Shown piece after piece: positions 1 to 64,000 of a stretch of 64,000 nt of DNA (its first letter is position 1; every line of letters starts with the position of its first letter). Location: contig NC_022124.1 in NCBI RefSeq assembly GCF_000163055.2, positions 496,001 through 560,000 on the forward strand. Direction: 5' to 3'. Position numbers and translations under genes: made by a program. Under the pieces are notes generated by a model. The model was given only the letters and a program-made list of their open reading frames with translations. It searched no databases and was not told the DNA's origin. Source of the DNA: Prevotella sp. oral taxon 299 str. F0039. Its GTDB lineage: Bacteria > Bacteroidota > Bacteroidia > Bacteroidales > Bacteroidaceae.

Positions 1-1
1 G

Positions 2-247
2 ATGTGTCTAAGTGCAGGTATTCCCATAGAAAGCATCGCCAAGATGATGGGACACACATCAATTGCAAGTACACAGATTTATGCACAGGTAACGGACTGC
101 AAGATTTCCGAGGACATGGACAAACTCATCGCCAAACATCAGGAAAAGAACAAAGAAAACGATACAATGGAAACGGAAGCGATTACCATAGGGGCAATGA
201 CGATTGTCAACGCAAGCAGAAACAAAAGCATGGAGGAAACGGCATGA
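2..247 (+). CDS. Tyrosine recombinase (integrase), C-terminal end only
   Basis: This is the last 81 codons of a site-specific recombinase whose start lies left of the window. The visible part carries the end of the catalytic domain: the motif MMGHTSIASTQIYAQV holds the conserved His and, nine residues on, the Tyr nucleophile expected of phage-type integrases. The tail (KISEDMDKLIAKHQEKNK) resembles the ends of Bacteroides conjugative and mobilizable transposon integrases. Such enzymes excise and integrate elements through a covalent 3'-phosphotyrosine link. Its stop codon overlaps the start of the next gene (ATGA at 244-247), so the two are probably co-transcribed. The mobilization genes at 10.1-16.0 kb have no other integrase in view, so this is the likely one for the element (inference). 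Confidence 0.85.
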   Translation: MCLSAGIPIESIAKMMGHTSIASTQIYAQVTDCKISEDMDKLIAKHQEKNKENDTMETEAITIGAMTIVNASRNKSMEETA

Positions 248-669
248 ATACGGAAGATGGAATAAAGACCAAGGCTGAAATCCGTCTGGACACGGGGCGC
301 AGCTACTTCGAGTGGGGAAATGGTATGCAGGTTATCCGCAGGGGAAAAGGCGAAGTAGCCATGACCGAGGGCGAGCTTGCAAGGTTCTTCGGAGTTACAT
401 GGAGAAAAGTCAATGGCAGACTTCGGACGATAACCGAAGAATCCGTCCTGCATCCAGAAGAAAGGGGCGCAGACGAAAGGAAAATAGTCACGGATAAGGA
501 GGTAAGGGGCTACGCACCGCTCTACCCATTACCTACAATTATCGCCCTTTCCTTCTTGCTTGACAGCGTAGAAGTCCATCTGTTCAGAAAGCATGTGTGC
601 AGTGAGTTGATGCGTCCAAGGAACTCTGTCATTCCTATCATCATATATGACAGGGGTGTCAATAGCTGA
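244..669 (+). CDS. Small element-borne protein, copy 1 of a tandem pair (RhuM-like features)
   Basis: This encodes 141 residues. I chose ATG at 244 because it overlaps the integrase stop and follows a GGAGG ribosome-binding sequence by a suitable distance; the paralogue at 905 has the same start context. The core AMTEGELARFFGVTWRK is identical in the two copies and looks like a DNA-binding helix pair. The later part (YPLPTIIALSFLLDS, then a FRK motif) loosely recalls the RhuM family pattern of a hydrophobic stretch followed by FRQW. I cannot assign a function. Its position directly after an integrase suggests a regulatory or accessory role in the element. It could equally be passenger DNA. 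It is GC-richer than the core genes to the right. Confidence 0.7.
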   Translation: MNTEDGIKTKAEIRLDTGRSYFEWGNGMQVIRRGKGEVAMTEGELARFFGVTWRKVNGRLRTITEESVLHPEERGADERKIVTDKEVRGYAPLYPLPTIIALSFLLDSVEVHLFRKHVCSELMRPRNSVIPIIIYDRGVNS

Positions 670-678
670 ATATGTACC

Positions 679-750
679 AATCCTTTTTCTTTCACTGTTA
701 TCTTACTACATCACTACAATACAAGATAATACGGTGAAAGAGAAAGGATT
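679..750 (+). repeat. Long inverted repeat after copy 1
   Basis: The left arm (679-704) and right arm (723-750) pair over about 26 positions. A few G-U pairs and a 2-nt bulge interrupt the stem, and an 18-nt loop containing ACTACATCACTACA closes it. There is no U-run after the stem, so it is not a classic intrinsic terminator. A diverged copy sits in the same place after the second paralogue, which argues for a conserved function in the RNA or DNA form. Confidence 0.75.
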
Positions 751-904
751 ACGTTGTAGTTGGTAGATGACTATATGTGCACCTACGGTATGACTACATA
801 CTACCGATCCATGAACGGAAAGGATATGTTTTTTAGCCGTGGAATGCGGTCAGAGAGGTTTATGAACCTTCAGATATTTCAATCTATAAAATGGAGGAAA
901 CGGC

Positions 905-1327
905 ATGAATACAAAAAACAAATCACAGATAGAAGTAAAATCCATTCAATACAAAGAGCGCAGTTATTATGAATGGGGCAGCAATATGCAAATAGTCCGC
1001 AAAGGAAATGGAGAAATTGCCATGACTGAGGGCGAACTTGCGAGGTTCTTCGGTGTAACGTGGAGGAAACTCAATAATAGACTTCAAGAGATAATTCACA
1101 ATCCCAACCTGTACCCTGATGAAAGGAGTGCAGGTGAGAGGGTAATAGTCAGAGATAACGAGTTGGTAGGCTATGTACCGCTTTACCCCCTCCCAATCAT
1201 CATTGCCTTGTCCTTTCAGTTGGATAGCACAGAAGCCCATTTCTTCAGAAAGTATATCATCCATGAGCTACAACGACCGTCCGCAACCATAACACCGATA
1301 TTCCTTTTTGGAAGTACACACCATTAA
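905..1327 (+). CDS. Small element-borne protein, copy 2 of a tandem pair
   Basis: This encodes 140 residues, clearly paralogous to the gene at 244. The two share the invariant AMTEGELARFFGVTWRK block, the EWG start of the fold and the YPLP..IIALSF region, while the N- and C-terminal ends have diverged. The 22 bases around the start codon (230-251 and 891-912) are identical in the two genes, so the duplication unit of about 661 bp includes the translation start and the following inverted repeat. Function is unknown. Divergence of the proteins with preservation of the central block suggests both are, or were, under selection rather than a very recent assembly-type duplication. Confidence 0.7.
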   Translation: MNTKNKSQIEVKSIQYKERSYYEWGSNMQIVRKGNGEIAMTEGELARFFGVTWRKLNNRLQEIIHNPNLYPDERSAGERVIVRDNELVGYVPLYPLPIIIALSFQLDSTEAHFFRKYIIHELQRPSATITPIFLFGSTHH

Positions 1328-1336
1328 ATTATCTCT

Positions 1337-1407
1337 ATCCTTTTCTTTCACCGATATTATCCTACTACATAACTACAAAAGGGATAAAACAGTGAAAGAA
1401 AAAGGAT
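1337..1407 (+). repeat. Long inverted repeat after copy 2
   Basis: The arms at about 1337-1362 and 1381-1407 form an imperfect stem of about 25 bp around the loop TACTACATAACTACAAAA. It matches the hairpin at 679-750 in position, arm sequence (CTTTTTCTTTCAC type) and loop motif. The sequence following each hairpin is also conserved (TATGACTACATACTACC, then ATGAACGGAAAGG). Confidence 0.75.
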
Positions 1408-1612
1408 TATGTTGTATTTGGTAGTTGTTTATATGTACTACTACGATATGACTACATACTACCTATCCATGAACGGAAAGGAAACGCTTTCTTTAATAGT
1501 GGAATAAAGTCAAAACTATGGTATACCCCTCGGGCATGAAGAGAAAGAAACTGAACTTATCAAGTTTGCCGATAACTTTGAAGTACGGTGGAATGCAAGG
1601 CAAAATAGCTGA

Positions 1613-1707
1613 GTCCACTTTTAAAAGTCAAAGAACTCGATTTTTAAGTTCGCAACCCACCGATTATCAGTAGGAGATTTTTGGAGAAATCATTTTTTTA
1701 AGTGGAC
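1613..1707. repeat. 95-bp segment bounded by 14-bp inverted repeats
   Basis: The ends match as inverted repeats at 12 of 14 positions. There is no coding capacity. The size and ends resemble a miniature or decayed insertion-sequence remnant, but I see no recognisable target-site duplication, so the assignment is weak. Confidence 0.35.
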
Positions 1708-1859
1708 GCATAACCTTGATAATAGTGAACGAATCAGAGAAATTTATTTAGATAATAGGCATGCCATATTTGTTTTGAAGTTGGGAGTATCTTCTTTACT
1801 GGGCAGATGACGTTTAAGTAATAAAAATATTTATTAGGAATTATTCGTGCGTCATAGCG

Positions 1860-1899
1860 TATCTTTGCAACTAAGTTCAAAAGTTATTTCGTATCTTTG
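1860..1899 (+). promoter_or_regulatory. Two candidate -7 boxes for the metal-efflux operon
   Basis: TATCTTTG occurs at 1860-1867 and again at 1892-1899, both matching the Bacteroidetes TAnnTTTG -7 element. The second lies 9 bases before the ATG at 1909, which would leave almost no leader, so the first is the more likely functional promoter. Confidence 0.5.
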
Positions 1900-1908
1900 T
1901 TGCCAAAT

Positions 1909-2286
1909 ATGAAATTGATAGCATACATACTGAGCATTTACGTCTTTTTGTTGGCAGTGATTCCCTGTCAATGCAAGGAAGTTGTGTATGCACAAATTCA
2001 ACATACAGAATCTGTGGCAGAATTCCATTCTGTCAACAATTACGAGAGCGGCATGCAGAAGTTTGATGCTGGTACGTGCTCACCTTTCTGTGTAAATGCC
2101 AGAGTGCATGCTTTCACCTTATATGTAACTAACGATTCTTTCCAACTATCCAAATTTGCGGCTATTGTAACAAATCCGCAAATAGTGCATTATGAGGCTG
2201 TTCTTCTGCAGGCGTATACTGCGGGCGTATGGCGTCCACCTATAGCTTTGATGTTTTATCCTTGTTCTTTTTTGATAAAATATTAA
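1909..2286 (+). CDS. DUF6660-like exported protein of a heavy-metal efflux operon
   Basis: This encodes 125 residues. I start at 1909 (MKLIAYILSIYVFLL) because that gives a clean signal peptide; an upstream TTG would add only four residues. After the hydrophobic segment comes PCQC, and a CSPFC motif occurs in the middle. Small proteins of this layout (signal peptide, PC motif, central C-x-PFC motif) commonly lead czc/cus operons in Bacteroidetes. A periplasmic metal-binding or sensing role is plausible because of the cysteines, but is not established. It ends 13 bases before the RND pump gene, so it belongs to the same operon. Confidence 0.7.
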   Translation: MKLIAYILSIYVFLLAVIPCQCKEVVYAQIQHTESVAEFHSVNNYESGMQKFDAGTCSPFCVNARVHAFTLYVTNDSFQLSKFAAIVTNPQIVHYEAVLLQAYTAGVWRPPIALMFYPCSFLIKY

Positions 2287-2299
2287 TAGCTAATCCATC

Positions 2300-5200
2300 A
2301 TGTTTGAAAAAATCATCAATTTTTCCATACAGAACAAATTGGTGATTGGTATCATGACATTGCTTCTTATAGTATGGGGAGCCGTGTCACTGGGCCAATT
2401 GCCATTTGATTCCACACCTGATATTACCAACAATCAGGTACAAGTCATCACTCAAGCTCCCACGCTTGGCGCAGAGGAGGTTGAGCAGTACGTAACCACG
2501 CCACTTGAAATGGCTTTTGCCAACATTCCCGACATTGTGGAGCGTAGAAGTATCAGTCGCAGCGGATTGAGCGTTGTGACGCTCGTATTTCGCGACAATG
2601 TGGACATTTACTGGGCGCGTCAGCAGGTGAGCCAACAGCTGAAGGAGGCAGAGGAGGAGATTCCACGCAGAGCAGGCAAGGTGAGCTTGGCTCCTATCTC
2701 CACTGGACTCGGCGAGATTTACCAATACACCATTCATCCAGAGAAAGGATATGAGAAAAAATTCTCTCTATCAGACATCCGTACCGTACAAGACTGGATT
2801 GTACGAAAGCAGTTTGCTGGTACCGAAGGTGTGGCCGAGGTGAACGGATGGGGCGGCTATGTAAAGCAATATGAAGTAGCCATTAATCCTGACCGTCTTG
2901 CCTCATTCGGTCTCACGGTGGTCGATCTTTATAAAGCCATAGAAGGTAACAATGAGAATACGGGTGGCAGTTATATAGAACAAGGCAACAATCAGTATTT
3001 TATCCGTGGTATCGGACTGGCGCGCACGTTGGATGATATCCGGCAAATTCCCGTAAAGACTGTCAATAGTATTCCTGTGCTTGTGAGTGATGTAGCAGAA
3101 GTGCGATATGGTTCGGCCATGCGTTATGGAGCTGTAACACGCAATGGTGAAGGCGAAGTGGTGAGTGGTATCACACTGATGCTCAAGGGAGAGAACTTCC
3201 AACAAGTCATCAAAAACGTAAAGGAACGCATGAACCAAGTGCAGAAGAGCTTGCCCAAAGGCTTGGTCATTGAACCGTTCATAGACCGCACGCAGTTGGT
3301 AGACCGCGTGACGTTCACTATCACCGAGAACTTGGTACTGGGTTTACTTATTGTGATATTTGTACTCATGCTATTTTTGGGCAATATCCGAGCAGGATTA
3401 GTGGCAGCATCGGTCATTCCGCTTGCCATGCTCTTTGCTTTCGGTATGATGAAGGCTTTCGGTGTGGGAGGCAACTTGATGAGTCTTGGTGCGCTCGACT
3501 TTGGAATTATTGTCGATGGTGCAGTCATCATCGTGGAGTGTATCACCACCTATATAGTCTCTTATGGCAAGAGTATCAATAAAAGTGTACTTTCGCAGGA
3601 CGATATGGATCATGTGGTAAGCATGGGTGCCAACAAAATACGTAAGAGTGCAGCATTTGGTGAAATTATTATCATGACAGTCTACGTGCCCCTCTTCACA
3701 TTGGTAGGCATCGAAGGAAAAATGTTCAGACCGATGGCAATGACAGTATTCTTTGCCGTTCTCGGAGCGTTTATTCTATCGCTCACGTATGTTCCTGCTG
3801 CCAGTGCATTGTTTCTATCACGAAAAACGGAGCATGGAAAGAATTTCTCTGATCGTATGATGCATCGTATCAGTGAGGTTTATTTGCCATTACTACGCGT
3901 CAGTCTTAAGCACAGCAAAGTCATCGTGGCAACAGGTATTGCCCTACTCGCCGTAGCCTTATTTATCTTCTTGCGTATGGGCGGCGAGTTTATTCCCAAT
4001 TTAGAAGAAGGTGACCTCTGCGCCGAAGTAAGCATGAAACAGGGCACGAGTCTGTCGAGGATGATAGCCAAAACCACAGAGGCAGAGAAAATACTGAAGA
4101 AGCGTTTCCCCGAGGTGAAACAGGTGGTGACGCGCATCGGTAGTTCAGAAATTCCCACCGACCCCATGCCTATGGAGCGTGGCGACATGATGATACAACT
4201 CAAGCCCAAGAGTGAATGGACGAGTGCTAAAACGCAGGCAGAACTTTCTGAAAAGATGGAAGAGGCAATGAGTGAGGTAGAGGGATTGCGCGCGGAAATG
4301 TCGCAACCCATACAGATGCGTACCAACGAGCTCATTACGGGTGTAAAGCAAGATGTTGCCATCAACATCTATGGCAACAACATCGACTCGCTGGCAAACA
4401 TTGCTAAGCGTGTGGCAGAGAAAATAGAAAATGTGGAGGGTGTCGGGACGCCTATCATGGAGCGTGTATCGGGACTGCCACAGTTACAAGTCATCTACGA
4501 TCGTAGTCGCCTATCGGCTTATGGAATATCCATCAAGGAAGCGAATAGCATACTGGAATCAGCTTTCGCTGGAATAACGGCAGGCAGTATTTTCGAGGAA
4601 GACAAGAAGTTCGACATCGTGTTGCGCTTGGACGAGAAGATGCGCAACAAGATTGAAACCTTACAGAACCTACTACTCACTGTGCCAAGCGGAGGAACCG
4701 TACCTTTGTCGCAAGTGGCAGAGATAAAATATGTAAGTACACCATCGCAGATTACCCACGACGAGGGGCAACGACGCATCTACGTGGGCTTCAACGTGCG
4801 AGGCAGAGATGTGGAGACAACCATTGCCGATATAGAGAAAAAGTTGAACATTGAATTGCAGTTGCCAACAGGCTATCATTATACCTACGGCGGACAGTTT
4901 AAGAATCTCAAGGAGGCAAAGGCACGTCTTTTGGTTGCTGCACCAGCTGCATTAATCATCATTCTCTTCCTCCTATTCTTCACACTGCGCAGCATGCGTG
5001 AGATATTGATTGTGTTCACCGAAATTCCGCTTGCAGCCATCGGTGGTATCCTCGCCCTATGGTTGCGCGGCATACCTTTCAGCATCTCTGCTGGTGTTGG
5101 CTTTATTGCCCTGTTCGGCGTTGTGGTGCTTAACGGTATTGTGCTCATCAACCAGCTCGACGAGTTCAAGCGTAAGGGTATCACCGACATCAATCGCTGT

Positions 5201-5413
5201 ATCATCAACGGCTGTATGGAACGTCTGCGCCCCGTGCTGATGACAGCACTCGTGGCTTCGCTCGGCTTCCTACCCATGGCCATCTCGACAGGCGACGGTG
5301 CTGAGGTGCAGCGACCTCTTGCCACGGTAGTCATCGGTGGTCTGCTCATTGCCACCATTCTCACGCTTGTGGTGTTGCCCTCTATGTACAAAATCTTTTC
5401 AAAGACAAAATAG
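2300..5413 (+). CDS. czcA: CzcA-type heavy-metal RND efflux pump
   Basis: This is a full-length 1037-residue inner-membrane proton/metal antiporter of the HME-RND class. The N-terminal membrane helix is at residues 12-32, a block of helices around residues 340-545 follows the first periplasmic domain, and a second block is near 870-1035. The fourth helix contains DFGIIVDGAVIIVE, with acidic residues D400, D406 and E413. This DFG..VDG..E pattern is typical of the Zn/Co/Cd/Ni branch rather than the Cu/Ag (CusA) branch. With the next two genes it would form a tripartite pump exporting divalent metals across both membranes. Gene order pump-channel-adaptor with gaps of only a few bases indicates one transcript. 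Confidence 0.93.
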   Translation: MFEKIINFSIQNKLVIGIMTLLLIVWGAVSLGQLPFDSTPDITNNQVQVITQAPTLGAEEVEQYVTTPLEMAFANIPDIVERRSISRSGLSVVTLVFRDNVDIYWARQQVSQQLKEAEEEIPRRAGKVSLAPISTGLGEIYQYTIHPEKGYEKKFSLSDIRTVQDWIVRKQFAGTEGVAEVNGWGGYVKQYEVAINPDRLASFGLTVVDLYKAIEGNNENTGGSYIEQGNNQYFIRGIGLARTLDDIRQIPVKTVNSIPVLVSDVAEVRYGSAMRYGAVTRNGEGEVVSGITLMLKGENFQQVIKNVKERMNQVQKSLPKGLVIEPFIDRTQLVDRVTFTITENLVLGLLIVIFVLMLFLGNIRAGLVAASVIPLAMLFAFGMMKAFGVGGNLMSLGALDFGIIVDGAVIIVECITTYIVSYGKSINKSVLSQDDMDHVVSMGANKIRKSAAFGEIIIMTVYVPLFTLVGIEGKMFRPMAMTVFFAVLGAFILSLTYVPAASALFLSRKTEHGKNFSDRMMHRISEVYLPLLRVSLKHSKVIVATGIALLAVALFIFLRMGGEFIPNLEEGDLCAEVSMKQGTSLSRMIAKTTEAEKILKKRFPEVKQVVTRIGSSEIPTDPMPMERGDMMIQLKPKSEWTSAKTQAELSEKMEEAMSEVEGLRAEMSQPIQMRTNELITGVKQDVAINIYGNNIDSLANIAKRVAEKIENVEGVGTPIMERVSGLPQLQVIYDRSRLSAYGISIKEANSILESAFAGITAGSIFEEDKKFDIVLRLDEKMRNKIETLQNLLLTVPSGGTVPLSQVAEIKYVSTPSQITHDEGQRRIYVGFNVRGRDVETTIADIEKKLNIELQLPTGYHYTYGGQFKNLKEAKARLLVAAPAALIIILFLLFFTLRSMREILIVFTEIPLAAIGGILALWLRGIPFSISAGVGFIALFGVVVLNGIVLINQLDEFKRKGITDINRCIINGCMERLRPVLMTALVASLGFLPMAISTGDGAEVQRPLATVVIGGLLIATILTLVVLPSMYKIFSKTK

Positions 5414-5415
5414 AT

Positions 5416-6639
5416 ATGAAGAAACAATATATCATTTTCAGCCTATTCCTCTTTCTTCCCATCTTAGTATCGGCACAAAGCCGACAGATGACGTTGCAAG
5501 AGGTGTTGGCAATGGCTGCCGAGCGTAGCCTAACATTGCAGAACTCACGTATGGAGGTGGATAAGACCCGTATCCTTCAAGGTACTGCTTTTCATCTGGA
5601 TGCCACATCCGTGTCGCTCTCTCAGGACCCCACCAGTGGCGGAAGTCCCGACAATGCCATCACGGTGAGTCAGTCGTTTGCTTTACCCAGTGTTTATTCT
5701 GCCAGACGCTCATTGCTCAAGTCCGAAACCAGCGCTGCCCAAAGTCGATTGGCGGTGAGCGAGAATGAGCTGCGACGAGAGGTGAGCTTGGCTTTCTACG
5801 ACTTGCTCTACGCACAGGACGTGTTACACATTTATGCCCGTCAAGACAGTATCTATAAAAATTTCAACCGTGTGGCAGAGGCTAAACTCGGAGCTGGAGA
5901 GACTGGACGATTAGAGCAGATAAATGCAATCCGACTGAAACAGGAGAACGATATCAAAAATGACATTGCGCAGCGCGACTTTCTCACTGCCCAATTACAG
6001 TTGATGAAGTGGCTCAACAGCGATACGCTGGTAATACCTCTTGCCACAGCGACTAATGAACTCATATTTGCCGACCATTCCATTGCAGACGTTCCCCTCC
6101 TCGCCTTAGCGAAGAGTCAAGAAGAAGTTGCCAACCGACAACTGAAATTGGAGAAACGCAACGGACTGCCCACATTCTCTGTAGGAGCCAGCGTGCAGAC
6201 CGTCATCAAGGGATTCAATCCCTACAACATTGACCGCAGCGCGTATGGTGGTGGCAACTTCATGGGCTTCTCCGTGGGAGTGAACATCCCCTTAGCATTC
6301 GGTGCACAAAAGGCGCGGGTGAAGGCGACTCGCAAGGAAGTGGAGATGGCACAACTCAACGTGCGCAATCAGGAGTACGTGCTCCGCAAAAGCTACGATG
6401 CAGCCTATAACAACTATGTGTCGGCATACAAAGCCTACAACTATTATCAAAAAATAGGAGTGCCCCAAGCTCGCGAGATGGAACGAATCTCTAAAGTGAG
6501 TTATGAATATGGACAGATAGGTTATGTGGAGTTAATGCAAAACCTACAGAGTGCATTGGAGGTTTGGAAAGACTTTGCTGATGCTACTCGCCAATATTAT
6601 AAAGCTATTGTTGAACTGAATTATCTTCAAGGAAAATGA
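5416..6639 (+). CDS. TolC-family outer-membrane channel of the metal efflux system
   Basis: This encodes 407 residues, beginning with a signal peptide (MKKQYIIFSLFLFLPILVSA). The rest is the two-repeat, coiled-coil-rich arrangement of outer-membrane efflux proteins: long heptad-like helices around residues 95-180 and 290-400, with GG(N)FMGFSVGVNIPL marking the second beta segment. It is CzcC/CusC-like by context. It starts 2 bases after the pump gene and overlaps the adaptor gene by 4 bases. It provides the exit duct for metals delivered by the RND pump. Confidence 0.9.
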   Translation: MKKQYIIFSLFLFLPILVSAQSRQMTLQEVLAMAAERSLTLQNSRMEVDKTRILQGTAFHLDATSVSLSQDPTSGGSPDNAITVSQSFALPSVYSARRSLLKSETSAAQSRLAVSENELRREVSLAFYDLLYAQDVLHIYARQDSIYKNFNRVAEAKLGAGETGRLEQINAIRLKQENDIKNDIAQRDFLTAQLQLMKWLNSDTLVIPLATATNELIFADHSIADVPLLALAKSQEEVANRQLKLEKRNGLPTFSVGASVQTVIKGFNPYNIDRSAYGGGNFMGFSVGVNIPLAFGAQKARVKATRKEVEMAQLNVRNQEYVLRKSYDAAYNNYVSAYKAYNYYQKIGVPQAREMERISKVSYEYGQIGYVELMQNLQSALEVWKDFADATRQYYKAIVELNYLQGK

Positions 6640-7535
6640 GAAAAATAGGATTTTATCTACTGATACTGCTTGCCATGGTTATGGTGATAAGCTGTGGTAA
6701 CGATAAGAAAAGTGACAAGGAAGAGAATGCTGCTTCCGAGAAAGTGGAAACAGAAGAAGGTGAAGAGGAGGCTGATGCTGATCCAGCACCCGACTTAAGT
6801 AAAACTGTTAATGTTGTGCGTGTGACTGGAACATTGGCACTTGATCCACAAAACAAAGCAGAGGTTTCTCCCATTGCAAGTGGGGTGGTGCGGCGCATTA
6901 CAACTAGGGAAGGTATTAGAGTGCGCCGCGGTCAAGTGGTGGCTTATATAGAAAATACACAAATAGTCGAACTGCAACGCCAGTATCTCACGGCTGTAAA
7001 TGAGCTTTCTGCAGCCAAAACAGAACTTGCCCGACAGCAGGCGCTGATGAAACAAGATGCAGGTGTGCTGAAAACTTTGCAACAGGCTGAGTCGACCTAT
7101 GCTATTGCTAATGCGCAAGTAGTAGGTATTGGACGTCAGTTGAGTCAGCTCGGCGTGAATCCGCCTTCAATATCAGCAGGCAAGCTCACCACTCTCATTC
7201 CTGTCACATCTCCCATCAGTGGTATTGTTGGGAAGATAAAAATCAGTATGGGCAGCTTCGTGGACATCTCCACTTCGCTCATGACGGTGGTCAACAACGT
7301 AAACCTGCATTGCGACCTGAAAATGTTTGAGAAAGATTTGCCCAAGGTGCGCATCGGTCAGATGGTGAAGCTGACGCTCACCAATGCCCCCGAGGTGACC
7401 TTCTGCGCCAAGATCTACGACATAAACTCCGTCTTCGACAACGATTCCAAGTCGGTCACGGTGCATGCCCGTATCATTGACCACCCCGCTACCAAGCTAT
7501 TGCCCGATATGTTTATCAATGGTGTGATAGAATGA
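6636..7535 (+). CDS. Periplasmic adaptor of the metal efflux system, short at the C-terminus
   Basis: This 299-residue lipoprotein (lipobox ending VISC, Cys20) is followed by an acidic Glu/Asp-rich linker, a barrel-sandwich/lipoyl half-motif (SGVVRRITTREG with VRRGQVVAYIE), a coiled-coil hairpin around residues 105-165 and a beta-barrel region. It stops right after LLPDMFINGVIE. In related adaptors this point is followed by roughly 80-100 more residues forming the membrane-proximal domain. The missing part would contact the RND pump, so function may be impaired. The stop overlaps the start of a short odd reading frame, as expected if a deletion fused two genes here, but natural shortness cannot be excluded. 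Confidence 0.85.
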   Translation: MRKIGFYLLILLAMVMVISCGNDKKSDKEENAASEKVETEEGEEEADADPAPDLSKTVNVVRVTGTLALDPQNKAEVSPIASGVVRRITTREGIRVRRGQVVAYIENTQIVELQRQYLTAVNELSAAKTELARQQALMKQDAGVLKTLQQAESTYAIANAQVVGIGRQLSQLGVNPPSISAGKLTTLIPVTSPISGIVGKIKISMGSFVDISTSLMTVVNNVNLHCDLKMFEKDLPKVRIGQMVKLTLTNAPEVTFCAKIYDINSVFDNDSKSVTVHARIIDHPATKLLPDMFINGVIE

Positions 7536-7717
7536 AACAGGTTATTATGATGTTTCTTCTCATGGTCAGTACTCTCTTGTCAGTAGAGGCACAGATTATG
7601 AGCATATATTGGCTCTATCCTAAGATTTTTACAGAGAAACGCAATCGCAAAGATGTATTCGTAGCCCCTTTATACGATGAGAAGAACATTGGTGCGACTG
7701 CGCAAATTATCTTTTAA
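7532..7717 (+). CDS. Short exported peptide, possible deletion remnant of an outer-membrane protein
   Basis: This encodes 61 residues. The first 21 form a convincing signal peptide (MKQVIMMFLLMVSTLLSVEA, then Q). The last stretch, NIGATAQIIF, ends in Phe with alternating hydrophobics, the signature of the final beta-strand of outer-membrane barrels. A protein with a signal peptide fused almost directly to a terminal barrel strand cannot be a working barrel. It may therefore be what remains after an internal deletion of a receptor or porin gene. It overlaps the adaptor stop by 4 bases. It could instead be a genuine small protein; I cannot tell. Confidence 0.4.
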   Translation: MKQVIMMFLLMVSTLLSVEAQIMSIYWLYPKIFTEKRNRKDVFVAPLYDEKNIGATAQIIF

Positions 7718-7762
7718 ATCAGATGTAGGGAATCTTTGCAAAAAAGTAGAAGTTGTGAAATT

Positions 7763-9634
7763 ATGGAAAAGGAAAATAGAAACAAACTTATAAGGATAAT
7801 CTCTGCTAGTGTACTCTTAGCAGGATCGGTATTGGTAGAACGGACAATGAACCTGCTGATATGGCAACTATTGCTTGTCTATCTTGTGCCTTACTTGGTT
7901 GTGGGCTACGACGTGCTAACGGAAGCTGCCGAGGACATTGCACATGGCAAGGGCATGGACGAAGACTTCCTCATGGCTATAGCTACATTAGGTGCCCTTT
8001 GCATCGGTTTTATGCCGGGGGCAGAACCACAGTTCACTGAAGCGGTGTTTGTGATGCTCTTCTTTCAAGTGGGCGAACTCTTTGAAAGTTTTGCCGAGGG
8101 TAGAAGTCGTAAGAGTATCTCTCAGCTGATGGACATCCGTCCCGACATCGCCCATGTAAAGCGTGGTGAAGAGCTGGTGGACGTGAATCCTGAAGAGGTG
8201 AAGGTGGGCGACATCGTTGTAATTCGACCAGGAGAGAAAGTACCGATGGACGGTATCGTTATCGATGGTGCATCAAGTCTGAATACAGTTGCATTGACAG
8301 GCGAGAGCGTACCGCGTACCATTCGTCCTGCCGATGAAATCATGTCAGGATGTATAAATCTCAATGGTGTGGTGACAGCAAAAGTAACCAAGGCATTTGG
8401 CGAGAGCACGGCGGCAAAGGTGCTCAACCTCGTGGAAAATGCCACAGAAAATAAGTCGAAGAACGAAAACTTCATCACCAAGTTTGCCAAAATATACACG
8501 CCCATAGTAGTTGTACTTGCCTTGTTGGTGGCAGTTATACCACCGTTGCTCGTCAATGAGCAGTTGTGGAGCGTGTGGATCTATCGCGCTCTCACATTCC
8601 TTGTAGTGTCATGCCCTTGTGCTCTCGTTATCTCCGTGCCTCTCACTTTCTTTGGAGGCATCGGTGGAGCATCGCGAAAGGGTGTGCTCATTAAGGGCTC
8701 TAACTATATGGAGACATTGGCAAAGGTGCGCACGATTGCCTTTGACAAGACTGGCACCATGACACACGGTGTGTTTGACGTTACTGCTATTCATCCCGAA
8801 AATATTGCCCCCAATGAATTATTGCACTTAGCTGCTCATGCGGAACGATATTCCACGCACCCCATTGCCCTCAGCATTCGCAAGGCTTTTCCTGACAAAA
8901 ACGACGGCTGCGATGTAAAGGACATAGTGGAGACGGCTGGACAGGGCGTGATGGCTCGTATAAATGGCAAGTCGGTAAGTGTGGGTAATACGAATTTGAT
9001 GAAGAGCGTGGGCGCAAAGTGGCAACCCTGTGAAAAAGTGGGTACCATTCTCCACATTGCCATCGATGGAGAATATGCAGGTCATATTGTAGTGTCAGAC
9101 AAAATTAAGGAGGATGCCGCTGATGCGGTAAATGCTCTCAAGGCAGAAGGTGTGAAGAGATTGGTGATGCTCACGGGCGACAAGGAAGAAGTGGCTGTCG
9201 ATGTGGCTAAGACCGTTGGACTTGCGGAATATCATGCTGAACTCTTGCCAGGCGACAAAGTGAGTCAAGTGGAAACAATTCTCAAAGAGAATGCAGAAGG
9301 GACAATGGCCTTCGTTGGCGACGGCATCAACGATGCTCCCGTGTTAGCACGTGCCGATGTGGGCATTGCGATGGGCGGACTGGGCAGTGATGCCGCCATC
9401 GAAGCAGCCGACGTGATGTTGATGGACGACAAGCCGTCGAAGATAGCCGTAGCTATCCGCCAGGCTCGACGCACACTGCGCATCGCAAGGGAGAACACTT
9501 GGTTTGCCGTTGGTATCAAAATAGCAGTGCTCATCCTCGCTTTCTTCGGACTGGCTACCATGTGGATGGCAGTATTCGCTGATGTTGGTGTAACGGTGCT
9601 TGCTGTGCTGAATGCAGCTAGGACTCTGAAATAA
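7763..9634 (+). CDS. Zn/Cd/Pb-type P-type ATPase (ZntA/CadA family)
   Basis: This encodes 623 residues from ATG at 7763; an upstream TTG at 7736 is in frame but less likely. Motifs in order: TGES (actuator domain, about 179-182), CPC in the sixth helix (284-286), DKTGT phosphorylation site (Asp328), then GDGINDAP. Near the C-terminus, ADVGVTVLAVLNAARTLK keeps the Asp (about 607) that is diagnostic of the Zn2+/Cd2+/Pb2+ subgroup PIB-2. There is no N-terminal heavy-metal-associated domain; the protein starts almost at its first helices. It exports metal from cytoplasm to periplasm, complementing the RND system just upstream. Its stop is followed by a strong terminator. Confidence 0.93.
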   Translation: MEKENRNKLIRIISASVLLAGSVLVERTMNLLIWQLLLVYLVPYLVVGYDVLTEAAEDIAHGKGMDEDFLMAIATLGALCIGFMPGAEPQFTEAVFVMLFFQVGELFESFAEGRSRKSISQLMDIRPDIAHVKRGEELVDVNPEEVKVGDIVVIRPGEKVPMDGIVIDGASSLNTVALTGESVPRTIRPADEIMSGCINLNGVVTAKVTKAFGESTAAKVLNLVENATENKSKNENFITKFAKIYTPIVVVLALLVAVIPPLLVNEQLWSVWIYRALTFLVVSCPCALVISVPLTFFGGIGGASRKGVLIKGSNYMETLAKVRTIAFDKTGTMTHGVFDVTAIHPENIAPNELLHLAAHAERYSTHPIALSIRKAFPDKNDGCDVKDIVETAGQGVMARINGKSVSVGNTNLMKSVGAKWQPCEKVGTILHIAIDGEYAGHIVVSDKIKEDAADAVNALKAEGVKRLVMLTGDKEEVAVDVAKTVGLAEYHAELLPGDKVSQVETILKENAEGTMAFVGDGINDAPVLARADVGIAMGGLGSDAAIEAADVMLMDDKPSKIAVAIRQARRTLRIARENTWFAVGIKIAVLILAFFGLATMWMAVFADVGVTVLAVLNAARTLK

Positions 9635-9667
9635 CAATCTGGCCACAAATGCCAACTAACTAAAGAG

Positions 9668-9724
9668 CCATAATGATAGCATGTAATTCCCCAAATTTCC
9701 ATCGTCTATCATTATGGTTTTTTG
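9668..9724 (+). terminator. Intrinsic terminator of the metal-efflux cluster
   Basis: A perfect 12-bp stem (CCATAATGATAG at 9668-9679 with CTATCATTATGG at 9706-9717) is followed directly by seven T residues. It closes the P-type ATPase transcript. Confidence 0.85.
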
Positions 9725-9890
9725 TGCAAGTCATCGAAAAGGTGAAGGAAATAAAAAGAAGTTTGCCCATAATATGTAGCAACTATGTGCTAAAGTGCCA
9801 AGTGTCCAAAGTGCAAGCCTAAAAACATAAAGTTTTCATTTTTTTACTTTGACCAAGTATTACAATTAATGCAAATCATCACTATTAAAA

Positions 9891-10113
9891 CTTGTTGGTT
9901 GAATTAAATTAAAGCATACTTAATTTGCCCGATAGGCCGATAATTGATAAAACTTGTATATTGCATAAAAGTCATGGCACCTATCTTGCATACCGTTCTT
10001 GTAAAGAGTCCGCGAGTTTGCTTGGCATAATTGCGTATCATCATCAGTGTGTCGTCCAATTGTGCGAATACGGTCTCGATACGCTTTCGGAACAAATTAA
10101 TTCAACCAACGAG
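9891..10113 (-). mobile_element. 223-bp miniature element derived from an IS982-family insertion sequence
   Basis: The ends are inverted repeats matching at 18 of 20 positions: CTTGTTGGTTGAATTAAATT at 9891-9910, and the complement of 10094-10113. Between them, on the minus strand, only the last 60 or so codons of a transposase survive, and they begin immediately next to the right-hand repeat. This is the structure of an internally deleted IS (MITE) that could be moved by a full-length relative. No clear target-site duplication is visible; both flanks contain TTAAA. It lies just downstream of the excisionase-like gene at 10130. Confidence 0.75.
9904..10095 (-). pseudogene. IS982-family transposase, C-terminal fragment
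   Basis: About 60 codons remain: RKRIETVFAQLDD, then RNYAKQTRGLFTRTVCKI and a hydrophobic end with MQYTSFINYRP. The RKRIE..F.QL and RNYAKS-like blocks are characteristic of the end of IS982-family DDE transposases, including the catalytic Glu helix region. The first two thirds of the gene are missing. It cannot encode an active enzyme. It sits wholly inside the miniature element bounded by matching inverted repeats. Confidence 0.75.
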
Positions 10114-10129
10114 TTGTTAAAGACGGTTT

Positions 10130-10426
10130 TTATTCGTATTTCTTAAAATTCTTCTCCAGTAGCCTTTCCAAGTCCAAAACCTTATAGAGTATCTTCCCTG
10201 CAAACTGCGTGTAGGGAATAATCTTTCTGTCTCGATAGTCTTGCAAGGTGCGAGGGCTTATATACAGCCGCTCGCACACCTCCTTGCCCGTTAGGAAATG
10301 CTCACCGCCAAATAGAGGCTTGTGCGTTTGTGCCACTTCCTTAATTCTCCTGTTCACACAGTGGATAGCGGACAGCACTACCTGCATATCGTCCGTGTCC
10401 ATGTTCAAATCTCTAATTGTTTCCAT
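10130..10426 (-). CDS. Excisionase-like helix-turn-helix protein
   Basis: This encodes 98 residues. The central part has the MerR-like winged-helix layout of HTH_17 excisionase proteins: FLTGKEVCERLYISPRTLQD, then YRDRKIIPYTQFAGKILYK, with a terminal helix DLERLLEKNFKKYE. The N-terminal 40 residues are helical. It is paired with a second protein of the same fold 15 bases upstream on the same strand. Such pairs are usual in Bacteroides mobilizable and conjugative transposons, where they help excision or regulate mobilization. Its partner integrase would be the fragment at the left edge of the window (inference). Confidence 0.8.
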   Translation of the reverse strand: METIRDLNMDTDDMQVVLSAIHCVNRRIKEVAQTHKPLFGGEHFLTGKEVCERLYISPRTLQDYRDRKIIPYTQFAGKILYKVLDLERLLEKNFKKYE

Positions 10427-10441
10427 CTTTTCATTGTTTGT

Positions 10442-10729
10442 CTATTTGTTGCTCTTGGTTTTCTCTGATTTTGTCTGTAACAACCGCTCCACATCTTCAC
10501 GCTTATAATAGCACTTGTGTCCGATTTGTGCAAACGGCAGCATGCCCGTATCTCGGTAATGCTGTAAGGTGCGCTTGCTGATGCCCAGTAGCCTACACAC
10601 ATCACCATTGTGCAGCCAATCTGTGTGCTTACTCGATTCTCCAAATACCTTATGGCAGGTCTGGGCAAGAGCGAGGATTTCGTCCCTAAGCATCGCCCAT
10701 TGTTTGTCGGTAATGATAAAATATCCCAT
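10442..10729 (-). CDS. Second excisionase-like helix-turn-helix protein
   Basis: This encodes 95 residues. It shows the same fold as its neighbour: LHNGDVCRLLGISKRTLQHY as the helix-turn-helix, RDTGMLPFAQIGHKCYYK as the wing, and DVERLLQTKS as the last helix. The start at 10729 (MGYFIITDKQW) is the only good ATG. Gene order places it first in a two-gene minus-strand operon that diverges from the VapE-like gene at 11160. The shared 430-bp upstream region is a natural place for control of both transcripts. Confidence 0.8.
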   Translation of the reverse strand: MGYFIITDKQWAMLRDEILALAQTCHKVFGESSKHTDWLHNGDVCRLLGISKRTLQHYRDTGMLPFAQIGHKCYYKREDVERLLQTKSEKTKSNK

Positions 10730-11159
10730 AGTGTTATATTGTTTTGTTTATATTTTCCTTTTGCGATTTGCTTTTCATCGCATGTTTCTGCGTGCAAAAG
10801 TATGCGCTTATTTCCAATCTGCAAAGCAGTGGGGAACAGCAGGGAAGAATAGGGAAACCGAAGGAAATGCGGTTATCTTTCTTACTATTCTGTAGTTCCC
10901 TATCTTCCTTTTTCTAGGTTTGTTTTAGTCAAAGCAATACAGTGCAGATTGGAGTAAATAAGTACATACTTTTCTTGTAGTATTTCTATACTTGCTCCCT
11001 TATATTAGCCTGAAATCCTTATTTTCCAGCTTCTTTCTGTCAGAAATCCGTGAGAAATTCATTGCCAATGAGTGCAACATTATGCAAGCATGCTCAGATT
11101 GCTTGGAACATTGATATTCTCACCGTAACTTCACTCTTGGAAACCAAAACGGGTAAACA
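10730..11159. other. Divergent control region between excisionase-like and VapE-like genes
   Basis: No gene is supported. Open frames here on the plus strand are shadows of the excisionase-like genes. The region is AT-rich with scattered TATA-like words but no clear TAnnTTTG box with a partner. It must contain promoters for both flanking, outward-facing transcripts. Confidence 0.4.
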
Positions 11160-12443
11160 ATGAAAAATGAAGCAGATAAAAGCAGAATGAAAACAACAGG
11201 CAATTCTACCGAACGCAGGGGAAACACCTCCAAGAACAGCGAAATAGAAACCTATCTCCGTGCGCACTATGTGTTCAGGTATAATACCGTGCTGGACAGA
11301 ACGGAATACCGTAGCAATAAAGATGTAGACTGTCGTTTTACAAAGGTTGGTCGCTATGAAATCAATTCTCTCCGTAGGGAGCTTGATTTAGATATGGGCA
11401 TCATTACCTCCTCCGACAATCTCTATTCCATCATCGAAAGCAGCTTTTCTCCACGCATCAATCCCATACAGGAATACTTCAAGGCTTTGCCAGAGGTTGA
11501 TGCTTCAGAAGTGCTGCACAAGATAGAGGTAAACCAAAGCACAATAGCCAACCTTGCATCGTGCGTTATCGTCCGCAACTCTGAAAAGTGGCTGCCATAC
11601 CTTACCAAATGGCTGGTTGCAGTGGTTACCAACGCTATGGACGACCGTGAATGCCGCAACCATACCTGTCTTGTACTAACAGGGGAACAAGGAAAGTTCA
11701 AGACTACCTTTCTTGATTTGCTTTGTCCGCCCGCGCTTAAAGGTTACAGCTACACAGGAAAAATATATCCGCAGGAGAAGGACACACTTACTTATATCGG
11801 TCAGAACCTCATCGTAAACATAGACGACCAGCTCAAAGCCCTCAACAAGCGTGATGAGAATGAACTCAAGAACCTTATTACCTGTCCTATGGTTAAATAC
11901 CGTATGCCTTACGACAAGTATGTGGAGGAACACTCTCACTTGGCGAGTTTTGTAGCATCGGTAAACGGCAATGACTTTTTGACCGACCCGACAGGAAGCA
12001 GGCGTTTCCTGCCCTTTGAGGTACTTGCCATTGACATAGAACGAGCAAAGGAAATTTCTATGGATGCCGTCTATACCGAAGCGAAGGCCCTTTTAAAATC
12101 AGGCTTCCGCTATTGGTTCAATGATGACGAGATAGCGGAGCTATACAGGGAGAGTGAGGACTTCCAAGTGCAGACCGCTGAAATGGAACTACTATTACGC
12201 TGTTTTGAAAAGCCAACAGAGGACAATCCTCATTGTGCTTACATGACCACTACCGAAATACTCGCTTATTTAGGTGTTTATACGCATCAACCTTTGACAT
12301 TCAAACGTATGGGCGAAGCACTCAAAAGAGCTGGCTTTGAAAAGGTAAGCAAGAGGCGTGAGGGTTGTAGTCCTGTCTATGTGTATAAGATTAGGAAAAT
12401 CCACCCCTGCCCACTGGTAAATAGCTGTGGTAGTTTGATGTAG
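11160..12443 (+). CDS. VapE/VirE-family ATPase of the mobilizable element
   Basis: This encodes 427 residues. The Walker A motif GEQGKFKTT is near residues 175-183 and a Walker B-like LIVNIDD near 217-223, followed by the conserved DPTGSRRF arginine-finger-type motif. This is the virulence-associated E (PF05272) organisation, related to superfamily 3 helicases. These proteins accompany primases in phage satellites and Bacteroides mobilizable transposons and are thought to support element replication. The C-terminal region (TTTEILAYLGVYTHQP, GEALKRAGFEKVSKRR) looks like a winged helix. The primase at 12662 follows after about 210 bases. Confidence 0.85.
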   Translation: MKNEADKSRMKTTGNSTERRGNTSKNSEIETYLRAHYVFRYNTVLDRTEYRSNKDVDCRFTKVGRYEINSLRRELDLDMGIITSSDNLYSIIESSFSPRINPIQEYFKALPEVDASEVLHKIEVNQSTIANLASCVIVRNSEKWLPYLTKWLVAVVTNAMDDRECRNHTCLVLTGEQGKFKTTFLDLLCPPALKGYSYTGKIYPQEKDTLTYIGQNLIVNIDDQLKALNKRDENELKNLITCPMVKYRMPYDKYVEEHSHLASFVASVNGNDFLTDPTGSRRFLPFEVLAIDIERAKEISMDAVYTEAKALLKSGFRYWFNDDEIAELYRESEDFQVQTAEMELLLRCFEKPTEDNPHCAYMTTTEILAYLGVYTHQPLTFKRMGEALKRAGFEKVSKRREGCSPVYVYKIRKIHPCPLVNSCGSLM

Positions 12444-12661
12444 TAGCGTGTGTAGTATTGTTGTTTACTACAACTTATACCTGAATGTCAATCACTTACA
12501 ATCAAAATATATGTAGTAAGAAAAAAGTGAAAAAAGTTTTTAGGGGAAAAACTTTATGAAACGAAAAAACATAAATGAAGTTTGCGCTATCAGCATAATC
12601 AAAATATAATCCGATATTAAAATCAGAATGAATAAATGTTCAACTAATAATTATAATGACA

Positions 12662-13654
12662 ATGAAAGAAGAAGATTTATCACGCATTAAGCGATACCCC
12701 ATAGTGGAGTATCTTGAAAGGAAAGGTATCAAACCAGTGCGCAGGACACCTGCCTATGCTCTCTACCGTTCACCATTTCGTGAAGACACGCATCCAAGTT
12801 TCAAGGTAGACACAGAGAAGAACCTCTGGATAGATTATGCCGAAGGCAAAGGCGGAAGTATTATCGACCTTTGTATGCGGTTAAAGGGCTGCACACTGTC
12901 GGAAGCCATCCGCATTTTGGGGCAGAATGCTCCCGATATAACGCACGTTCCTCGTAGAGAAAGTGTTCAAGGCTCTTCCAAGCAAGAAAGTATCAGACAA
13001 GCAGTGTCTACAAGTGGAGTAAGGAGACTGATAGAAGTATCAGACACCTTACCTCCACACTTATTAAAGTATCTTGAGGAAGACCGCTGCATCAATTTAG
13101 AAAAGGCTATGCCCTTTCTGCGTTGTATCAGCTATGAGGTAAGAGGGCAGCACTATCAAGCCATCGGCTTTGCCAATCAATCGGGAGGTTATGAGCTTCG
13201 GGATAACGGCTCTTTCAAGGGAACGATTGCTCCGAAGGATATTACCCCCGTGTTCACGGATAAGATAACGGATAGAATGAAACCGGTCTGCGTGTTCGAA
13301 GGTTTTATGGACTTTCTATCCTTCCTTTCAATGAAAAAAGAAATCATCAGCCATTGCCTTGTGATGAACTCCGTGAGTAATGTGGCAAGGAGCATTCGCT
13401 ATCTCAATGACAGGCAAGTGTCCTCCATTCGTACCTTCCTTGACAATGACGAAGCTGGACGGAGAGCTACGGAGGATTTTATGGAGGCTGGTTTCAAGGT
13501 AGATGATATGTCCGTGCATTACAGGAACTTCAAAGACCTCAACGAATATCACATCCACAGGATGCGTGAACAGCAGAAAAGCCTATCATTGACGATGTCA
13601 CAAACACAAACCAATCCCATAAAGGTAAAACAAGTTAAACATAAAATGAGATAA
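12662..13654 (+). CDS. Toprim-domain primase-like protein with degenerate CHC2 finger
   Basis: This encodes about 330 residues; ATG at 12656 is also possible and adds two residues. The N-terminus aligns with the CHC2 zinc-finger domain of DnaG (YRSPFREDTHPSF, then a GKGGSIIDL motif), but the zinc-binding Cys/His residues are absent. The Toprim domain follows, with VCVFEGFMDFLS giving the Glu near residue 213 and FLDNDEAGR giving the Asp pair near 261-263. A role in priming replacement-strand synthesis after transfer, or in element replication, is the usual inference. It is 4 bases upstream of the DUF3408 gene, so the two are coupled. Confidence 0.85.
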   Translation: MKEEDLSRIKRYPIVEYLERKGIKPVRRTPAYALYRSPFREDTHPSFKVDTEKNLWIDYAEGKGGSIIDLCMRLKGCTLSEAIRILGQNAPDITHVPRRESVQGSSKQESIRQAVSTSGVRRLIEVSDTLPPHLLKYLEEDRCINLEKAMPFLRCISYEVRGQHYQAIGFANQSGGYELRDNGSFKGTIAPKDITPVFTDKITDRMKPVCVFEGFMDFLSFLSMKKEIISHCLVMNSVSNVARSIRYLNDRQVSSIRTFLDNDEAGRRATEDFMEAGFKVDDMSVHYRNFKDLNEYHIHRMREQQKSLSLTMSQTQTNPIKVKQVKHKMR

Positions 13655-13658
13655 AGAC

Positions 13659-14156
13659 ATGGAAAAGAAGAAAACAACAGAAGAAGAGTATGACCTTTCA
13701 TATTATTTGGGTGGTAACGAAGAAGATACCAATTCAAAGCCTACCAAACAAAAAGACAAGTTTATCCCTGAACGGGAAGTGGTCAGGAAGCAGGAAAAAA
13801 GAACACCCATGAACCAGGCGGACGCTCTTTCGGAAAAGATGGAATATGAGCAACATACTGTATTATCACAAGATGCAGTGCCATCACAGCACACAGAGAA
13901 CGCAGCCGTTCAAAGACGCATCAGTGCCAAAATGAAAAAGGAGACGCTCGAAGCATATAAACAAATCTACCTTACTCCCATTAAGTTGATAAGTAGAAAG
14001 GCTGTCTATCTGAGCAAAGAGACACAGGAACGTGCCGACTTCATTGTGCGAAGATTGGGCGACAGGGGCAGCAATCTTTCAAGCTTCGTGGAGAATATCG
14101 TGCGTAGCCATTTAGATGAGTATGGGGAAGACATCGAGAAATGGAGGAAGCTGTAA
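13659..14156 (+). CDS. DUF3408 family protein of the mobilizable element
   Basis: This encodes 165 residues. The first 95 are charged and low in complexity (KKKTTEEEYD, many Gln and Glu). The rest is the conserved DUF3408 domain: LISRKAVYLSKETQERADFI, VRRLGDRGSNLSSFVENIVR and SHLDEYGEDIEKWRKL. The fold is expected to be ribbon-helix-helix-like. Proteins of this family are markers of Bacteroidetes conjugative and mobilizable elements and lie near mobilization genes; the exact job is unknown. DNA binding at or near oriT is a reasonable guess, since the oriT-like hairpin lies just downstream. Confidence 0.8.
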   Translation: MEKKKTTEEEYDLSYYLGGNEEDTNSKPTKQKDKFIPEREVVRKQEKRTPMNQADALSEKMEYEQHTVLSQDAVPSQHTENAAVQRRISAKMKKETLEAYKQIYLTPIKLISRKAVYLSKETQERADFIVRRLGDRGSNLSSFVENIVRSHLDEYGEDIEKWRKL

Positions 14157-14517
14157 GCACAAAAAAGGATTGAGGATTTTGCACAAAAAGGTCATTTCTT
14201 TTCCTTGAAACCCTCGACTCTTCCCCAAAAGAAATAAAACCATAATTATTAGTCCAATGCCTGAACGGTGGGAATACCACGAACGCAGTTAAACACGGAA
14301 TGTCGTGCATTCACTTTCGGCAGGGGAAACGTCCCAAGGCGTTATCGGCATCTCAGCTGATATTGCAAGACGTCAGTTTGTACCCACAAACTGAGCTTGC
14401 TCCCCTCGCCAAACAGTCGGGGAGATTAGACCGTAATCACTCCGTTCTCATCGGTCAGCATTCAGGAATTAAGAAGCAACGAATCATCCATAATGATTAA
14501 CTTTCAAAGAAACTTAT
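14157..14517 (+). other. Non-coding region containing a probable origin of transfer
   Basis: No gene is supported across these 361 bases. Two structures stand out. A perfect 9-bp hairpin (TCAGTTTGT at 14373-14381, loop ACCC, ACAAACTGA at 14386-14394) is followed immediately by CTCCCC (14400-14405) pairing with GGGGAG (14419-14424). Hairpins directly upstream of a MobA-like/relaxase gene pair are the usual place for oriT. The nick site cannot be located by eye. Confidence 0.55.
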
Positions 14518-14949
14518 ATGAAGAAATACAAGGAAAGAGCTGCTCGATGGCAGCAGCAGGATAATGAAGAAAAGCAGATGAACAAGACGGAGTTCATCAA
14601 GGTTAGGTGTACTTTGGAGGAGAAGCAGCGTATCAAGGCAAAGGCAGAAAGCACAGGTCGGAAGTTCTCCGAGTACTGCCGTGAGATGCTAATGGGAGGT
14701 GAAGTGATTGCCGTTCCCAAGATGACCAACAATGAAAAGGAAGCCATTGCCGTACTCCACCGAACGGGAATGTACTACGCACAGGTTTCCAACCTCATCA
14801 GGATAAAGGACGAGTCATGGGTGCCGATAACCAAGAACCTTTCGATATGTGCCAAAGAAGCATTTAAGCGTTTTTTCGACCCTCACTTCCGCATTGGTGA
14901 CGATATATATAAGGTCTTAAATCTGCCGAGGTATGATAGGAAAGTGTAA
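14518..14949 (+). CDS. MobA-like mobilization accessory protein (ribbon-helix-helix)
   Basis: This encodes 143 residues. After a basic N-terminus, the segment TEFIKVRCTLEEKQRIKAKA followed by ESTGRKFSEYCREMLMGG has the beta-strand plus two-helix layout of plasmid mobilization relaxosome proteins (MobC/BmgA-like). Such proteins bind oriT and help the relaxase nick. It overlaps the relaxase gene by 17 bases, which fits translational coupling and a stoichiometric complex. ATG at 14578 would give a shorter protein starting MNKTEF and is possible. Confidence 0.82.
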   Translation: MKKYKERAARWQQQDNEEKQMNKTEFIKVRCTLEEKQRIKAKAESTGRKFSEYCREMLMGGEVIAVPKMTNNEKEAIAVLHRTGMYYAQVSNLIRIKDESWVPITKNLSICAKEAFKRFFDPHFRIGDDIYKVLNLPRYDRKV

Positions 14950-15997
14950 GGCGATAGCGCACGGAAGTACTGCATTGGACTATATCTTCAGAGAGGGCAA
15001 GCTAGGTAATCGGCTTGCCTTCCATAACTTTTGTAGCAGAGAATCAAAGGCTATTTACGAGGAAATGAAATTGGTCAGCGATTACAATACCAGATGCAGA
15101 AATAAATTCTTGCGCATCGAAATCGGCATTGCACCACAGGACGAGAAGAAACTATCAGTTTCTGAACTTGCCCAAATAGCCCATCTGTTTGCCAAGAAAA
15201 TGGGACTTGACAACCATCAGTGGGTGGCAGTAACACATAAGGATACAGACAACAGGCATATCCACATTATCGCCAACCGCATCAGCCTATACGGAGAAGT
15301 TTATGATACCACCTTTGTAAGCAACAAGGCTGCAAGAATAACAGAGGAAATCAGCAGAGAGAAAGGCTTAACCATTGCAAAGGAAGTCAAAATCAAAAGG
15401 AAACATCAGAAAGCAAAAGCCAATCCCACAAGAGAGGAAACAAAGAGAGAACTACAAAGAATATGCTATGCCCTACTTGAAAAGTACAAAAGTACAGGTA
15501 TCACAGGACATTCTATGTTCCTCTATGAGTTGAACAAGCATGGAGTAACCATAGATCGTATGAAGAACAAGCAGAGCAAGGTCTATGGCTTGAAGTTCTT
15601 ATACGGAGAATATGCGTTCAAGGCATCGGAAGTCGGTAGGGAGTTTGGCTACCGTTCTTTGCAAAAGAACTTCGAGGCAGGTAAGAAAGCCGATACGAAT
15701 ATATCTGACCAAGTAATACGCAAATCGTCAAAGCATACAGATACTAAAGATGCTGGCTATCAACTCGTACCCCCAAGCCGTTCATACAGTCCACCACCAA
15801 CTAAAGAAACGCCAAAAATCGCACAAACTATAAGAGATATGACAGATGCAGCCATCAGCACAGCCGATGATTTGGTGGAGATAGTAGGCGGAATGATTAC
15901 ACCAACCACACATGGCGAGGACTACGCAGAAACCGCATGGCAGCGCAAACTCAGAAACCAAGCTAACAGAAAGAAGATGCGAGGGAGAGGATTATAG
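14933..15997 (+). CDS. MOBP-type relaxase
   Basis: This encodes 354 residues. The N-terminal 120 residues form the relaxase/mobilization nuclease domain: a candidate nucleophile Tyr17 in ALDYIFREGK, and the metal-binding three-His motif (His102, His109, His111) in HKDTDNRHIHIIANRI. The C-terminal part is basic and helical (KIKRKHQKAKANPTREETKR). The enzyme nicks oriT, stays covalently bound to the 5' end and is led into the recipient. The element has no visible type IV secretion genes, so it would be mobilized by another conjugative element rather than self-transfer (inference from this window only). Confidence 0.9.
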   Translation: MIGKCKAIAHGSTALDYIFREGKLGNRLAFHNFCSRESKAIYEEMKLVSDYNTRCRNKFLRIEIGIAPQDEKKLSVSELAQIAHLFAKKMGLDNHQWVAVTHKDTDNRHIHIIANRISLYGEVYDTTFVSNKAARITEEISREKGLTIAKEVKIKRKHQKAKANPTREETKRELQRICYALLEKYKSTGITGHSMFLYELNKHGVTIDRMKNKQSKVYGLKFLYGEYAFKASEVGREFGYRSLQKNFEAGKKADTNISDQVIRKSSKHTDTKDAGYQLVPPSRSYSPPPTKETPKIAQTIRDMTDAAISTADDLVEIVGGMITPTTHGEDYAETAWQRKLRNQANRKKMRGRGL

Positions 15998-16048
15998 CAA
16001 CTCCAACAGCAACAATTCAAAATGCAGATATGTGAATATTTCTTTGAA

Positions 16049-16103
16049 AACGCTTGTTATTCGGTAACAAAGTATTATCTTTGCAAACAGAATAACAAGC
16101 GTT
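16049..16103. repeat. Perfect 13-bp inverted repeat near the right edge of the mobile element
   Basis: AACGCTTGTTATT (16049-16061) and AATAACAAGCGTT (16091-16103) flank a 29-bp centre that contains TATCTTTG (about 16077-16084), a Bacteroidetes -7 box match. It lies 52 bases after the relaxase stop and before the first core gene. It could be an attachment-site arm region, a recombinase site or a hairpin. Confidence 0.5.
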
Positions 16104-16230
16104 CTTTGTTAGGCAGAAAACAGCAACACCAAGTAGTTCGCTCGTTTCCAAATCGTTACCTATTCAGTTTAACAAACAAGCTAACTTCTTTATTTCCAAT
16201 TAGTTGTATTTTAGAAATCATCTTCGCGTG

Positions 16231-16252
16231 TAAAAGTAATGCTTTTATCATT
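16231..16252. repeat. Single 22-bp core intergenic repeat unit
   Basis: TAAAAGTAATGCTTTT plus ATCATT matches the repeat family described at 22.6, 38.3, 44.9, 51.7 and 55.6 kb. It sits 9 bases from the ispF stop, and is the leftmost member in the window, which places the mobile-element boundary to its left. Confidence 0.5.
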
Positions 16253-16260
16253 AAAGTGTT

Positions 16261-16734
16261 TTATTTTTCGATGAGAACAGTTGCGTAAGCAGCCATTCCT
16301 TCTTGTCTTCCTACAAAGCCCATGCGCTCACTTGTGGTGGCTTTAATACTGAAGCAATCAGGGTCTACGCCTGCTATTTCTGCCATACATTGTTGCATTG
16401 CAGGTATATGGGGATTGATTTTGGGTTGTTCGGCACATATTGTTGCATCTACATTCACAAGGTGATAGCCTTTTGTTGCGATGAGTTCGATGGTTTGTTT
16501 CAAGATAATTTTACTATCCATATCGAGTGTTTCGTTCGCAGTATCGGGGAAATGATAGCCAATGTCACGCATGTTTGCAGCCCCAAGTATGGCATCACAG
16601 ATGGCATGTATCAAGACATCGGCATCGCTATGACCAAGAAGTCCAAGAGAATAGTCGATCTTTATTCCGCCAAGCCATAAGCTTCTGCCTTCTACAAGCT
16701 TATGAACATCATATCCAAATCCAACTCTTATCAT
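16261..16734 (-). CDS. ispF: 2-C-methyl-D-erythritol 2,4-cyclodiphosphate synthase
   Basis: This encodes 157 residues, the normal length for the family. The enzyme closes the cyclodiphosphate ring in the MEP pathway for isoprenoids. Zinc ligands are visible: Asp9 and His11 in GFGYDVH and His43 in DADVLIHA. The C-terminal KATTSERMGFVGRQEG signature is intact. It starts 5 bases downstream of the porV stop on the same strand, so it is probably the last gene of a porU-porV-ispF transcript. It is the first clearly chromosomal gene after the mobile element. Confidence 0.96.
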   Translation of the reverse strand: MIRVGFGYDVHKLVEGRSLWLGGIKIDYSLGLLGHSDADVLIHAICDAILGAANMRDIGYHFPDTANETLDMDSKIILKQTIELIATKGYHLVNVDATICAEQPKINPHIPAMQQCMAEIAGVDPDCFSIKATTSERMGFVGRQEGMAAYATVLIEK

Positions 16735-16739
16735 TGTAA

Positions 16740-17921
16740 TTATCGTTTAAATAAGTCTGAAAGTCCGTCCATATCAAATGTTAAGGTAAATCTTAACGTT
16801 TGGTCTAACGGGTTAGTTGCTGCGGTAGAGATAACATAACCAGCATCAAGAGAGAACACATTCATTTTGAAACCTGCACCCATAGTGAAGTATTTGCGGT
16901 TTCCTTTGTTTTCACTTTCGTGATGATAGCCCGCACGAAGTGTGAATTTATCATTGTAAACATATTCTGCTCCGAGGCTCCATTGTATCTCTTGCAACTC
17001 TTCTTTAAAGCCATTGGGGGCATCTCCGAAGCTTTTAAAGATACCACTGATGCTCGAAACATCGTAATATTCTTTCTGAACACGAGCGTCAAAGTCTGTT
17101 GGTGACTCGCCATCTCTTATCTTTGGATGAGTAGGAACAAGCAACTTGTTAGCATCTGCGGCAAAAGTTATGCGGTTATATTCATCGATTGGCACCATAA
17201 GAGAAGTACCTAAACGAAGGTTGGTGGGTATGAAATAGCTATTATTGTCGCCTCCAAATGATATTTTTGAACCGATATTAGAGATGTTTAAACCAAGTCC
17301 TAACTGACATTCACGCTGTCCTATATTTACATAGTCTTGATAATAAGCACCCAAGTCGGCAGCAAATGCAGAGCCAGGAGTGACATCATCGGTATAATCT
17401 GCTTTCAAATCAGAATAGATAAAGCGCACTGCTGTACCGATAGAGAACTTCTCTGACAACATTAAAGAATAGCCAGCGTCGACCGACATCTCATAAGGAT
17501 TGATTGTCATAGCTGTTCCTTGTTGTGTAGGATTATAGTTTGTTTGTACCTCTCCCAATGAGAAATAGCGCAAAGATGCTGATACTGCAGAGTAATCTCC
17601 AATGCGATAATAACCAGAGAGATATGCTAGGTTCATGTCATTCACAAGTTTACGTAGCCAAGGGGTAAAGTTTAATGCCACACCTGCACGACTAATTGCG
17701 AATGGATACTTAGCAACATTCCAATATTGTGATGCTACATCAGGATCGGTTGCAGCACCAACGTCTCCCATACCGCCTGCTCTTGCATCAGGAGCAACGC
17801 TTTGTGAGGTTACAGAAGTTGTGACAGGGTTAAATATATTGTTCTTATCTACTTGTGCAAAGCTATGGAGTGAACAGCTTAAAATAGCGCAAGTAGCGAA
17901 AAACAGTTTAATTCTACTCAT
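16740..17921 (-). CDS. porV: Type IX secretion outer-membrane shuttle protein PorV
   Basis: This encodes 393 residues with a signal peptide (through SLHSFAQ) and a FadL-like beta-barrel composition. Diagnostic early sequence is SVAPDARAGGMGDVGAATDP, typical of PorV/LptO, followed by SQYWNVAKYPF. In Porphyromonas gingivalis PorV carries cargo bearing the C-terminal signal from the translocon to the PorU sortase in an attachment complex with PorQ and PorZ. Here it directly follows porU with 56 bases between them, supporting the assignment. The C-terminus ends in barrel-like strands (LDQTLRFTLTFDMDGLSDLF). Confidence 0.93.
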   Translation of the reverse strand: MSRIKLFFATCAILSCSLHSFAQVDKNNIFNPVTTSVTSQSVAPDARAGGMGDVGAATDPDVASQYWNVAKYPFAISRAGVALNFTPWLRKLVNDMNLAYLSGYYRIGDYSAVSASLRYFSLGEVQTNYNPTQQGTAMTINPYEMSVDAGYSLMLSEKFSIGTAVRFIYSDLKADYTDDVTPGSAFAADLGAYYQDYVNIGQRECQLGLGLNISNIGSKISFGGDNNSYFIPTNLRLGTSLMVPIDEYNRITFAADANKLLVPTHPKIRDGESPTDFDARVQKEYYDVSSISGIFKSFGDAPNGFKEELQEIQWSLGAEYVYNDKFTLRAGYHHESENKGNRKYFTMGAGFKMNVFSLDAGYVISTAATNPLDQTLRFTLTFDMDGLSDLFKR

Positions 17922-17977
17922 AGTATTATCAATGTTTTAGAGATGTATTTTAAGCAATAAACGCATAAACTACATTT

Positions 17978-20900
17978 TTATTGTTTTAAAATAATTAGTT
18001 TCTTTGTTTTTGAAATCTGTTTACTTCCTTCTGCAGAAATAAGCACTCGGTAGAGATAAACTCCAGTTTTAAGTGCAAAACCCTTGTTGCTAGTAAGATC
18101 CCAAGGTACCATATACGAGCCATTGGTAGACACATTGTTCTGTGAATGAGTCCAAAGCAACTGACCATTAGAATCGAATAGTTCGATATCTACATTCATA
18201 TTGTTTCCCGAATAAGTGTGATTTACAATGAATGTTGTATGGATTTTAGCAGGATTATCTGAACAATCGATATTTAAAATAGTAGGTTCAAGATCCTTTA
18301 CAACAGTAAAATTCATTTCTGTTGTTGAAGAATTGTTGAAAATATCCCATGCCCTTATGCGCAATTGGTGGTTTCCTGCCTCTAGTTCTGGTAGATTAAA
18401 GAATGCTTTTCCTTTGCTATAAGAGCCGAAGTCGAACTTAAAGTTACTATTCAAGTTATATGTTTTGTTCATATCTCCATCGATAGTAACCTGCAAGTCG
18501 TGTCCAATTCCGTTGCCACTCACATTTATTCCGCTCTTATCTAAAAGCTCAATAGCCAATAAAGGAGTAGAGTTTACTTTGTCTCCATTAGTGAATGAGG
18601 GTGAATTCAGATAACAGAAGATAGACGGACCAACTGAGTCTATCTGTGCGATGTTGCTTCCTTGAATGATGAAGTCTTTGTTATAACCATTAGCTGATAT
18701 TGTTTTATCCTCGTTTACAGCATAAACATTGATTAAACCGCTGTTGTTACTATGGCTAATATCTTTAGGCAGAGCAAACGAGAACGTGAACTTTCCGTCC
18801 TTAATGCTATCCGTTCCGTTGAAAAGAGTCTTTGTTCTGTCTTTATAAGTAAATGCATTGGTGGCTTCTTCTTTATAGTTTTGTTTGCCCACAATGGTTT
18901 CTTCTCCATCTCGAACTAGTATTGTTGCTTTTCCCTTAAACTTGTTATGGTTCACGATGTGCCCCTTAACGGTAGTTACTTCGCCTGCCTTTATTACAAT
19001 GTTGCTACCTGCTACGCAAGGAGTTCCATTGATTTCATCTATTGAAATATTGATAGTTGGACGACGAAGAACCAGTGCAGGGTCGCCAAGAAGGGCATAT
19101 TGCAGTTTGTTTTCCGTGTGATCTGCTCCCGAATCAATCATATCATTCTTTGCTAAACGCTGTGCTTCGCCAATCGAAATAGGCTTTCCTTTAGCATCAT
19201 TGCTAATTACGTGCTTCAAGAAAGACATGTTGATGCGTTTATTATAGTTTGCATATACCGTGCGAGTAGTGCCAAAGAATGCCACAGCACCACCATTTGG
19301 ATTAAGCAATGCGCTTTCTCCTATGTTTGGAACGGTGCCATCAAAGGGCATAATATCGCATGAAGCAGTTATCCAAAGAGGTAGATTCTTATTATTAAAG
19401 CTGGTGAAATCGGTTAGGCGTAACACGTTTTCGTGTGATATTTGATACTCAATTCCGTGTCCAACATAATCCATTATCAGTGCACCTTGAGCCTGTTGTT
19501 GTTTAATAATCTTACTAACATCAGGATAAGTAGGACCTAGTGCAGAGTTAACTCTATTGAAAGCGTCCCACATTACCTTTTTTATATGATAGGAAGGGTT
19601 AATTCCTTCGATCATAGTTGCAGCATCTTCCACATCTTGCATGTGTAAGTTTTCGTTGCCATCGTCGCCCATAAAGAAGATCGTATTTTGCCAATCGCCA
19701 GCATTATGATTTGCGTTATAAGCCAAAATTTTATCTACTACCACCTTAGCTTGTGCGTCGTTCACAACAGGAATGCGTCCTACTGCAATGTCAGGTTTAT
19801 CTGCCGACAATAAATTTCCGCCCTCATTGTCGTCTAAAAGACAATAAAAGCCATCGTCTACATAGCAATATACTTTGTGAAAAGAGTTCTCACTTTCATA
19901 ACAAAGTAAGTAATCATCAGGATTTTTGCCACGCCATTCTGCTGTATTCATGCGGTTATCAAAGGCAGCATCACCAAATAAAACAAGATATTTAGGTAGT
20001 TTCTGCTCATTGTTTCCTGCTCTATCGTATAGCATCTTCATGTATCTGCGATAGGCATTAGCATCGGGTGTTCCGCTTGAGAACTCATTAAACAACTCAT
20101 CTGCAGGTACAATGCGCACCTTCATCTTGTCGTGCTCTTCGTGAAAAGCCTTTAATCGTTTAGCTTGTGCAAGTAGTTTCTGTGTGGTAGGTATAATAAT
20201 CACCATGTCATAGAAATCATCTGCGTGTAGATTTTGATTGGTAATGTTATACACATACTCGGCACTTGGGAAATTATCTGTTTTTAGATGTGGGGCAGGA
20301 AAAGGAGTATTGAACGTTAATGTGATATAATCTAAGCGCACATTCTTACCCTTTGTAACTTGAAGAGTAACGTTATTTTGTTCAGAAACATTGTCGACGG
20401 TATAGCCAAAAACTACTTCTTTCGCCTTATTAAAGACATCGGAACCTCTTGAAGAATTGTTCCATGATAGTGGAATGTTGCCGTATACCTTACCATTGCA
20501 ACTTACTTGCACCTCACAAGTATTATCTGAGGTTATATTTACTAACATTTTGGCACTTGAAACCCCTTTAGGAGCCTTTAAAGAGTAGGTTTTTGAAGCC
20601 CCATTATTGAGCACTTCGGCATCAAACAAATTGCGTCCGCCTTCGAACCATGCATAGTTATCTACCTCATAAATGCTATGATAGTCGTTAAAAGTGGGGT
20701 AGAACGATGCTAAAAAGGCTGTACTATCTTGTTTTAGGGGTTCTTCATCGGTTTGAGTGATGAAATAATAGCCGTAATCAGAATAGGGATTTCGGGTGCG
20801 TTTGTTTGTTGTTGCACTGCTCCACGATACTGTTCCCTTGGCAAAGAATAAACGCTTGCCATTGATGTTGCATGTAGGAACCTCTTTTAAGTCGTCTAAA

Positions 20901-21544
20901 CGCTCCAAATCTTGGGCTTTGAACTGCTCGTTTTGTAGCCAACCTCCATAGCCATATATCTTCACTTTGTTGATATCAGTAAAGCCAGCACGTTTAATAA
21001 CATCGTTGGTAAGTTGATAAACACCTGTGTTTTTAACCCTAATCTTTGCCCATCTACCAGTAGAGAGCTTAGAATTAGCTGCATATCTGTTGGTAGAAAG
21101 CGTTGGAACTCGGGTGAGAGTAGCTTTCTGAGTGCGTTTCTTTGCTGTTGATTTAACGCTCAACATAAAACTAACCAAAAACTTTCTGGTGTTTTGGCGC
21201 ATTACCAATGGAGTGAAAGAAATTTGCAAAGAAGGCTTTTTTCTATCGAAAACCACCTGTTGTTGTATAGCAGGTAGATTGGGAAGAATGCTCCCTGACA
21301 ATGCATTATAGCGTTGAATGTCGGTAGAACTCATATCTATAAACTCAGGATAGAGAATTTCTACGGTATAGATAGAGTCGTTATAGTTTTCAGAAAGCGG
21401 AATGGTGTAGGTGAAATGAGGCAACACCGAGTCTATTTTAACTTGATCTGAGGTTAAATTATAAAAGCGTTGAGCATGTAAAATTTGTGTTGCAAAGGCA
21501 AGCACAAGTGTTAAAAGCAATATATGCACATGTCGTTGTTTCAT
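17978..21544 (-). CDS. porU: Type IX secretion sortase PorU (C25 family)
   Basis: This encodes 1188 residues with a signal peptide ending near HAQ. The C25 gingipain-like peptidase region spans about 430-830. The catalytic pair is His696 (MDYVGHGIEY) and Cys729 (WITASCDIMPFD), 33 residues apart as in the P. gingivalis enzyme. Downstream are immunoglobulin-like regions and a T9SS-type C-terminal domain ending GVYLYRVLISAEGSKQISKTKKLIILKQ-like strands (1160-1188). The enzyme removes the C-terminal signal of secreted cargo and attaches it to lipopolysaccharide at the cell surface. Its stop lies just upstream of porV. Confidence 0.95.
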   Translation of the reverse strand: MKQRHVHILLLTLVLAFATQILHAQRFYNLTSDQVKIDSVLPHFTYTIPLSENYNDSIYTVEILYPEFIDMSSTDIQRYNALSGSILPNLPAIQQQVVFDRKKPSLQISFTPLVMRQNTRKFLVSFMLSVKSTAKKRTQKATLTRVPTLSTNRYAANSKLSTGRWAKIRVKNTGVYQLTNDVIKRAGFTDINKVKIYGYGGWLQNEQFKAQDLERLDDLKEVPTCNINGKRLFFAKGTVSWSSATTNKRTRNPYSDYGYYFITQTDEEPLKQDSTAFLASFYPTFNDYHSIYEVDNYAWFEGGRNLFDAEVLNNGASKTYSLKAPKGVSSAKMLVNITSDNTCEVQVSCNGKVYGNIPLSWNNSSRGSDVFNKAKEVVFGYTVDNVSEQNNVTLQVTKGKNVRLDYITLTFNTPFPAPHLKTDNFPSAEYVYNITNQNLHADDFYDMVIIIPTTQKLLAQAKRLKAFHEEHDKMKVRIVPADELFNEFSSGTPDANAYRRYMKMLYDRAGNNEQKLPKYLVLFGDAAFDNRMNTAEWRGKNPDDYLLCYESENSFHKVYCYVDDGFYCLLDDNEGGNLLSADKPDIAVGRIPVVNDAQAKVVVDKILAYNANHNAGDWQNTIFFMGDDGNENLHMQDVEDAATMIEGINPSYHIKKVMWDAFNRVNSALGPTYPDVSKIIKQQQAQGALIMDYVGHGIEYQISHENVLRLTDFTSFNNKNLPLWITASCDIMPFDGTVPNIGESALLNPNGGAVAFFGTTRTVYANYNKRINMSFLKHVISNDAKGKPISIGEAQRLAKNDMIDSGADHTENKLQYALLGDPALVLRRPTINISIDEINGTPCVAGSNIVIKAGEVTTVKGHIVNHNKFKGKATILVRDGEETIVGKQNYKEEATNAFTYKDRTKTLFNGTDSIKDGKFTFSFALPKDISHSNNSGLINVYAVNEDKTISANGYNKDFIIQGSNIAQIDSVGPSIFCYLNSPSFTNGDKVNSTPLLAIELLDKSGINVSGNGIGHDLQVTIDGDMNKTYNLNSNFKFDFGSYSKGKAFFNLPELEAGNHQLRIRAWDIFNNSSTTEMNFTVVKDLEPTILNIDCSDNPAKIHTTFIVNHTYSGNNMNVDIELFDSNGQLLWTHSQNNVSTNGSYMVPWDLTSNKGFALKTGVYLYRVLISAEGSKQISKTKKLIILKQ

Positions 21545-21588
21545 TGATAAAAGGAGTTTTGCGGTGCAAGGATAAGCGGTTTAGAGTG

Positions 21589-22206
21589 CTATCGACTATA
21601 AAAATCGAGCACTTTTCTATTTTCTATAAATCCTTCGAAATGTTGGTTGATAAGCACTTCTTGCTCTTCTCCAACGCCACCAGTGATGAGTAAATCGCCA
21701 GTTTTAATGGTTATAAATTGCGAAATATATTCAATCAGCTCATCAACTTTGTGCAACATGTCGTTGGTAAAGCCCTCACTTGTGGGTGTTTCGTTGATGT
21801 TGGTGTTGAATTGAATCATATTTACGTCTTTAATTTGGTCGATACTGAGCCACGAACCCAATACCAACGACCCATCAAAGCTTTTTGCTAAGTCCCAAGG
21901 TAGACCCTCTTTTGCTAGTTGCTTTTGCATGTCTGTAGCCGTAAAGTCTACTCCAATGGTAATAGCATCATAGTATCTGTGAGCAAAACGAGCAGGAACC
22001 GACTTGCCCAATTTGCATAAACGTACCACCAAAGCACTTCTCCAAGATATTGTACCCATGTTGTCGGGCACAAAAAAGGGTTTTCCATCTTTCAAAATGG
22101 TAGCGTCTGTTTTGGTAAAAAGAACAGGGTGTGCAGTTGTTTTATTGGTTTCTTCTGTTTTATTATCGTGTTGGGGATAGTTGTTCACTATGCCTATTAT
22201 CTTCAT
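21589..22206 (-). CDS. Fumarylacetoacetate hydrolase family protein
   Basis: This encodes 205 residues. It has the FAH/catechol-pathway fold signatures in the usual order: FTKTDATILKDGKPFFVPDN, then RFAHRYYDAITIGVDFTATDM, PWDLAKSFDGSLVLGSWL, and finally KTGDLLITGGVG. Members hydrolyse or decarboxylate acylpyruvate-like compounds, so a fumarylpyruvate/acylpyruvase-type activity is possible, but the substrate cannot be read from the sequence. It lies 44 bases upstream of porU on the same strand and may share its transcript. A TATCTTTG box on the minus strand at 22304-22311 is a likely promoter. Confidence 0.85.
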   Translation of the reverse strand: MKIIGIVNNYPQHDNKTEETNKTTAHPVLFTKTDATILKDGKPFFVPDNMGTISWRSALVVRLCKLGKSVPARFAHRYYDAITIGVDFTATDMQKQLAKEGLPWDLAKSFDGSLVLGSWLSIDQIKDVNMIQFNTNINETPTSEGFTNDMLHKVDELIEYISQFITIKTGDLLITGGVGEEQEVLINQHFEGFIENRKVLDFYSR

Positions 22207-22303
22207 TTTTTTACGTATTTAAATTGCTGTTGTTATCTTCTCATTTTTCGTTGAACGACCTTTTTACTCTGATGCTCAGCGCATAAGTCGTATAGAAAGA
22301 ATA

Positions 22304-22311
22304 CAAAGATA
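22304..22311 (-). promoter_or_regulatory. Candidate -7 box upstream of the FAH-porU-porV-ispF genes
   Basis: On the minus strand this reads TATCTTTG, 98 bases before the FAH-family start. No good TTTG partner is seen at the usual distance, so the call is tentative. Confidence 0.4.
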
Positions 22312-22567
22312 GTTATTATTGCTCATATTCCGTTATTATTATGGATAATAATACTTTAAAGAAATGGGCAAGATTTGGTGTTTGTGTGTTATAAAAACGA
22401 TGAAATGGCTGTTTTCTTATGATTTAATTGTTAAGATTTTTTAATCTGAAGGAGTGATTTTTCTCTATTTTAGGCGAAGAAAGGGAGACGAAGAAACTTA
22501 CTTATGAAAATGACTTAGAATGAGAGTAGATTTTAATATGATTTCGCTTGAGTGCCAAGAAGACAAG

Positions 22568-22730
22568 AAAGAGCATAGCTTTTGCATCAATTAGAAGGTA
22601 AAAGCATTGAGTTGAGGAAGCAAAAGGATAGCTTTTAGCAAGCAAAAGCAATGAGATTAGATGGCAAAAGGAATGTTATTTGTTGAATAAAAGGCGAGAG
22701 GTGAACCCTAAAAGCATAGCTTTTGCAGTG
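22568..22730. repeat. Degenerate 22-bp tandem repeats, cluster A
   Basis: Successive units begin at 22599, 22621, 22643 and 22665 with exact 22-bp spacing, each starting (T/C)AAAAG(C/G)A. Flanking units at about 22568 and 22708 carry the full near-palindrome AGCATAGCTTTTGCA. There is no coding potential. Confidence 0.7.
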
Positions 22731-22977
22731 AGAACGTGGTGAAGCTGAAAAATAAAAATAGCCCTAATATTTTTATAAAACGATGCTTTTTGCCTATTCT
22801 ATCGATAAAAATAAGCGATGAAACCGCAACTTTTTAGGGTTGATGAGGCTAAAAATGTTGTAAAAACGACTTAGAATGTAACTCAAAGAGTATCCTTTGA
22901 AATGTGAAAGAGTCTAAATAATTTCGCCCTTTAATTTTCCTTTTTGTCTGGTCGCACTGCCATTGCTGTTCAATTGA

Positions 22978-24006
22978 TTATTGCTTGCGCTTAGAACTCC
23001 ATAAAAAGCCCAAATATTTCTGTATCAAAGTGGCTGCCACAACGATAATAAAGGTAGAGAAAAGAAAGATAAGTGGTAAGAGATAGGGGGCGTTGTTAAA
23101 ACCCAATCCTATCTTTTCGAATAGCTTAGTGAAAAGAAGTGGAACGCCTCCGCATAGAAAATAGCATATCAAAGAGTGTTTTCCTACATGTTCTATAAAG
23201 GTGTTTCGATTGATTTTCTGCGCTATAAAGATGAGTAGAACGATGCCAACTAACATATCTACCATAAAAAGAAGGGGCTGATTGATGAGCAGGGGTGCAA
23301 TAACTTCGTTGAAGTGGATCTGTGTGCCCACCACTTTTAAAACGATGAAAAGGACTAAAACTAGGGTAAAATGCTTGTTGCTGATCTTGAATGAGTTTTG
23401 TTTGGCTATCCAACCCATGCACAAGAAGGGCATAAAAATGAGGGCTTGCACGGCACTCCAATAGTTGTTGTTGGGCTCTGGGTATAGCGTTGCAAGAATG
23501 AAGCATGCCAACGACACGATGAAAACGGCTATTTTATTGTCTTTAAACAGCTGAACTAAACCCACGAAGAGCAGTTCTACCACCACAAGGGCGCAGATGA
23601 ACCAAGACGATTGACCGCTAACTATGTTGAAAAGCGATTCTGAAATGCTTACATCTTGCTGATGAATAAAGGCTTTTGGAAAGGTGAAAAGGGTGCTAAA
23701 AAAGAGATAGGGCACCACTAGAGTTCTGAAAATACTTTTTATTTTCTTGCTTACTATAAGGTGGTTGTGCGTTGGAAACAAATAACCTGAAATGAAAACA
23801 AAGGCACAAAGCACGTTGGCTACATACCAATTATAAGGCAAAAGGGGGTTGAGAAGGGTGAAATAGCTGTCGGAATGGTCGTAGATGATGAGCAACATAC
23901 ATAGTCCTCGTGCCACATCTAACCACTCGATTCGTGGACTTAAACCCGCTTTTGCATTGTTTTGAATGAGGTGTTGCTCGGTAGTGGTGCTTTGAGAAGG
24001 TTTCAT
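22978..24006 (-). CDS. Acyltransferase 3 family membrane protein
   Basis: This encodes 342 residues with about ten predicted membrane helices. The N-terminal RIEWLDVARGLCMLLIIYDH, with conserved Arg and the catalytic-type His near residue 45, is the family signature (OafA/WecH type). Members transfer acetyl or other acyl groups to surface glycans, peptidoglycan or exported sugars. The substrate is unknown here. The C-terminus is basic (KYLGFLWSSKRKQ). It is oriented with porZ, whose start lies on the far side of a 93-bp gap, and so could be co-transcribed with it. Confidence 0.88.
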   Translation of the reverse strand: MKPSQSTTTEQHLIQNNAKAGLSPRIEWLDVARGLCMLLIIYDHSDSYFTLLNPLLPYNWYVANVLCAFVFISGYLFPTHNHLIVSKKIKSIFRTLVVPYLFFSTLFTFPKAFIHQQDVSISESLFNIVSGQSSWFICALVVVELLFVGLVQLFKDNKIAVFIVSLACFILATLYPEPNNNYWSAVQALIFMPFLCMGWIAKQNSFKISNKHFTLVLVLFIVLKVVGTQIHFNEVIAPLLINQPLLFMVDMLVGIVLLIFIAQKINRNTFIEHVGKHSLICYFLCGGVPLLFTKLFEKIGLGFNNAPYLLPLIFLFSTFIIVVAATLIQKYLGFLWSSKRKQ

Positions 24007-24099
24007 CTCTGTTGTTTGGTTAGGACACTTAGCTTGTTTTCTCTTAATAAAAATAGGGTGTAAGGGTGCAAAAGGAAGTGTTGCACCTCGATAAAAGCT

Positions 24100-26103
24100 T
24101 TATCTTATGATGGCAATCTTGGTTACAACGCTCGATTCTCCCTCTGCTGTTGCCGATAAAACAATATACATTCCGCCTGCAACACGTTGCCCGTTTTGGT
24201 CGTTTCCGTCCCAAGTAAAGGTGCCACCATTGCTTCTTCCTTCTGCAATCAATGCACCATTGGTGGTGACTATCTTTACATGTGAATCGAAAGCAAGTCC
24301 TTTTATGGTAATTAAACCTGTGTAATCGGGTAGCACAGGGTTAGGATAAACTAGCACATCGCTATCGCTTGAGGTGCTTGGAGCATCGGTAGCATCGGTG
24401 ACATAAGAGCAAAGTCCTTCAGTAGTACCGAAGAATACTTCACCTGTGTTGTTGTTAATGACCATCGATTCGATGGTGTTAGAGAGCAAAGGACTATTTT
24501 CTGCAGTGAAATGCTTTAGCTCTTGTAGGTTATCGGCACTGATAAGATAAACACCATTGCCATTAGTTCCAAACCATTTTCTATTGGCTCCGTCTACAAC
24601 AATACAAGTAATGTCTACCCCACTCAATAAGTAATCGGCAAAGTTGGTGCCGTCGTTGCGGGGAACTTTTATCTGATTAAAGTTCTCGCTACCACTTCTT
24701 ATCTGCGAAGGGGTGAGCATAACAGGGCCATTTCCTGTGCCAATCCACATGTTTTGCTGTTTGTCTTCAGCCACACAATGCACTCGTCCTTCGCCTAAAG
24801 CCACTCCATCTTGATTGTAAAAGGTAGAGTAGAGCTTCAATTGGTTGGTTTTTGGGTTGAAATAAGCTAAGCTCTTGTTGTCCCAGTGGTCGTTAACAAA
24901 CCAAAGAAGGTTGCGTGAGTCCCAAGTGAGGTTGGTGAGAACACGGAACGAATAGCCGTTAGCAAAAAGCGCATCTTGATGCAAATCGTCCCAAGAACCA
25001 TCGCTGTTGAGGCGAAGTAGCGATGTGCCATCGGGGTTATTGCTATTGAGTACGTATAAATTTCCTTGTGAATCGAACGAGATACTCAATGTAATAACGT
25101 AGTTGGGCTTATTGGATTTGAAAGCTTTGAGCGGACTATTGGTATAGGTATAGTGCTTAATAAACTTACCATCTCTAAACTCGTATAAACCAGTTCGACC
25201 TGATGCAAACACATGTTGTGCGTCTTTAGGGTCTACAGCCACTGATGTTATAGACACATAAGGTATATTTGATGTCTTAGTTGTTAAGTCATCTTCATAA
25301 AAAGTCCATTTTTGTCCATCGTAAACCTGAACTGCACCTGGGGTAGAGGCATCAATAATGGAACTGAATCCGCCTGGAACGGTGTAGAGGGTATTGCCCT
25401 TTAGAGTTATGAAAGCAAAACTATTGTATTGCGCTCCCTTGGGTTTCACCTTATTAATAACGGCAAGGTCGCTGGCATTGAGCTGCTTGTTAAGGGCAAC
25501 ATAGGCTCCCACTACGCTCCAATTGCTTTTGTCTTGTGGGTTAGATGCAAGCGAACAAGCCATCAACCCCCTTGTGGGTATGGCTGCATAAAGTTGGTTC
25601 TTGGCTATATAAGCATATTCTACCGACTCGTTAAGGAAATAAGTGTCGCTGAATTCGGCATTCTTTGTGTTGATTTTAAGAATGCCAAAGGCAGTGGAAA
25701 GATAAGCAAATACACCATTATTGTAAATAGAGTGTATCGTTTTATCTTCGGTCATTGCCTTTAAATAATAATCGGGAAGATTCTCGATCTTGCCATTTTC
25801 AGAAAGAAGATCGATGTTATTGTTTTTATAAACGATAACTAGTTTGCGTGAACTTTTATTCCATTGAATAGCTTTTATGCCCGTATCGCTTAGTCCGTTG
25901 GTTTTATCATAAGTGTAAATGCTTCCATCTTTTGTGTTATAAGAATATAAACTGCTTGATGCAAGCACGTAATAAATTTCTCCAACGTGTTCTATTTCAG
26001 TGGTATTGTGATAGGCTAGATAGTTCTTCCACGTTCCAACTGGAGCGCAAAAGGCTATTAACGATGTTAATAAAAGAATACTGCAAGCTAATATTTTCTT
26101 CAT
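24100..26103 (-). CDS. porZ: Type IX secretion protein PorZ
   Basis: This encodes 667 residues. A signal peptide (through AFCAP) is followed by [18 protein letters not shown] and [20 protein letters not shown], very close in pattern to the start of P. gingivalis PorZ. Two beta-propeller regions of the two-component-regulator propeller type fill residues 30-560 (repeated W-x-GT, VxxDxxxxxWFGT motifs), followed by a C-terminal domain with VYPNPV and [14 protein letters not shown] of the T9SS cargo-signal type. PorZ joins PorU, PorV and PorQ in the surface attachment complex. Its stop at 24100 is close to the acyltransferase; its start overlaps the rdgB stop region by 4 bases. Confidence 0.9.
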
Positions 26104-26705
26104 TCTTTAATATAATCTTCTAGTTCTTTGGCAAAGTTTTTCACGGCTCTTGCACGGTGAGAAATCTCATTTTTAATGTCCATTCCTAGCTCTCCAAAAG
26201 TTTGGTCGTATCCTTCTGGAATGAAGATGGCATCGTATCCAAAGCCAGCTGTTCCCCTTTTGTGGGTGGTGATGCTACCATTTACAATGCCTTCGACAAG
26301 CGAAACTTCTTTTTCACCAGTGACTTTGTTTTTGCGAATGAATGCTATAACGGTGCGAAAGCGTGCCTTGCGATTGCCTATACCATCAAGATTTTCTAGC
26401 ACTTTCTGTATGTTGGCTTCGCTATCGTGTCCTTCTCCGCCTGCATATCGTGCACTATAAACGCCAGGTTCGCCATTAAGTGCTTCTATTTCAAGACCAG
26501 TATCGTCGGCAAAGACATTGGTATGGAAATGATTCCACACATAGTTGGCTTTGATTAAAGCATTCTCTTCTAGTGTAGTTCCTGTTTCTGGGATGTCTAC
26601 TTCGCAACCAATTTCTTTTAAACTATTTACCTCACAAGCCTCGTTAAGAATGTCTCTTATCTCAGAAAGCTTATGATTGTTGTTGGTCGCAAACACTATT
26701 TTCAT
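26100..26705 (-). CDS. rdgB: Non-canonical purine NTP pyrophosphatase
   Basis: This encodes 201 residues. I start at 26705 ([16 protein letters not shown]), because the conserved substrate-binding T/SNN..K motif begins at the N-terminus in this family; a start 12 bases upstream is possible. Further motifs: [25 protein letters not shown] in two blocks ([22 protein letters not shown]) and the SHRARA end motif. The enzyme removes ITP, dITP and XTP from nucleotide pools. It overlaps the YitT-family gene by 35 bases and porZ by 4 bases, indicating a tight operon. Confidence 0.95.
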
Positions 26706-27648
26706 CAGTTCCTCCATCTTTGCTTGTTACTTGTTTTAATTTTTTCTTTCGGGCTTTACGCACTTTCATCTCGTCGAATCCTTGTCCATAGACACCAATA
26801 ACTGCACTCTGACTTACAAAGGCGTTAGGGTCTATCATCTTGATGAGGAAGAATATGTGTTGACTTTCGTATTTTTTTGCCAAAACGCACAATACTTTTA
26901 CTTCGTTTCCAGTATACCAACCGTGTCCATCTAATATGGTTACACCATGGTAAAGTTCTGTTCCGATAGCTTCCGCAATCTCTTTATACTTACGAGAGAA
27001 TATCAAGAACTGCACAGACTCACGTCTACTGTTCATCACAAAGTCGAGAACAAAACATTCAACAGCCATTGAACTCACACCAAGAACAATTCTCTTCCAA
27101 TCGTTAAACACGAAATAAGAAGTTGAAATGATTGCTATATCGACAATGATGAGCACAGTTCCAAGTGAAAGGTTGTGATATTTGTTTACAACTGCAGCAA
27201 CAATATCAGTTCCACCCGTTGAACCATTGTGAAGAAAAACGATAGATAAGGCGGTTCCTGTTATGCAACAACCAATGATAACCGACATAAATTCTTGACC
27301 AGGACCAAGAATTTGAAACATAGTGCCATCGGGTTGAGTCACCATTCCCTGAGCAACACTAACGAAGAAGCCAAGTACAAAGATTGCATAGATGGTCTTA
27401 GCCATGAACTTAAAGCCCAAGACAAAGAGTGCAACCACAAGAAGCACGGCATTGATGGGCATATATGTATAAGCAATAGGTATCTTTGTTGCGAAGAAAA
27501 TCAAAGCAGAGATACCTGTAACACCACCTGTTACAATTTTATAAGGTAATAAAAATACAGTCCAAGCAAAGGTATAAAGGAGTAAACCTAAAGTAATGAA
27601 AGTATAATCCTTAATCTCTGCGTACACCATTTCTCTGTGTAAATTCAT
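26671..27648 (-). CDS. YitT family (DUF161/DUF2179) membrane protein
   Basis: This encodes 325 residues: five or six membrane helices in the first 200 residues, including [20 protein letters not shown] and the glycine-rich [15 protein letters not shown] block, then a soluble C-terminal DUF2179 domain ([36 protein letters not shown]). A basic tail ([12 protein letters not shown]) follows. The transported substrate is not known for most of the family. Its end overlaps the start of rdgB, and leuS lies 31 bases upstream, so leuS, this gene, rdgB and porZ may form one long transcript. Confidence 0.9.
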
Positions 27649-27679
27649 AAATAGTATTGTTTTCGTGTTTAAATAGTTA

Positions 27680-30550
27680 TCATCCTTTTAGTACAATGTT
27701 CACAATCTTCTTCGGAACTACAATCACTTTCACTATTGTCTTGCCATCGATGTATTTAATAGTACGCTCGTCTTGCAAAGTGATAGTTTGTATTTCGTCT
27801 GATGAAGCGTTGGCTGCGAAGTTCATTTGGAAACGTGCTTTGCCATTAAATGATATGGTAAGCTGTTGCTCATCTTCAACAAGATAAGCCTCATTTACTT
27901 GTGGCCATACTGCATCGCATACGCTGTTAGAATGTCCGAGTAAGCTCCAAAGCTCTTCACTGATGTGAGGTGCGAATGGATTAAGCAATATAACAACTTG
28001 CTCGAGCAATTCTTTATTGTGGCATTTAAGCTGAGATAGCTCGTTAACGCAAATCATAAAGGCAGAAACAGCAGTGTTAAACGAGAAGTTTTCAATGTCT
28101 GCTGTAATCTTTTTGATGAGCTTGTGCACAGATTTTAATTGTTCTTTTGTTGCGGGTTCGTCGTTAATTGTCAACTGATCGCTTTCTCTATTGTCAAAGA
28201 ATAAGCCCCAGAATTTCTTTAAGAAGCGGTGACATCCATCTATTCCGTTGGTGTCCCATGGTTTACTTTGCTCTAAAGGACCAAGGAACATCTCGTAAAG
28301 TCGCAGTGTGTCGGCACCATATCGTTCTACAATCATGTCGGGATTAACTACGTTGAACATCGATTTTGACATCTTTTCGATTGCCCATCCACAAACATAC
28401 TTATCGTTTTCAAGAACGAATTGTGCATTCTTGAACTCTGGACGCCATGCTTTAAATGCGTTAATATCTAAGACATCGCCCGACACAATGTTCACATCTA
28501 CGTGAATAGGTGTGGTGTCGTATTGGTCTTTTAGATTGAGAGAAACAAATAAAGGAGCTTCTTTATCGCTGTCTTTTACACGGTAAACGAAGTTAGAACG
28601 ACCTTGAATCATTCCTTGATTCACAAGTCTTTCGAATGGTTCTTCGGTCTTTGCCGTTCCTAAGTCAAATAAAAATTTATTCCAGAAACGTGAATAAATA
28701 AGGTGACCAGTGGCATGTTCAGATCCACCAAGATATAAATCTACATTCTTCCAGTAGTTAACCACATCGCCACTAACAAGTTCATTAGTGTTAGCAGGAT
28801 CCATATAGCGAAGATAGTAAGCACTACTTCCTGCAAAACCAGGCATTGTGTTCAATTCAAGAGCAAACACCTGTTGGTTGTCTATTAAGCTCTTGTCTAC
28901 CACTTGGCGGTTCTTTTCGTCCCAAGCCCATAGCTTTGCACGTCCTAAAGGTGGTTCTCCGCTTTCTGTTGGCTCGTATTTGTCGATTGTAGGCAACTCT
29001 AATGGAAGACAATCTACAGGAAGTGTGTAAGGAATACCATTCTTATAATATACAGGGAAAGGCTCTCCCCAATAGCGTTGACGTGAGAATGTAGCGTCAC
29101 GAAGACGATAATTCACCTTAACTCTACCGAGATTATGTTGTGCAATGTATGCTTTTGTGGCCTTAATAGCTTCTTTTACAGTTAAACCATTAAGTACTAA
29201 GCCTTCATTTGCTTTGAATTCAGTTTCTAACTCGGCAACAGGACTATTCATTACAATACCCTCTTTGGCGTCAAAACTTTGCTCGCTAACGTCTGCTCCT
29301 TCAATTAATGGAATGATAGGAAGATCGAAATGTTTAGCAAAAGCGTAGTCTCTGCTGTCGTGAGCGGGTACTGCCATGATTGCACCAGTGCCATATCCTG
29401 CCAAAACATAATCGCTAATCCAAATAGGAACAGCTACCTTTGTGAGTGGATTGATAGCGTATGAACCCGAGAAAACACCACTTACACGGCGATCGGAGAT
29501 TCTTTCACGTTCTGTTCTTTTCTTTGTTTCTGTGATATATGTTTCAACTTCAGCTCTTTGTTCGTCTGTTGTTACGAGATTAACATATTCACTTTCGGGA
29601 GCAAGCACCATGAATGTAACTCCATAAATGGTGTCTGCACGAGTTGTAAATACGGTTATAGGGAGATCGTTTGATTGTAATCTGAATTCTACTTCAGCAC
29701 CTTCTGAACGACCAATCCAGTTTCTTTGGGTTTCTTTTATTGAGTCGGTCCATTGCAAATTGTCAAGACCTTCCAATAAACGTTGTGCATAAGCCGACAC
29801 TCTTAGGCACCATTGTAACATGTTGCGTTGTACTACAGGGTGACCGCCACGTACACTTAATCCATCAACGACCTCATCGTTAGCTAGCACTGTGCCCAAA
29901 GCAGCACACCAGTTTACTTTTGTTTCAGCCTGATAAGCAATGCGATAATGCATTAAGAAACGTTGTTGTTCTTCTTCATTCATCGCTTTCCACTCTTCAG
30001 CAGAAATGCTTTCCTCATTCGAAGTTGCTGCATGAAGGTTGTTTGTGCCGTCTTTTTCTAGTTGCTCAATAAGAGAATTGATAGGCAAAGCCTTGTTTTT
30101 ATCGGTGTCATAGTAGCTTTCGAACATCTTAATAAATGTCCATTGAGTCCAATGATAGTATTTAGGATCGCAAGTTCTAACTTCTCTTTCCCAATCGAAA
30201 GAAAAGCCAATCTTGTCTAACTGGCCACGATACCTCTCTATATTTTGTTGAGTTGTTATCAAAGGATGTTGTCCTGTTTGAATGGCATATTGCTCTGCAG
30301 GGAGTCCATAAGCATCGTATCCCATAGGATTCAACACATTAAAGCCCTGCAAACGTTTGTATCTTGCAAAGATATCTCCTGCAATATAACCTAGCGGATG
30401 GCCCACATGAAGACCTGCACCCGAAGGATATGGAAACATATTGAGTACATAATATTTTTGTTTCTCATTGTTTTCTTGAACACGATACGTATTGTTCTTA
30501 ACCCAATAGTGTTGCCATTTCTTTTCGATTTCTCTAAAATTGTATTCCAT
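27680..30550 (-). CDS. leuS: Leucyl-tRNA synthetase
   Basis: This encodes 956 residues, a class I synthetase. The HIGH-equivalent motif HVGH is in [15 protein letters not shown] near residue 45. The editing (CP1) domain, with [20 protein letters not shown], spans about 240-440. The KMSKS motif appears in full within [13 protein letters not shown]. The anticodon-binding domain and a short C-terminal domain complete it. It charges tRNA-Leu; a tRNA-Leu(TAA) gene is present at 62215. A strong Bacteroidetes promoter lies 74 bases upstream (30624-30655). Confidence 0.97.
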
Positions 30551-30623
30551 CTTTTTCCTTTTGTGCAGTGATTGTTATGAAAGTTAACGAAAATCGTTAT
30601 CGATTGTATAATATATTAATGTA

Positions 30624-30655
30624 CAAAGTTAGTATAAAAGTAATAAATGAACAAA
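30624..30655 (-). promoter_or_regulatory. leuS promoter (Bacteroidetes -33/-7 type)
   Basis: Read on the minus strand: TTTG at 30655-30652, a 20-base spacer, then TAACTTTG at 30631-30624. This fits the TTTG-N19-21-TAnnTTTG consensus precisely and leaves a leader of about 70 bases before the leuS start. Confidence 0.7.
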
Positions 30656-31015
30656 TTTATTATAGGGCTTTTAAAGCCTCTTATTTGCTTTTTTATCTAT
30701 AAAATATAGATAGCATGGATACTAAAGAATACGTATTATGAAGCAAAAGGTGATAAATCATAAGTAAACCTATGCCTTTTTTCTTTAAACATGTCAGTTT
30801 TTTTATGGAAATCTTCGATGAAATGGAACTTTTATTCACAGATGTATGTTCCGAATACCTCCCAATATCTCAAAAAGAACTATTGTAAATATAATATAAA
30901 AGGAGAGGCTTGTGGAGTATAAGAAAATAGTTAACAGACTATGGACTTTATTTTTGTAATCAATTGTTTTCCTTTTGTTTACAAAATAGGATGAGTCTTT
31001 AAAATAAGAAAATGA

Positions 31016-34348
<3,333 letters not shown>

Positions 34349-34400
34349 AATAGAAAGTTAGTTTAAAGTATATCAAGAAAGGTGTAACAGCCTCTCTATT

Positions 34401-34438
34401 GAGCTTCTACCTCTAGTCATGAAGGTAGAAGCTCTTTT
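34401..34438 (+). terminator. Terminator after the beta-galactosidase gene
   Basis: A perfect 12-bp stem, GAGCTTCTACCT (34401-34412) with AGGTAGAAGCTC (34423-34434), is followed by four T residues. Confidence 0.8.
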
Positions 34439-34526
34439 CGTTTTATCTTCTAATAGTTGTTACATCACATTTATAATCTATTGTCCATTTAAAATAAATA
34501 AGATAACCAGAATAAATAAAGATAAA

Positions 34527-35810
34527 GGTAGTGTACTAAAAAGTGTGTAAGTCCATATTTTTCTTATCTTTGTATAGCTAAAAAAATAATAATAAAAAAT
34601 AGAACTTACACATTCACAAATTCCGGAAATTATTTCTGATTACACAAGCAGTAGTGAAGGTTTTGTTACTCTTCAGTCTTTAATTATGAATTCTTTAATG
34701 AATCATGAACGTAAATTATTCGTTAAAGAACATGAAGGTGAGCAATGTAATGACTTTCGTTCTCGTCGTTGGTATAGTCATAGATTTGAGTTTTCTCTTC
34801 GTATTCCTCGTAGTCGCAGTGGAAATTTCTATCCTGTTCTTTTAGGCTTAATCCGTAGTGAAAGTGAAGAACGTGCAAAGTTGTTCAATCTTCTTTGCAC
34901 CAAAGGTCTTACTACTGAACAAATAGGTGAAATATCTGATGCAATTTATGGACGCACTTATAGTAAACAACAAGTCTCTTATTTGAGTACCAATTGCCGT
35001 AAAGATGTTGAACAATGGCTCAATCGCAGACTTTCTTCTCATTATTTAGCCATTTATATTGATGCTACTTTCATTACTATTCGCAGAGACAAACAAGTAT
35101 CCAAAGAGGCTTATTATACCCTTTTAGGGGTTTTAGAAGATGGAAGTAGAGAGGTGTTAAGTGTTGTAAATCACCCTACTGAAGGGGCGATATGCTGGAA
35201 AGAAGAGCTTGAAGAGTTGAAAGAACGAGGAGTAACTCAAATAGATTTAGTGGTATCGGATGCACTTCAAGGAATAGAGAACGCTGTCTGTGCAGCTTTT
35301 CCTCAAACTTCACATCAGTTTTGCGTTGCTCATGTGAAGCTACAAATACTAAATTGTGCCTTTTATAAAGACAAATCATAGATGGAAGAAGAACTCAAAG
35401 AGCTATTTACTTTGAAAAACAAAGAGATGAAATCTTTGTTAGGATATCAACAATTTATTACTTTTGTAGTCAGATGGGAAAAGAAATATCCTGTATTAAA
35501 GAAGTATAAAGCAGAAAGAAACATAGCTTACTTTACTTATATGGACTTTCCTATACAAGTACAAAGGTGCATATATACGACAACTGGATTGAAAGACTCA
35601 ATAGAAAATATAAGAGAACAATAAAAATGAGGACGTCAATGCCAACAAGTAAGTCAGTGCTTTTCCTACTTGCAAGTGTTGCAATGCAAGAAACAAAAAC
35701 AACATATGTAAGAAAAATTCATCAATGGAAATCCTGGAAAAACAACAAAGAAATATAAATAATAAACGAAGAAAAGAAATTTAAGATTACACACTTTCTA
35801 GGACAGTACC
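34527..35810 (+). mobile_element. IS256-family insertion sequence, decayed
   Basis: This is about 1284 bp. The left end reads GGTAGTGTACTAAAAAGTG, then TGTAA; the right end, complemented, reads TGTCCTAGAAAGTGTGTAA, so the ends match at 17 of 19 positions. An internal -7-like TATCTTTG precedes the transposase. No target-site duplication is evident: the right flank abuts foreign coding DNA, consistent with later rearrangement. A second copy of its left 225 bp lies at 37793 in the same orientation. Confidence 0.85.
34599..35758 (+). pseudogene. IS256-family (mutator-type) transposase pseudogene
   Basis: The DDE catalytic context is recognisable (YIDATFITIRR, then VVSDALQGIENAV, then FPQTSHQFCVAHVK), typical of mutator-type transposases. 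Three lesions are visible. The start codon at 34599 is ATA, whereas the partial copy at 37865 has ATG in the same context. An in-frame TAG interrupts the gene at 35379-35381 (KDKS, stop, MEEELK). A one-base deletion near 35578-35585 shifts the frame, so the end (NWIERLNRKYKRTIK expected) continues in another frame to 35758. It is very unlikely to make active transposase. Confidence 0.85.
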
Positions 35811-35930
35811 CCCTACCTTCGCTTCAAACTCGGTGAGTTTATCAGTTTCGGTGAGAGGCGGACGAATATCTACGGCAAGATGAAGCCACGCGAGGTTATC
35901 TCGATGGAAAGTGCTTTGGAATTGTTATAA
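35811..35930 (+). pseudogene. 3' end of an unidentified gene cut off by the IS element
   Basis: An open frame runs from the IS edge to TAA at 35928-35930, reading LRFKLGEFISFGERRTNIYG, then KMKPREVISMESALELL. The codons are GC-rich, unlike the AT-rich genes on both sides but like the mobile element at the start of the window. It has no start of its own. I do not recognise the family. It implies that the segment to the right was brought in from elsewhere, with the IS as its left boundary. Confidence 0.45.
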
Positions 35931-35947
35931 TTAAATAAGCTATTAAA

Positions 35948-37624
35948 ATGAATAATTATAGCCAAATTTTTCAACAAGAGATAAAATGTGCGTATTTATA
36001 TTACAATTCATTGGGAATGAATGTAATGAAAATTTTTAGGAGTGAGGTTGGAGAATATTCGTTTAACCCATCGTCCATTAATTATCAAAAGCAGCAAACA
36101 GCAGCCTCTTTGATAAATAGTCAAATGGACTATTGTAGTGGAATTGCACTTATAACAGGTTGGAATAAATATCATGCAATTACTGTGCATGATATTCATG
36201 ACCTTGACTCTTCATATTTTTCGTGGCGTAATGAATTAAAGGACATTAATGGGTACATTGTTCAGTTTCTCAAAGAACTTAGGCTTCCTGTTGATTATCC
36301 TTGGGTAATCATAAATAAAAATGGGACAGGCTTTTCTATAATTTTCACATCGGAAGCAATATTAACTGATATTCACAACATGATATTCACACCAAGGGTC
36401 GTAGATGTTGTTGATGGCGAAAAAATTAAACATTTCCAAAAACTTGAATTGGAATGGGATGGTCATATTCTCATGCCTCCAACGGAGATTAATGATGAAA
36501 TGTATTATTTTAGGGATAACATCTATCCCGAATCATCACCTCTAAATGTGAATTTATCATATATAGACTTGTTGATTACAGATTTTATTGATAACTACTC
36601 ATTCAATCAATATAAAAATGGTACACGAGTTTATAAATTGTATGAGAAGAGCACTAAGTTTTTTACATACAAGGATTATTGTAATCATAACTTCTATGAT
36701 AATCTTGAATGGATAAAACAATGTAATACAAGAGACTCTCTTGATGCTTTAGGTGTAGCATATGCCTTAGGTAGAGGAGTTGAAGTAGACAAAGCTAAAG
36801 CAGTAAAATATTTTAAGTCTGCAGACTACTCCGTCTCTTATTTTAACCTTGCCAGTTTGATAGCTGGTGGAGTAATTGAGGGTACTCTTCAAGATGTAAG
36901 GTATTACCTTGACAAAATCAGAGATGATATAGATTTTGTTGAAACATGGACAGAAGATGAGGATGGCAATAGTTTTCCTGAAAGTAGCCATTGTGAACTG
37001 ATTTATGACAATGCTGAAAAATATTGCTTTCGGGAGCAACTATATCTATTTTTCGACACGGAAACCACAGGCATCCCGAATGACTATAATGCTCCAAGCG
37101 AGGACACAAACAATTGGCCAAGATTAGTTCAAATAGCATGGTTGATTACTCGTGAAAATGGAGACATATATAAAGAGCTTCAATCAAGAATAATTTCTCC
37201 AGAAGGTTTTAGGATACCGCAGTCCTCAATTAACATACACGGAATAACTCAGGAAAAAGCAGTAGAAGATGGCGAAGATTTATGTGATGTTCTAAATGAT
37301 TTTGTAAATGACGTTGACTATAATGATGTCATTTTAGTTGGGCATAACATCTATTTCGACATTCATGTCGTTACAGCTGAGCTAATAAGAAATGACATGA
37401 TAGATGAGAAAGAAACCTTGGAGAAGATAAATAAAATCTGTACGATGAAGAAGTCTACTGATTTTTGTAAGATTTCGGGCTTGTACGGCTACAAATATCC
37501 AAAACTTCAACAATTGTATTATAAACTTTTTGGAGAAAACTTTGATAATGCACATGATGCTGGCTCTGATATAGAGGCTACCAGAAAATGTTTCTTTGAA
37601 TTAAAGCGAAGAGGTATTCTATAA
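35948..37624 (+). CDS. PrimPol-like / Sel1-like / DEDDh exonuclease fusion protein
   Basis: This encodes 558 residues with no signal peptide. The C-terminal third (about 365-556) is a complete DnaQ-like 3'-5' exonuclease: Asp370 and Glu372 (FFDTETTG), Asp471 (GHNIYFD), His536 and Asp541 (HDAGSD), the DEDDh set. The middle (about 264-310) resembles a Sel1-like helical repeat (LGVAYALGRGVEVDKAKAVK). The first 200 residues follow the outline of a Prim-Pol (PF09250-like) domain: GIALITG, an acidic HDIHD, GTGFSIIF and LELEWDGHILMPPTE. The Prim-Pol call is by pattern only, and its catalytic acids are uncertain. The gene is AT-rich and lies between IS256 sequences, followed by its own terminator. 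A role in genome defence or element replication is possible but unproven. Confidence 0.75.
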   Translation: MNNYSQIFQQEIKCAYLYYNSLGMNVMKIFRSEVGEYSFNPSSINYQKQQTAASLINSQMDYCSGIALITGWNKYHAITVHDIHDLDSSYFSWRNELKDINGYIVQFLKELRLPVDYPWVIINKNGTGFSIIFTSEAILTDIHNMIFTPRVVDVVDGEKIKHFQKLELEWDGHILMPPTEINDEMYYFRDNIYPESSPLNVNLSYIDLLITDFIDNYSFNQYKNGTRVYKLYEKSTKFFTYKDYCNHNFYDNLEWIKQCNTRDSLDALGVAYALGRGVEVDKAKAVKYFKSADYSVSYFNLASLIAGGVIEGTLQDVRYYLDKIRDDIDFVETWTEDEDGNSFPESSHCELIYDNAEKYCFREQLYLFFDTETTGIPNDYNAPSEDTNNWPRLVQIAWLITRENGDIYKELQSRIISPEGFRIPQSSINIHGITQEKAVEDGEDLCDVLNDFVNDVDYNDVILVGHNIYFDIHVVTAELIRNDMIDEKETLEKINKICTMKKSTDFCKISGLYGYKYPKLQQLYYKLFGENFDNAHDAGSDIEATRKCFFELKRRGIL

Positions 37625-37647
37625 ACAATAATCTCATAATACTTACA

Positions 37648-37698
37648 AGCAAGTCTTGGATCCGCCATTAGGCGACACCAAGACTTGCTTTCTTTTTT
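37648..37698 (+). terminator. Terminator of the exonuclease-fusion gene
   Basis: A perfect 12-bp stem, AGCAAGTCTTGG (37648-37659) with CCAAGACTTGCT (37678-37689), has a smaller CGCC/GGCG stem in its loop and is followed by TTCTTTTTT. A separate 8-bp hairpin, GGCGGACA/TGTCCGCC, follows at 37719-37737. Confidence 0.8.
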
Positions 37699-37792
37699 AT
37701 AGGTAGTCGCTTTGCTTTGGCGGACACTTTGTCCGCCCACTGGTAGGCTACCGCCCATTGTTGATATGCCCAAGGGAGGAGAGAGTGAGATA

Positions 37793-38017
37793 GGTAGTGT
37801 ACTAAAAAAGTGTGTAAGTCCATATTTTTCTTATCTTTGTATAAGCAAAAAAAATAATAAAAAAATGGAACTTACACATTCACAAATTTCGGAAATTATT
37901 TCTGATTACACAAGCAGTAGTGAAGGTTTTGTTACTCTTCAGTCTTTAATTATGAATTCTTTAATGAATCATGAACGTAAATTATTCGTTAAAGAACATG
38001 AAGGTGAGCAATGTAAT
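37793..38017 (+). mobile_element. Left-end fragment of the same IS256-family element
   Basis: The 225 bases match the left end of the IS at 34527 with a few differences. It includes the terminal repeat, the TATCTTTG promoter word and the first 50 or so codons of transposase with an intact ATG at 37865. Identity stops at GCAATGTAAT; the reading frame then ends two codons later. It has the same orientation as the fuller copy, so the two form direct repeats around the exonuclease-fusion gene. Confidence 0.85.
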
Positions 38018-38253
38018 TTCAAATAAATTGAACATCGAATGTTCTCTATTTCTAAATAAAGTCGTTTTCTATATCCTATAGAAGGCGATTTTACTTTTTG
38101 GGAGTAGACTAACAAATATAGCTTTAAAGTTCGTCCATTTCTCTGCAATTATGGTGCCTCTTCGTTGAATAAGTGTGTATATCTCGTTCTAAAGCTCAGA
38201 TTAGGATAGGCCAACTCATCACCAATGTTTGTTGTATGCCATGCCCCCTCCTT

Positions 38254-38343
38254 CAAAAAGCATTGCTTTTGCAGTGTAATAACAATCCTTTTGCATGCTA
38301 AAAGCATTGATTTTAAGCTGTAAACACATTGTTTTTAGGAGTG
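38254..38343. repeat. Degenerate 22-bp tandem repeats, cluster B
   Basis: Four consecutive units start at 38254, 38277, 38299 and 38321, spaced 23, 22 and 22 bases. The first contains the full AAAAGCATTGCTTTTGCA; later units keep the AAA..CA.T..TTTT framework. Confidence 0.75.
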
Positions 38344-38435
38344 TTGAATGAACGATTGTAAATGCAACATGTAAAAGTTTTATGGTGAGATGGAAATTTT
38401 TTAGCAAAAAGAGCTTAGTAGTTGTCACTTTTTTA

Positions 38436-38443
38436 TACCTTTG
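38436..38443 (+). promoter_or_regulatory. -7 box of the WYL regulator gene
   Basis: TACCTTTG, 18 bases before ATG at 38462. It overlaps the only upstream alternative start (TTG at 38441), which supports the ATG at 38462. Confidence 0.5.
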
Positions 38444-38461
38444 TTTTATACAAACAAGCCT

Positions 38462-39361
38462 ATGAACAAGTACGGAAATGAACTAGAACTGATACTACTT
38501 CTAACCGATAACCATGAGCACGACACACAAGAGCTAGCCAACAGTTTAGGAGTTACGCAACGGAATATCTACTATTATTTCGAAAACTTAAAAAAGTATG
38601 GGTTTAAAATCATTAAGAATAGAACTAAATATCGCTTAGATCGAAGGAATCAATTCTTTCGAAAGCTAAACGATAGTATTGCTCTGAACGATTCCGAAGC
38701 TATGTTTCTTTATCAAATGTTGATGGGACAAGATGATAAAAATAACATGGTGCAGTCTATAAAAGTTAAGTTCGAACGATTTTATAACCTTGAGTTATCA
38801 ACCAAACCAGCACATCTAAAAAGGCGAAGACGCAACATTCAGAAGCTGAGAGAAGCGATGGAATCGCATAAAATGGTGCGTTTACGAAGTTATTCATCAC
38901 CTCATAGTAAAACAAAAACCGACCGCATTGTTGAGCCTTTCTTGTTTCTTAATAACGAAAATGAGGTGCGTTGCTTTGAATTAAAAACACATGTCAATAA
39001 AACATTCAAAGTGTCTAGAGCTCACGATGTAGAGATTTTAGATGTAGATTGGATGCACGAACACGAGCATAAGGAACTTTTTACCGATATATTTATGTTC
39101 TCGGGCGAAGAAAAACAATCTATATGTCTCGAACTTGGTCAGCTTTCACACAATCTTTTAATTGAAGAATATCCCCTTTCAGAAACCTATTTAGAGGAAA
39201 TAGGTGACGAACGTTGGTTGTTAAAGACCGAAGTGGTGAGCTTAGTGCCTGTTGTTCGCTTCGTATTAGGGCTCTTCCAAGACATTAAAATTATAGAGAA
39301 TGTAGAATTAAAGAATCTTGTTGAGGCGCAAATAGCGCAGATGCACAAGATGATTGTTTAG
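38462..39361 (+). CDS. HTH and WYL-domain transcriptional regulator
   Basis: This encodes 299 residues from ATG at 38462. The N-terminal helix-turn-helix (DTQELANSLGVTQRNIYYYF, with a wing following) binds DNA. The middle and C-terminal part is a WYL domain, with LRSYSSPHS, VEPFLFLNNENEVRCFELKT and a closing RFVLGLFQDIKIIEN segment typical of the WCX extension. WYL proteins sense ligands such as nucleic acids or nucleotides and often regulate DNA-damage or defence genes. Here it is alone on its strand, next to an IS-bracketed insertion that contains a nuclease; I see no direct evidence that they are linked. Confidence 0.88.
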   Translation: MNKYGNELELILLLTDNHEHDTQELANSLGVTQRNIYYYFENLKKYGFKIIKNRTKYRLDRRNQFFRKLNDSIALNDSEAMFLYQMLMGQDDKNNMVQSIKVKFERFYNLELSTKPAHLKRRRRNIQKLREAMESHKMVRLRSYSSPHSKTKTDRIVEPFLFLNNENEVRCFELKTHVNKTFKVSRAHDVEILDVDWMHEHEHKELFTDIFMFSGEEKQSICLELGQLSHNLLIEEYPLSETYLEEIGDERWLLKTEVVSLVPVVRFVLGLFQDIKIIENVELKNLVEAQIAQMHKMIV

Positions 39362-39377
39362 CGAATTGCAAATAAGA

Positions 39378-39450
39378 AAAACAGCGATTTAATCGGTAAT
39401 TTATCTCTTTCGAGAAGTAAACCCACGTCGATTAAATCGCTGTTTTTTTT
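39378..39450. terminator. Bidirectional terminator between the WYL and S46 peptidase genes
   Basis: An 18-bp perfect stem (39378-39395 with 39429-39446) built on AACAGCGATTTAATCG. T-runs follow on the plus strand, and the A-run on the left serves the minus strand. It separates two convergent genes. Confidence 0.85.
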
Positions 39451-39494
39451 GTGTTATGTTCATAGGGCAAGTGTTTTTGCCCTATGAAGCATAT

Positions 39495-41606
39495 TTATTG
39501 AGCGTTGATTTCTTTTAGTAAGCGATCTGCATGTCCCCATTTATCCATTAGATAAAGCATATAACGCACATCAACTCCAATGCAACGAGCAAGGCGAGCA
39601 TCAAAGTTTATGTCGCTAGAAAGGCTATCCCAGTTGCCATCGAAAGCCAAACCAATGAGCTCTCCCTTACCATTAAAGATTGGAGAGCCGCTGTTTCCGC
39701 CAGTAATATCATTGGTAGTTAAGAAACAAAGTTGTAAATCTTTACTTGAATTGTCGGTATATTTACCGAAATCTTTAGCCGAAAGCAATTCTTTTAATAT
39801 AGGCTCTGCACGATAATCGTATACTTCTTGGCTTCTATTCATTTTCTTAACGATAGTAGGAGCGGTTGTAAAATAACCCGAATTATTACCACCTAAATCG
39901 TAACTTTTCACTTGTCCATAGCTCAAACGCATAGTAAAGTTAGCGTCAGAATAGTGAGGCATGTCTTCTTCCATGCGCAATTTGGCAGCGCAAAGATATT
40001 TTTCTTGTAGTTCAATGCTGTCGTTGATTGCATTTAATCCATGGCTTAAAGCACCACGAATATCGAGTAAGTCTAGACCGAAAAGAACACCTGGGTCGGT
40101 TAAAGCCTTCTTCTTATAGACATAAATCTTAGTGTTCTTCTTCATCAAAAGAGATTTGTTGTATAGATAATCTACATATTTAACGTAGTTACCGCCGAAC
40201 TTTTGATCTATTTCAGTGTAGAATTTAGGCAAGTATTGCTTGTCAACATGTTCTCTATAATTCTTCAAAAGCACGCCAAGAACTTCCTTGTCGAGAGCTT
40301 TGTCCCATGCATCTTCATTGTTTCCAAACTCGATGAATTGGGCTTTTTTGTTGTTTTTAGAGCCTTTAATCTCCATTTTATTAAGGTGATTAGCACGGTC
40401 TACAAACTCACCAGTGCCGTGGAAAGTTTCTCTAAAGTAACGCATTGTGCGCATAAGGTCGAATCGTTGTGCGTAAAGAGTAGCCATACGATCGAAGTTA
40501 AGTTTTCCTTTTAGGTAGCCAGTGCTATCTTGCCATCTTCTTAAACGATTCTCATAATCTTTCTTTTGGTTGATAATACCGATAGAATCGATACATTTGT
40601 TCATACCAATAGAGTTTTTCCAATAGTTCGCACTGCGTGCAAATTTAGAGTCATACTTAATTCTTACAGCCTCACTAGCACGCATGTGGCGGGTCATTAC
40701 CTCTTGTTTAACACCTCTAACTTGTGCTGTTGGCTCGTTAATAGCATCTCTTCTCTCCTTAATACCATAAGAACTGAGATATCTATTGGTGCTTCCTGGG
40801 TAGCCAATGGTCATTGCAAAGCTGTCTTCTGCATAGCCTTGGAGCGAAACAGGAGCCCAATGAGCTGGTTTGTAGGGTACATTGTCTTTGCTATATGCTG
40901 CTGGTTTGTTTGTTTTTGGGTCGGCATAGATACGGAAAACGCTGAAATCACAGGTCTGACGAGGCCACATCCAGTTGTCAGTTTCGCCTCCAAACTTACC
41001 CATTGACTTGGGAACGGTGAACACAAGACGTACATCTGTGAAGTCTTGATATGTAGTTGCGTAGTATTTGTTGCCCTCATAGAACGCATCGATATTGACA
41101 TGATAAGTTGAGTCGATAGCTTTTGCTTTGCGAGTAAGCACATTTTCGAGCGAATCGATGAGCACTCCCTTTTGTGCATGGGTCTTTTTATCAATTCCAA
41201 GAGCCTCTAATTCGCTTGTAATGTCCTTTTGTTCAATCATAAACGACACGAAAGTATCTTTGTTAGGCAATTCTTCTGCATACGACTTAGCATAGAATCC
41301 GTCTCTCATATAATCGTGTTCAACGGTTGAATGACTACGAATAGCCTCGAAACCACAATGGTGATTAGTGAAAACAAGCCCATCTGGCGACACAACCACA
41401 CCCGAACAATAGCCCGAAAAGTTCACAACACCTTTCATAATGGCGTCTTTCCCCTTATAAATACTATTGTAAGGAAGGTCGAATCCTTGTCCTTTCATCT
41501 GTTGATAAACGGCTTGTGGAAGGTTATAAAGCGTCCACATACCCTCATCTGCCTTAGCTATTAGGGTGCAAGCAATGGCAAATAATACTAAAAGAGTTTT
41601 CTTCAT
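39495..41606 (-). CDS. S46 family dipeptidyl-peptidase, DPP7-type
   Basis: This encodes 703 residues with a signal peptide (through AKADEG). The serine-peptidase triad is visible: His83 in TNHHCG, Asp220 in CDFSVFR and Ser639 in GGNSGSP. The residue 18 positions after the catalytic Ser is Gly657, in FDGNW. By alignment with P. gingivalis enzymes this is the position that is Gly in DPP7 and Arg in the acidic-residue-specific DPP11, so cleavage after hydrophobic residues is predicted. These enzymes release dipeptides from oligopeptides in the periplasm for use as carbon and nitrogen source. It ends at a bidirectional terminator. Confidence 0.93.
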   Translation of the reverse strand: MKKTLLVLFAIACTLIAKADEGMWTLYNLPQAVYQQMKGQGFDLPYNSIYKGKDAIMKGVVNFSGYCSGVVVSPDGLVFTNHHCGFEAIRSHSTVEHDYMRDGFYAKSYAEELPNKDTFVSFMIEQKDITSELEALGIDKKTHAQKGVLIDSLENVLTRKAKAIDSTYHVNIDAFYEGNKYYATTYQDFTDVRLVFTVPKSMGKFGGETDNWMWPRQTCDFSVFRIYADPKTNKPAAYSKDNVPYKPAHWAPVSLQGYAEDSFAMTIGYPGSTNRYLSSYGIKERRDAINEPTAQVRGVKQEVMTRHMRASEAVRIKYDSKFARSANYWKNSIGMNKCIDSIGIINQKKDYENRLRRWQDSTGYLKGKLNFDRMATLYAQRFDLMRTMRYFRETFHGTGEFVDRANHLNKMEIKGSKNNKKAQFIEFGNNEDAWDKALDKEVLGVLLKNYREHVDKQYLPKFYTEIDQKFGGNYVKYVDYLYNKSLLMKKNTKIYVYKKKALTDPGVLFGLDLLDIRGALSHGLNAINDSIELQEKYLCAAKLRMEEDMPHYSDANFTMRLSYGQVKSYDLGGNNSGYFTTAPTIVKKMNRSQEVYDYRAEPILKELLSAKDFGKYTDNSSKDLQLCFLTTNDITGGNSGSPIFNGKGELIGLAFDGNWDSLSSDINFDARLARCIGVDVRYMLYLMDKWGHADRLLKEINAQ

Positions 41607-41640
41607 ACTTTTTGTTATTTGTCTTTATTTGAGTTTTTAA

Positions 41641-43137
41641 TTATCCTTTTTTGAAATATTTTCCTATCACTGGCATTCTACTTAGTGGTAGATCGTGATA
41701 TATAATGTGTGCAACGAACGCAAAGATAATGAGCGTATTCACTGCAAGGGCATGTATCTTAGGAAGATATTGATTGCTATAAGTAATGGCAATGAAGAAG
41801 AATATAGTCATAAGAACATATATTCCGATGCTTTTTAAGGGGTAATTGATAGGGAATTTCTTTTGTCCTACAAAGTAAGAGAGCGTCATTGCTGTTGCAT
41901 ATCCAATGAAACCAGCCCACGCACACGCCATATAGCCATATTGAGGCACAAATATTATATTGATAAGCACCAACACAAAGCAACCAATACCAGAGAAATA
42001 AGCTCCCCAAATGGTCTTATCAATCAGCTTATACCAAAAAGATAGGTTGAAATAAACGCCCATCATAATCGTTCCAGCCATCACAATAGGCACCACTTTC
42101 AATCCTTCCCAATAGTCTCTACCGATGATATGGCGCAGAATATTGATGTAACCCATCACCACAATGAATGCAAGTAGGGTGAAAATGATAAAGTATTTCA
42201 TCGCAATAGCATAAGTTTCACGATTATCTTTATCGTTTCCCTTACCAAAAACAAAGGGTTCGTAGGCATAACGAAATGCTTGTGTAATCATTGCCATAAT
42301 CATTGCAATCTTACTAGCAGCGCCATAGATTCCCAATTGTTGATGAGCTTCGCCCCCTTTGTATAGATATGGGAAGAGAATAAAGTCGGCAGTTTGATTC
42401 AATATACCTGCAATTCCAAGAATAAGGATAGGCCAACTATAAGATAACATGCGCTTAGCCAGTTTCTTATCGAATGTATATTTAAATCCAGTTAATTCCT
42501 TATAGAAGAAGAAAGTGATGCTTGCCGTACACACAAGGTTGATATAAAAGGCATAACCAACGCCCGTTTCAGGACTATAAACATGCTGAATGATATCGGG
42601 ATAGCTGTTATATAAAGCAGGTAGCACCACAAAATAGAGTAAGTTCAATGCAATGTTGAAAGCAATGAATAAGAGTTTGAGTGCAGCAAACTTGATAGGA
42701 CGCTTTTTATAACGTAGATATGCGAAAGGAATGCATTGAAAAGCGTCGATAGAAACAGTGGCAGCCATTACCCAAACGTATGAACTATGGTCGGAATAGC
42801 CCATTACTCCCGATATAGGTTGTAAGAAAATAGACACCAAAACGATGAATAATAGCGAGGTAAAGCCCACCATTATGAGTGAAGAAGAATATACTTTCTG
42901 TGGATCTTCATTGGTTTTGTTGGCATATCTAAAGAAAGTTGTTTCCATTCCATATGTCAAAATCACCAGAAGAAGGGCAGTATAGGCATATAAATTCGTG
43001 ATAATTCCATAGCCACCACTTGCTGCAGAGATATTAGAAGTGTATAAAGGAACAAGTAAATAGTTGAGAAAACGACCTAAAATACTGCTCATTCCGTAAA
43101 TAGCAGTATCCTTTGCGAGTGATTTTAAATTAGCCAT
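41641..43137 (-). CDS. Polysaccharide flippase (MOP/Wzx family)
   Basis: This encodes 498 residues with about 12-14 membrane helices. The start SLAKDTAIYGMSSILGRFLN is typical of Wzx-like oligosaccharide flippases, and the regularly spaced loops contain the usual family residues (KRMLSYSWPILILGIAG in the middle). It would flip lipid-linked glycan repeat units from the inner to the outer leaflet. No glycosyltransferases are adjacent, so its glycan is unknown. It lies 34 bases upstream of the S46 peptidase gene on the same strand, possibly in one transcript. Confidence 0.88.
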   Translation of the reverse strand: MANLKSLAKDTAIYGMSSILGRFLNYLLVPLYTSNISAASGGYGIITNLYAYTALLLVILTYGMETTFFRYANKTNEDPQKVYSSSLIMVGFTSLLFIVLVSIFLQPISGVMGYSDHSSYVWVMAATVSIDAFQCIPFAYLRYKKRPIKFAALKLLFIAFNIALNLLYFVVLPALYNSYPDIIQHVYSPETGVGYAFYINLVCTASITFFFYKELTGFKYTFDKKLAKRMLSYSWPILILGIAGILNQTADFILFPYLYKGGEAHQQLGIYGAASKIAMIMAMITQAFRYAYEPFVFGKGNDKDNRETYAIAMKYFIIFTLLAFIVVMGYINILRHIIGRDYWEGLKVVPIVMAGTIMMGVYFNLSFWYKLIDKTIWGAYFSGIGCFVLVLINIIFVPQYGYMACAWAGFIGYATAMTLSYFVGQKKFPINYPLKSIGIYVLMTIFFFIAITYSNQYLPKIHALAVNTLIIFAFVAHIIYHDLPLSRMPVIGKYFKKG

Positions 43138-43237
43138 AAAACCGTGTTTTGATTGTATTTATTTCGCTATTACTGTGTTATGATGTGATAACAACAAATG
43201 CAAAGTTACGAAAAGATAAATGTATTGTGTTGCAAAA

Positions 43238-44470
43238 CTATGAGAAAAAGAAGTAAGCAATGGCTATTGCAGCAATTACTCCCGCTAAATCTGCCAGCAA
43301 ACCGCATGCAACTGCGTGGCGAGTTTTGCGTATTCCCACACTTCCAAAGTACACAGCTAAGATGTAAAAAGTAGTGTCTGTAGAGCCTTGGAAAATGCAA
43401 CTCAATCGTCCAACGAACGAATCTGCACCATAAGTGTTCATTGCATCCACCATCATTCCACGTGCTCCGCTACCCGAAAGAGGCTTCATAATAGCCGTTG
43501 GCAATGCATCTACAAAACTTGCGTCTACTCCAAGCGATGCAATTGTCCAGCGAATAGAACCTATTAAAACGTCCATTGCGCCCGAAGCTCTAAACACTGC
43601 AATGGCAACCAGTATGGCAACGAGATAGGGAATGATGCGTATTGCGGTGTTAAATCCTTCTTTTGCGCCCTCAATAAAGGCATCGTACACGTTAATTCGC
43701 TTTCTAACACCTGCTAAAATAAAGCAAATAATGATAGACATTAGTATGATGTTAGCACTAAGTGTGCTCACTTTGTTCATTGTGTCTTTGTCTAATTGAC
43801 CCAAACCCCAAATCAATCCACATACCACCGCAAGCATTCCGCCAAGTGTTAGTAATAGCGTTTTGTTGAAAAGATTGATGCGTTGATAGATAGAAGTGAT
43901 AATGATTCCTGCCAAAGTCGAGAAGAATGTGGCAATAAGAATAGGTATAAAGATGTCAGTTGGTTGCAAAGCACCTGCCTGAACACGATAAACCATGATA
44001 GAAACAGGTATAAGTGTTAAGCCCGAAGTGTTCAAAACAAGGAACATAATCATTTCGTTACTCGCCGTATCTTTCTCTTTATTGAGCGATTGAAGTTGTT
44101 CCATAGCTTTTAAACCCAATGGTGTTGCGGCATTGTCGAGCCCTAACATGTTGGCAGCGATGTTCATAAAGATGCTACCTGTTGCGGGATGACCCTTTGG
44201 AATGCTTGGAAATAGCTTAGTAAACACAGGACTTAGAACTCGAGATAAGATGTTAATTACACCGCCTTGCTCTCCAATTCGCATCACACCTAGCCACAAT
44301 GATAGGGCACCTGTTAAGCCAATGCTGATTTTAAAGGCAGTTTCTGCCGATTCAAAAGTACTGTTCATCATGGTTGTAAATACGTCGGTGTCGCCCATAA
44401 AAATCACTTTTACGAGTCCTACAACGAACGCAATGATGAAAAAGCCAATCCAAATATAATTTAATACCAT
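43238..44470 (-). CDS. Nucleoside-recognition (SpmA/SpmB fusion) membrane protein
   Basis: This encodes 410 residues and is highly hydrophobic. The first half matches the spore-maturation protein A pattern (GLTGALSLWLGVMRIGEQGG, HPATGSIFMNIAANMLGLDNAATP). The second half matches SpmB (FNTAIRIIPYLVAILVAIAVF, PTAIMKPLSGSGARGMM, FVGRLSCIFQGSTDTTFYIL). The fused form is common in non-sporulating Bacteroidetes, where its role is unknown; nucleoside or small-molecule transport has been suggested for the Gate domain family. It stands alone, oriented away from topA. Confidence 0.88.
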   Translation of the reverse strand: MVLNYIWIGFFIIAFVVGLVKVIFMGDTDVFTTMMNSTFESAETAFKISIGLTGALSLWLGVMRIGEQGGVINILSRVLSPVFTKLFPSIPKGHPATGSIFMNIAANMLGLDNAATPLGLKAMEQLQSLNKEKDTASNEMIMFLVLNTSGLTLIPVSIMVYRVQAGALQPTDIFIPILIATFFSTLAGIIITSIYQRINLFNKTLLLTLGGMLAVVCGLIWGLGQLDKDTMNKVSTLSANIILMSIIICFILAGVRKRINVYDAFIEGAKEGFNTAIRIIPYLVAILVAIAVFRASGAMDVLIGSIRWTIASLGVDASFVDALPTAIMKPLSGSGARGMMVDAMNTYGADSFVGRLSCIFQGSTDTTFYILAVYFGSVGIRKTRHAVACGLLADLAGVIAAIAIAYFFFS

Positions 44471-45424
44471 GCAACAAAGTTAGTAGAAATAGGAGATAAC
44501 TCAAAATAAAACCATCTTTTTATGAGCCAAGCTCATTGTGTAAGTCTTGCAAAGCAAGAACTCTGTTCCGTTATAAAAATCCCATTTTGGTGTAATTAAT
44601 CTGTATTTTCTTGCTTTAATCAAACAAAGAGTAAAATAAAAAGTACCATTTCACCGAATAAAATAATGCCGATGAAATCTATAAAAATACGATTTAATCG
44701 TTGTTTTGATTTCAATAGAAAAGGAGAAGATGATGGAGTTCATGTCTTTTAAATGAAAACTGGAAGAGAAGTACTAAATAATCTAAAAATAGTATAGGAT
44801 GAAAAGCGAAATGAAGGCGTTTTTTTTATCTTGAAAAGCTAAGTTTCTAAATGATAAAAATATATGAGGTTGAAAAATAAAAGAGAGTCTTTGTAAATGA
44901 TAATAATCGATAAAATGGGTGTTTTTATGGGGAAATGAGCTTAAAAGCATTGCTTTTAGTTAGCAAAGTCAATGCTTTTAGAAAATAAAAACAATGTATT
45001 TGGAGTGCAATTCGATAGCTATTATGACGAAAGAAAAGAGTGTTTTGTTACAAAATCAATCTTTTTAGTTGCTAATGAACGTGCGCTCGTGCGTGAGCAT
45101 GTGCTCTGTTATTTTTCTAAAAGCATTCTTTTTGTGTCTTTTCTTGTTGTTCTAGTTCCCATTTGGGGCTGTAAGGTGGAGTATAAAACATCAAAAAGCA
45201 TCAAAAAAATATCTAGAATAAAACCAATATCCACATTTTAAAAAGGCAAGAAATGTTAAGATATATAGTGTTTGGCATACCACTTGTTAGTGAAGGTGGG
45301 CTAACAAAAATGCATTAAGTAAAATCTAAAAGTTTAAAAAAACACAAAAAACACTCTATGTAATAATGTATAAGTAGACTTTTTATTTATTTTGCAACCA
45401 AAATTAAAATACTATCTCATTGAT
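44471..45424. other. 954-bp intergenic gap between the SpmA/B and topA genes
   Basis: No gene is supported. An 89-codon open frame (44972-45241) is made largely of repeat units and I reject it. Repeat cluster C occupies 44942-45072. The topA -7-like word TATTTTG is at 45388-45394. The remainder is AT-rich. Confidence 0.5.
44942..45072. repeat. Degenerate 22-bp tandem repeats, cluster C
   Basis: Units start at 44942, 44964, 44986 and 45008 with exact 22-bp spacing, then a poor unit, then another recognisable one at 45051. The first has AAAAGCATTGCTTTT intact. A further isolated unit, CTAAAAGCATTCTTTTTG, lies near 45118. Confidence 0.75.
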
Positions 45425-47743
45425 ATGCAACAGAATTTAGTTATCGTAGAGAGCCCCGCTAAGGCAAAAACAATAGAGAAGTTTCTTGGAAAAGAGTTTA
45501 AGGTGATGTCTAGTTATGGACATATACGAGATTTAAAGAAAAAAGAAATCAGTATAGATCCAAAGAGTTTAGATCCTTGTTATGAAGTTCCTGAAGAAAA
45601 GAAGAAACTTGTTTCAGAATTAAAACGAAATGTAGAACAAAGTAAAACGGTTTGGTTAGCATCCGATGAGGACCGTGAAGGAGAAGCTATTGCATGGCAC
45701 TTGTGCGAGGTTTTAGGGTTAGACGAAGAGAAAACCAATAGAATTGTGTTTCATGAGATAACAAAAACAGCCATACTTCATGCGATAGAAACACCTCGTC
45801 AGCTTGATATGAACTTGGTAAATGCACAACAAGCACGTCGAGTTTTGGATAGATTGGTGGGCTTCAAGCTATCTCCAGTGTTGTGGAGAAAGGTAAAACC
45901 AGCTCTTTCTGCAGGTCGTGTGCAAAGTGTTGCCGTACGTTTGATTGTTGAAAGAGAACGTGAGATACAAGCATTCAAAACCGAACCCTATTATAGAGTG
46001 AATGCTATCTTTGTGTTGAAAGATGGAGAAGGGAATGTAACAGAACTTAAAGCAGAATTGGATAAACGCTTTAAGAATCACGAAGAGGCTGTTTCTTTCC
46101 TTGAAAAAAGTAAAGATTCAACCTTCCAAATCGCATCAATAGCAAAGAAACCGCTAAAGAGAATGCCTGCACCACCATTCACAACATCGACACTTCAACA
46201 AGAAGCTGCACGCAAATTGGGCTTTACAGTGTCGCAAACAATGATGGTTGCGCAACGTCTTTACGAAGGTGGACACATTACATACATGCGTACCGACAGC
46301 GTGAACCTATCTACTTTGGCTCGAGGAGCAGCGAAAGAAGAAATAGAAAAGCTATATGGTGAGTCGTATAGTCGCTCTCGCAACTATCAAACTCATGCAA
46401 AAGGCGCACAAGAAGCACACGAAGCTATTCGCCCAACCTATATGGATAAAACGCAAATAGATGGAACTGCGCAAGAAAAAAGATTGTATGAGTTGATTTG
46501 GAAGCGCACCATTGCAAGTCAAATGGCAGAGGCTCAAATCGAGAAAACAACCGTGTCGATAAACGTTAGCGGTGCAAACGAGAGCTTTACCTCTGTTGGT
46601 GAGATGATAACATTTGATGGATTTTTGAAAGTTTATCGTGAATCTACCGATGACGATGATGCAAATGCAGACGAACAATCGCATGTTTTGCCTGCAACTC
46701 TTAAAGAAGGCGACTTGTTAGAACGTAAAGAAATTGTTTCAACTGAACGCTTTAGCATGGCTCCAGCACGCTATACAGAAGCAAGTTTGGTGCATAAAAT
46801 GGAAGAATTGGGTATTGGACGCCCATCAACATACGCTCCAACTATCAGTACTATACAACAAAGAGAGTATGTAGTGAAAGGAGATAAAACAGGAGAAGAA
46901 CGCACTTATGTGGTGGATGTCTTGAAAAATGGCAAGATAACATCGACAACTAAGAAAGAAACAGTGGGCAATGAAAAGGGCAAACTCTTACCTACTGACA
47001 TTGGTTCTGTGGTGAACGATTTCCTAACAGCTAACTTCTCAGACATCGTAGACTACAACTTTACGGCAAAAGTAGAAAGTCAATTCGACCTTATTGCAGA
47101 GGGAAAAGAGACTTGGAAGGAAATGATGAAGACCTTTGACGACGAGTTTGAACCTACTGTTGATAAGGTGATGAATGCTCGTTCGGAGCATAAAGCAGGC
47201 GAAAGACAATTGGGTTTAGAGCCTAAAACAAATAAACCCGTATTTGTTAAGATAGGACGTTTTGGTCCAGTTGTGCAGATTGGTAGTGCAGGAGATACTG
47301 ATAAACCTCGCTTTGCACAAGTTCCTACAGGAAAGAGTATTGAAACAATCACTTTAGAAGAGGCTCTTGAATTGTTTAAATTGCCAAGAGTTCTTGGTCA
47401 ATTCGAAGGCGAAGACGTTATAGTTGGTGCAGGAAGATTTGGTCCTTATATTCAACATAACAAGCAGTATATATCTCTTCCAAAGGGAGAAGACCCAATG
47501 TCGGTTACTTTAGGACATGCTGTTGCGTTAATAGAAACAAAGAGATTGCAAGAGAAACAACGTCACTTGAAAGACTTTGGCGAAGGGGTTAACCTCGAAA
47601 TCCTTAACGGACGTTATGGACCTTACATCTGTTACGAAGGAAAAAACTATCGCTTGCCCAAAAACTTACATGCAAAAGCAGCAGAATTGACCTATGGTGA
47701 GTGCATGGATGTTGTGAAAGCATCGGCAGAAAAGAAGAAATGA
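45425..47743 (+). CDS. topA: DNA topoisomerase I
   Basis: This encodes 772 residues. ATG at 45425 starts directly at the Toprim domain (NLVIVESPAKAKTIEKFLG); an upstream TTG overlaps the promoter word and is unlikely. Toprim acidic motif LASDEDREGEAIAWHL follows. The active-site tyrosine is in GHITYMRTDS near residue 290. The C-terminal part carries repeated KxGRFGP(Y/V) topoisomerase C-terminal repeats (IGRFGPVVQIG, AGRFGPYIQHN, NGRYGPYICYE) instead of zinc ribbons. It relaxes negative supercoils. It overlaps aroK by 4 bases. Confidence 0.96.
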   Translation: MQQNLVIVESPAKAKTIEKFLGKEFKVMSSYGHIRDLKKKEISIDPKSLDPCYEVPEEKKKLVSELKRNVEQSKTVWLASDEDREGEAIAWHLCEVLGLDEEKTNRIVFHEITKTAILHAIETPRQLDMNLVNAQQARRVLDRLVGFKLSPVLWRKVKPALSAGRVQSVAVRLIVEREREIQAFKTEPYYRVNAIFVLKDGEGNVTELKAELDKRFKNHEEAVSFLEKSKDSTFQIASIAKKPLKRMPAPPFTTSTLQQEAARKLGFTVSQTMMVAQRLYEGGHITYMRTDSVNLSTLARGAAKEEIEKLYGESYSRSRNYQTHAKGAQEAHEAIRPTYMDKTQIDGTAQEKRLYELIWKRTIASQMAEAQIEKTTVSINVSGANESFTSVGEMITFDGFLKVYRESTDDDDANADEQSHVLPATLKEGDLLERKEIVSTERFSMAPARYTEASLVHKMEELGIGRPSTYAPTISTIQQREYVVKGDKTGEERTYVVDVLKNGKITSTTKKETVGNEKGKLLPTDIGSVVNDFLTANFSDIVDYNFTAKVESQFDLIAEGKETWKEMMKTFDDEFEPTVDKVMNARSEHKAGERQLGLEPKTNKPVFVKIGRFGPVVQIGSAGDTDKPRFAQVPTGKSIETITLEEALELFKLPRVLGQFEGEDVIVGAGRFGPYIQHNKQYISLPKGEDPMSVTLGHAVALIETKRLQEKQRHLKDFGEGVNLEILNGRYGPYICYEGKNYRLPKNLHAKAAELTYGECMDVVKASAEKKK

Positions 47744-48273
47744 AACGTATAATCATTATCGGTTATATGGGCGCAGGCAAAACAACTGTGGGCTATGCAC
47801 TATCTAAACTCACTGGTTGGACATTCTATGACCTCGATTGGTATATAGAAAATCGCATGCGAAAAAGCGTTAGTGAACTCTTTGAAGAACGTGGAGAAGA
47901 AGGCTTTCGACAAATAGAAGTAAACATGTTGCACGAAGTTGCCGAATTCGAAAACGTGATAATTAGCTGCGGAGGGGGCACTCCTTGCTTCTACAATAAT
48001 ATCGATTATATGAATGAACAAGGCGAAACGATTTATTTAAAGGCGTCTCCTGAGGTGCTCTTTAAGCATATTAAGATGACAAGAGTGCCACGACCACTCC
48101 TCAAAGACAAATCTCCTGAAGAAGTAAAGGAATTTATTAAGGAGCAAATAGCTCATCGAGAACCATTCTATTTAAAAGCAAAACATGTGTTCGACATCAA
48201 CTTACTCGACACAAGAAAAGAGATAATTGCTTCTGCTTCTCGCCTAAAAGAAATGATTGGGTTACCAGATTAA
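47740..48273 (+). CDS. aroK: Shikimate kinase
   Basis: This encodes 177 residues. I start at 47740 (MKRIIIIGYMGAGKTTVG), overlapping the topA stop as ATGA and placing the P-loop GYMGAGKTT at the N-terminus as usual. Shikimate-binding residues are visible in DLDWYIENRM and ISCGGGTPCF. The LID region contains RPLLKD. It phosphorylates shikimate in aromatic amino-acid synthesis. The topA-aroK overlap implies translational coupling. Confidence 0.95.
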   Translation: MKRIIIIGYMGAGKTTVGYALSKLTGWTFYDLDWYIENRMRKSVSELFEERGEEGFRQIEVNMLHEVAEFENVIISCGGGTPCFYNNIDYMNEQGETIYLKASPEVLFKHIKMTRVPRPLLKDKSPEEVKEFIKEQIAHREPFYLKAKHVFDINLLDTRKEIIASASRLKEMIGLPD

Positions 48274-48382
48274 AAGGCTGTTTGTGTGTGGATAAATTAA
48301 AGGAAAAATTCTATTAAAAAGAAATCCATACAAAACATAGGATAAAACAAAAGCAACTTAAAAATAAATAATAGTAAATTAA

Positions 48383-50275
48383 ATGAAGAAATGGACCATA
48401 GAAGACTCTAAAGAGCTCTATAATATAAATGGTTGGGGTGTTTCTTACTTCGGAATTAACGAAGAAGGAAATGTTTATGTAAGTCCTTCTAAAGACCAAA
48501 CACGTATTGATTTGAAAGAAGTAATGAACGAATTAGCACTAAGAGATGTTACAACTCCAGTGTTATTGCGTTTCCCTGACATCCTAGATAATCGTATTGA
48601 GCAAACCGCAAGCTGCTTTCAACAAGCAAAGAAAGAATATGATTATAAGGCAGAAAACTTCATTATTTATCCTATTAAGGTGAACCAAATGCAACCAGTA
48701 GTTGAAGAAATCATCTCACATGGACGTAAATTCAACCTCGGTTTGGAAGCAGGTTCAAAGCCAGAGCTACACGCAGTGATCGCAGTTCAATGTCAAAGCG
48801 ACTCTTTAATTATATGTAATGGTTATAAAGACCAAAGCTATATCGAGCTAGCTCTATTGGCTCAGAAGATGGGAAAGCGCATCTTTATCGTTATCGAAAA
48901 GCTAAATGAGCTTGAAATTATTGCCAAAGCGGCTAAGAAACTCAACGTAAAGCCTAACTTAGGTATTCGTATTAAGCTCGCATCTTCAGGCTCTGGCAAG
49001 TGGGAAGAGAGCGGAGGAGATGCAAGTAAGTTTGGTTTAACATCAAGTGAACTACTCGAAGCACTTCGAATTCTCGACGAAAAAGGACTCCATAACAGCT
49101 TACGTCTTATTCACTTCCATATTGGTTCGCAGATAACAAAGATTAGAAGAATTCAAACCGCACTACGAGAAGCAGCACAATTCTACATCAATTTGCACAA
49201 AATGGGCTACAATGTAGATTTTGTTGATTGTGGAGGTGGACTCGGAGTAGACTATGATGGCACCCGTTCTCCAAGCAGTGAAAGCTCGGTTAACTACACT
49301 ATTCAAGAGTATGTCAATGACTGTGTCTACACATTTGTCGATGCAGCGAACAAGAATAACATACAACACCCTAACATTATTACAGAAAGTGGCCGCTCAT
49401 TAGCTGCCCATCACTCTGTATTAGTTATCGATGTGCTCGAAACTGCATCGTTACCTAGAATGTCAGAAGAGTTCGAACCAACAGAAACTGACCATCAATT
49501 GGTGAAAGACTTGTATGATATTTGGGACAATCTTAATTCTCGTTCGATTCTAGAAGATTGGCATGATGCCGAACAAATACGTGAAGAAGCACTTGAATTA
49601 TTTGCTCATGGAATTGTAGACCTAAAGACTCGTGCTGAAATTGAGGGCATGTATTGGAGCATTTGTAGAGAGATTAACACCCTAACAAAGCAGTTAAAGC
49701 ATGTTCCAGAAGAGCTTAGAAAGTTAGATAAACTTCTTGCTGATAAGTATTTCTGTAACTTTTCGCTCTTTCAATCATTGCCAGACAGCTGGGCTATCGA
49801 TCAATTGTTCCCCATTTTGCCCATACAACGACTTGATGAGCGTCCTACTCGCAATGCAACTCTACAAGATATCACTTGCGACTCAGATGGAAAGATTGCC
49901 AATTTCGTAACCAATCGACATATTTCTCACGTCCTTCCAGTTCATCAACTCAAGAAGTCTGACCAATATTATTTAGGTGTTTTCCTTGTAGGAGCATATC
50001 AAGAGATTTTGGGTGACATGCATAATCTGTTTGGAGATACCAACGCAGTGCACATATCAGTTAAAGATGGACGTTACCATATCGACCAAATTATCGATGG
50101 AGAGACCGTTGAAGAGGTATTGGATTATGTGCAATACAATCCTAAAAAGCTCGTTCGTCAGCTAGAAATATGGGTTGCAAAGAGTGTCAAAGCAGGAAAA
50201 ATATCACTCGAAGAGGGTAAAGAATTCTTGTCGAACTACCGCTCAGGGCTCTATGGTTACACCTATTTAGAATAA
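48383..50275 (+). CDS. speA: Biosynthetic arginine decarboxylase
   Basis: This encodes 630 residues, the family's normal length. The PLP-binding lysine is in FIIYPIKVNQMQ near residue 103. The His of LIHFHIGSQ and the DCGGGLGVDYDGTRS phosphate-binding loop follow. The substrate Cys region is less clear. The enzyme converts arginine to agmatine for polyamine synthesis. It is separated from aroK by 109 bases without terminator and could share the topA-aroK transcript. A terminator follows at 50344. Confidence 0.95.
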   Translation: MKKWTIEDSKELYNINGWGVSYFGINEEGNVYVSPSKDQTRIDLKEVMNELALRDVTTPVLLRFPDILDNRIEQTASCFQQAKKEYDYKAENFIIYPIKVNQMQPVVEEIISHGRKFNLGLEAGSKPELHAVIAVQCQSDSLIICNGYKDQSYIELALLAQKMGKRIFIVIEKLNELEIIAKAAKKLNVKPNLGIRIKLASSGSGKWEESGGDASKFGLTSSELLEALRILDEKGLHNSLRLIHFHIGSQITKIRRIQTALREAAQFYINLHKMGYNVDFVDCGGGLGVDYDGTRSPSSESSVNYTIQEYVNDCVYTFVDAANKNNIQHPNIITESGRSLAAHHSVLVIDVLETASLPRMSEEFEPTETDHQLVKDLYDIWDNLNSRSILEDWHDAEQIREEALELFAHGIVDLKTRAEIEGMYWSICREINTLTKQLKHVPEELRKLDKLLADKYFCNFSLFQSLPDSWAIDQLFPILPIQRLDERPTRNATLQDITCDSDGKIANFVTNRHISHVLPVHQLKKSDQYYLGVFLVGAYQEILGDMHNLFGDTNAVHISVKDGRYHIDQIIDGETVEEVLDYVQYNPKKLVRQLEIWVAKSVKAGKISLEEGKEFLSNYRSGLYGYTYLE

Positions 50276-50296
50276 GAATAGTGCGTAACTAAATCG

Positions 50297-50340
50297 CAAC
50301 ACGCATCGCATTGTAATCCCATTGCAATGCCATTAGAGTA
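50297..50340. repeat. Degenerate 22-bp repeats, cluster D
   Basis: Two adjacent 22-bp units (starting at 50297 and 50319) keep the GCATCGCATTG and CATTGCAATG cores. They are weaker matches than clusters B, C, E and G. Confidence 0.5.
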
Positions 50341-50343
50341 AGA

Positions 50344-50412
50344 AAAACTGCATGCTGATACCCCATTTATAGTCCTTTCGTCTAAAAGAAGTATCAGAGT
50401 GCAGTTTTGTTC
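50344..50412 (+). terminator. Terminator after speA
   Basis: The arms AAAACTGCATGCTGATAC (50344-50361) and GTATCAGAGTGCAGTTTT (50391-50408) pair with two mismatches, followed by GTTC. The T-rich right arm end serves as the U-tract. Confidence 0.65.
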
Positions 50413-50546
50413 GTTATCTACTAAAGTAGAAAAAGAAAAGAACCCCCGTAAAAGAGAGTAAGAAGAGTTGGGAATGAAAATAAAAGTTAAAAACGAATTT
50501 CATTGTAACTTTTATGCTTTTCATTCGTCATTTAATTACATAGGAG

Positions 50547-51059
50547 ATGGAAAAAATTAGTTTTCGCAATAATGTTTTGCCACTAAAAAATATCCTTTAT
50601 CGCCTGGCTTTGCGTATAACGCAGAGCGAAGAAGATGCAAAAGACATCGTGCAAGATACTCTTTTGAAAGTATGGGATAAAAAAGATGAGTGGAATGAGA
50701 TAGAATCAATAGAAGCATTTAGTCTTACTATCTGTCGAAATCTCGCTCTCGATCGTATAAAGAAACAGGATGCAAATAATGAATCGCTCGAAAATACAAC
50801 AATACAAGACGTTAGTAGAGAGCTATCTCCATTAGAAAAAACACTGCAACGTGACAGAGTTGAACTCGTAAAGCGCATAATCAATGCCCTACCAGAGAAG
50901 CAACGAAGCTGTATGCAACTACGAGATATTGAAGGAAAACAATACAAAGAGATTGCAGAAGTGTTACAAATAACCGAAGAGCAAGTAAAGGTGAACATCT
51001 TTAGAGCACGCAAAACGGTTAAAGAAAGATTTATAAAGCTAGACGATTATGGACTATAA
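50547..51059 (+). CDS. ECF-type sigma-70 factor
   Basis: This encodes 170 residues. Region 2 contains SEEDAKDIVQDTLLKVWDK, and region 4 contains LPEKQRSCMQLRDIEGKQYK followed by EIAEVLQITEEQVKVNIFRA, the helix-turn-helix that reads the -35 element. Regions 1 and 3 are absent, as in extracytoplasmic-function sigma factors. The next gene overlaps it by 11 bases and encodes a small protein with a membrane helix, so the pair resembles a sigma/anti-sigma module. The stimulus and regulon are unknown; there is no SusC/D pair nearby to suggest glycan control. Confidence 0.92.
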   Translation: MEKISFRNNVLPLKNILYRLALRITQSEEDAKDIVQDTLLKVWDKKDEWNEIESIEAFSLTICRNLALDRIKKQDANNESLENTTIQDVSRELSPLEKTLQRDRVELVKRIINALPEKQRSCMQLRDIEGKQYKEIAEVLQITEEQVKVNIFRARKTVKERFIKLDDYGL

Positions 51060-51531
51060 ATATATCAATCAACTATTAAACAAATACTGGGAAGGGGCAA
51101 CCACACTCGAAGAAGAGAACATTTTACGTTCATTCTTCAGCCAAAAGGATGTGCCTGGCAGCTTAATACAGTTCCGCGCCCTGTTTGTTTATGAGCAAGA
51201 AGATAAAGAACAAAACGTTCTTGGCGAGCAATTTGACGCTCAACTCCTTGCAATGGTGGGCGAAGATGCACCCGTTAAGGCACAAAAAATAACCCTTACA
51301 CGTCGCTTAATGCCACTATTTAAGGCAGCAGCAATGGTTGCAATCGTTCTAACATTAGGCAATGCAATGGTTGTTTCGATGAGTCCTGATGCAACAAGCA
51401 CAAAAAACAGCGACGCATTTAGCACCACAATTCATCGTGGAAGCTCAGTTGCAGTAAATGATTCGGCTGTTGTAGACACAATGAAACAAAGTAATTTGTC
51501 TACTCAAGAAATGGTAAATCCAATTGATTAA
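51049..51531 (+). CDS. Probable membrane-bound partner (anti-sigma-like) of the ECF sigma factor
   Basis: This encodes 160 residues. The N-terminal 50 residues (INQLLNKYWEGATTLEEENI, then LRSFFS) match a widespread Bacteroidetes domain found directly after ECF sigma genes. A single membrane helix follows around residues 88-108 (LFKAAAMVAIVLTLGNAMVV), then a short Ser/Thr-rich outer part. The topology (cytoplasmic sigma-binding part, one helix, external sensor tail) fits a minimal anti-sigma factor, but binding is inferred from gene order only. A terminator follows at 51650. Confidence 0.75.
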   Translation: MDYKYINQLLNKYWEGATTLEEENILRSFFSQKDVPGSLIQFRALFVYEQEDKEQNVLGEQFDAQLLAMVGEDAPVKAQKITLTRRLMPLFKAAAMVAIVLTLGNAMVVSMSPDATSTKNSDAFSTTIHRGSSVAVNDSAVVDTMKQSNLSTQEMVNPID

Positions 51532-51649
51532 GATATTTTTTCAATGCTTTCTCAATAAAATAATCAATGTTTATAAAACAAATAATGGACTGTGAAGTTC
51601 GTTTTTTCTCTCAATTTTTTCATAATATGTAATAGTTAAGTAGATAATG

Positions 51650-51686
51650 AAGTGGAGATTCTGTGTTGAATCTCCACTTTGCTTTT
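51650..51686 (+). terminator. Terminator of the sigma/anti-sigma operon
   Basis: A perfect 11-bp stem, AAGTGGAGATT (51650-51660) with AATCTCCACTT (51669-51679), is followed by TGCTTTT. Confidence 0.75.
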
Positions 51687-51721
51687 ATATATTGATAATC
51701 AATAAGATAGCGGGTGGAATG

Positions 51722-51788
51722 TAAAAGCATAACTATTGTGTTGTAATAGCATTGTAATTAGCGTATAAAAGCAGTCCTTTTACATTCC
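51722..51788. repeat. Degenerate 22-bp tandem repeats, cluster E
   Basis: Three units start at 51722, 51744 and 51766, exactly 22 bases apart, reading TAAAAGCATAACTATTG, TAATAGCATTGTAATTA and TAAAAGCAGTCCTTTTA at their starts. Confidence 0.75.
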
Positions 51789-52343
51789 AATATCTTTGTA
51801 AAACTTCAATAATCTTTTGCCCAAGAGCTTCTTTCATACTATTTTTGAAGATGAATTCCATACATTTTTATAACAAGATATTATAAAATGTTGTTTATAG
51901 AATAACTTGCTCGAGTTATATATTGAATTAAAATGTAAATCTTCTCGGTGAAAATAATCTTAAAAAGATTTGTTTATTTTTATAGCTATAGTTATATTTG
52001 TGAAATACAATAACTGTTAGTAAAAAAAGAAACCTATAACAATTAGCCTTATTACAACGGGTAAATGTACCGTTTCTTGCATTAATTGTTGTTTTCATTG
52101 CACCCCAAAAGCATTGAGAATGATGAGTTTTTCTGAAATATTGCAAATATATAGGCGAATGTTTATTGGTATATTCATCCATAAAAGTCATTGTATTTAC
52201 AGATGCTGAATGTACGCTACTTGGTGATGATTTATTCAAATCTATACGAAATGCAACAAATAAAGGACTTTTGACACGAATTATTAGTAATCAGTAGTCT
52301 GAAACAGAGTTGAGAAATTTAATATATCTAAATATGAACAGTC

Positions 52344-52790
52344 ATGAATAAAGTTATAAAAATCATTAAAATTATGAGTGTTATAGCACTAGTGTTAACT
52401 GCAGGAGTGGCAATAAACAGATTATTTACAGGAGCTGAACAGATTATACGACATTGGAATTTTGAAGGAACTGTTGATGGCTATGCTCCCAAAGCTTTTA
52501 TCTTACTAATTCCTTTATTGTCTATTTTTCTTTTCTTCTTAGTTCAGTATTACATTAAAAATCCATATAAGATGAGCAGAAAGAGTAATATCAAGAAGAA
52601 TGAATATAACCTGAAGTTGCTAACACTTTATTGTCAAGTTATTCAATTTGTAATTTGCATGTCCCTATTTTATTTAACTTTAGCTTCTGCAGGTTATATA
52701 ATGTTGCACATTGCAATAATGTACTTGATTGTAATTTTTATGACTATATTTTTCTTTTATATGAAACATAAATTACAATACTTGAAATAA
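52344..52790 (+). CDS. DUF1648-like membrane protein
   Basis: This encodes 148 residues with four membrane helices. The loop after the first helix has IIRHWNFEGTVDGYAPK, which fits the DUF1648 signature (P.HWN..G..D....K). A helix directly follows (AFILLIPLLSIFLFFL). DUF1648 proteins include sporulation-inhibitor-like and SdpI-type immunity proteins; most are of unknown function. It is isolated between intergenic gaps, with no toxin-like neighbour, so an immunity role cannot be argued. Confidence 0.7.
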   Translation: MNKVIKIIKIMSVIALVLTAGVAINRLFTGAEQIIRHWNFEGTVDGYAPKAFILLIPLLSIFLFFLVQYYIKNPYKMSRKSNIKKNEYNLKLLTLYCQVIQFVICMSLFYLTLASAGYIMLHIAIMYLIVIFMTIFFFYMKHKLQYLK

Positions 52791-52927
52791 AGTGAAATAT
52801 TTAGTTCTATCTTCTATGGATAGTTTAGGTTTAAGATAACCACACAATGCAAGTTTAAGAAATGAGTTTTTAATTCAATTTGTTGAACTTGCATTCTCTT
52901 TGCAATGTAGGAATATTTTTTCAGTTA

Positions 52928-52973
52928 TAAAAGTTTGAGCTTTTACACCCCAAACACATAGCTATTGCAATGC
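52928..52973. repeat. Degenerate 22-bp repeats, cluster F
   Basis: Two units, starting at 52928 and 52951, carry TAAAAGTTTGAGCTTTTACA and CAAACACATAGCTATTGCA. Confidence 0.6.
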
Positions 52974-53156
52974 ACCTCATTTGCTTTCGAAAATCAATAA
53001 AAATTCCCTCCAAAATCAATAGAAAAGAGATCGCCTTGCTCGCAAATGTCTTTTGGCATATTACAATCTGTAAGTTGCAAAATGTTAATCGAAATAAAAA
53101 CACGCATAAAAGTGAAATTAACGACCCGAGAATAATGCTTTTCGTTATAAAAACGC

Positions 53157-53164
53157 TAACTTTG
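53157..53164 (+). promoter_or_regulatory. -7 box of pnp
   Basis: TAACTTTG, 55 bases before the pnp ATG at 53220. The upstream -33 element is not clear. Confidence 0.5.
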
Positions 53165-53219
53165 TAAGCAAGAAATTAAAGATACTCGACAAAACAATAA
53201 ATGTTTTAAATTATTTTAG

Positions 53220-55451
53220 ATGAACGTAATAACAAAAAAAGTTCAATTGTCTGATGGCAGATTCATCAGCGTTGAGACCGGGAAAGTGGCAAAGCAGGCA
53301 GACGGTTCTGCAGTTATCACTATGGGAAATACTGTACTTCTCGCCACTGTTTGTGCCGCAAAAGATGCAGTTCCCGGGACAGATTTTATGCCTTTGCAGG
53401 TAGATTATAGAGAACAATACTCAGCTGCAGGGCGTTTTCCTGGTGGTTTTACAAAGAGAGAAGGTAAAGCAAGCGACAATGAAATTTTGACTTCACGTCT
53501 TGTAGACCGTGCTCTTAGACCACTATTCCCATCGAACTATCACGCAGAAGTGTACGTACAAGTAATGCTTTTATCTGCAGATGGTGTCGATCAGCCAGAT
53601 GCTTTAGCAGGATTTGCAGCTTCTGCAGCACTTGCTTGCTCTGATATTCCATTCGATTTTCCTATTTCTGAAGTTCGAGTAGCACGCATTAATGGCGAAT
53701 ATGTTGTGAACCCAACATTCCAACAAATGGAAAATGCGGATATGGACCTTATGGTTGGCGCAACAAAAGATAATATATTGATGGTTGAAGGCGAAATGGA
53801 TGAGGTGTCTGAACAAGAACTTATCGAAGCATTAAAGGTGGCTCACGAAGCTATTAAGCCTATGTGCGACCTTCAAACAGAGCTTTCTAAAGAACTAGGC
53901 GTAGATGTTAAGCGTGAATACAATCACGAAAATAACGACGAAGAATTACGTGAAGCTCTTAGAAAAGCAACTTACGACAAATGCTATGCTATCGCTCTTG
54001 CAGGCGATCACGACAAGAAGAGCCGTGGAGAAGCATTCGATCAAATCAAAGAAGCATTTATCGAAGAATATAATAATGCTCATACAGACTTAACAGAAGA
54101 TGAGTTAAGCGATAAACATGCATTGGTAGACCGCTACTATGACGATGTGATGAGAGACTCAATGCGTCGTTGTATCCTAGACGAAGGAAAACGTTTAGAT
54201 GGTAGAAAACCAGACGAAATTCGTCCAATATGGTGCGAAGTGTCTACACTTCCAATGCCTCACGGAAGTGCTTTGTTCACTCGTGGTGAAACACAGAGCC
54301 TTTCTACCTGTACACTTGGTAGCAAGTTAGACGAGAAAATGGTTGATGATGTTCTAGATAAGAGCTACCAACGTTTCTTGTTACACTATAACTTCCCACC
54401 ATTCAGTACTGGAGAAGCAAAGGCACAACGTGGAGTTGGCCGTCGTGAAGTAGGTCACGGACACCTTGCTTGGCGTGGTTTGAAAGGTCAAATACCAGCA
54501 GATTTCCCTTACACAGTGCGTCTTGTGAGCCAAATCCTTGAAAGTAATGGTTCTTCATCTATGGCTACTGTATGTGCAGGAACATTGTCATTGATGGACG
54601 CAGGTGTACCAATGAAAGCACCAGTGAGCGGTATTGCAATGGGATTGATTAAGAATCCAGGAGAAGAAAAGTATGCTGTGTTGAGCGATATCCTTGGAGA
54701 TGAAGACCACTTAGGTGATATGGACTTCAAAACAACAGGTACTTTGAAAGGTATTACCGCAACTCAAATGGACATTAAGTGCGACGGATTGAGCTTCGAA
54801 ATACTTGAAAAAGCATTGATGCAAGCTAAAGCTGGTCGTGAACATATCTTGAGTAAGATGACCGAAACCATCTCTGCTCCACGTGAAGAGATGAAACCTC
54901 AAGTTCCAAGAATTGTGAGCTTAGAAATTCCAAAAGAGTTTATTGGCGCAATAATTGGCCCTGGTGGTAAGATTATTCAACAAATGCAAGAAGAAACTGG
55001 CGCAACAATCACAATCGAAGAAGTAGACGGAGTGGGTAAAGTTCAGGTGAGTGCACCTAACAAAGACTCTATCGATGCTGCTTTGAAGAAGATTAAAGCT
55101 ATCGTTGCAGTACCTGAAATTGGTGAAACTTACGATGGTGTTGTACGCTCAGTGATGCCTTATGGTTGCTTTGTTGAAATCATGCCAGGTAAAGATGGAT
55201 TGTTACATATCTCTGAAATCGACTGGAAACGTCTTGAAAGTGTTGAAGAAGCTGGAATTAAAGAAGGCGACAACATCACCGTTAAGTTGTTAGACATTGA
55301 TCCAAAGACAGGCAAATACAAACTTTCTCGTCGTGCTTTAATGCCAAAACCAGAAGGTTATGTAGAGCGTGAACGCCGTCCTCGTCGTGAAGATCGTGGC
55401 GAACGTCGTCCTCGTCGTGAAGGAAATAACGACCAACACAACAACCAATAA
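53220..55451 (+). CDS. pnp: Polyribonucleotide nucleotidyltransferase (PNPase)
   Basis: This encodes 743 residues. Two RNase PH domains are present: the first begins at [19 protein letters not shown], and the second includes [16 protein letters not shown] and [15 protein letters not shown] with its catalytic Asp residues. Then come a KH domain ([20 protein letters not shown]) and an S1 domain ([20 protein letters not shown]). The tail is a short basic, Arg-rich repeat ([14 protein letters not shown]) likely to help RNA binding. It degrades RNA phosphorolytically from the 3' end. It is monocistronic, with a strong terminator behind. Confidence 0.97.
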
Positions 55452-55511
55452 TAATCAGTTGAATAGAAAATAGCAGGTAGGCAGACATCTGTCGCTCGCT
55501 AAAACAATAAT

Positions 55512-55562
55512 AAAAGCATTCTTATCCGCACCGCTTTGGTGCATGGTAAGAATGCTTTTTTG
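55512..55562 (+). terminator. Terminator of pnp
   Basis: A 13-bp stem, AAAAGCATTCTTA (55512-55524) with TAAGAATGCTTTT (55547-55559), is extended by an inner GCACC/GGTGC stem and followed by T residues. The arm AAAAGCATTCTT resembles the 22-bp repeat core. Confidence 0.8.
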
Positions 55563-55587
55563 TATAGATAAACTTCGTGTTGAAAAA

Positions 55588-55678
55588 GAATAGCATTGTT
55601 ATTGCATCGCAATGTCAATGCTATTGCGTGGTGAAAGCACTGCCTTTACATTGCAAAAGCACCGCTTTTAGAACATCG
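55588..55678. repeat. Degenerate 22-bp tandem repeats, cluster G
   Basis: Four units start at 55588, 55610, 55632 and 55654, exactly 22 bases apart. The last contains CAAAAGCACCGCTTTTAG. The gap between pnp and the converging lipoprotein gene has no other feature beyond the pnp terminator. Confidence 0.75.
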
Positions 55679-55842
55679 CTTGTGCTGAATAACAATAGAG
55701 ATGTTGTTTTGAAACGATATAAGCGTATTTCAAAAGGAGAGAAAGAAGTGGGAGAGAAGGGCATATTGAGGCTTGTTCTTCTCTTTAGAAGAACTAGAAA
55801 GGATATTTTTCGAGCAAAAAAATGGGTGTTCTTTACGTCTTA

Positions 55843-56454
55843 TTATTCCTTTATTTTCTTTTGCTTGTCGTTTGTTTCATTGGGCATTATATCCGAAGGT
55901 AGAATACATGTTTTGTTGAAACCCAATAAATTGATATGGTGTCTTCTTCCTTTAGAAATGTCAATACCTACGTGGTTATAAGCTCTCCATACTAATTCTG
56001 TGCAATAGAATGTAGTAGTATCGTTTATATCAAAGTCTTTATCGAAGGGCATACCAACCTTTTGTAAGGCATATTTTATTGCTCTTTTGGTTATCTTCTC
56101 GTTAGATGAAACACGAATAACCTTTGCTTTTATACATTTATCGGGTTGTATAAAAGAACTAATAGATTCGTATTTAACGGTATCTAACTCATTTTCTGTC
56201 TCATTAGGAACGGCATGAATAACCCTCCAACCATCTTTTGTGTGTAGTATTATTCCAACATGTGAATAGCTACTGCTATCTAAATTTGTTACAACTTGAC
56301 TTTCGGTGCTTCTGCCTTCTCTAAAAATAAGATCGCCATCGTGTAGAGATAGCGTGTCGATACTGACAGTAACGACTTTCTTCTCACATTTCTTATTGCA
56401 CGAATGGAATAGAAACATGAGAACGATGAGAAACGTAAACTGCCAGTATCTCAT
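55843..56454 (-). CDS. YiiX-like permuted papain-fold lipoprotein (C92 family)
   Basis: This encodes 203 residues. A lipobox ends at Cys19 (LFHSC). The permuted papain-like (PF05708) order is visible: LHDGDLIFREG, then SSYSHVGIILH with His65, and later TTFYCTELVWRAY with Cys151 as nucleophile. Members are amidases or hydrolases acting on lipids or peptidoglycan-type bonds; the substrate is unknown here. It is 2 bases from the end of the zinc-ribbon gene upstream on the same strand, so the two are co-transcribed. Confidence 0.82.
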   Translation of the reverse strand: MRYWQFTFLIVLMFLFHSCNKKCEKKVVTVSIDTLSLHDGDLIFREGRSTESQVVTNLDSSSYSHVGIILHTKDGWRVIHAVPNETENELDTVKYESISSFIQPDKCIKAKVIRVSSNEKITKRAIKYALQKVGMPFDKDFDINDTTTFYCTELVWRAYNHVGIDISKGRRHHINLLGFNKTCILPSDIMPNETNDKQKKIKE

Positions 56455-56456
56455 AT

Positions 56457-56960
56457 CTATTCCTCATTATTACTATTGGAATCTAAGGATTTGTTCATCT
56501 TGTCTAATTCGTCTTTATCGATGAAAGTAAAGACATTTCCTAAGATTCCGATAGATAAAAGCTTTGAATCTTTGCCATTACTGAATGTTCCTGTACTAAA
56601 AAGAAAATATTTATTTACTTTTAGTTTGCTATTAAGTACTTTCTCAATTACTACACCTCCCATTAAAGCATCCATCGCATTTTTGTTTTTATTTGATGTT
56701 TCAAGAACATTTGCCAATTCAGTACGTATTGATTCTACGTGTTTCTCCTTATCGGGACATGTGACTCCTAAAAGAAGACAAATAGCTAAAGGTAGTGCAA
56801 TGTATAAGATTTTCTTTAAAGGATAGTTGAATTGGGGGACTTGTTGGGGTGTTTCTTCTGCGTAACTTGTTTGTACAGACTGGTTTTTAGCTTTGCTACA
56901 TTGAGGACAAAAGTTTTCCTCTTCTTTTAATTGAGTGCCACATTTTGAACAGTATTCCAT
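56457..56960 (-). CDS. Zinc-ribbon membrane protein, DUF4359-like
   Basis: This encodes 167 residues. An N-terminal zinc ribbon uses Cys4, Cys7, Cys18 and Cys21 (YCSKCGTQL, FCPQC). One membrane helix follows around 49-66 (ILYIALPLAICLLLGVT), then an outer domain ending GTFSNGKDSKLLSIGILGNV, which fits DUF4359. The function is unknown. The same transcript encodes the YiiX-like lipoprotein, so a shared envelope role is possible. Confidence 0.7.
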   Translation of the reverse strand: MEYCSKCGTQLKEEENFCPQCSKAKNQSVQTSYAEETPQQVPQFNYPLKKILYIALPLAICLLLGVTCPDKEKHVESIRTELANVLETSNKNKNAMDALMGGVVIEKVLNSKLKVNKYFLFSTGTFSNGKDSKLLSIGILGNVFTFIDKDELDKMNKSLDSNSNNEE

Positions 56961-57490
56961 AAGATTTATTTTAAAAGTTAATATTATTGTATGCTATAAT
57001 AACAATGGGTTTTCCCATAATGATAAAAATATACAATGTTTTGAATGTCGATTTTATTTAGGTTAGCCCATATTAGAAACGTAATACACTGATTAGTATG
57101 TGGACAAATATACAAAAAAAGATTGAAACGATATATCAAAAAGAGAACTCTTTTTATATTATAAGAGGTGTGTAAGTTAGTGTTTTTTTAAATAGAAGCT
57201 TAAAGTAATTTTAATTAGATTTATAGAGTCATTCTTTGTTTTGCTGATATTGTAGAACTTCATTGGAAATTTCTTTTTTTTGCAAATACTATTGCTCAAT
57301 TTACTATAGTTTAAGTTTAAAAAATATTTCTTGTAAATCTAAAAAAGTTGTAATTTTGTTGTCAATTATTATAGTATTTTTATTATGTATAAGTATATTA
57401 AGGTTGGGATGAACTTTATGAATTGTTAGGCTAGTTTACGATTTTAGTTTATTAAGCCTGTGTTACATTTACATTAAATTATAGGGAGAT
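56961..57490. other. 530-bp AT-rich gap before the CotH-like gene
   Basis: No gene, repeat cluster or clear terminator is seen. Both flanking genes point away from it, so promoters for both must lie here. A GGGAG sequence at 57484-57488 is immediately before the next start. Confidence 0.4.
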
Positions 57491-58909
57491 ATGTTCATGA
57501 ACTTTTTTCGTTTTGTAATTTTCTTGGTAATCTTTTTCTTGAATAACCTTTTTGCACTTTCACAAGAGAGTTACTTAAGGGAAAGGAGATTCGTTCCTCA
57601 ATTACATCTTAAAGGAGAGTTTGGTTATACGTATTCGAAAGGTACAGTTATACTGATAGACCTTCAGAATGCAGATACTGTGACTTGTACGGCAAAGGTA
57701 AAATGGCGTGGGGCCAGTTCTAATATTGTTGGTAAGCATAAACGTAATTATAGGATAAAACTGACTACAGATCAATCCTTTCTCGGAATGAGAAAGGATA
57801 AAGATTGGATTTTAGATGCAGGTCAAGCTGATGTTTTTCGACTAAGAAATCGTGTTGCTACAGAATTGTGGAATGATTTTGCTCGTAAGCCATATTATTT
57901 GGATCGTGAACCTAAGGTCTTGACAGGTGTACGTGGGAAGGTTGTAGAGGTCTTTCTTAATGATGAGTATCGAGGAGTTTATTGCTTAACAGAGGTTGTG
58001 GATCGTAAAGAACTTCGTTTAAAAAAGAATAACGGAAATATTATTCATGGCCAACTTTGGAAATCTAAAGGGTATGGTGCTTCTTTGATGAGTGGAGATA
58101 TTCCATTTTATGATAATACTTCAGATGTCTGGGATGTTTTTGAGACAAAATATCCTGAGTTTAAGGATGGGATGCAGGCTGATTATAAACCGCTTTGGCG
58201 TTCGATAAATTTTGTGTCAAAGAGTTCTGATAAAGATTTTAAGGATTCGGTTGCCTATTACTTTGATTTGCCAGTTGTGGAGGATTATTACATTTTTGTA
58301 CAAACCTTGAATGCGGTAGATAATATAGGTAAAAATCTTTATATGGGAATCTATGACCAACAAACAAGTCCTATGATAACCTTTTCTGTATGGGATCTGG
58401 ATCTATCTGTCGGTAGTATTTATCTGAAAAATTATAGTGAGAAATTTATTTCGCCAGAATATCCTTTGGAGAATATGAACTTGATAGAGCGTCTTATACG
58501 TACTGATGCTGCAGGTTTTAGAGAAAAAGTAAGAAAAAGATATCAAGACGCAAGACAAAATATCCTATCTACTGATAGTCTCATTGCTCGTTATCGCCAC
58601 TATTATGAGCTTCTAAAGGAAAGTGGTGCTGCTGCGCGAGAGGAGAAAAAGTGGAGTGGGGATACTGATGTATCTGGTGCTGAAATAAATTTTGATAAAG
58701 AAATTAATTATATTTCTAATTGGATTACCCGGCGAATGAGATACCTTGATGCGCATGTATTCTTTCTTCCTACAGGTTTGAAATCTATAACAAATTCTAA
58801 TATAAAAGAGAATGAAGCGTATTATACGCTAGAGGGAATAAAGTTGAATGGGAAACCATGTCATAAAGGGATATATATATATAAAGGTAAAAAGGTAATG
58901 CTTCGTTAG
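57491..58909 (+). CDS. CotH kinase family secreted protein
   Basis: This encodes 472 residues with an N-terminal signal segment (FFRFVIFLVIFFLNNLFALS). An ATG two codons later is an equal alternative start. CotH features: KWRGASSNIVGKHKRNYRIK, KDWILDAGQADVFRLRNRVA, VEVFLNDEYRGVYCLTEVVD and ITFSVWDLDLSVG, the last with the metal-binding acidic residues. The family has a protein-kinase-like fold and was described from spore coats. The tail (YYTLEGIKLNGKPCHKGIYI, then YKGKKVML) resembles degenerate surface-sorting tails of Prevotella proteins. Its function in a non-sporulating anaerobe is unknown. Confidence 0.85.
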   Translation: MFMNFFRFVIFLVIFFLNNLFALSQESYLRERRFVPQLHLKGEFGYTYSKGTVILIDLQNADTVTCTAKVKWRGASSNIVGKHKRNYRIKLTTDQSFLGMRKDKDWILDAGQADVFRLRNRVATELWNDFARKPYYLDREPKVLTGVRGKVVEVFLNDEYRGVYCLTEVVDRKELRLKKNNGNIIHGQLWKSKGYGASLMSGDIPFYDNTSDVWDVFETKYPEFKDGMQADYKPLWRSINFVSKSSDKDFKDSVAYYFDLPVVEDYYIFVQTLNAVDNIGKNLYMGIYDQQTSPMITFSVWDLDLSVGSIYLKNYSEKFISPEYPLENMNLIERLIRTDAAGFREKVRKRYQDARQNILSTDSLIARYRHYYELLKESGAAAREEKKWSGDTDVSGAEINFDKEINYISNWITRRMRYLDAHVFFLPTGLKSITNSNIKENEAYYTLEGIKLNGKPCHKGIYIYKGKKVMLR

Positions 58910-59548
58910 CACTATTAAAACAGAAGCAGGGAAAATATCAATACTTGGTCTAAAAAAAATGAGGATGAAGGAAATACGTATTCTATAGTTTTCTATTCTA
59001 TGTCTGTTATGTTGTTCTTGGAAATTCTTTCCTGATTATTGGAATAAACTATTAATGAAATGATTGCTGTCTTATTAAGAGGTATATGATACTACTTATA
59101 TTGTTTTGGGGGTATTAAAAGGAAAACGGATCGTAGCTTGTATAAAATAAAAAGAGTGCTCATGAAAAAACATTTTATGAATGATTAAAGCTTTCAACGT
59201 TGCTTTGTTTGTTATAGTAAACTTTAGGCAAATAGAAGTAAAGGGCTACCATATTAAAAGGAAAGACCCTATAGGTGATAATTATTTTAGCTTTACTTAA
59301 AGTATTCGTTATGAGTAGATTAAGGTGAAGAAATGCCCATAGATAGTTTTTATCTATAATTTGATAGATAAAATAAATTACGGTTTTGAAGTATAATCGT
59401 ATTTAAATTGTTAATTTTGTAATCGATTATAATAATAAGAAGAATCAGAAGATAAAACTATTCAAGTCGTTCTTACTAAAAAGAAAGACTTATTACCGTG
59501 AATAACATAATATAAAATAGAAAATAAATAATAAACAAATAAGAGATT
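58910..59548. other. 639-bp AT-rich gap before the DUF417 gene
   Basis: A small hairpin (TTTTATCTAT at 59348-59357 with ATAGATAAAA at 59364-59373) and a candidate -7 box TAATTTTG (59412-59419) precede the next gene, with a long leader of about 130 bases. There is no supported gene. The first 400 bases show nothing I can name. Confidence 0.4.
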
Positions 59549-60127
59549 ATGAAAGAATTAGTGCATGGGCTACTCACAGTAGCTGCCAACTTAAATAAGT
59601 TTGGCTTGAATTTCTTACGTGTAGGAATATTCATCGTTTTTGTGTGGATTGGAGGATTGAAGTTTGCTAAATACGAGGCAGATGGTATTGTTCCATTCGT
59701 AGCAAATAGTCCATTTATGAGTTTCTTCTATGAAAAAGAGGCTCCAGAGTATAAGCAATATAAGAACAAAGAAGGTGAATTGGTGCTTAAAAATCGCCAA
59801 TGGCACGAAGCAAACAATACATATGGTTTTTCAAAAGGATTGGGAATTCTTATTATGTCGATTGGAGTTTTAACCCTATTGGGTATCTTCACACCTAAAA
59901 TCGGTATCTTTGGAGAGCTACTTGTGATTGTGATGACAATAGGAACATTATCGTTCTTAGTGACAACCCCAGAATGTTGGGTGCCAAATTTGGGAAGTGA
60001 AGAGCATGGATTCCCGTTGCTTTCGGGCGCAGGTAGATTGGTGTTGAAAGACATTGTTATTCTTTCAGGAGCCGTAGTACTGCTTTCCGACTCTGCAAAG
60101 AAATTGTTATCTCAATGTAAATTATAA
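59549..60127 (+). CDS. DUF417 (YkgB/RclC-like) inner-membrane protein
   Basis: This encodes 192 residues with four membrane helices. The family signature is at the first helix (GLNFLRVGIFIVFVWIGGLK, then FAKYEADGIVPFVANSPFMS). The loop after it is charged, and the C-terminal half has WVPNLGSEEHGFPLLSGAGR preceding the last helix. In Escherichia coli RclC of this family belongs to a reactive-chlorine response; the biochemical role is not known. The gene is alone, followed by a strong terminator at 60183. Confidence 0.85.
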   Translation: MKELVHGLLTVAANLNKFGLNFLRVGIFIVFVWIGGLKFAKYEADGIVPFVANSPFMSFFYEKEAPEYKQYKNKEGELVLKNRQWHEANNTYGFSKGLGILIMSIGVLTLLGIFTPKIGIFGELLVIVMTIGTLSFLVTTPECWVPNLGSEEHGFPLLSGAGRLVLKDIVILSGAVVLLSDSAKKLLSQCKL

Positions 60128-60182
60128 GAACTCGAATTTCAGATAATAATAAACGGTAAAGCATATTATGAGGCTTTAGGAT

Positions 60183-60214
60183 ATGGTTCTTGTCGAAAGG
60201 CAAGAACCATTTTT
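60183..60214 (+). terminator. Terminator after the DUF417 gene
   Basis: A perfect 10-bp stem, ATGGTTCTTG (60183-60192) with CAAGAACCAT (60201-60210), is followed by TTTTCTTTTTT. Confidence 0.85.
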
Positions 60215-60315
60215 CTTTTTTAGTTCCCGAAAGATAAGTAATGTGAAAATAAACACAATGGGCATAAAAAACGATTTTATTTCCGATTTGTCGCCTAACT
60301 TCGTGTTTTTTCAAC

Positions 60316-60323
60316 TATCTTTG
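60316..60323 (+). promoter_or_regulatory. -7 box of pyrE
   Basis: TATCTTTG, 50 bases before the pyrE ATG. TTTG at 60287-60290 is the nearest -33 candidate, though the 25-base spacing is long. Confidence 0.5.
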
Positions 60324-60373
60324 CAATAATAATATTCTACAACTCATTGTATCACATACTAAAAGAAATAATA

Positions 60374-61006
60374 ATGGATAATTTGAGAACCCTTTTTGCA
60401 GAGAAACTTTTAAAGATTGAAGCTATAAAAGTTCAACCAAACAACCTTTTTACATGGGCAAGTGGCTGGAAATCGCCTTTCTATTGCGATAATCGTCAAA
60501 CCCTTTCTTATCCAGATATTCGCAGATTTGTGAAGTTAGAAATGGCTCACGCTATTTTAAAACACTTCCACAATGTAGACGCTATTGCTGGTGTTGCAAC
60601 TGCAGGTATCCCACAAGGCGCACTTGTTGCAGAAGAATTAGGTCTTCCTTTCTGCTATGTTAGAAGTAAACCAAAAGATCATGGTTTGGAAAACCTTATC
60701 GAAGGAAAGCTAAAAGAAGGCTCAAACGTTGTTGTTATTGAAGACTTAATTTCAACAGGAGGTAGCTCTTTGAAAGCAGTAGAGGCACTTCGTCGCTCAG
60801 GAGCTAATGTTGTTGGTATGGTTGCAGCATTTACTTATGGTTTTGATGTGGCACAACAAGCATTCGAATCGGCAAATGTTCCATTGGTAACTCTAACAGA
60901 CTATGAGCATGTAGTGGCAAAAGCACTAGAAATAGGTTATATCAAAGAAAATGATATCGCATTACTTGATAGCTGGAGAAGTAATCCTTTAGAATTCGGT
61001 AAATAA
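60374..61006 (+). CDS. pyrE: Orotate phosphoribosyltransferase
   Basis: This encodes 210 residues from ATG at 60374, the usual length; an upstream non-ATG start is unnecessary. The PRPP-binding motif VVVIEDLISTGGSS is at about residues 117-130. The orotate-binding N-terminal part includes FTWASGWKSPFYCDNRQTLS, and the flexible loop RSKPKDHG is present. It makes orotidine monophosphate in pyrimidine synthesis. Two small genes follow closely and are probably in the same operon. Confidence 0.96.
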   Translation: MDNLRTLFAEKLLKIEAIKVQPNNLFTWASGWKSPFYCDNRQTLSYPDIRRFVKLEMAHAILKHFHNVDAIAGVATAGIPQGALVAEELGLPFCYVRSKPKDHGLENLIEGKLKEGSNVVVIEDLISTGGSSLKAVEALRRSGANVVGMVAAFTYGFDVAQQAFESANVPLVTLTDYEHVVAKALEIGYIKENDIALLDSWRSNPLEFGK

Positions 61007-61054
61007 CGAAACGCTTTCGAAGAATAGCACAATTATAAATCAAAAGAAATAGAC

Positions 61055-61474
61055 ATGTCGAGTAAATTCGAAAGTAGCGTACGCCAAATACCCTATAGTC
61101 AAGAGTTAGTATATAACACTTTAAGTAATTTAGAGAACCTCGAAAAGGTGAAAGATCGTCTTCCAGAAGATCAAATCAACAACCTTTCGTTTGATAATGA
61201 TAGTATATCAATTAGCGCAGGTGCTGTTGGTTCGGTGAAATTGAGAATCATTGAACGTACAGAGTTCGATTGCATTAAATTCGAAGCGCAAGAGAGTCCG
61301 TTGCCATTTAACTTCTGGATTCAGATTCTTCCAGTGACTTCGGATAGCTGCAAGATGAAACTTACCATCAAGGCAGAGATAAGTATGTTCTTAAAGCCAA
61401 TGGTGAGCAAGCCTTTAAATGAAGGTATTGAAAAACTTGCAGATATACTTCAAAGCATTCCTTATGGTCAATAA
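61055..61474 (+). CDS. SRPBCC-fold (START-like) protein
   Basis: This encodes 139 residues. The sequence has the SRPBCC pattern: an N-terminal strand and helices (IPYSQELVYNTLSNLENLEK), a beta-sheet core (SISAGAVGSVKLRIIERTEF), and a long C-terminal helix (KPLNEGIEKLADILQSIPYG). The fold binds hydrophobic ligands in a deep pocket; the ligand is unknown. It lies 48 bases after pyrE and overlaps the next gene by 11 bases, so the three genes form a likely operon. Confidence 0.8.
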   Translation: MSSKFESSVRQIPYSQELVYNTLSNLENLEKVKDRLPEDQINNLSFDNDSISISAGAVGSVKLRIIERTEFDCIKFEAQESPLPFNFWIQILPVTSDSCKMKLTIKAEISMFLKPMVSKPLNEGIEKLADILQSIPYGQ

Positions 61475-62045
61475 TATCGCAAAAAGAATCGTCCCACTTT
61501 GTGTTCTCTTATTATTAATAATAGGTGTGGGCTGTTCTGGCGATGAATTTAAATATACAACAAAGCACGCCAACTTTGTGTTTGATACCCGTTTGCATGG
61601 TCATTCGGTAGCATTGGCAACAGCCTTAGGCAATGTTGGCGTGTTTTGCTCTGTATCAGAAACCCTTTCTGGCGGACAAAGAAGTTTTCGCTTTGATAAC
61701 CATCAGGGCTTGGTTGATGTCGTTCCGTTTAATGCAATCGATGCACGACAAACCCAAATAATAGGGCAAAACAACCTTCTTATAATTGGATATGGCAATT
61801 TAGATACACCAGCTCCATTCTTTGCTTACGATGGAGAGTGCCCTCATTGTTTCGACAATAATGCTATTCCTCTAAAAAGTTATCCCCTTTCGGTGAATAG
61901 TACAGGTATAGCACAATGTAAAACCTGTAAAAGAGCTTTTAATCTCAATACAGGTGGAAACATGATTCAAGGTGAAGGACGTTATCGTTTGGTTGTTTAT
62001 CGTGCTTCAAACACTCCAAAAGAGGTTGTAATAGTAAAGAATTAA
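61464..62045 (+). CDS. Lipoprotein with a four-cysteine, Rieske-like or zinc-ribbon motif
   Basis: This encodes 193 residues from ATG at 61464, which opens a lipoprotein signal (LLLLIIGVGCS). The C-terminal half has CPHC and, about 30 residues later, CKTC in the context AQCKTCKRAFNLNTGGNMIQ. The order and the glycine-rich end recall Rieske domains, but the ligands are four cysteines rather than two Cys and two His, so a rubredoxin-like iron or structural zinc site is equally likely. It overlaps the SRPBCC gene by 11 bases. Confidence 0.7.
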   Translation: MVNNIAKRIVPLCVLLLLIIGVGCSGDEFKYTTKHANFVFDTRLHGHSVALATALGNVGVFCSVSETLSGGQRSFRFDNHQGLVDVVPFNAIDARQTQIIGQNNLLIIGYGNLDTPAPFFAYDGECPHCFDNNAIPLKSYPLSVNSTGIAQCKTCKRAFNLNTGGNMIQGEGRYRLVVYRASNTPKEVVIVKN

Positions 62046-62097
62046 AGATATAATGTTAAATAATGTATATTGCTATTGCATTTTAAATTATTTGCAT

Positions 62098-62105
62098 TAC
62101 CTTTG
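62098..62105 (+). promoter_or_regulatory. -7 box of the tRNA operon
   Basis: TACCTTTG, 15 bases before the tRNA-Gly 5' end. Confidence 0.5.
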
Positions 62106-62120
62106 CACCCAGTAATAAAA

Positions 62121-62193
62121 GCGGAAATAGCTCAGTTGGTAGAGCACAACCTTGCCAAGGTTGGGGTCGCGAGTTCGAGTCTCGTTTTCCGCT
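62121..62193 (+). tRNA. tRNA-Gly (GCC)
   Basis: The full cloverleaf spans 73 nt. The acceptor stem GCGGAAA pairs perfectly with TTTCCGC. The D arm is GCTCAGTTGGTAGAGC, the anticodon loop TTGCCAA gives GCC, and the T arm is GCGAGTTCGAGTCTCGT. CCA is not encoded. Confidence 0.95.
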
Positions 62194-62214
62194 CTTTTAC
62201 TTTCTAATTAGGCT

Positions 62215-62300
62215 ACCGCAATGGTGGAATTGGTAGACACGAGGGACTTAAAATCCCTTGGCCAGTGATGGCTGTGCGGGTTCGAGTCCCGCTCGCGGTA
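62215..62300 (+). tRNA. tRNA-Leu (TAA)
   Basis: This is an 86-nt class II tRNA. The anticodon loop CTTAAAA sits inside the GGGA/TCCC stem, the long variable arm is GGCCAGTGATGGCT, and the T arm is GCGGGTTCGAGTCCCGC. The acceptor stem ACCGCAA pairs with TCGCGGT except for an A-C mismatch at the sixth pair. CCA is not encoded. It lies 21 bases after tRNA-Gly. Confidence 0.93.
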
Positions 62301-62322
62301 CAATCCTTAAAACATTAAACCT

Positions 62323-63993
62323 ATGTCTAGAAATGCCATTCTAACAATTTCTGTTTCTACTTTATTCCTTTTTACATCTTGTTCTAAATTAAAAAGCTTG
62401 TCAGCAGATAAGTTTACAGTAGTTCCAACACCATTAGAAGTAAAGGCAGGACAAGTAGATGCTACCATTACAACATTGTTTCCAGAAAAGTATATGAAGC
62501 GCAATGTAGTGCTAACTCTTGTTCCTGAGTTGCGTTCTAGTGATGGTTCGGTTGTTAAAGGCACTTCGGCAACATTTCAAGGAGAAAAAGTTTTCGGAAA
62601 TAATCCATCGGTATCTTATCGTTTAGGTGGACGTTTTACCATCAAAACTGCGTTTACATATAGTCCAGAAATGCAAAAAAGTGATCTTTATGTCACTTTC
62701 AATGCATTGAAAGGAAATAAGAAGGTTAATCTAAATCCTGTAAAAATAGGTTATGGAGTGGTTGCTACTTCAGAACTATATAAAAACATCTTATTCGAAG
62801 ATGGAGGCTGTTTGGCTCCCGATTCTTTTGAACGTGTAAAGAAAGAGAAGCAAGAGGCAAACATCAAATTCTTGGTAAATCAAGCTAATTTGCGTAAGAG
62901 CGAATTACAAAGCAATTCTATTTACGACTTTGTTCGCATGCTCAAGAAAATCAATAGCGAGCGTGAAAGCCTTATATTAAATAATATTGAGGTGAAAGCT
63001 TATGCATCTCCAGAAGGTGGTTTCAGCTTTAATGACAAACTTGCGAATAAGCGCCAGAACACAGGAGAAGGCTATGTGAAAGATCAACTCAAGGCTAATA
63101 AGATGTCAACTGCCATCGATGCAGGTTATACCGCACAAGACTGGGAAGGCTTTCAAAAGCTTGTTCAAGTGTCAAACGTACAAGATAAAGACGTAATTTT
63201 GCGTGTTTTGTCTATGTATAAGGATCCACAAGAACGTGAACAGCAAATAAGAAACATGAGTGAAGGCTTTAGAGAGCTTGCAAATGGAATTCTTCCAGAG
63301 CTTAGAAGAGCACGACTTGTGATCAATTATGAAGTTGTTGGTCGTAGTGATGATGAGATTGCAGAGCAATATAAGAAAGATCCTGTTAACTTAAGTGCCG
63401 ATGAATTGCTTTATTATGCAACTCTTGTAGATGGTACAAAGATAGAAGACGTGTATCAAACAGCAGCTCGTTTGTATGATAAAGACTACAGAGCGTTCAA
63501 CAATCTTGCTATTCTTGAACTAAAGAAAGGCAACGAAATAAAGGCGAAGTCTTATTTAGAGCAAGCTTTAAGATTGAATAGAAAGGCGCCAGAAGCCCTT
63601 GCAAACCTTGGTTTGATAGACTTAATGCATGGTAATCTTGCGCAAGCCGAACTACAAATAGCAAATGCTTCAGGAACAAATAACACTGCTTATGCTACTG
63701 CAGCCCTTGCTTTTGCAAAAGGAAAGTATGCAGATGCCGAACGATATTTAGCCGATTCGAATACCAATTTAGCAGCTCTTGCTCAATTGATGAATAATAA
63801 CTATGTTGCAGCAGCGCAAACTTTAGATGAAGTAAAGCACAAAACAGCCTATACACACTATATTCATTCCATAGTAGCTGCACGTAGAGGCAATAAATTC
63901 TCAGCATCTTCTCACCTTGAAGAAGCATTAAAACTCAATCCATCTTTAAAGACTTATGCCGATAAAGACTTGGAATTGAAATTCATTAAGTAA
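62323..63993 (+). CDS. Lipoprotein with OmpA-like and TPR regions
   Basis: This encodes 556 residues. The lipoprotein signal ends at LFTSC (Cys20). Residues 30-170 form a beta-rich part. Residues 190-320 resemble an OmpA-like peptidoglycan-binding domain (IEVKAYASPEGGFSFNDKLA, NKRQNTGEGYVKDQL). From about 360 to the end, tetratricopeptide repeats are clear (DYRAFNNLAILELKKGNEIK, APEALANLGLIDLMHGNLAQ, ASSHLEEALKLNPS). It probably sits at the inner face of the outer membrane and holds other envelope proteins. The gene is complete, with its stop 8 bases before the window edge. Confidence 0.8.
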   Translation: MSRNAILTISVSTLFLFTSCSKLKSLSADKFTVVPTPLEVKAGQVDATITTLFPEKYMKRNVVLTLVPELRSSDGSVVKGTSATFQGEKVFGNNPSVSYRLGGRFTIKTAFTYSPEMQKSDLYVTFNALKGNKKVNLNPVKIGYGVVATSELYKNILFEDGGCLAPDSFERVKKEKQEANIKFLVNQANLRKSELQSNSIYDFVRMLKKINSERESLILNNIEVKAYASPEGGFSFNDKLANKRQNTGEGYVKDQLKANKMSTAIDAGYTAQDWEGFQKLVQVSNVQDKDVILRVLSMYKDPQEREQQIRNMSEGFRELANGILPELRRARLVINYEVVGRSDDEIAEQYKKDPVNLSADELLYYATLVDGTKIEDVYQTAARLYDKDYRAFNNLAILELKKGNEIKAKSYLEQALRLNRKAPEALANLGLIDLMHGNLAQAELQIANASGTNNTAYATAALAFAKGKYADAERYLADSNTNLAALAQLMNNNYVAAAQTLDEVKHKTAYTHYIHSIVAARRGNKFSASSHLEEALKLNPSLKTYADKDLELKFIK

Positions 63994-64000
63994 GATAATG

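Follow-up and report, generated by a model that had tools for sequence, protein, structure and literature searches.

A DEDDh exonuclease gene with a degenerate Prim-Pol front, a candidate member of a rare, modular, defense-like protein family of Bacteroidota

The window, that is, the whole stretch of DNA analyzed here, comprises 64 kb of contig 2 in the two-contig, 2.48-Mb genome of a Prevotella-group bacterium. Its plus strand carries an intact open reading frame (ORF) at positions 35948..37624, which begins with ATG and encodes a protein of 558 amino acids (aa) with, in this order, a Prim-Pol-like domain, a Sel1-like segment, and a DEDDh exonuclease domain. The same order had been proposed in an initial annotation of this DNA and was borne out by Pfam searches and by a profile built from relatives. 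The exonuclease domain (residues 368 to 548; 37049..37591, plus strand) matched Pfam RNase_T above the cut-off (E value = 3e-12), and the alignment showed all five catalytic residues (D370, E372, D471, H536, and D541) at the positions that the annotation had named. This region also matched the PADLOC model for CRISPR-associated DEDDh (E value = 1.5e-24) as well as NCBIfam and PHROGs profiles for PolC/DNA polymerase III epsilon and for the phage "DNA polymerase exonuclease subunit." Judged from its intact residues alone, the domain is predicted to be a working enzyme with 3'-5' exonuclease activity.

The middle of the protein contains a single Sel1-like repeat (residues 267 to 292; 36746..36823, plus strand), which scored below the Pfam cut-off (19.3 versus 30.7 bits, E value = 0.0017) and whose residues also match the solved Sel1 protein 6ork (E value = 4.2e-6). 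Residues ~245 to 325 are helical in a low-confidence structure model. Weak matches to Alkyl_sulf_dimr and MrsD were taken as chance. The whole architecture had no match among the catalogued anti-phage systems in PADLOC, where only the exonuclease part was recognized (models DEDDh and PDC-S48).

The gene lies between two decayed IS256-family sequences. Upstream, ORFs, profiles, and a repeat search delimit a 1,284-nt element (34527..35810, plus strand) with imperfect terminal inverted repeats of 39 nt (74% complementary) and a transposase frame split into 231-aa and 80-aa pieces. Downstream, a DNA match of 226 nt (37792..38017, plus strand) corresponds to the 5' end of the same element at 97% identity; in all, 14 sites across the genome match the element, this fragment among them. 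The two sequences are thus in the same orientation, as expected from the directly repeated IS256 copies of the initial annotation, but the downstream one is only a fragment and the upstream one is broken. For the same reasons, and because the 14 bases flanking either end of the left copy do not match each other, a composite transposon around the gene finds little support. A 39-codon open tail with its stop, recognized from the ORF reading, lies between the upstream element and the gene (35811..35930, plus strand) and may be the remnant 3' end of an upstream gene that has been lost; a search for its relatives found none. Right after the stop codon of the gene, the sequence and the repeat search show an inverted repeat followed by T-rich DNA, which resembles a terminator (37647..37690, plus strand). 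The AT-rich character pointed out earlier was confirmed, as the G+C content of the gene (0.336) is the lowest among the 31 ORFs of at least 200 aa in the window (mean of the other 30, 0.411; standard deviation, 0.040).

A WYL/HTH regulator gene follows at 38441..39361 (plus strand), with a PADLOC WYL match (E value = 4.3e-13) and a Pfam WYL score slightly under the cut-off. Its presence next to the gene had been reported correctly, but a functional link between the two was not supported. Among 23 other genomes examined from this genus, 11 have relatives of the WYL protein, at 37 to 45% identity, neither the window gene nor any of five other neighbor proteins tested was found at 16 WYL loci (~1.5 kb on each side), and none of eight loci with family members carried a relative of this WYL protein. 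We therefore rejected it as a partner and treat it as unconnected, and on these sequence comparisons the adjacency looks coincidental. At one relative, G065, another WYL-type gene was seen by eye ~4.6 kb away. Elsewhere in the window, positions 2300 to 15994 have a G+C content of 0.43 to 0.49, compared with 0.34 to 0.43 in the later ORFs compared, and encode an RND-type efflux set (an AcrB-family pump with outer membrane and HlyD-type parts), a P-type ATPase, a VapE-like protein, a Toprim protein, and a MobA/VirD2 relaxase; this segment is probably a mobilizable element with efflux cargo.

The Prim-Pol (archaeo-eukaryotic primase) domain (residues 13 to 223; 35984..36616, plus strand) was revealed via relatives only, with no Prim-Pol match to the window protein in direct searches of Pfam, NCBIfam, PADLOC, and PHROGs. 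A profile made from the PrimPol domains of seven relatives found it with 110 bits (E value = 4.6e-33), compared with 5.9 bits for the best of 200 shuffled sequences. Six of these seven relatives passed the Pfam Prim-Pol cut-off of 22.8 bits (G034, 29.4; G338, 27.7; G858, 39.9; G666, 37.1; L065, 27.7; G971, 30.6), and G065 scored slightly under it (21.3 bits). Because the AlphaFold model of the window protein, built with six sequences, was poor (pLDDT 43) and was left out of the fold searches, the fold has to be approached through a relative. The model of the L068 PrimPol domain (219 aa, pLDDT 76.9, pTM 0.79) retrieved Prim-Pols as all of its top 15 Foldseek matches in the PDB, the best being pRN1 ORF904 (1rni; E value = 3.0e-6, TM 0.56/0.58), followed by NrS-1 and CAPP (7p9j), and its matches in a viral structure library were phage primase-polymerases. 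A sequence search of the PDB with a PrimPol profile returned nothing useful. The Prim-Pol assignment of the initial annotation therefore stands through the relatives' profile and the archaeo-eukaryotic primase fold of the L068 domain, and not through a direct profile match or a usable model of the window protein itself. Judged by sequence, the N terminus descends from a Prim-Pol of the type found in mobile-element replication proteins, with its fold predicted from the relative's model.

The annotation had further suggested an active primase-polymerase with proofreading in one chain, and this did not hold for the window copy. We aligned the window domain with those of the seven relatives, taking L068 D77, D79, H122, and E154 as reference, and these four residues are unchanged in all seven relatives. 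In the window protein, codons 79 to 81 (T-V-H; 36182..36190, plus strand) stand in place of the D-x-D of motif I, so that the first Asp is T79, and codon 130 (36335..36337, plus strand) is a Ser in place of the motif II His (GxGxH type), preceded by N-K where the relatives carry S/T-G; these losses are unique to the window among the eight sequences. The acidic residue of motif III is present (E167). The second Asp of motif I depends on the register of the alignment, being H81 when ungapped and D82 when gapped. A further shift to D85-L-D87 requires a six-residue insertion inside the motif-bearing strand of the L068 model and is, on that model, unlikely to give the true motif I. The PrimPol half of the window protein is 26 to 31% identical to those of four relatives, which are 35 to 40% identical among themselves, and the ratio of PrimPol to exonuclease identity is 0.52 to 0.62 for pairs with the window and 0.64 to 1.00 for other pairs, so this half has drifted faster. 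Since the first Asp and the motif II His are lost here and kept in 7/7 relatives, the PrimPol half is very likely not a polymerase, and polymerization plus proofreading is unlikely for this protein. This applies to the window copy only, as the six relatives with an intact DEDDh domain keep both residue sets. L068, from RGIG7394, likewise retains both.

Including the window protein, we found seven proteins in Bacteroidales with a PrimPol domain followed by an intact DEDDh domain, a rare and patchy order. One of them, in the uncultured Prevotellaceae bacterium isolate RUG414 (G034; same genus as the window), has the order LRR_5-PrimPol-Sel1-DEDDh (832 aa) and matches the window protein over residues 18 to 558 (E value = 4e-108). 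The proteins of Bacteroides sp. An322 (G338) and L065 also begin with LRR_5, followed by PrimPol, a Sel1-like region, and DEDDh; those of G858 and G666 carry an FGE-sulfatase domain after PrimPol, the Sel1-like region, and DEDDh; and that of G065 is a PrimPol-DEDDh protein without the Sel1 region. Pfam recognizes Sel1 only in the window and G034 proteins, and the others, except for G065, align there without a Pfam match. Because six other proteins have the same order, a chance fusion is excluded for the window protein. The DEDDh domains of its sub-group have an NWPRLVQ-like stretch in common and occur alone or C-terminal to LRR_5, WG, or PrimPol modules.

In the distribution searches, whose genome sets overlap and each include the own or center genome, 17 of 200 genomes of the same genus had some match and three covered the N-terminal domain in part. 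Profiles built on this domain reached 2/399 genomes in the family, 3/295 in the order, and 17/395 in the phylum (mostly a PrimPol plus helicase-like type of protein), as well as 3/190 in family f79 (one a fragment), 2/92 in family f142 (one weak), and 1/61 in genus g13. A scan of GTDB contigs gave five named loci, namely, Prevotellaceae RUG414, Candidatus Rikenella faecigallinarum, Bacteroides sp. An322, and two Bacteroidales (from yak rectum and water-buffalo caecum). Among the matches listed for viral contigs, plasmids, and phages (for phages, 20 of 55), no place covers 80% of the query; these matches are to the exonuclease part, with the exception of one PrimPol match on a Hymenobacter plasmid. 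The same kind of PrimPol profile also reached longer proteins, in Bacteroidota and in three viral contigs, in which PrimPol is joined to a P-loop helicase-like part (by eye in three of these proteins).

Two proteins seem, from their sequences, to represent the reverse case, with PrimPol kept and a degenerate exonuclease. The 408-aa protein of G971 keeps the PrimPol residues, and its C terminus scores a weak 13.5 bits against the DEDDh profile of the family (best of 200 shuffles, 10.1). The 432-aa protein of the Hymenobacter plasmid matches this profile at its C terminus (19.7 bits, E value = 2.9e-5), with PrimPol motifs present and exonuclease motifs absent when inspected by eye. A second degenerate PrimPol-like domain was found at the N terminus of a 371-aa protein of locus L144 (E value = 4e-8 among 1,562 segments, against a profile to which the window sequence contributed); it lacks both the D-x-D and the His at the corresponding alignment positions. 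Pfam found nothing in this protein, and we read the rest of it as WG-like.

Comparison of the G034 locus with that of G100, which belongs to the same genus, showed that the part in front of the DEDDh domain can be exchanged. The final 1,819 nt of the G034 contig, beginning where the DEDDh domain does (codon 645), are 94% identical in DNA to G100 and comprise the DEDDh domain, a 110-aa gene, and the beginning of a DUF1016 nuclease gene whose product corresponds to PADLOC PDC-S02; around an upstream XRE-type gene, a further stretch of 353 nt shows 86% identity. Between these kept flanks, 3.0 and 3.3 kb, respectively, gave no match by blastn (E value, 0.1) or tblastx (E value, 0.001). The G034 middle consists of a gene for a 335-aa protein, HD-like in our reading (Pfam and PADLOC match nothing), and of LRR_5-PrimPol-Sel1, and the G100 middle consists of AbiH (182.9 bits, above the Pfam cut-off) and a part that we read as PEGA-like together with WG repeats. 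Over the gene, G023 and G100 do not differ (100% identity), and G023 was not counted as a separate case. A mis-join is conceivable because these are draft assemblies and the G034 contig ends in the DUF1016 gene, and a chimera of the two is disfavored because their DEDDh regions differ by 9%. A third locus, G032, has the same flanks as G034 (XRE, 86%; DUF1016, 94%) with a trypsin-like gene (above the Pfam cut-off) and LRR_5 repeats; its DEDDh is 68% identical in DNA to that of G034, and the LRR repeats are alike at the protein level.

Of 200 genomes searched in the genus, 145 contain a match to the XRE protein, many of these at only 50 to 60% identity. We read 22 XRE loci, comprising 19 from the best places (with some partial matches omitted) plus G034, G100, and G032. 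DUF1016 lies downstream of XRE in 10 of the 22, and among the other 12, seven contigs end less than 6 kb from the XRE gene; DEDDh is present in three. Besides DEDDh, four locus pairs have an entire gene in common (57% identity or higher), and most intervening genes are unshared. Ten proteins from these loci were compared with PADLOC; the models matched include AbiH, SngA, SngB, TmtA, a reverse-transcriptase-system protease, and PDC-S02, and four of the ten had no match or one weak model. Collectively, these loci look like a defense hotspot with a common regulator. Between its XRE gene and DUF1016, L138 (1002-4989) encodes a WG-repeat protein, a protein whose N terminus we read as protease-like joined to many Sel1 repeats (Pfam reports only Sel1/TPR-type repeats and weak matches, and no protease-like domain), and a protein that we read as caspase-like (no Pfam match). 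A short acidic C-terminal tail is common to the otherwise dissimilar proteins at L138 1002-2051 and L139 2143-5526 (75% identity over 36 residues), and the 371-aa protein of L144 has a similar one by eye, as if this were another constant C terminus used in XRE loci. The proteins at L140 2356-4407 and L154 4509-6575 are 58% identical, follow the same kind of XRE regulator, and are both preceded by related genes; that of L140 matches PADLOC TmtA and Pfam NOV_C.

Relatives also occur in other settings. In G971, the gene lies just behind that for a type I restriction HsdR protein, and IetS, IetA, and GmrSD are encoded no more than 10 kb away; the Hymenobacter plasmid gene has a TmtA-like AAA protein on one side and a DinG-type helicase on the other; and a stand-alone DEDDh on a Fibrella plasmid adjoins CBASS and AbiE genes. 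The mobile or defense setting suggested by the initial annotation thus fits some relatives, and decayed IS256 copies flank the window gene, but the neighbors of G858, G666, and G065 look ordinary by eye, and none of seven cassette markers (XRE, two DUF1016 types, the 110-aa gene, HD-like, AbiH, and trypsin-like) was found in the 64-kb window at an E value of 0.01. The PrimPol-DEDDh-FGE-sulfatase proteins of the G858/G666 type (L037 9331-11781 and L038 7520-10006) are found at one chromosomal position in two species that both belong to genus g108. This shared position, together with the PrimPol motif residues kept by all six relatives with an intact DEDDh, is what a role in genome maintenance would lead one to expect, in which a primase-polymerase has its own proofreading or end-trimming nuclease for the restart of stalled forks or end repair and the window protein is a diverged copy that keeps only the nuclease side. 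We consider this unlikely given such patchy occurrence (own genome included, 3/200 in the genus by N-terminal coverage, 2/399 in the family, and 3/295 in the order), the addition and swapping of modules, and the loss of PrimPol residues in the window.

Rather improbable, too, is that the gene is a leftover of a decaying mobile element, a fragment of a PrimPol replication protein joined to a nuclease and drifting between dead insertion sequences. The broken and partial IS256 copies on both sides, the lowest G+C content among the ORFs compared, the lost PrimPol motifs, and the lack of partner genes in the window are consistent with this idea; against it, 558 codons have stayed open with all five exonuclease residues kept, and the domain order is common to six other proteins, one of which matches the window protein at an E value of 4e-108.

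We favor, at a probability of about 0.5, the reading that the window gene encodes a nucleic-acid-directed 3'-5' exonuclease with a non-catalytic PrimPol front and belongs to a rare, modular, defense-like family of Bacteroidota, of which it is, as we read it, a lone, diverged member between decayed IS256 copies. Pointing to this are the intact DEDDh, the Prim-Pol homology and the fold of the L068 domain, the motif loss and the second degenerate PrimPol-like domain in L144, the swapped middles, the AbiH and trypsin-like companions, and the neighbors of the G971 and Hymenobacter genes, from which we infer the defense role of these modular exonucleases; the lack of cassette markers in the window, the ordinary-looking neighborhoods of g108 and G065, the recognition of only the exonuclease part by PADLOC, the poor model of the window protein, the ambiguous register of motif I, and the weak G971 DEDDh argue against it. 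As its active site is lost, the Prim-Pol of the window copy would most likely be a binding module, possibly one that recognizes an invader's primer-template ends, single-stranded DNA, or nucleotides; the Sel1-like helices may be a linker that presents the exonuclease, and the C-terminal DEDDh would be the effector nuclease. The swapped fronts and companion gene fit a sensor-effector design under changing selection, where the swap itself is observed and its purpose is presumed. A bolder version, which is tentative and on balance doubtful, is a polymorphic immune family in which a constant DEDDh cassette is recombined behind LRR_5, PEGA-WG, or PrimPol modules along with an exchanged companion (HD-like, AbiH, or trypsin-like), the loss of its active site having turned a mobile-element replication enzyme into a sensor of foreign replication intermediates. 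If true, a nuclease would have recruited a replication enzyme of mobile elements for recognition, without a catalytic role, and nature would offer a series of proteins (both halves intact, exonuclease degenerate beside a kept PrimPol, and PrimPol degenerate beside a kept exonuclease) for telling which half does the job. The locus type with a constant exonuclease and a swapped front would also be a handle on further uncatalogued defense genes in Prevotella-group bacteria.

In titles and abstract openings of the open-licence literature, we found neither a PrimPol-Sel1-DEDDh protein nor an XRE-variable-DEDDh-DUF1016 locus, which is weak evidence of absence. According to passages of PMC8211822, CAPPs, which occur in Bacteroidetes, likewise have a Prim-Pol with a TPR part (in MpCAPP, TPR at 1 to 100 and AEP at 100 to 360), and DnaQ is able to trim prespacers. 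The window protein differs from CAPPs in its degenerate Prim-Pol, its fused exonuclease, and the absence of CRISPR genes seen nearby, and a CRISPR adaptation enzyme with prespacer trimming by DEDDh, as in a CAPP joined to a DnaQ-type nuclease, is highly improbable despite these parallels, the PADLOC CRISPR-associated DEDDh match (E value = 1.5e-24), and the CAPP Prim-Pol (7p9j) among the fold matches of the L068 domain, as no cas-like gene was seen by eye among the ORFs around the window gene or its relatives. Polyvalent proteins with Primpol domains offer another likeness. According to passages of PMC5512222, these conflict-related proteins combine PrimPol with further modules, and Primpol is confined to the polyvalent proteins that conjugative elements encode; that text does not contain the term "DEDD."

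The Prim-Pols of PF09250, pRN1 ORF904, and phage NrS-1 are homologous to the domain of the family and have the fold of the L068 domain, whereas in the window copy the D-x-D is without its first Asp and motif II without its His, there is no helicase domain, and an exonuclease is joined on. Outside the family, the nearest PrimPol domains are those of mobile-element-type proteins of Bacteroidota (frames of ~660 to 830 aa; L042 to L059 and L105 to L107), which in place of Sel1-DEDDh have a P-loop helicase-like part, as read by eye from L046, L054, and L055. The exonuclease half shares all catalytic residues and its profile matches with DnaQ/PolC-type DEDDh enzymes (PF00929; PADLOC DEDDh PDLC01247) but belongs to the sub-group that is marked by the NWPRLVQ-like stretch.
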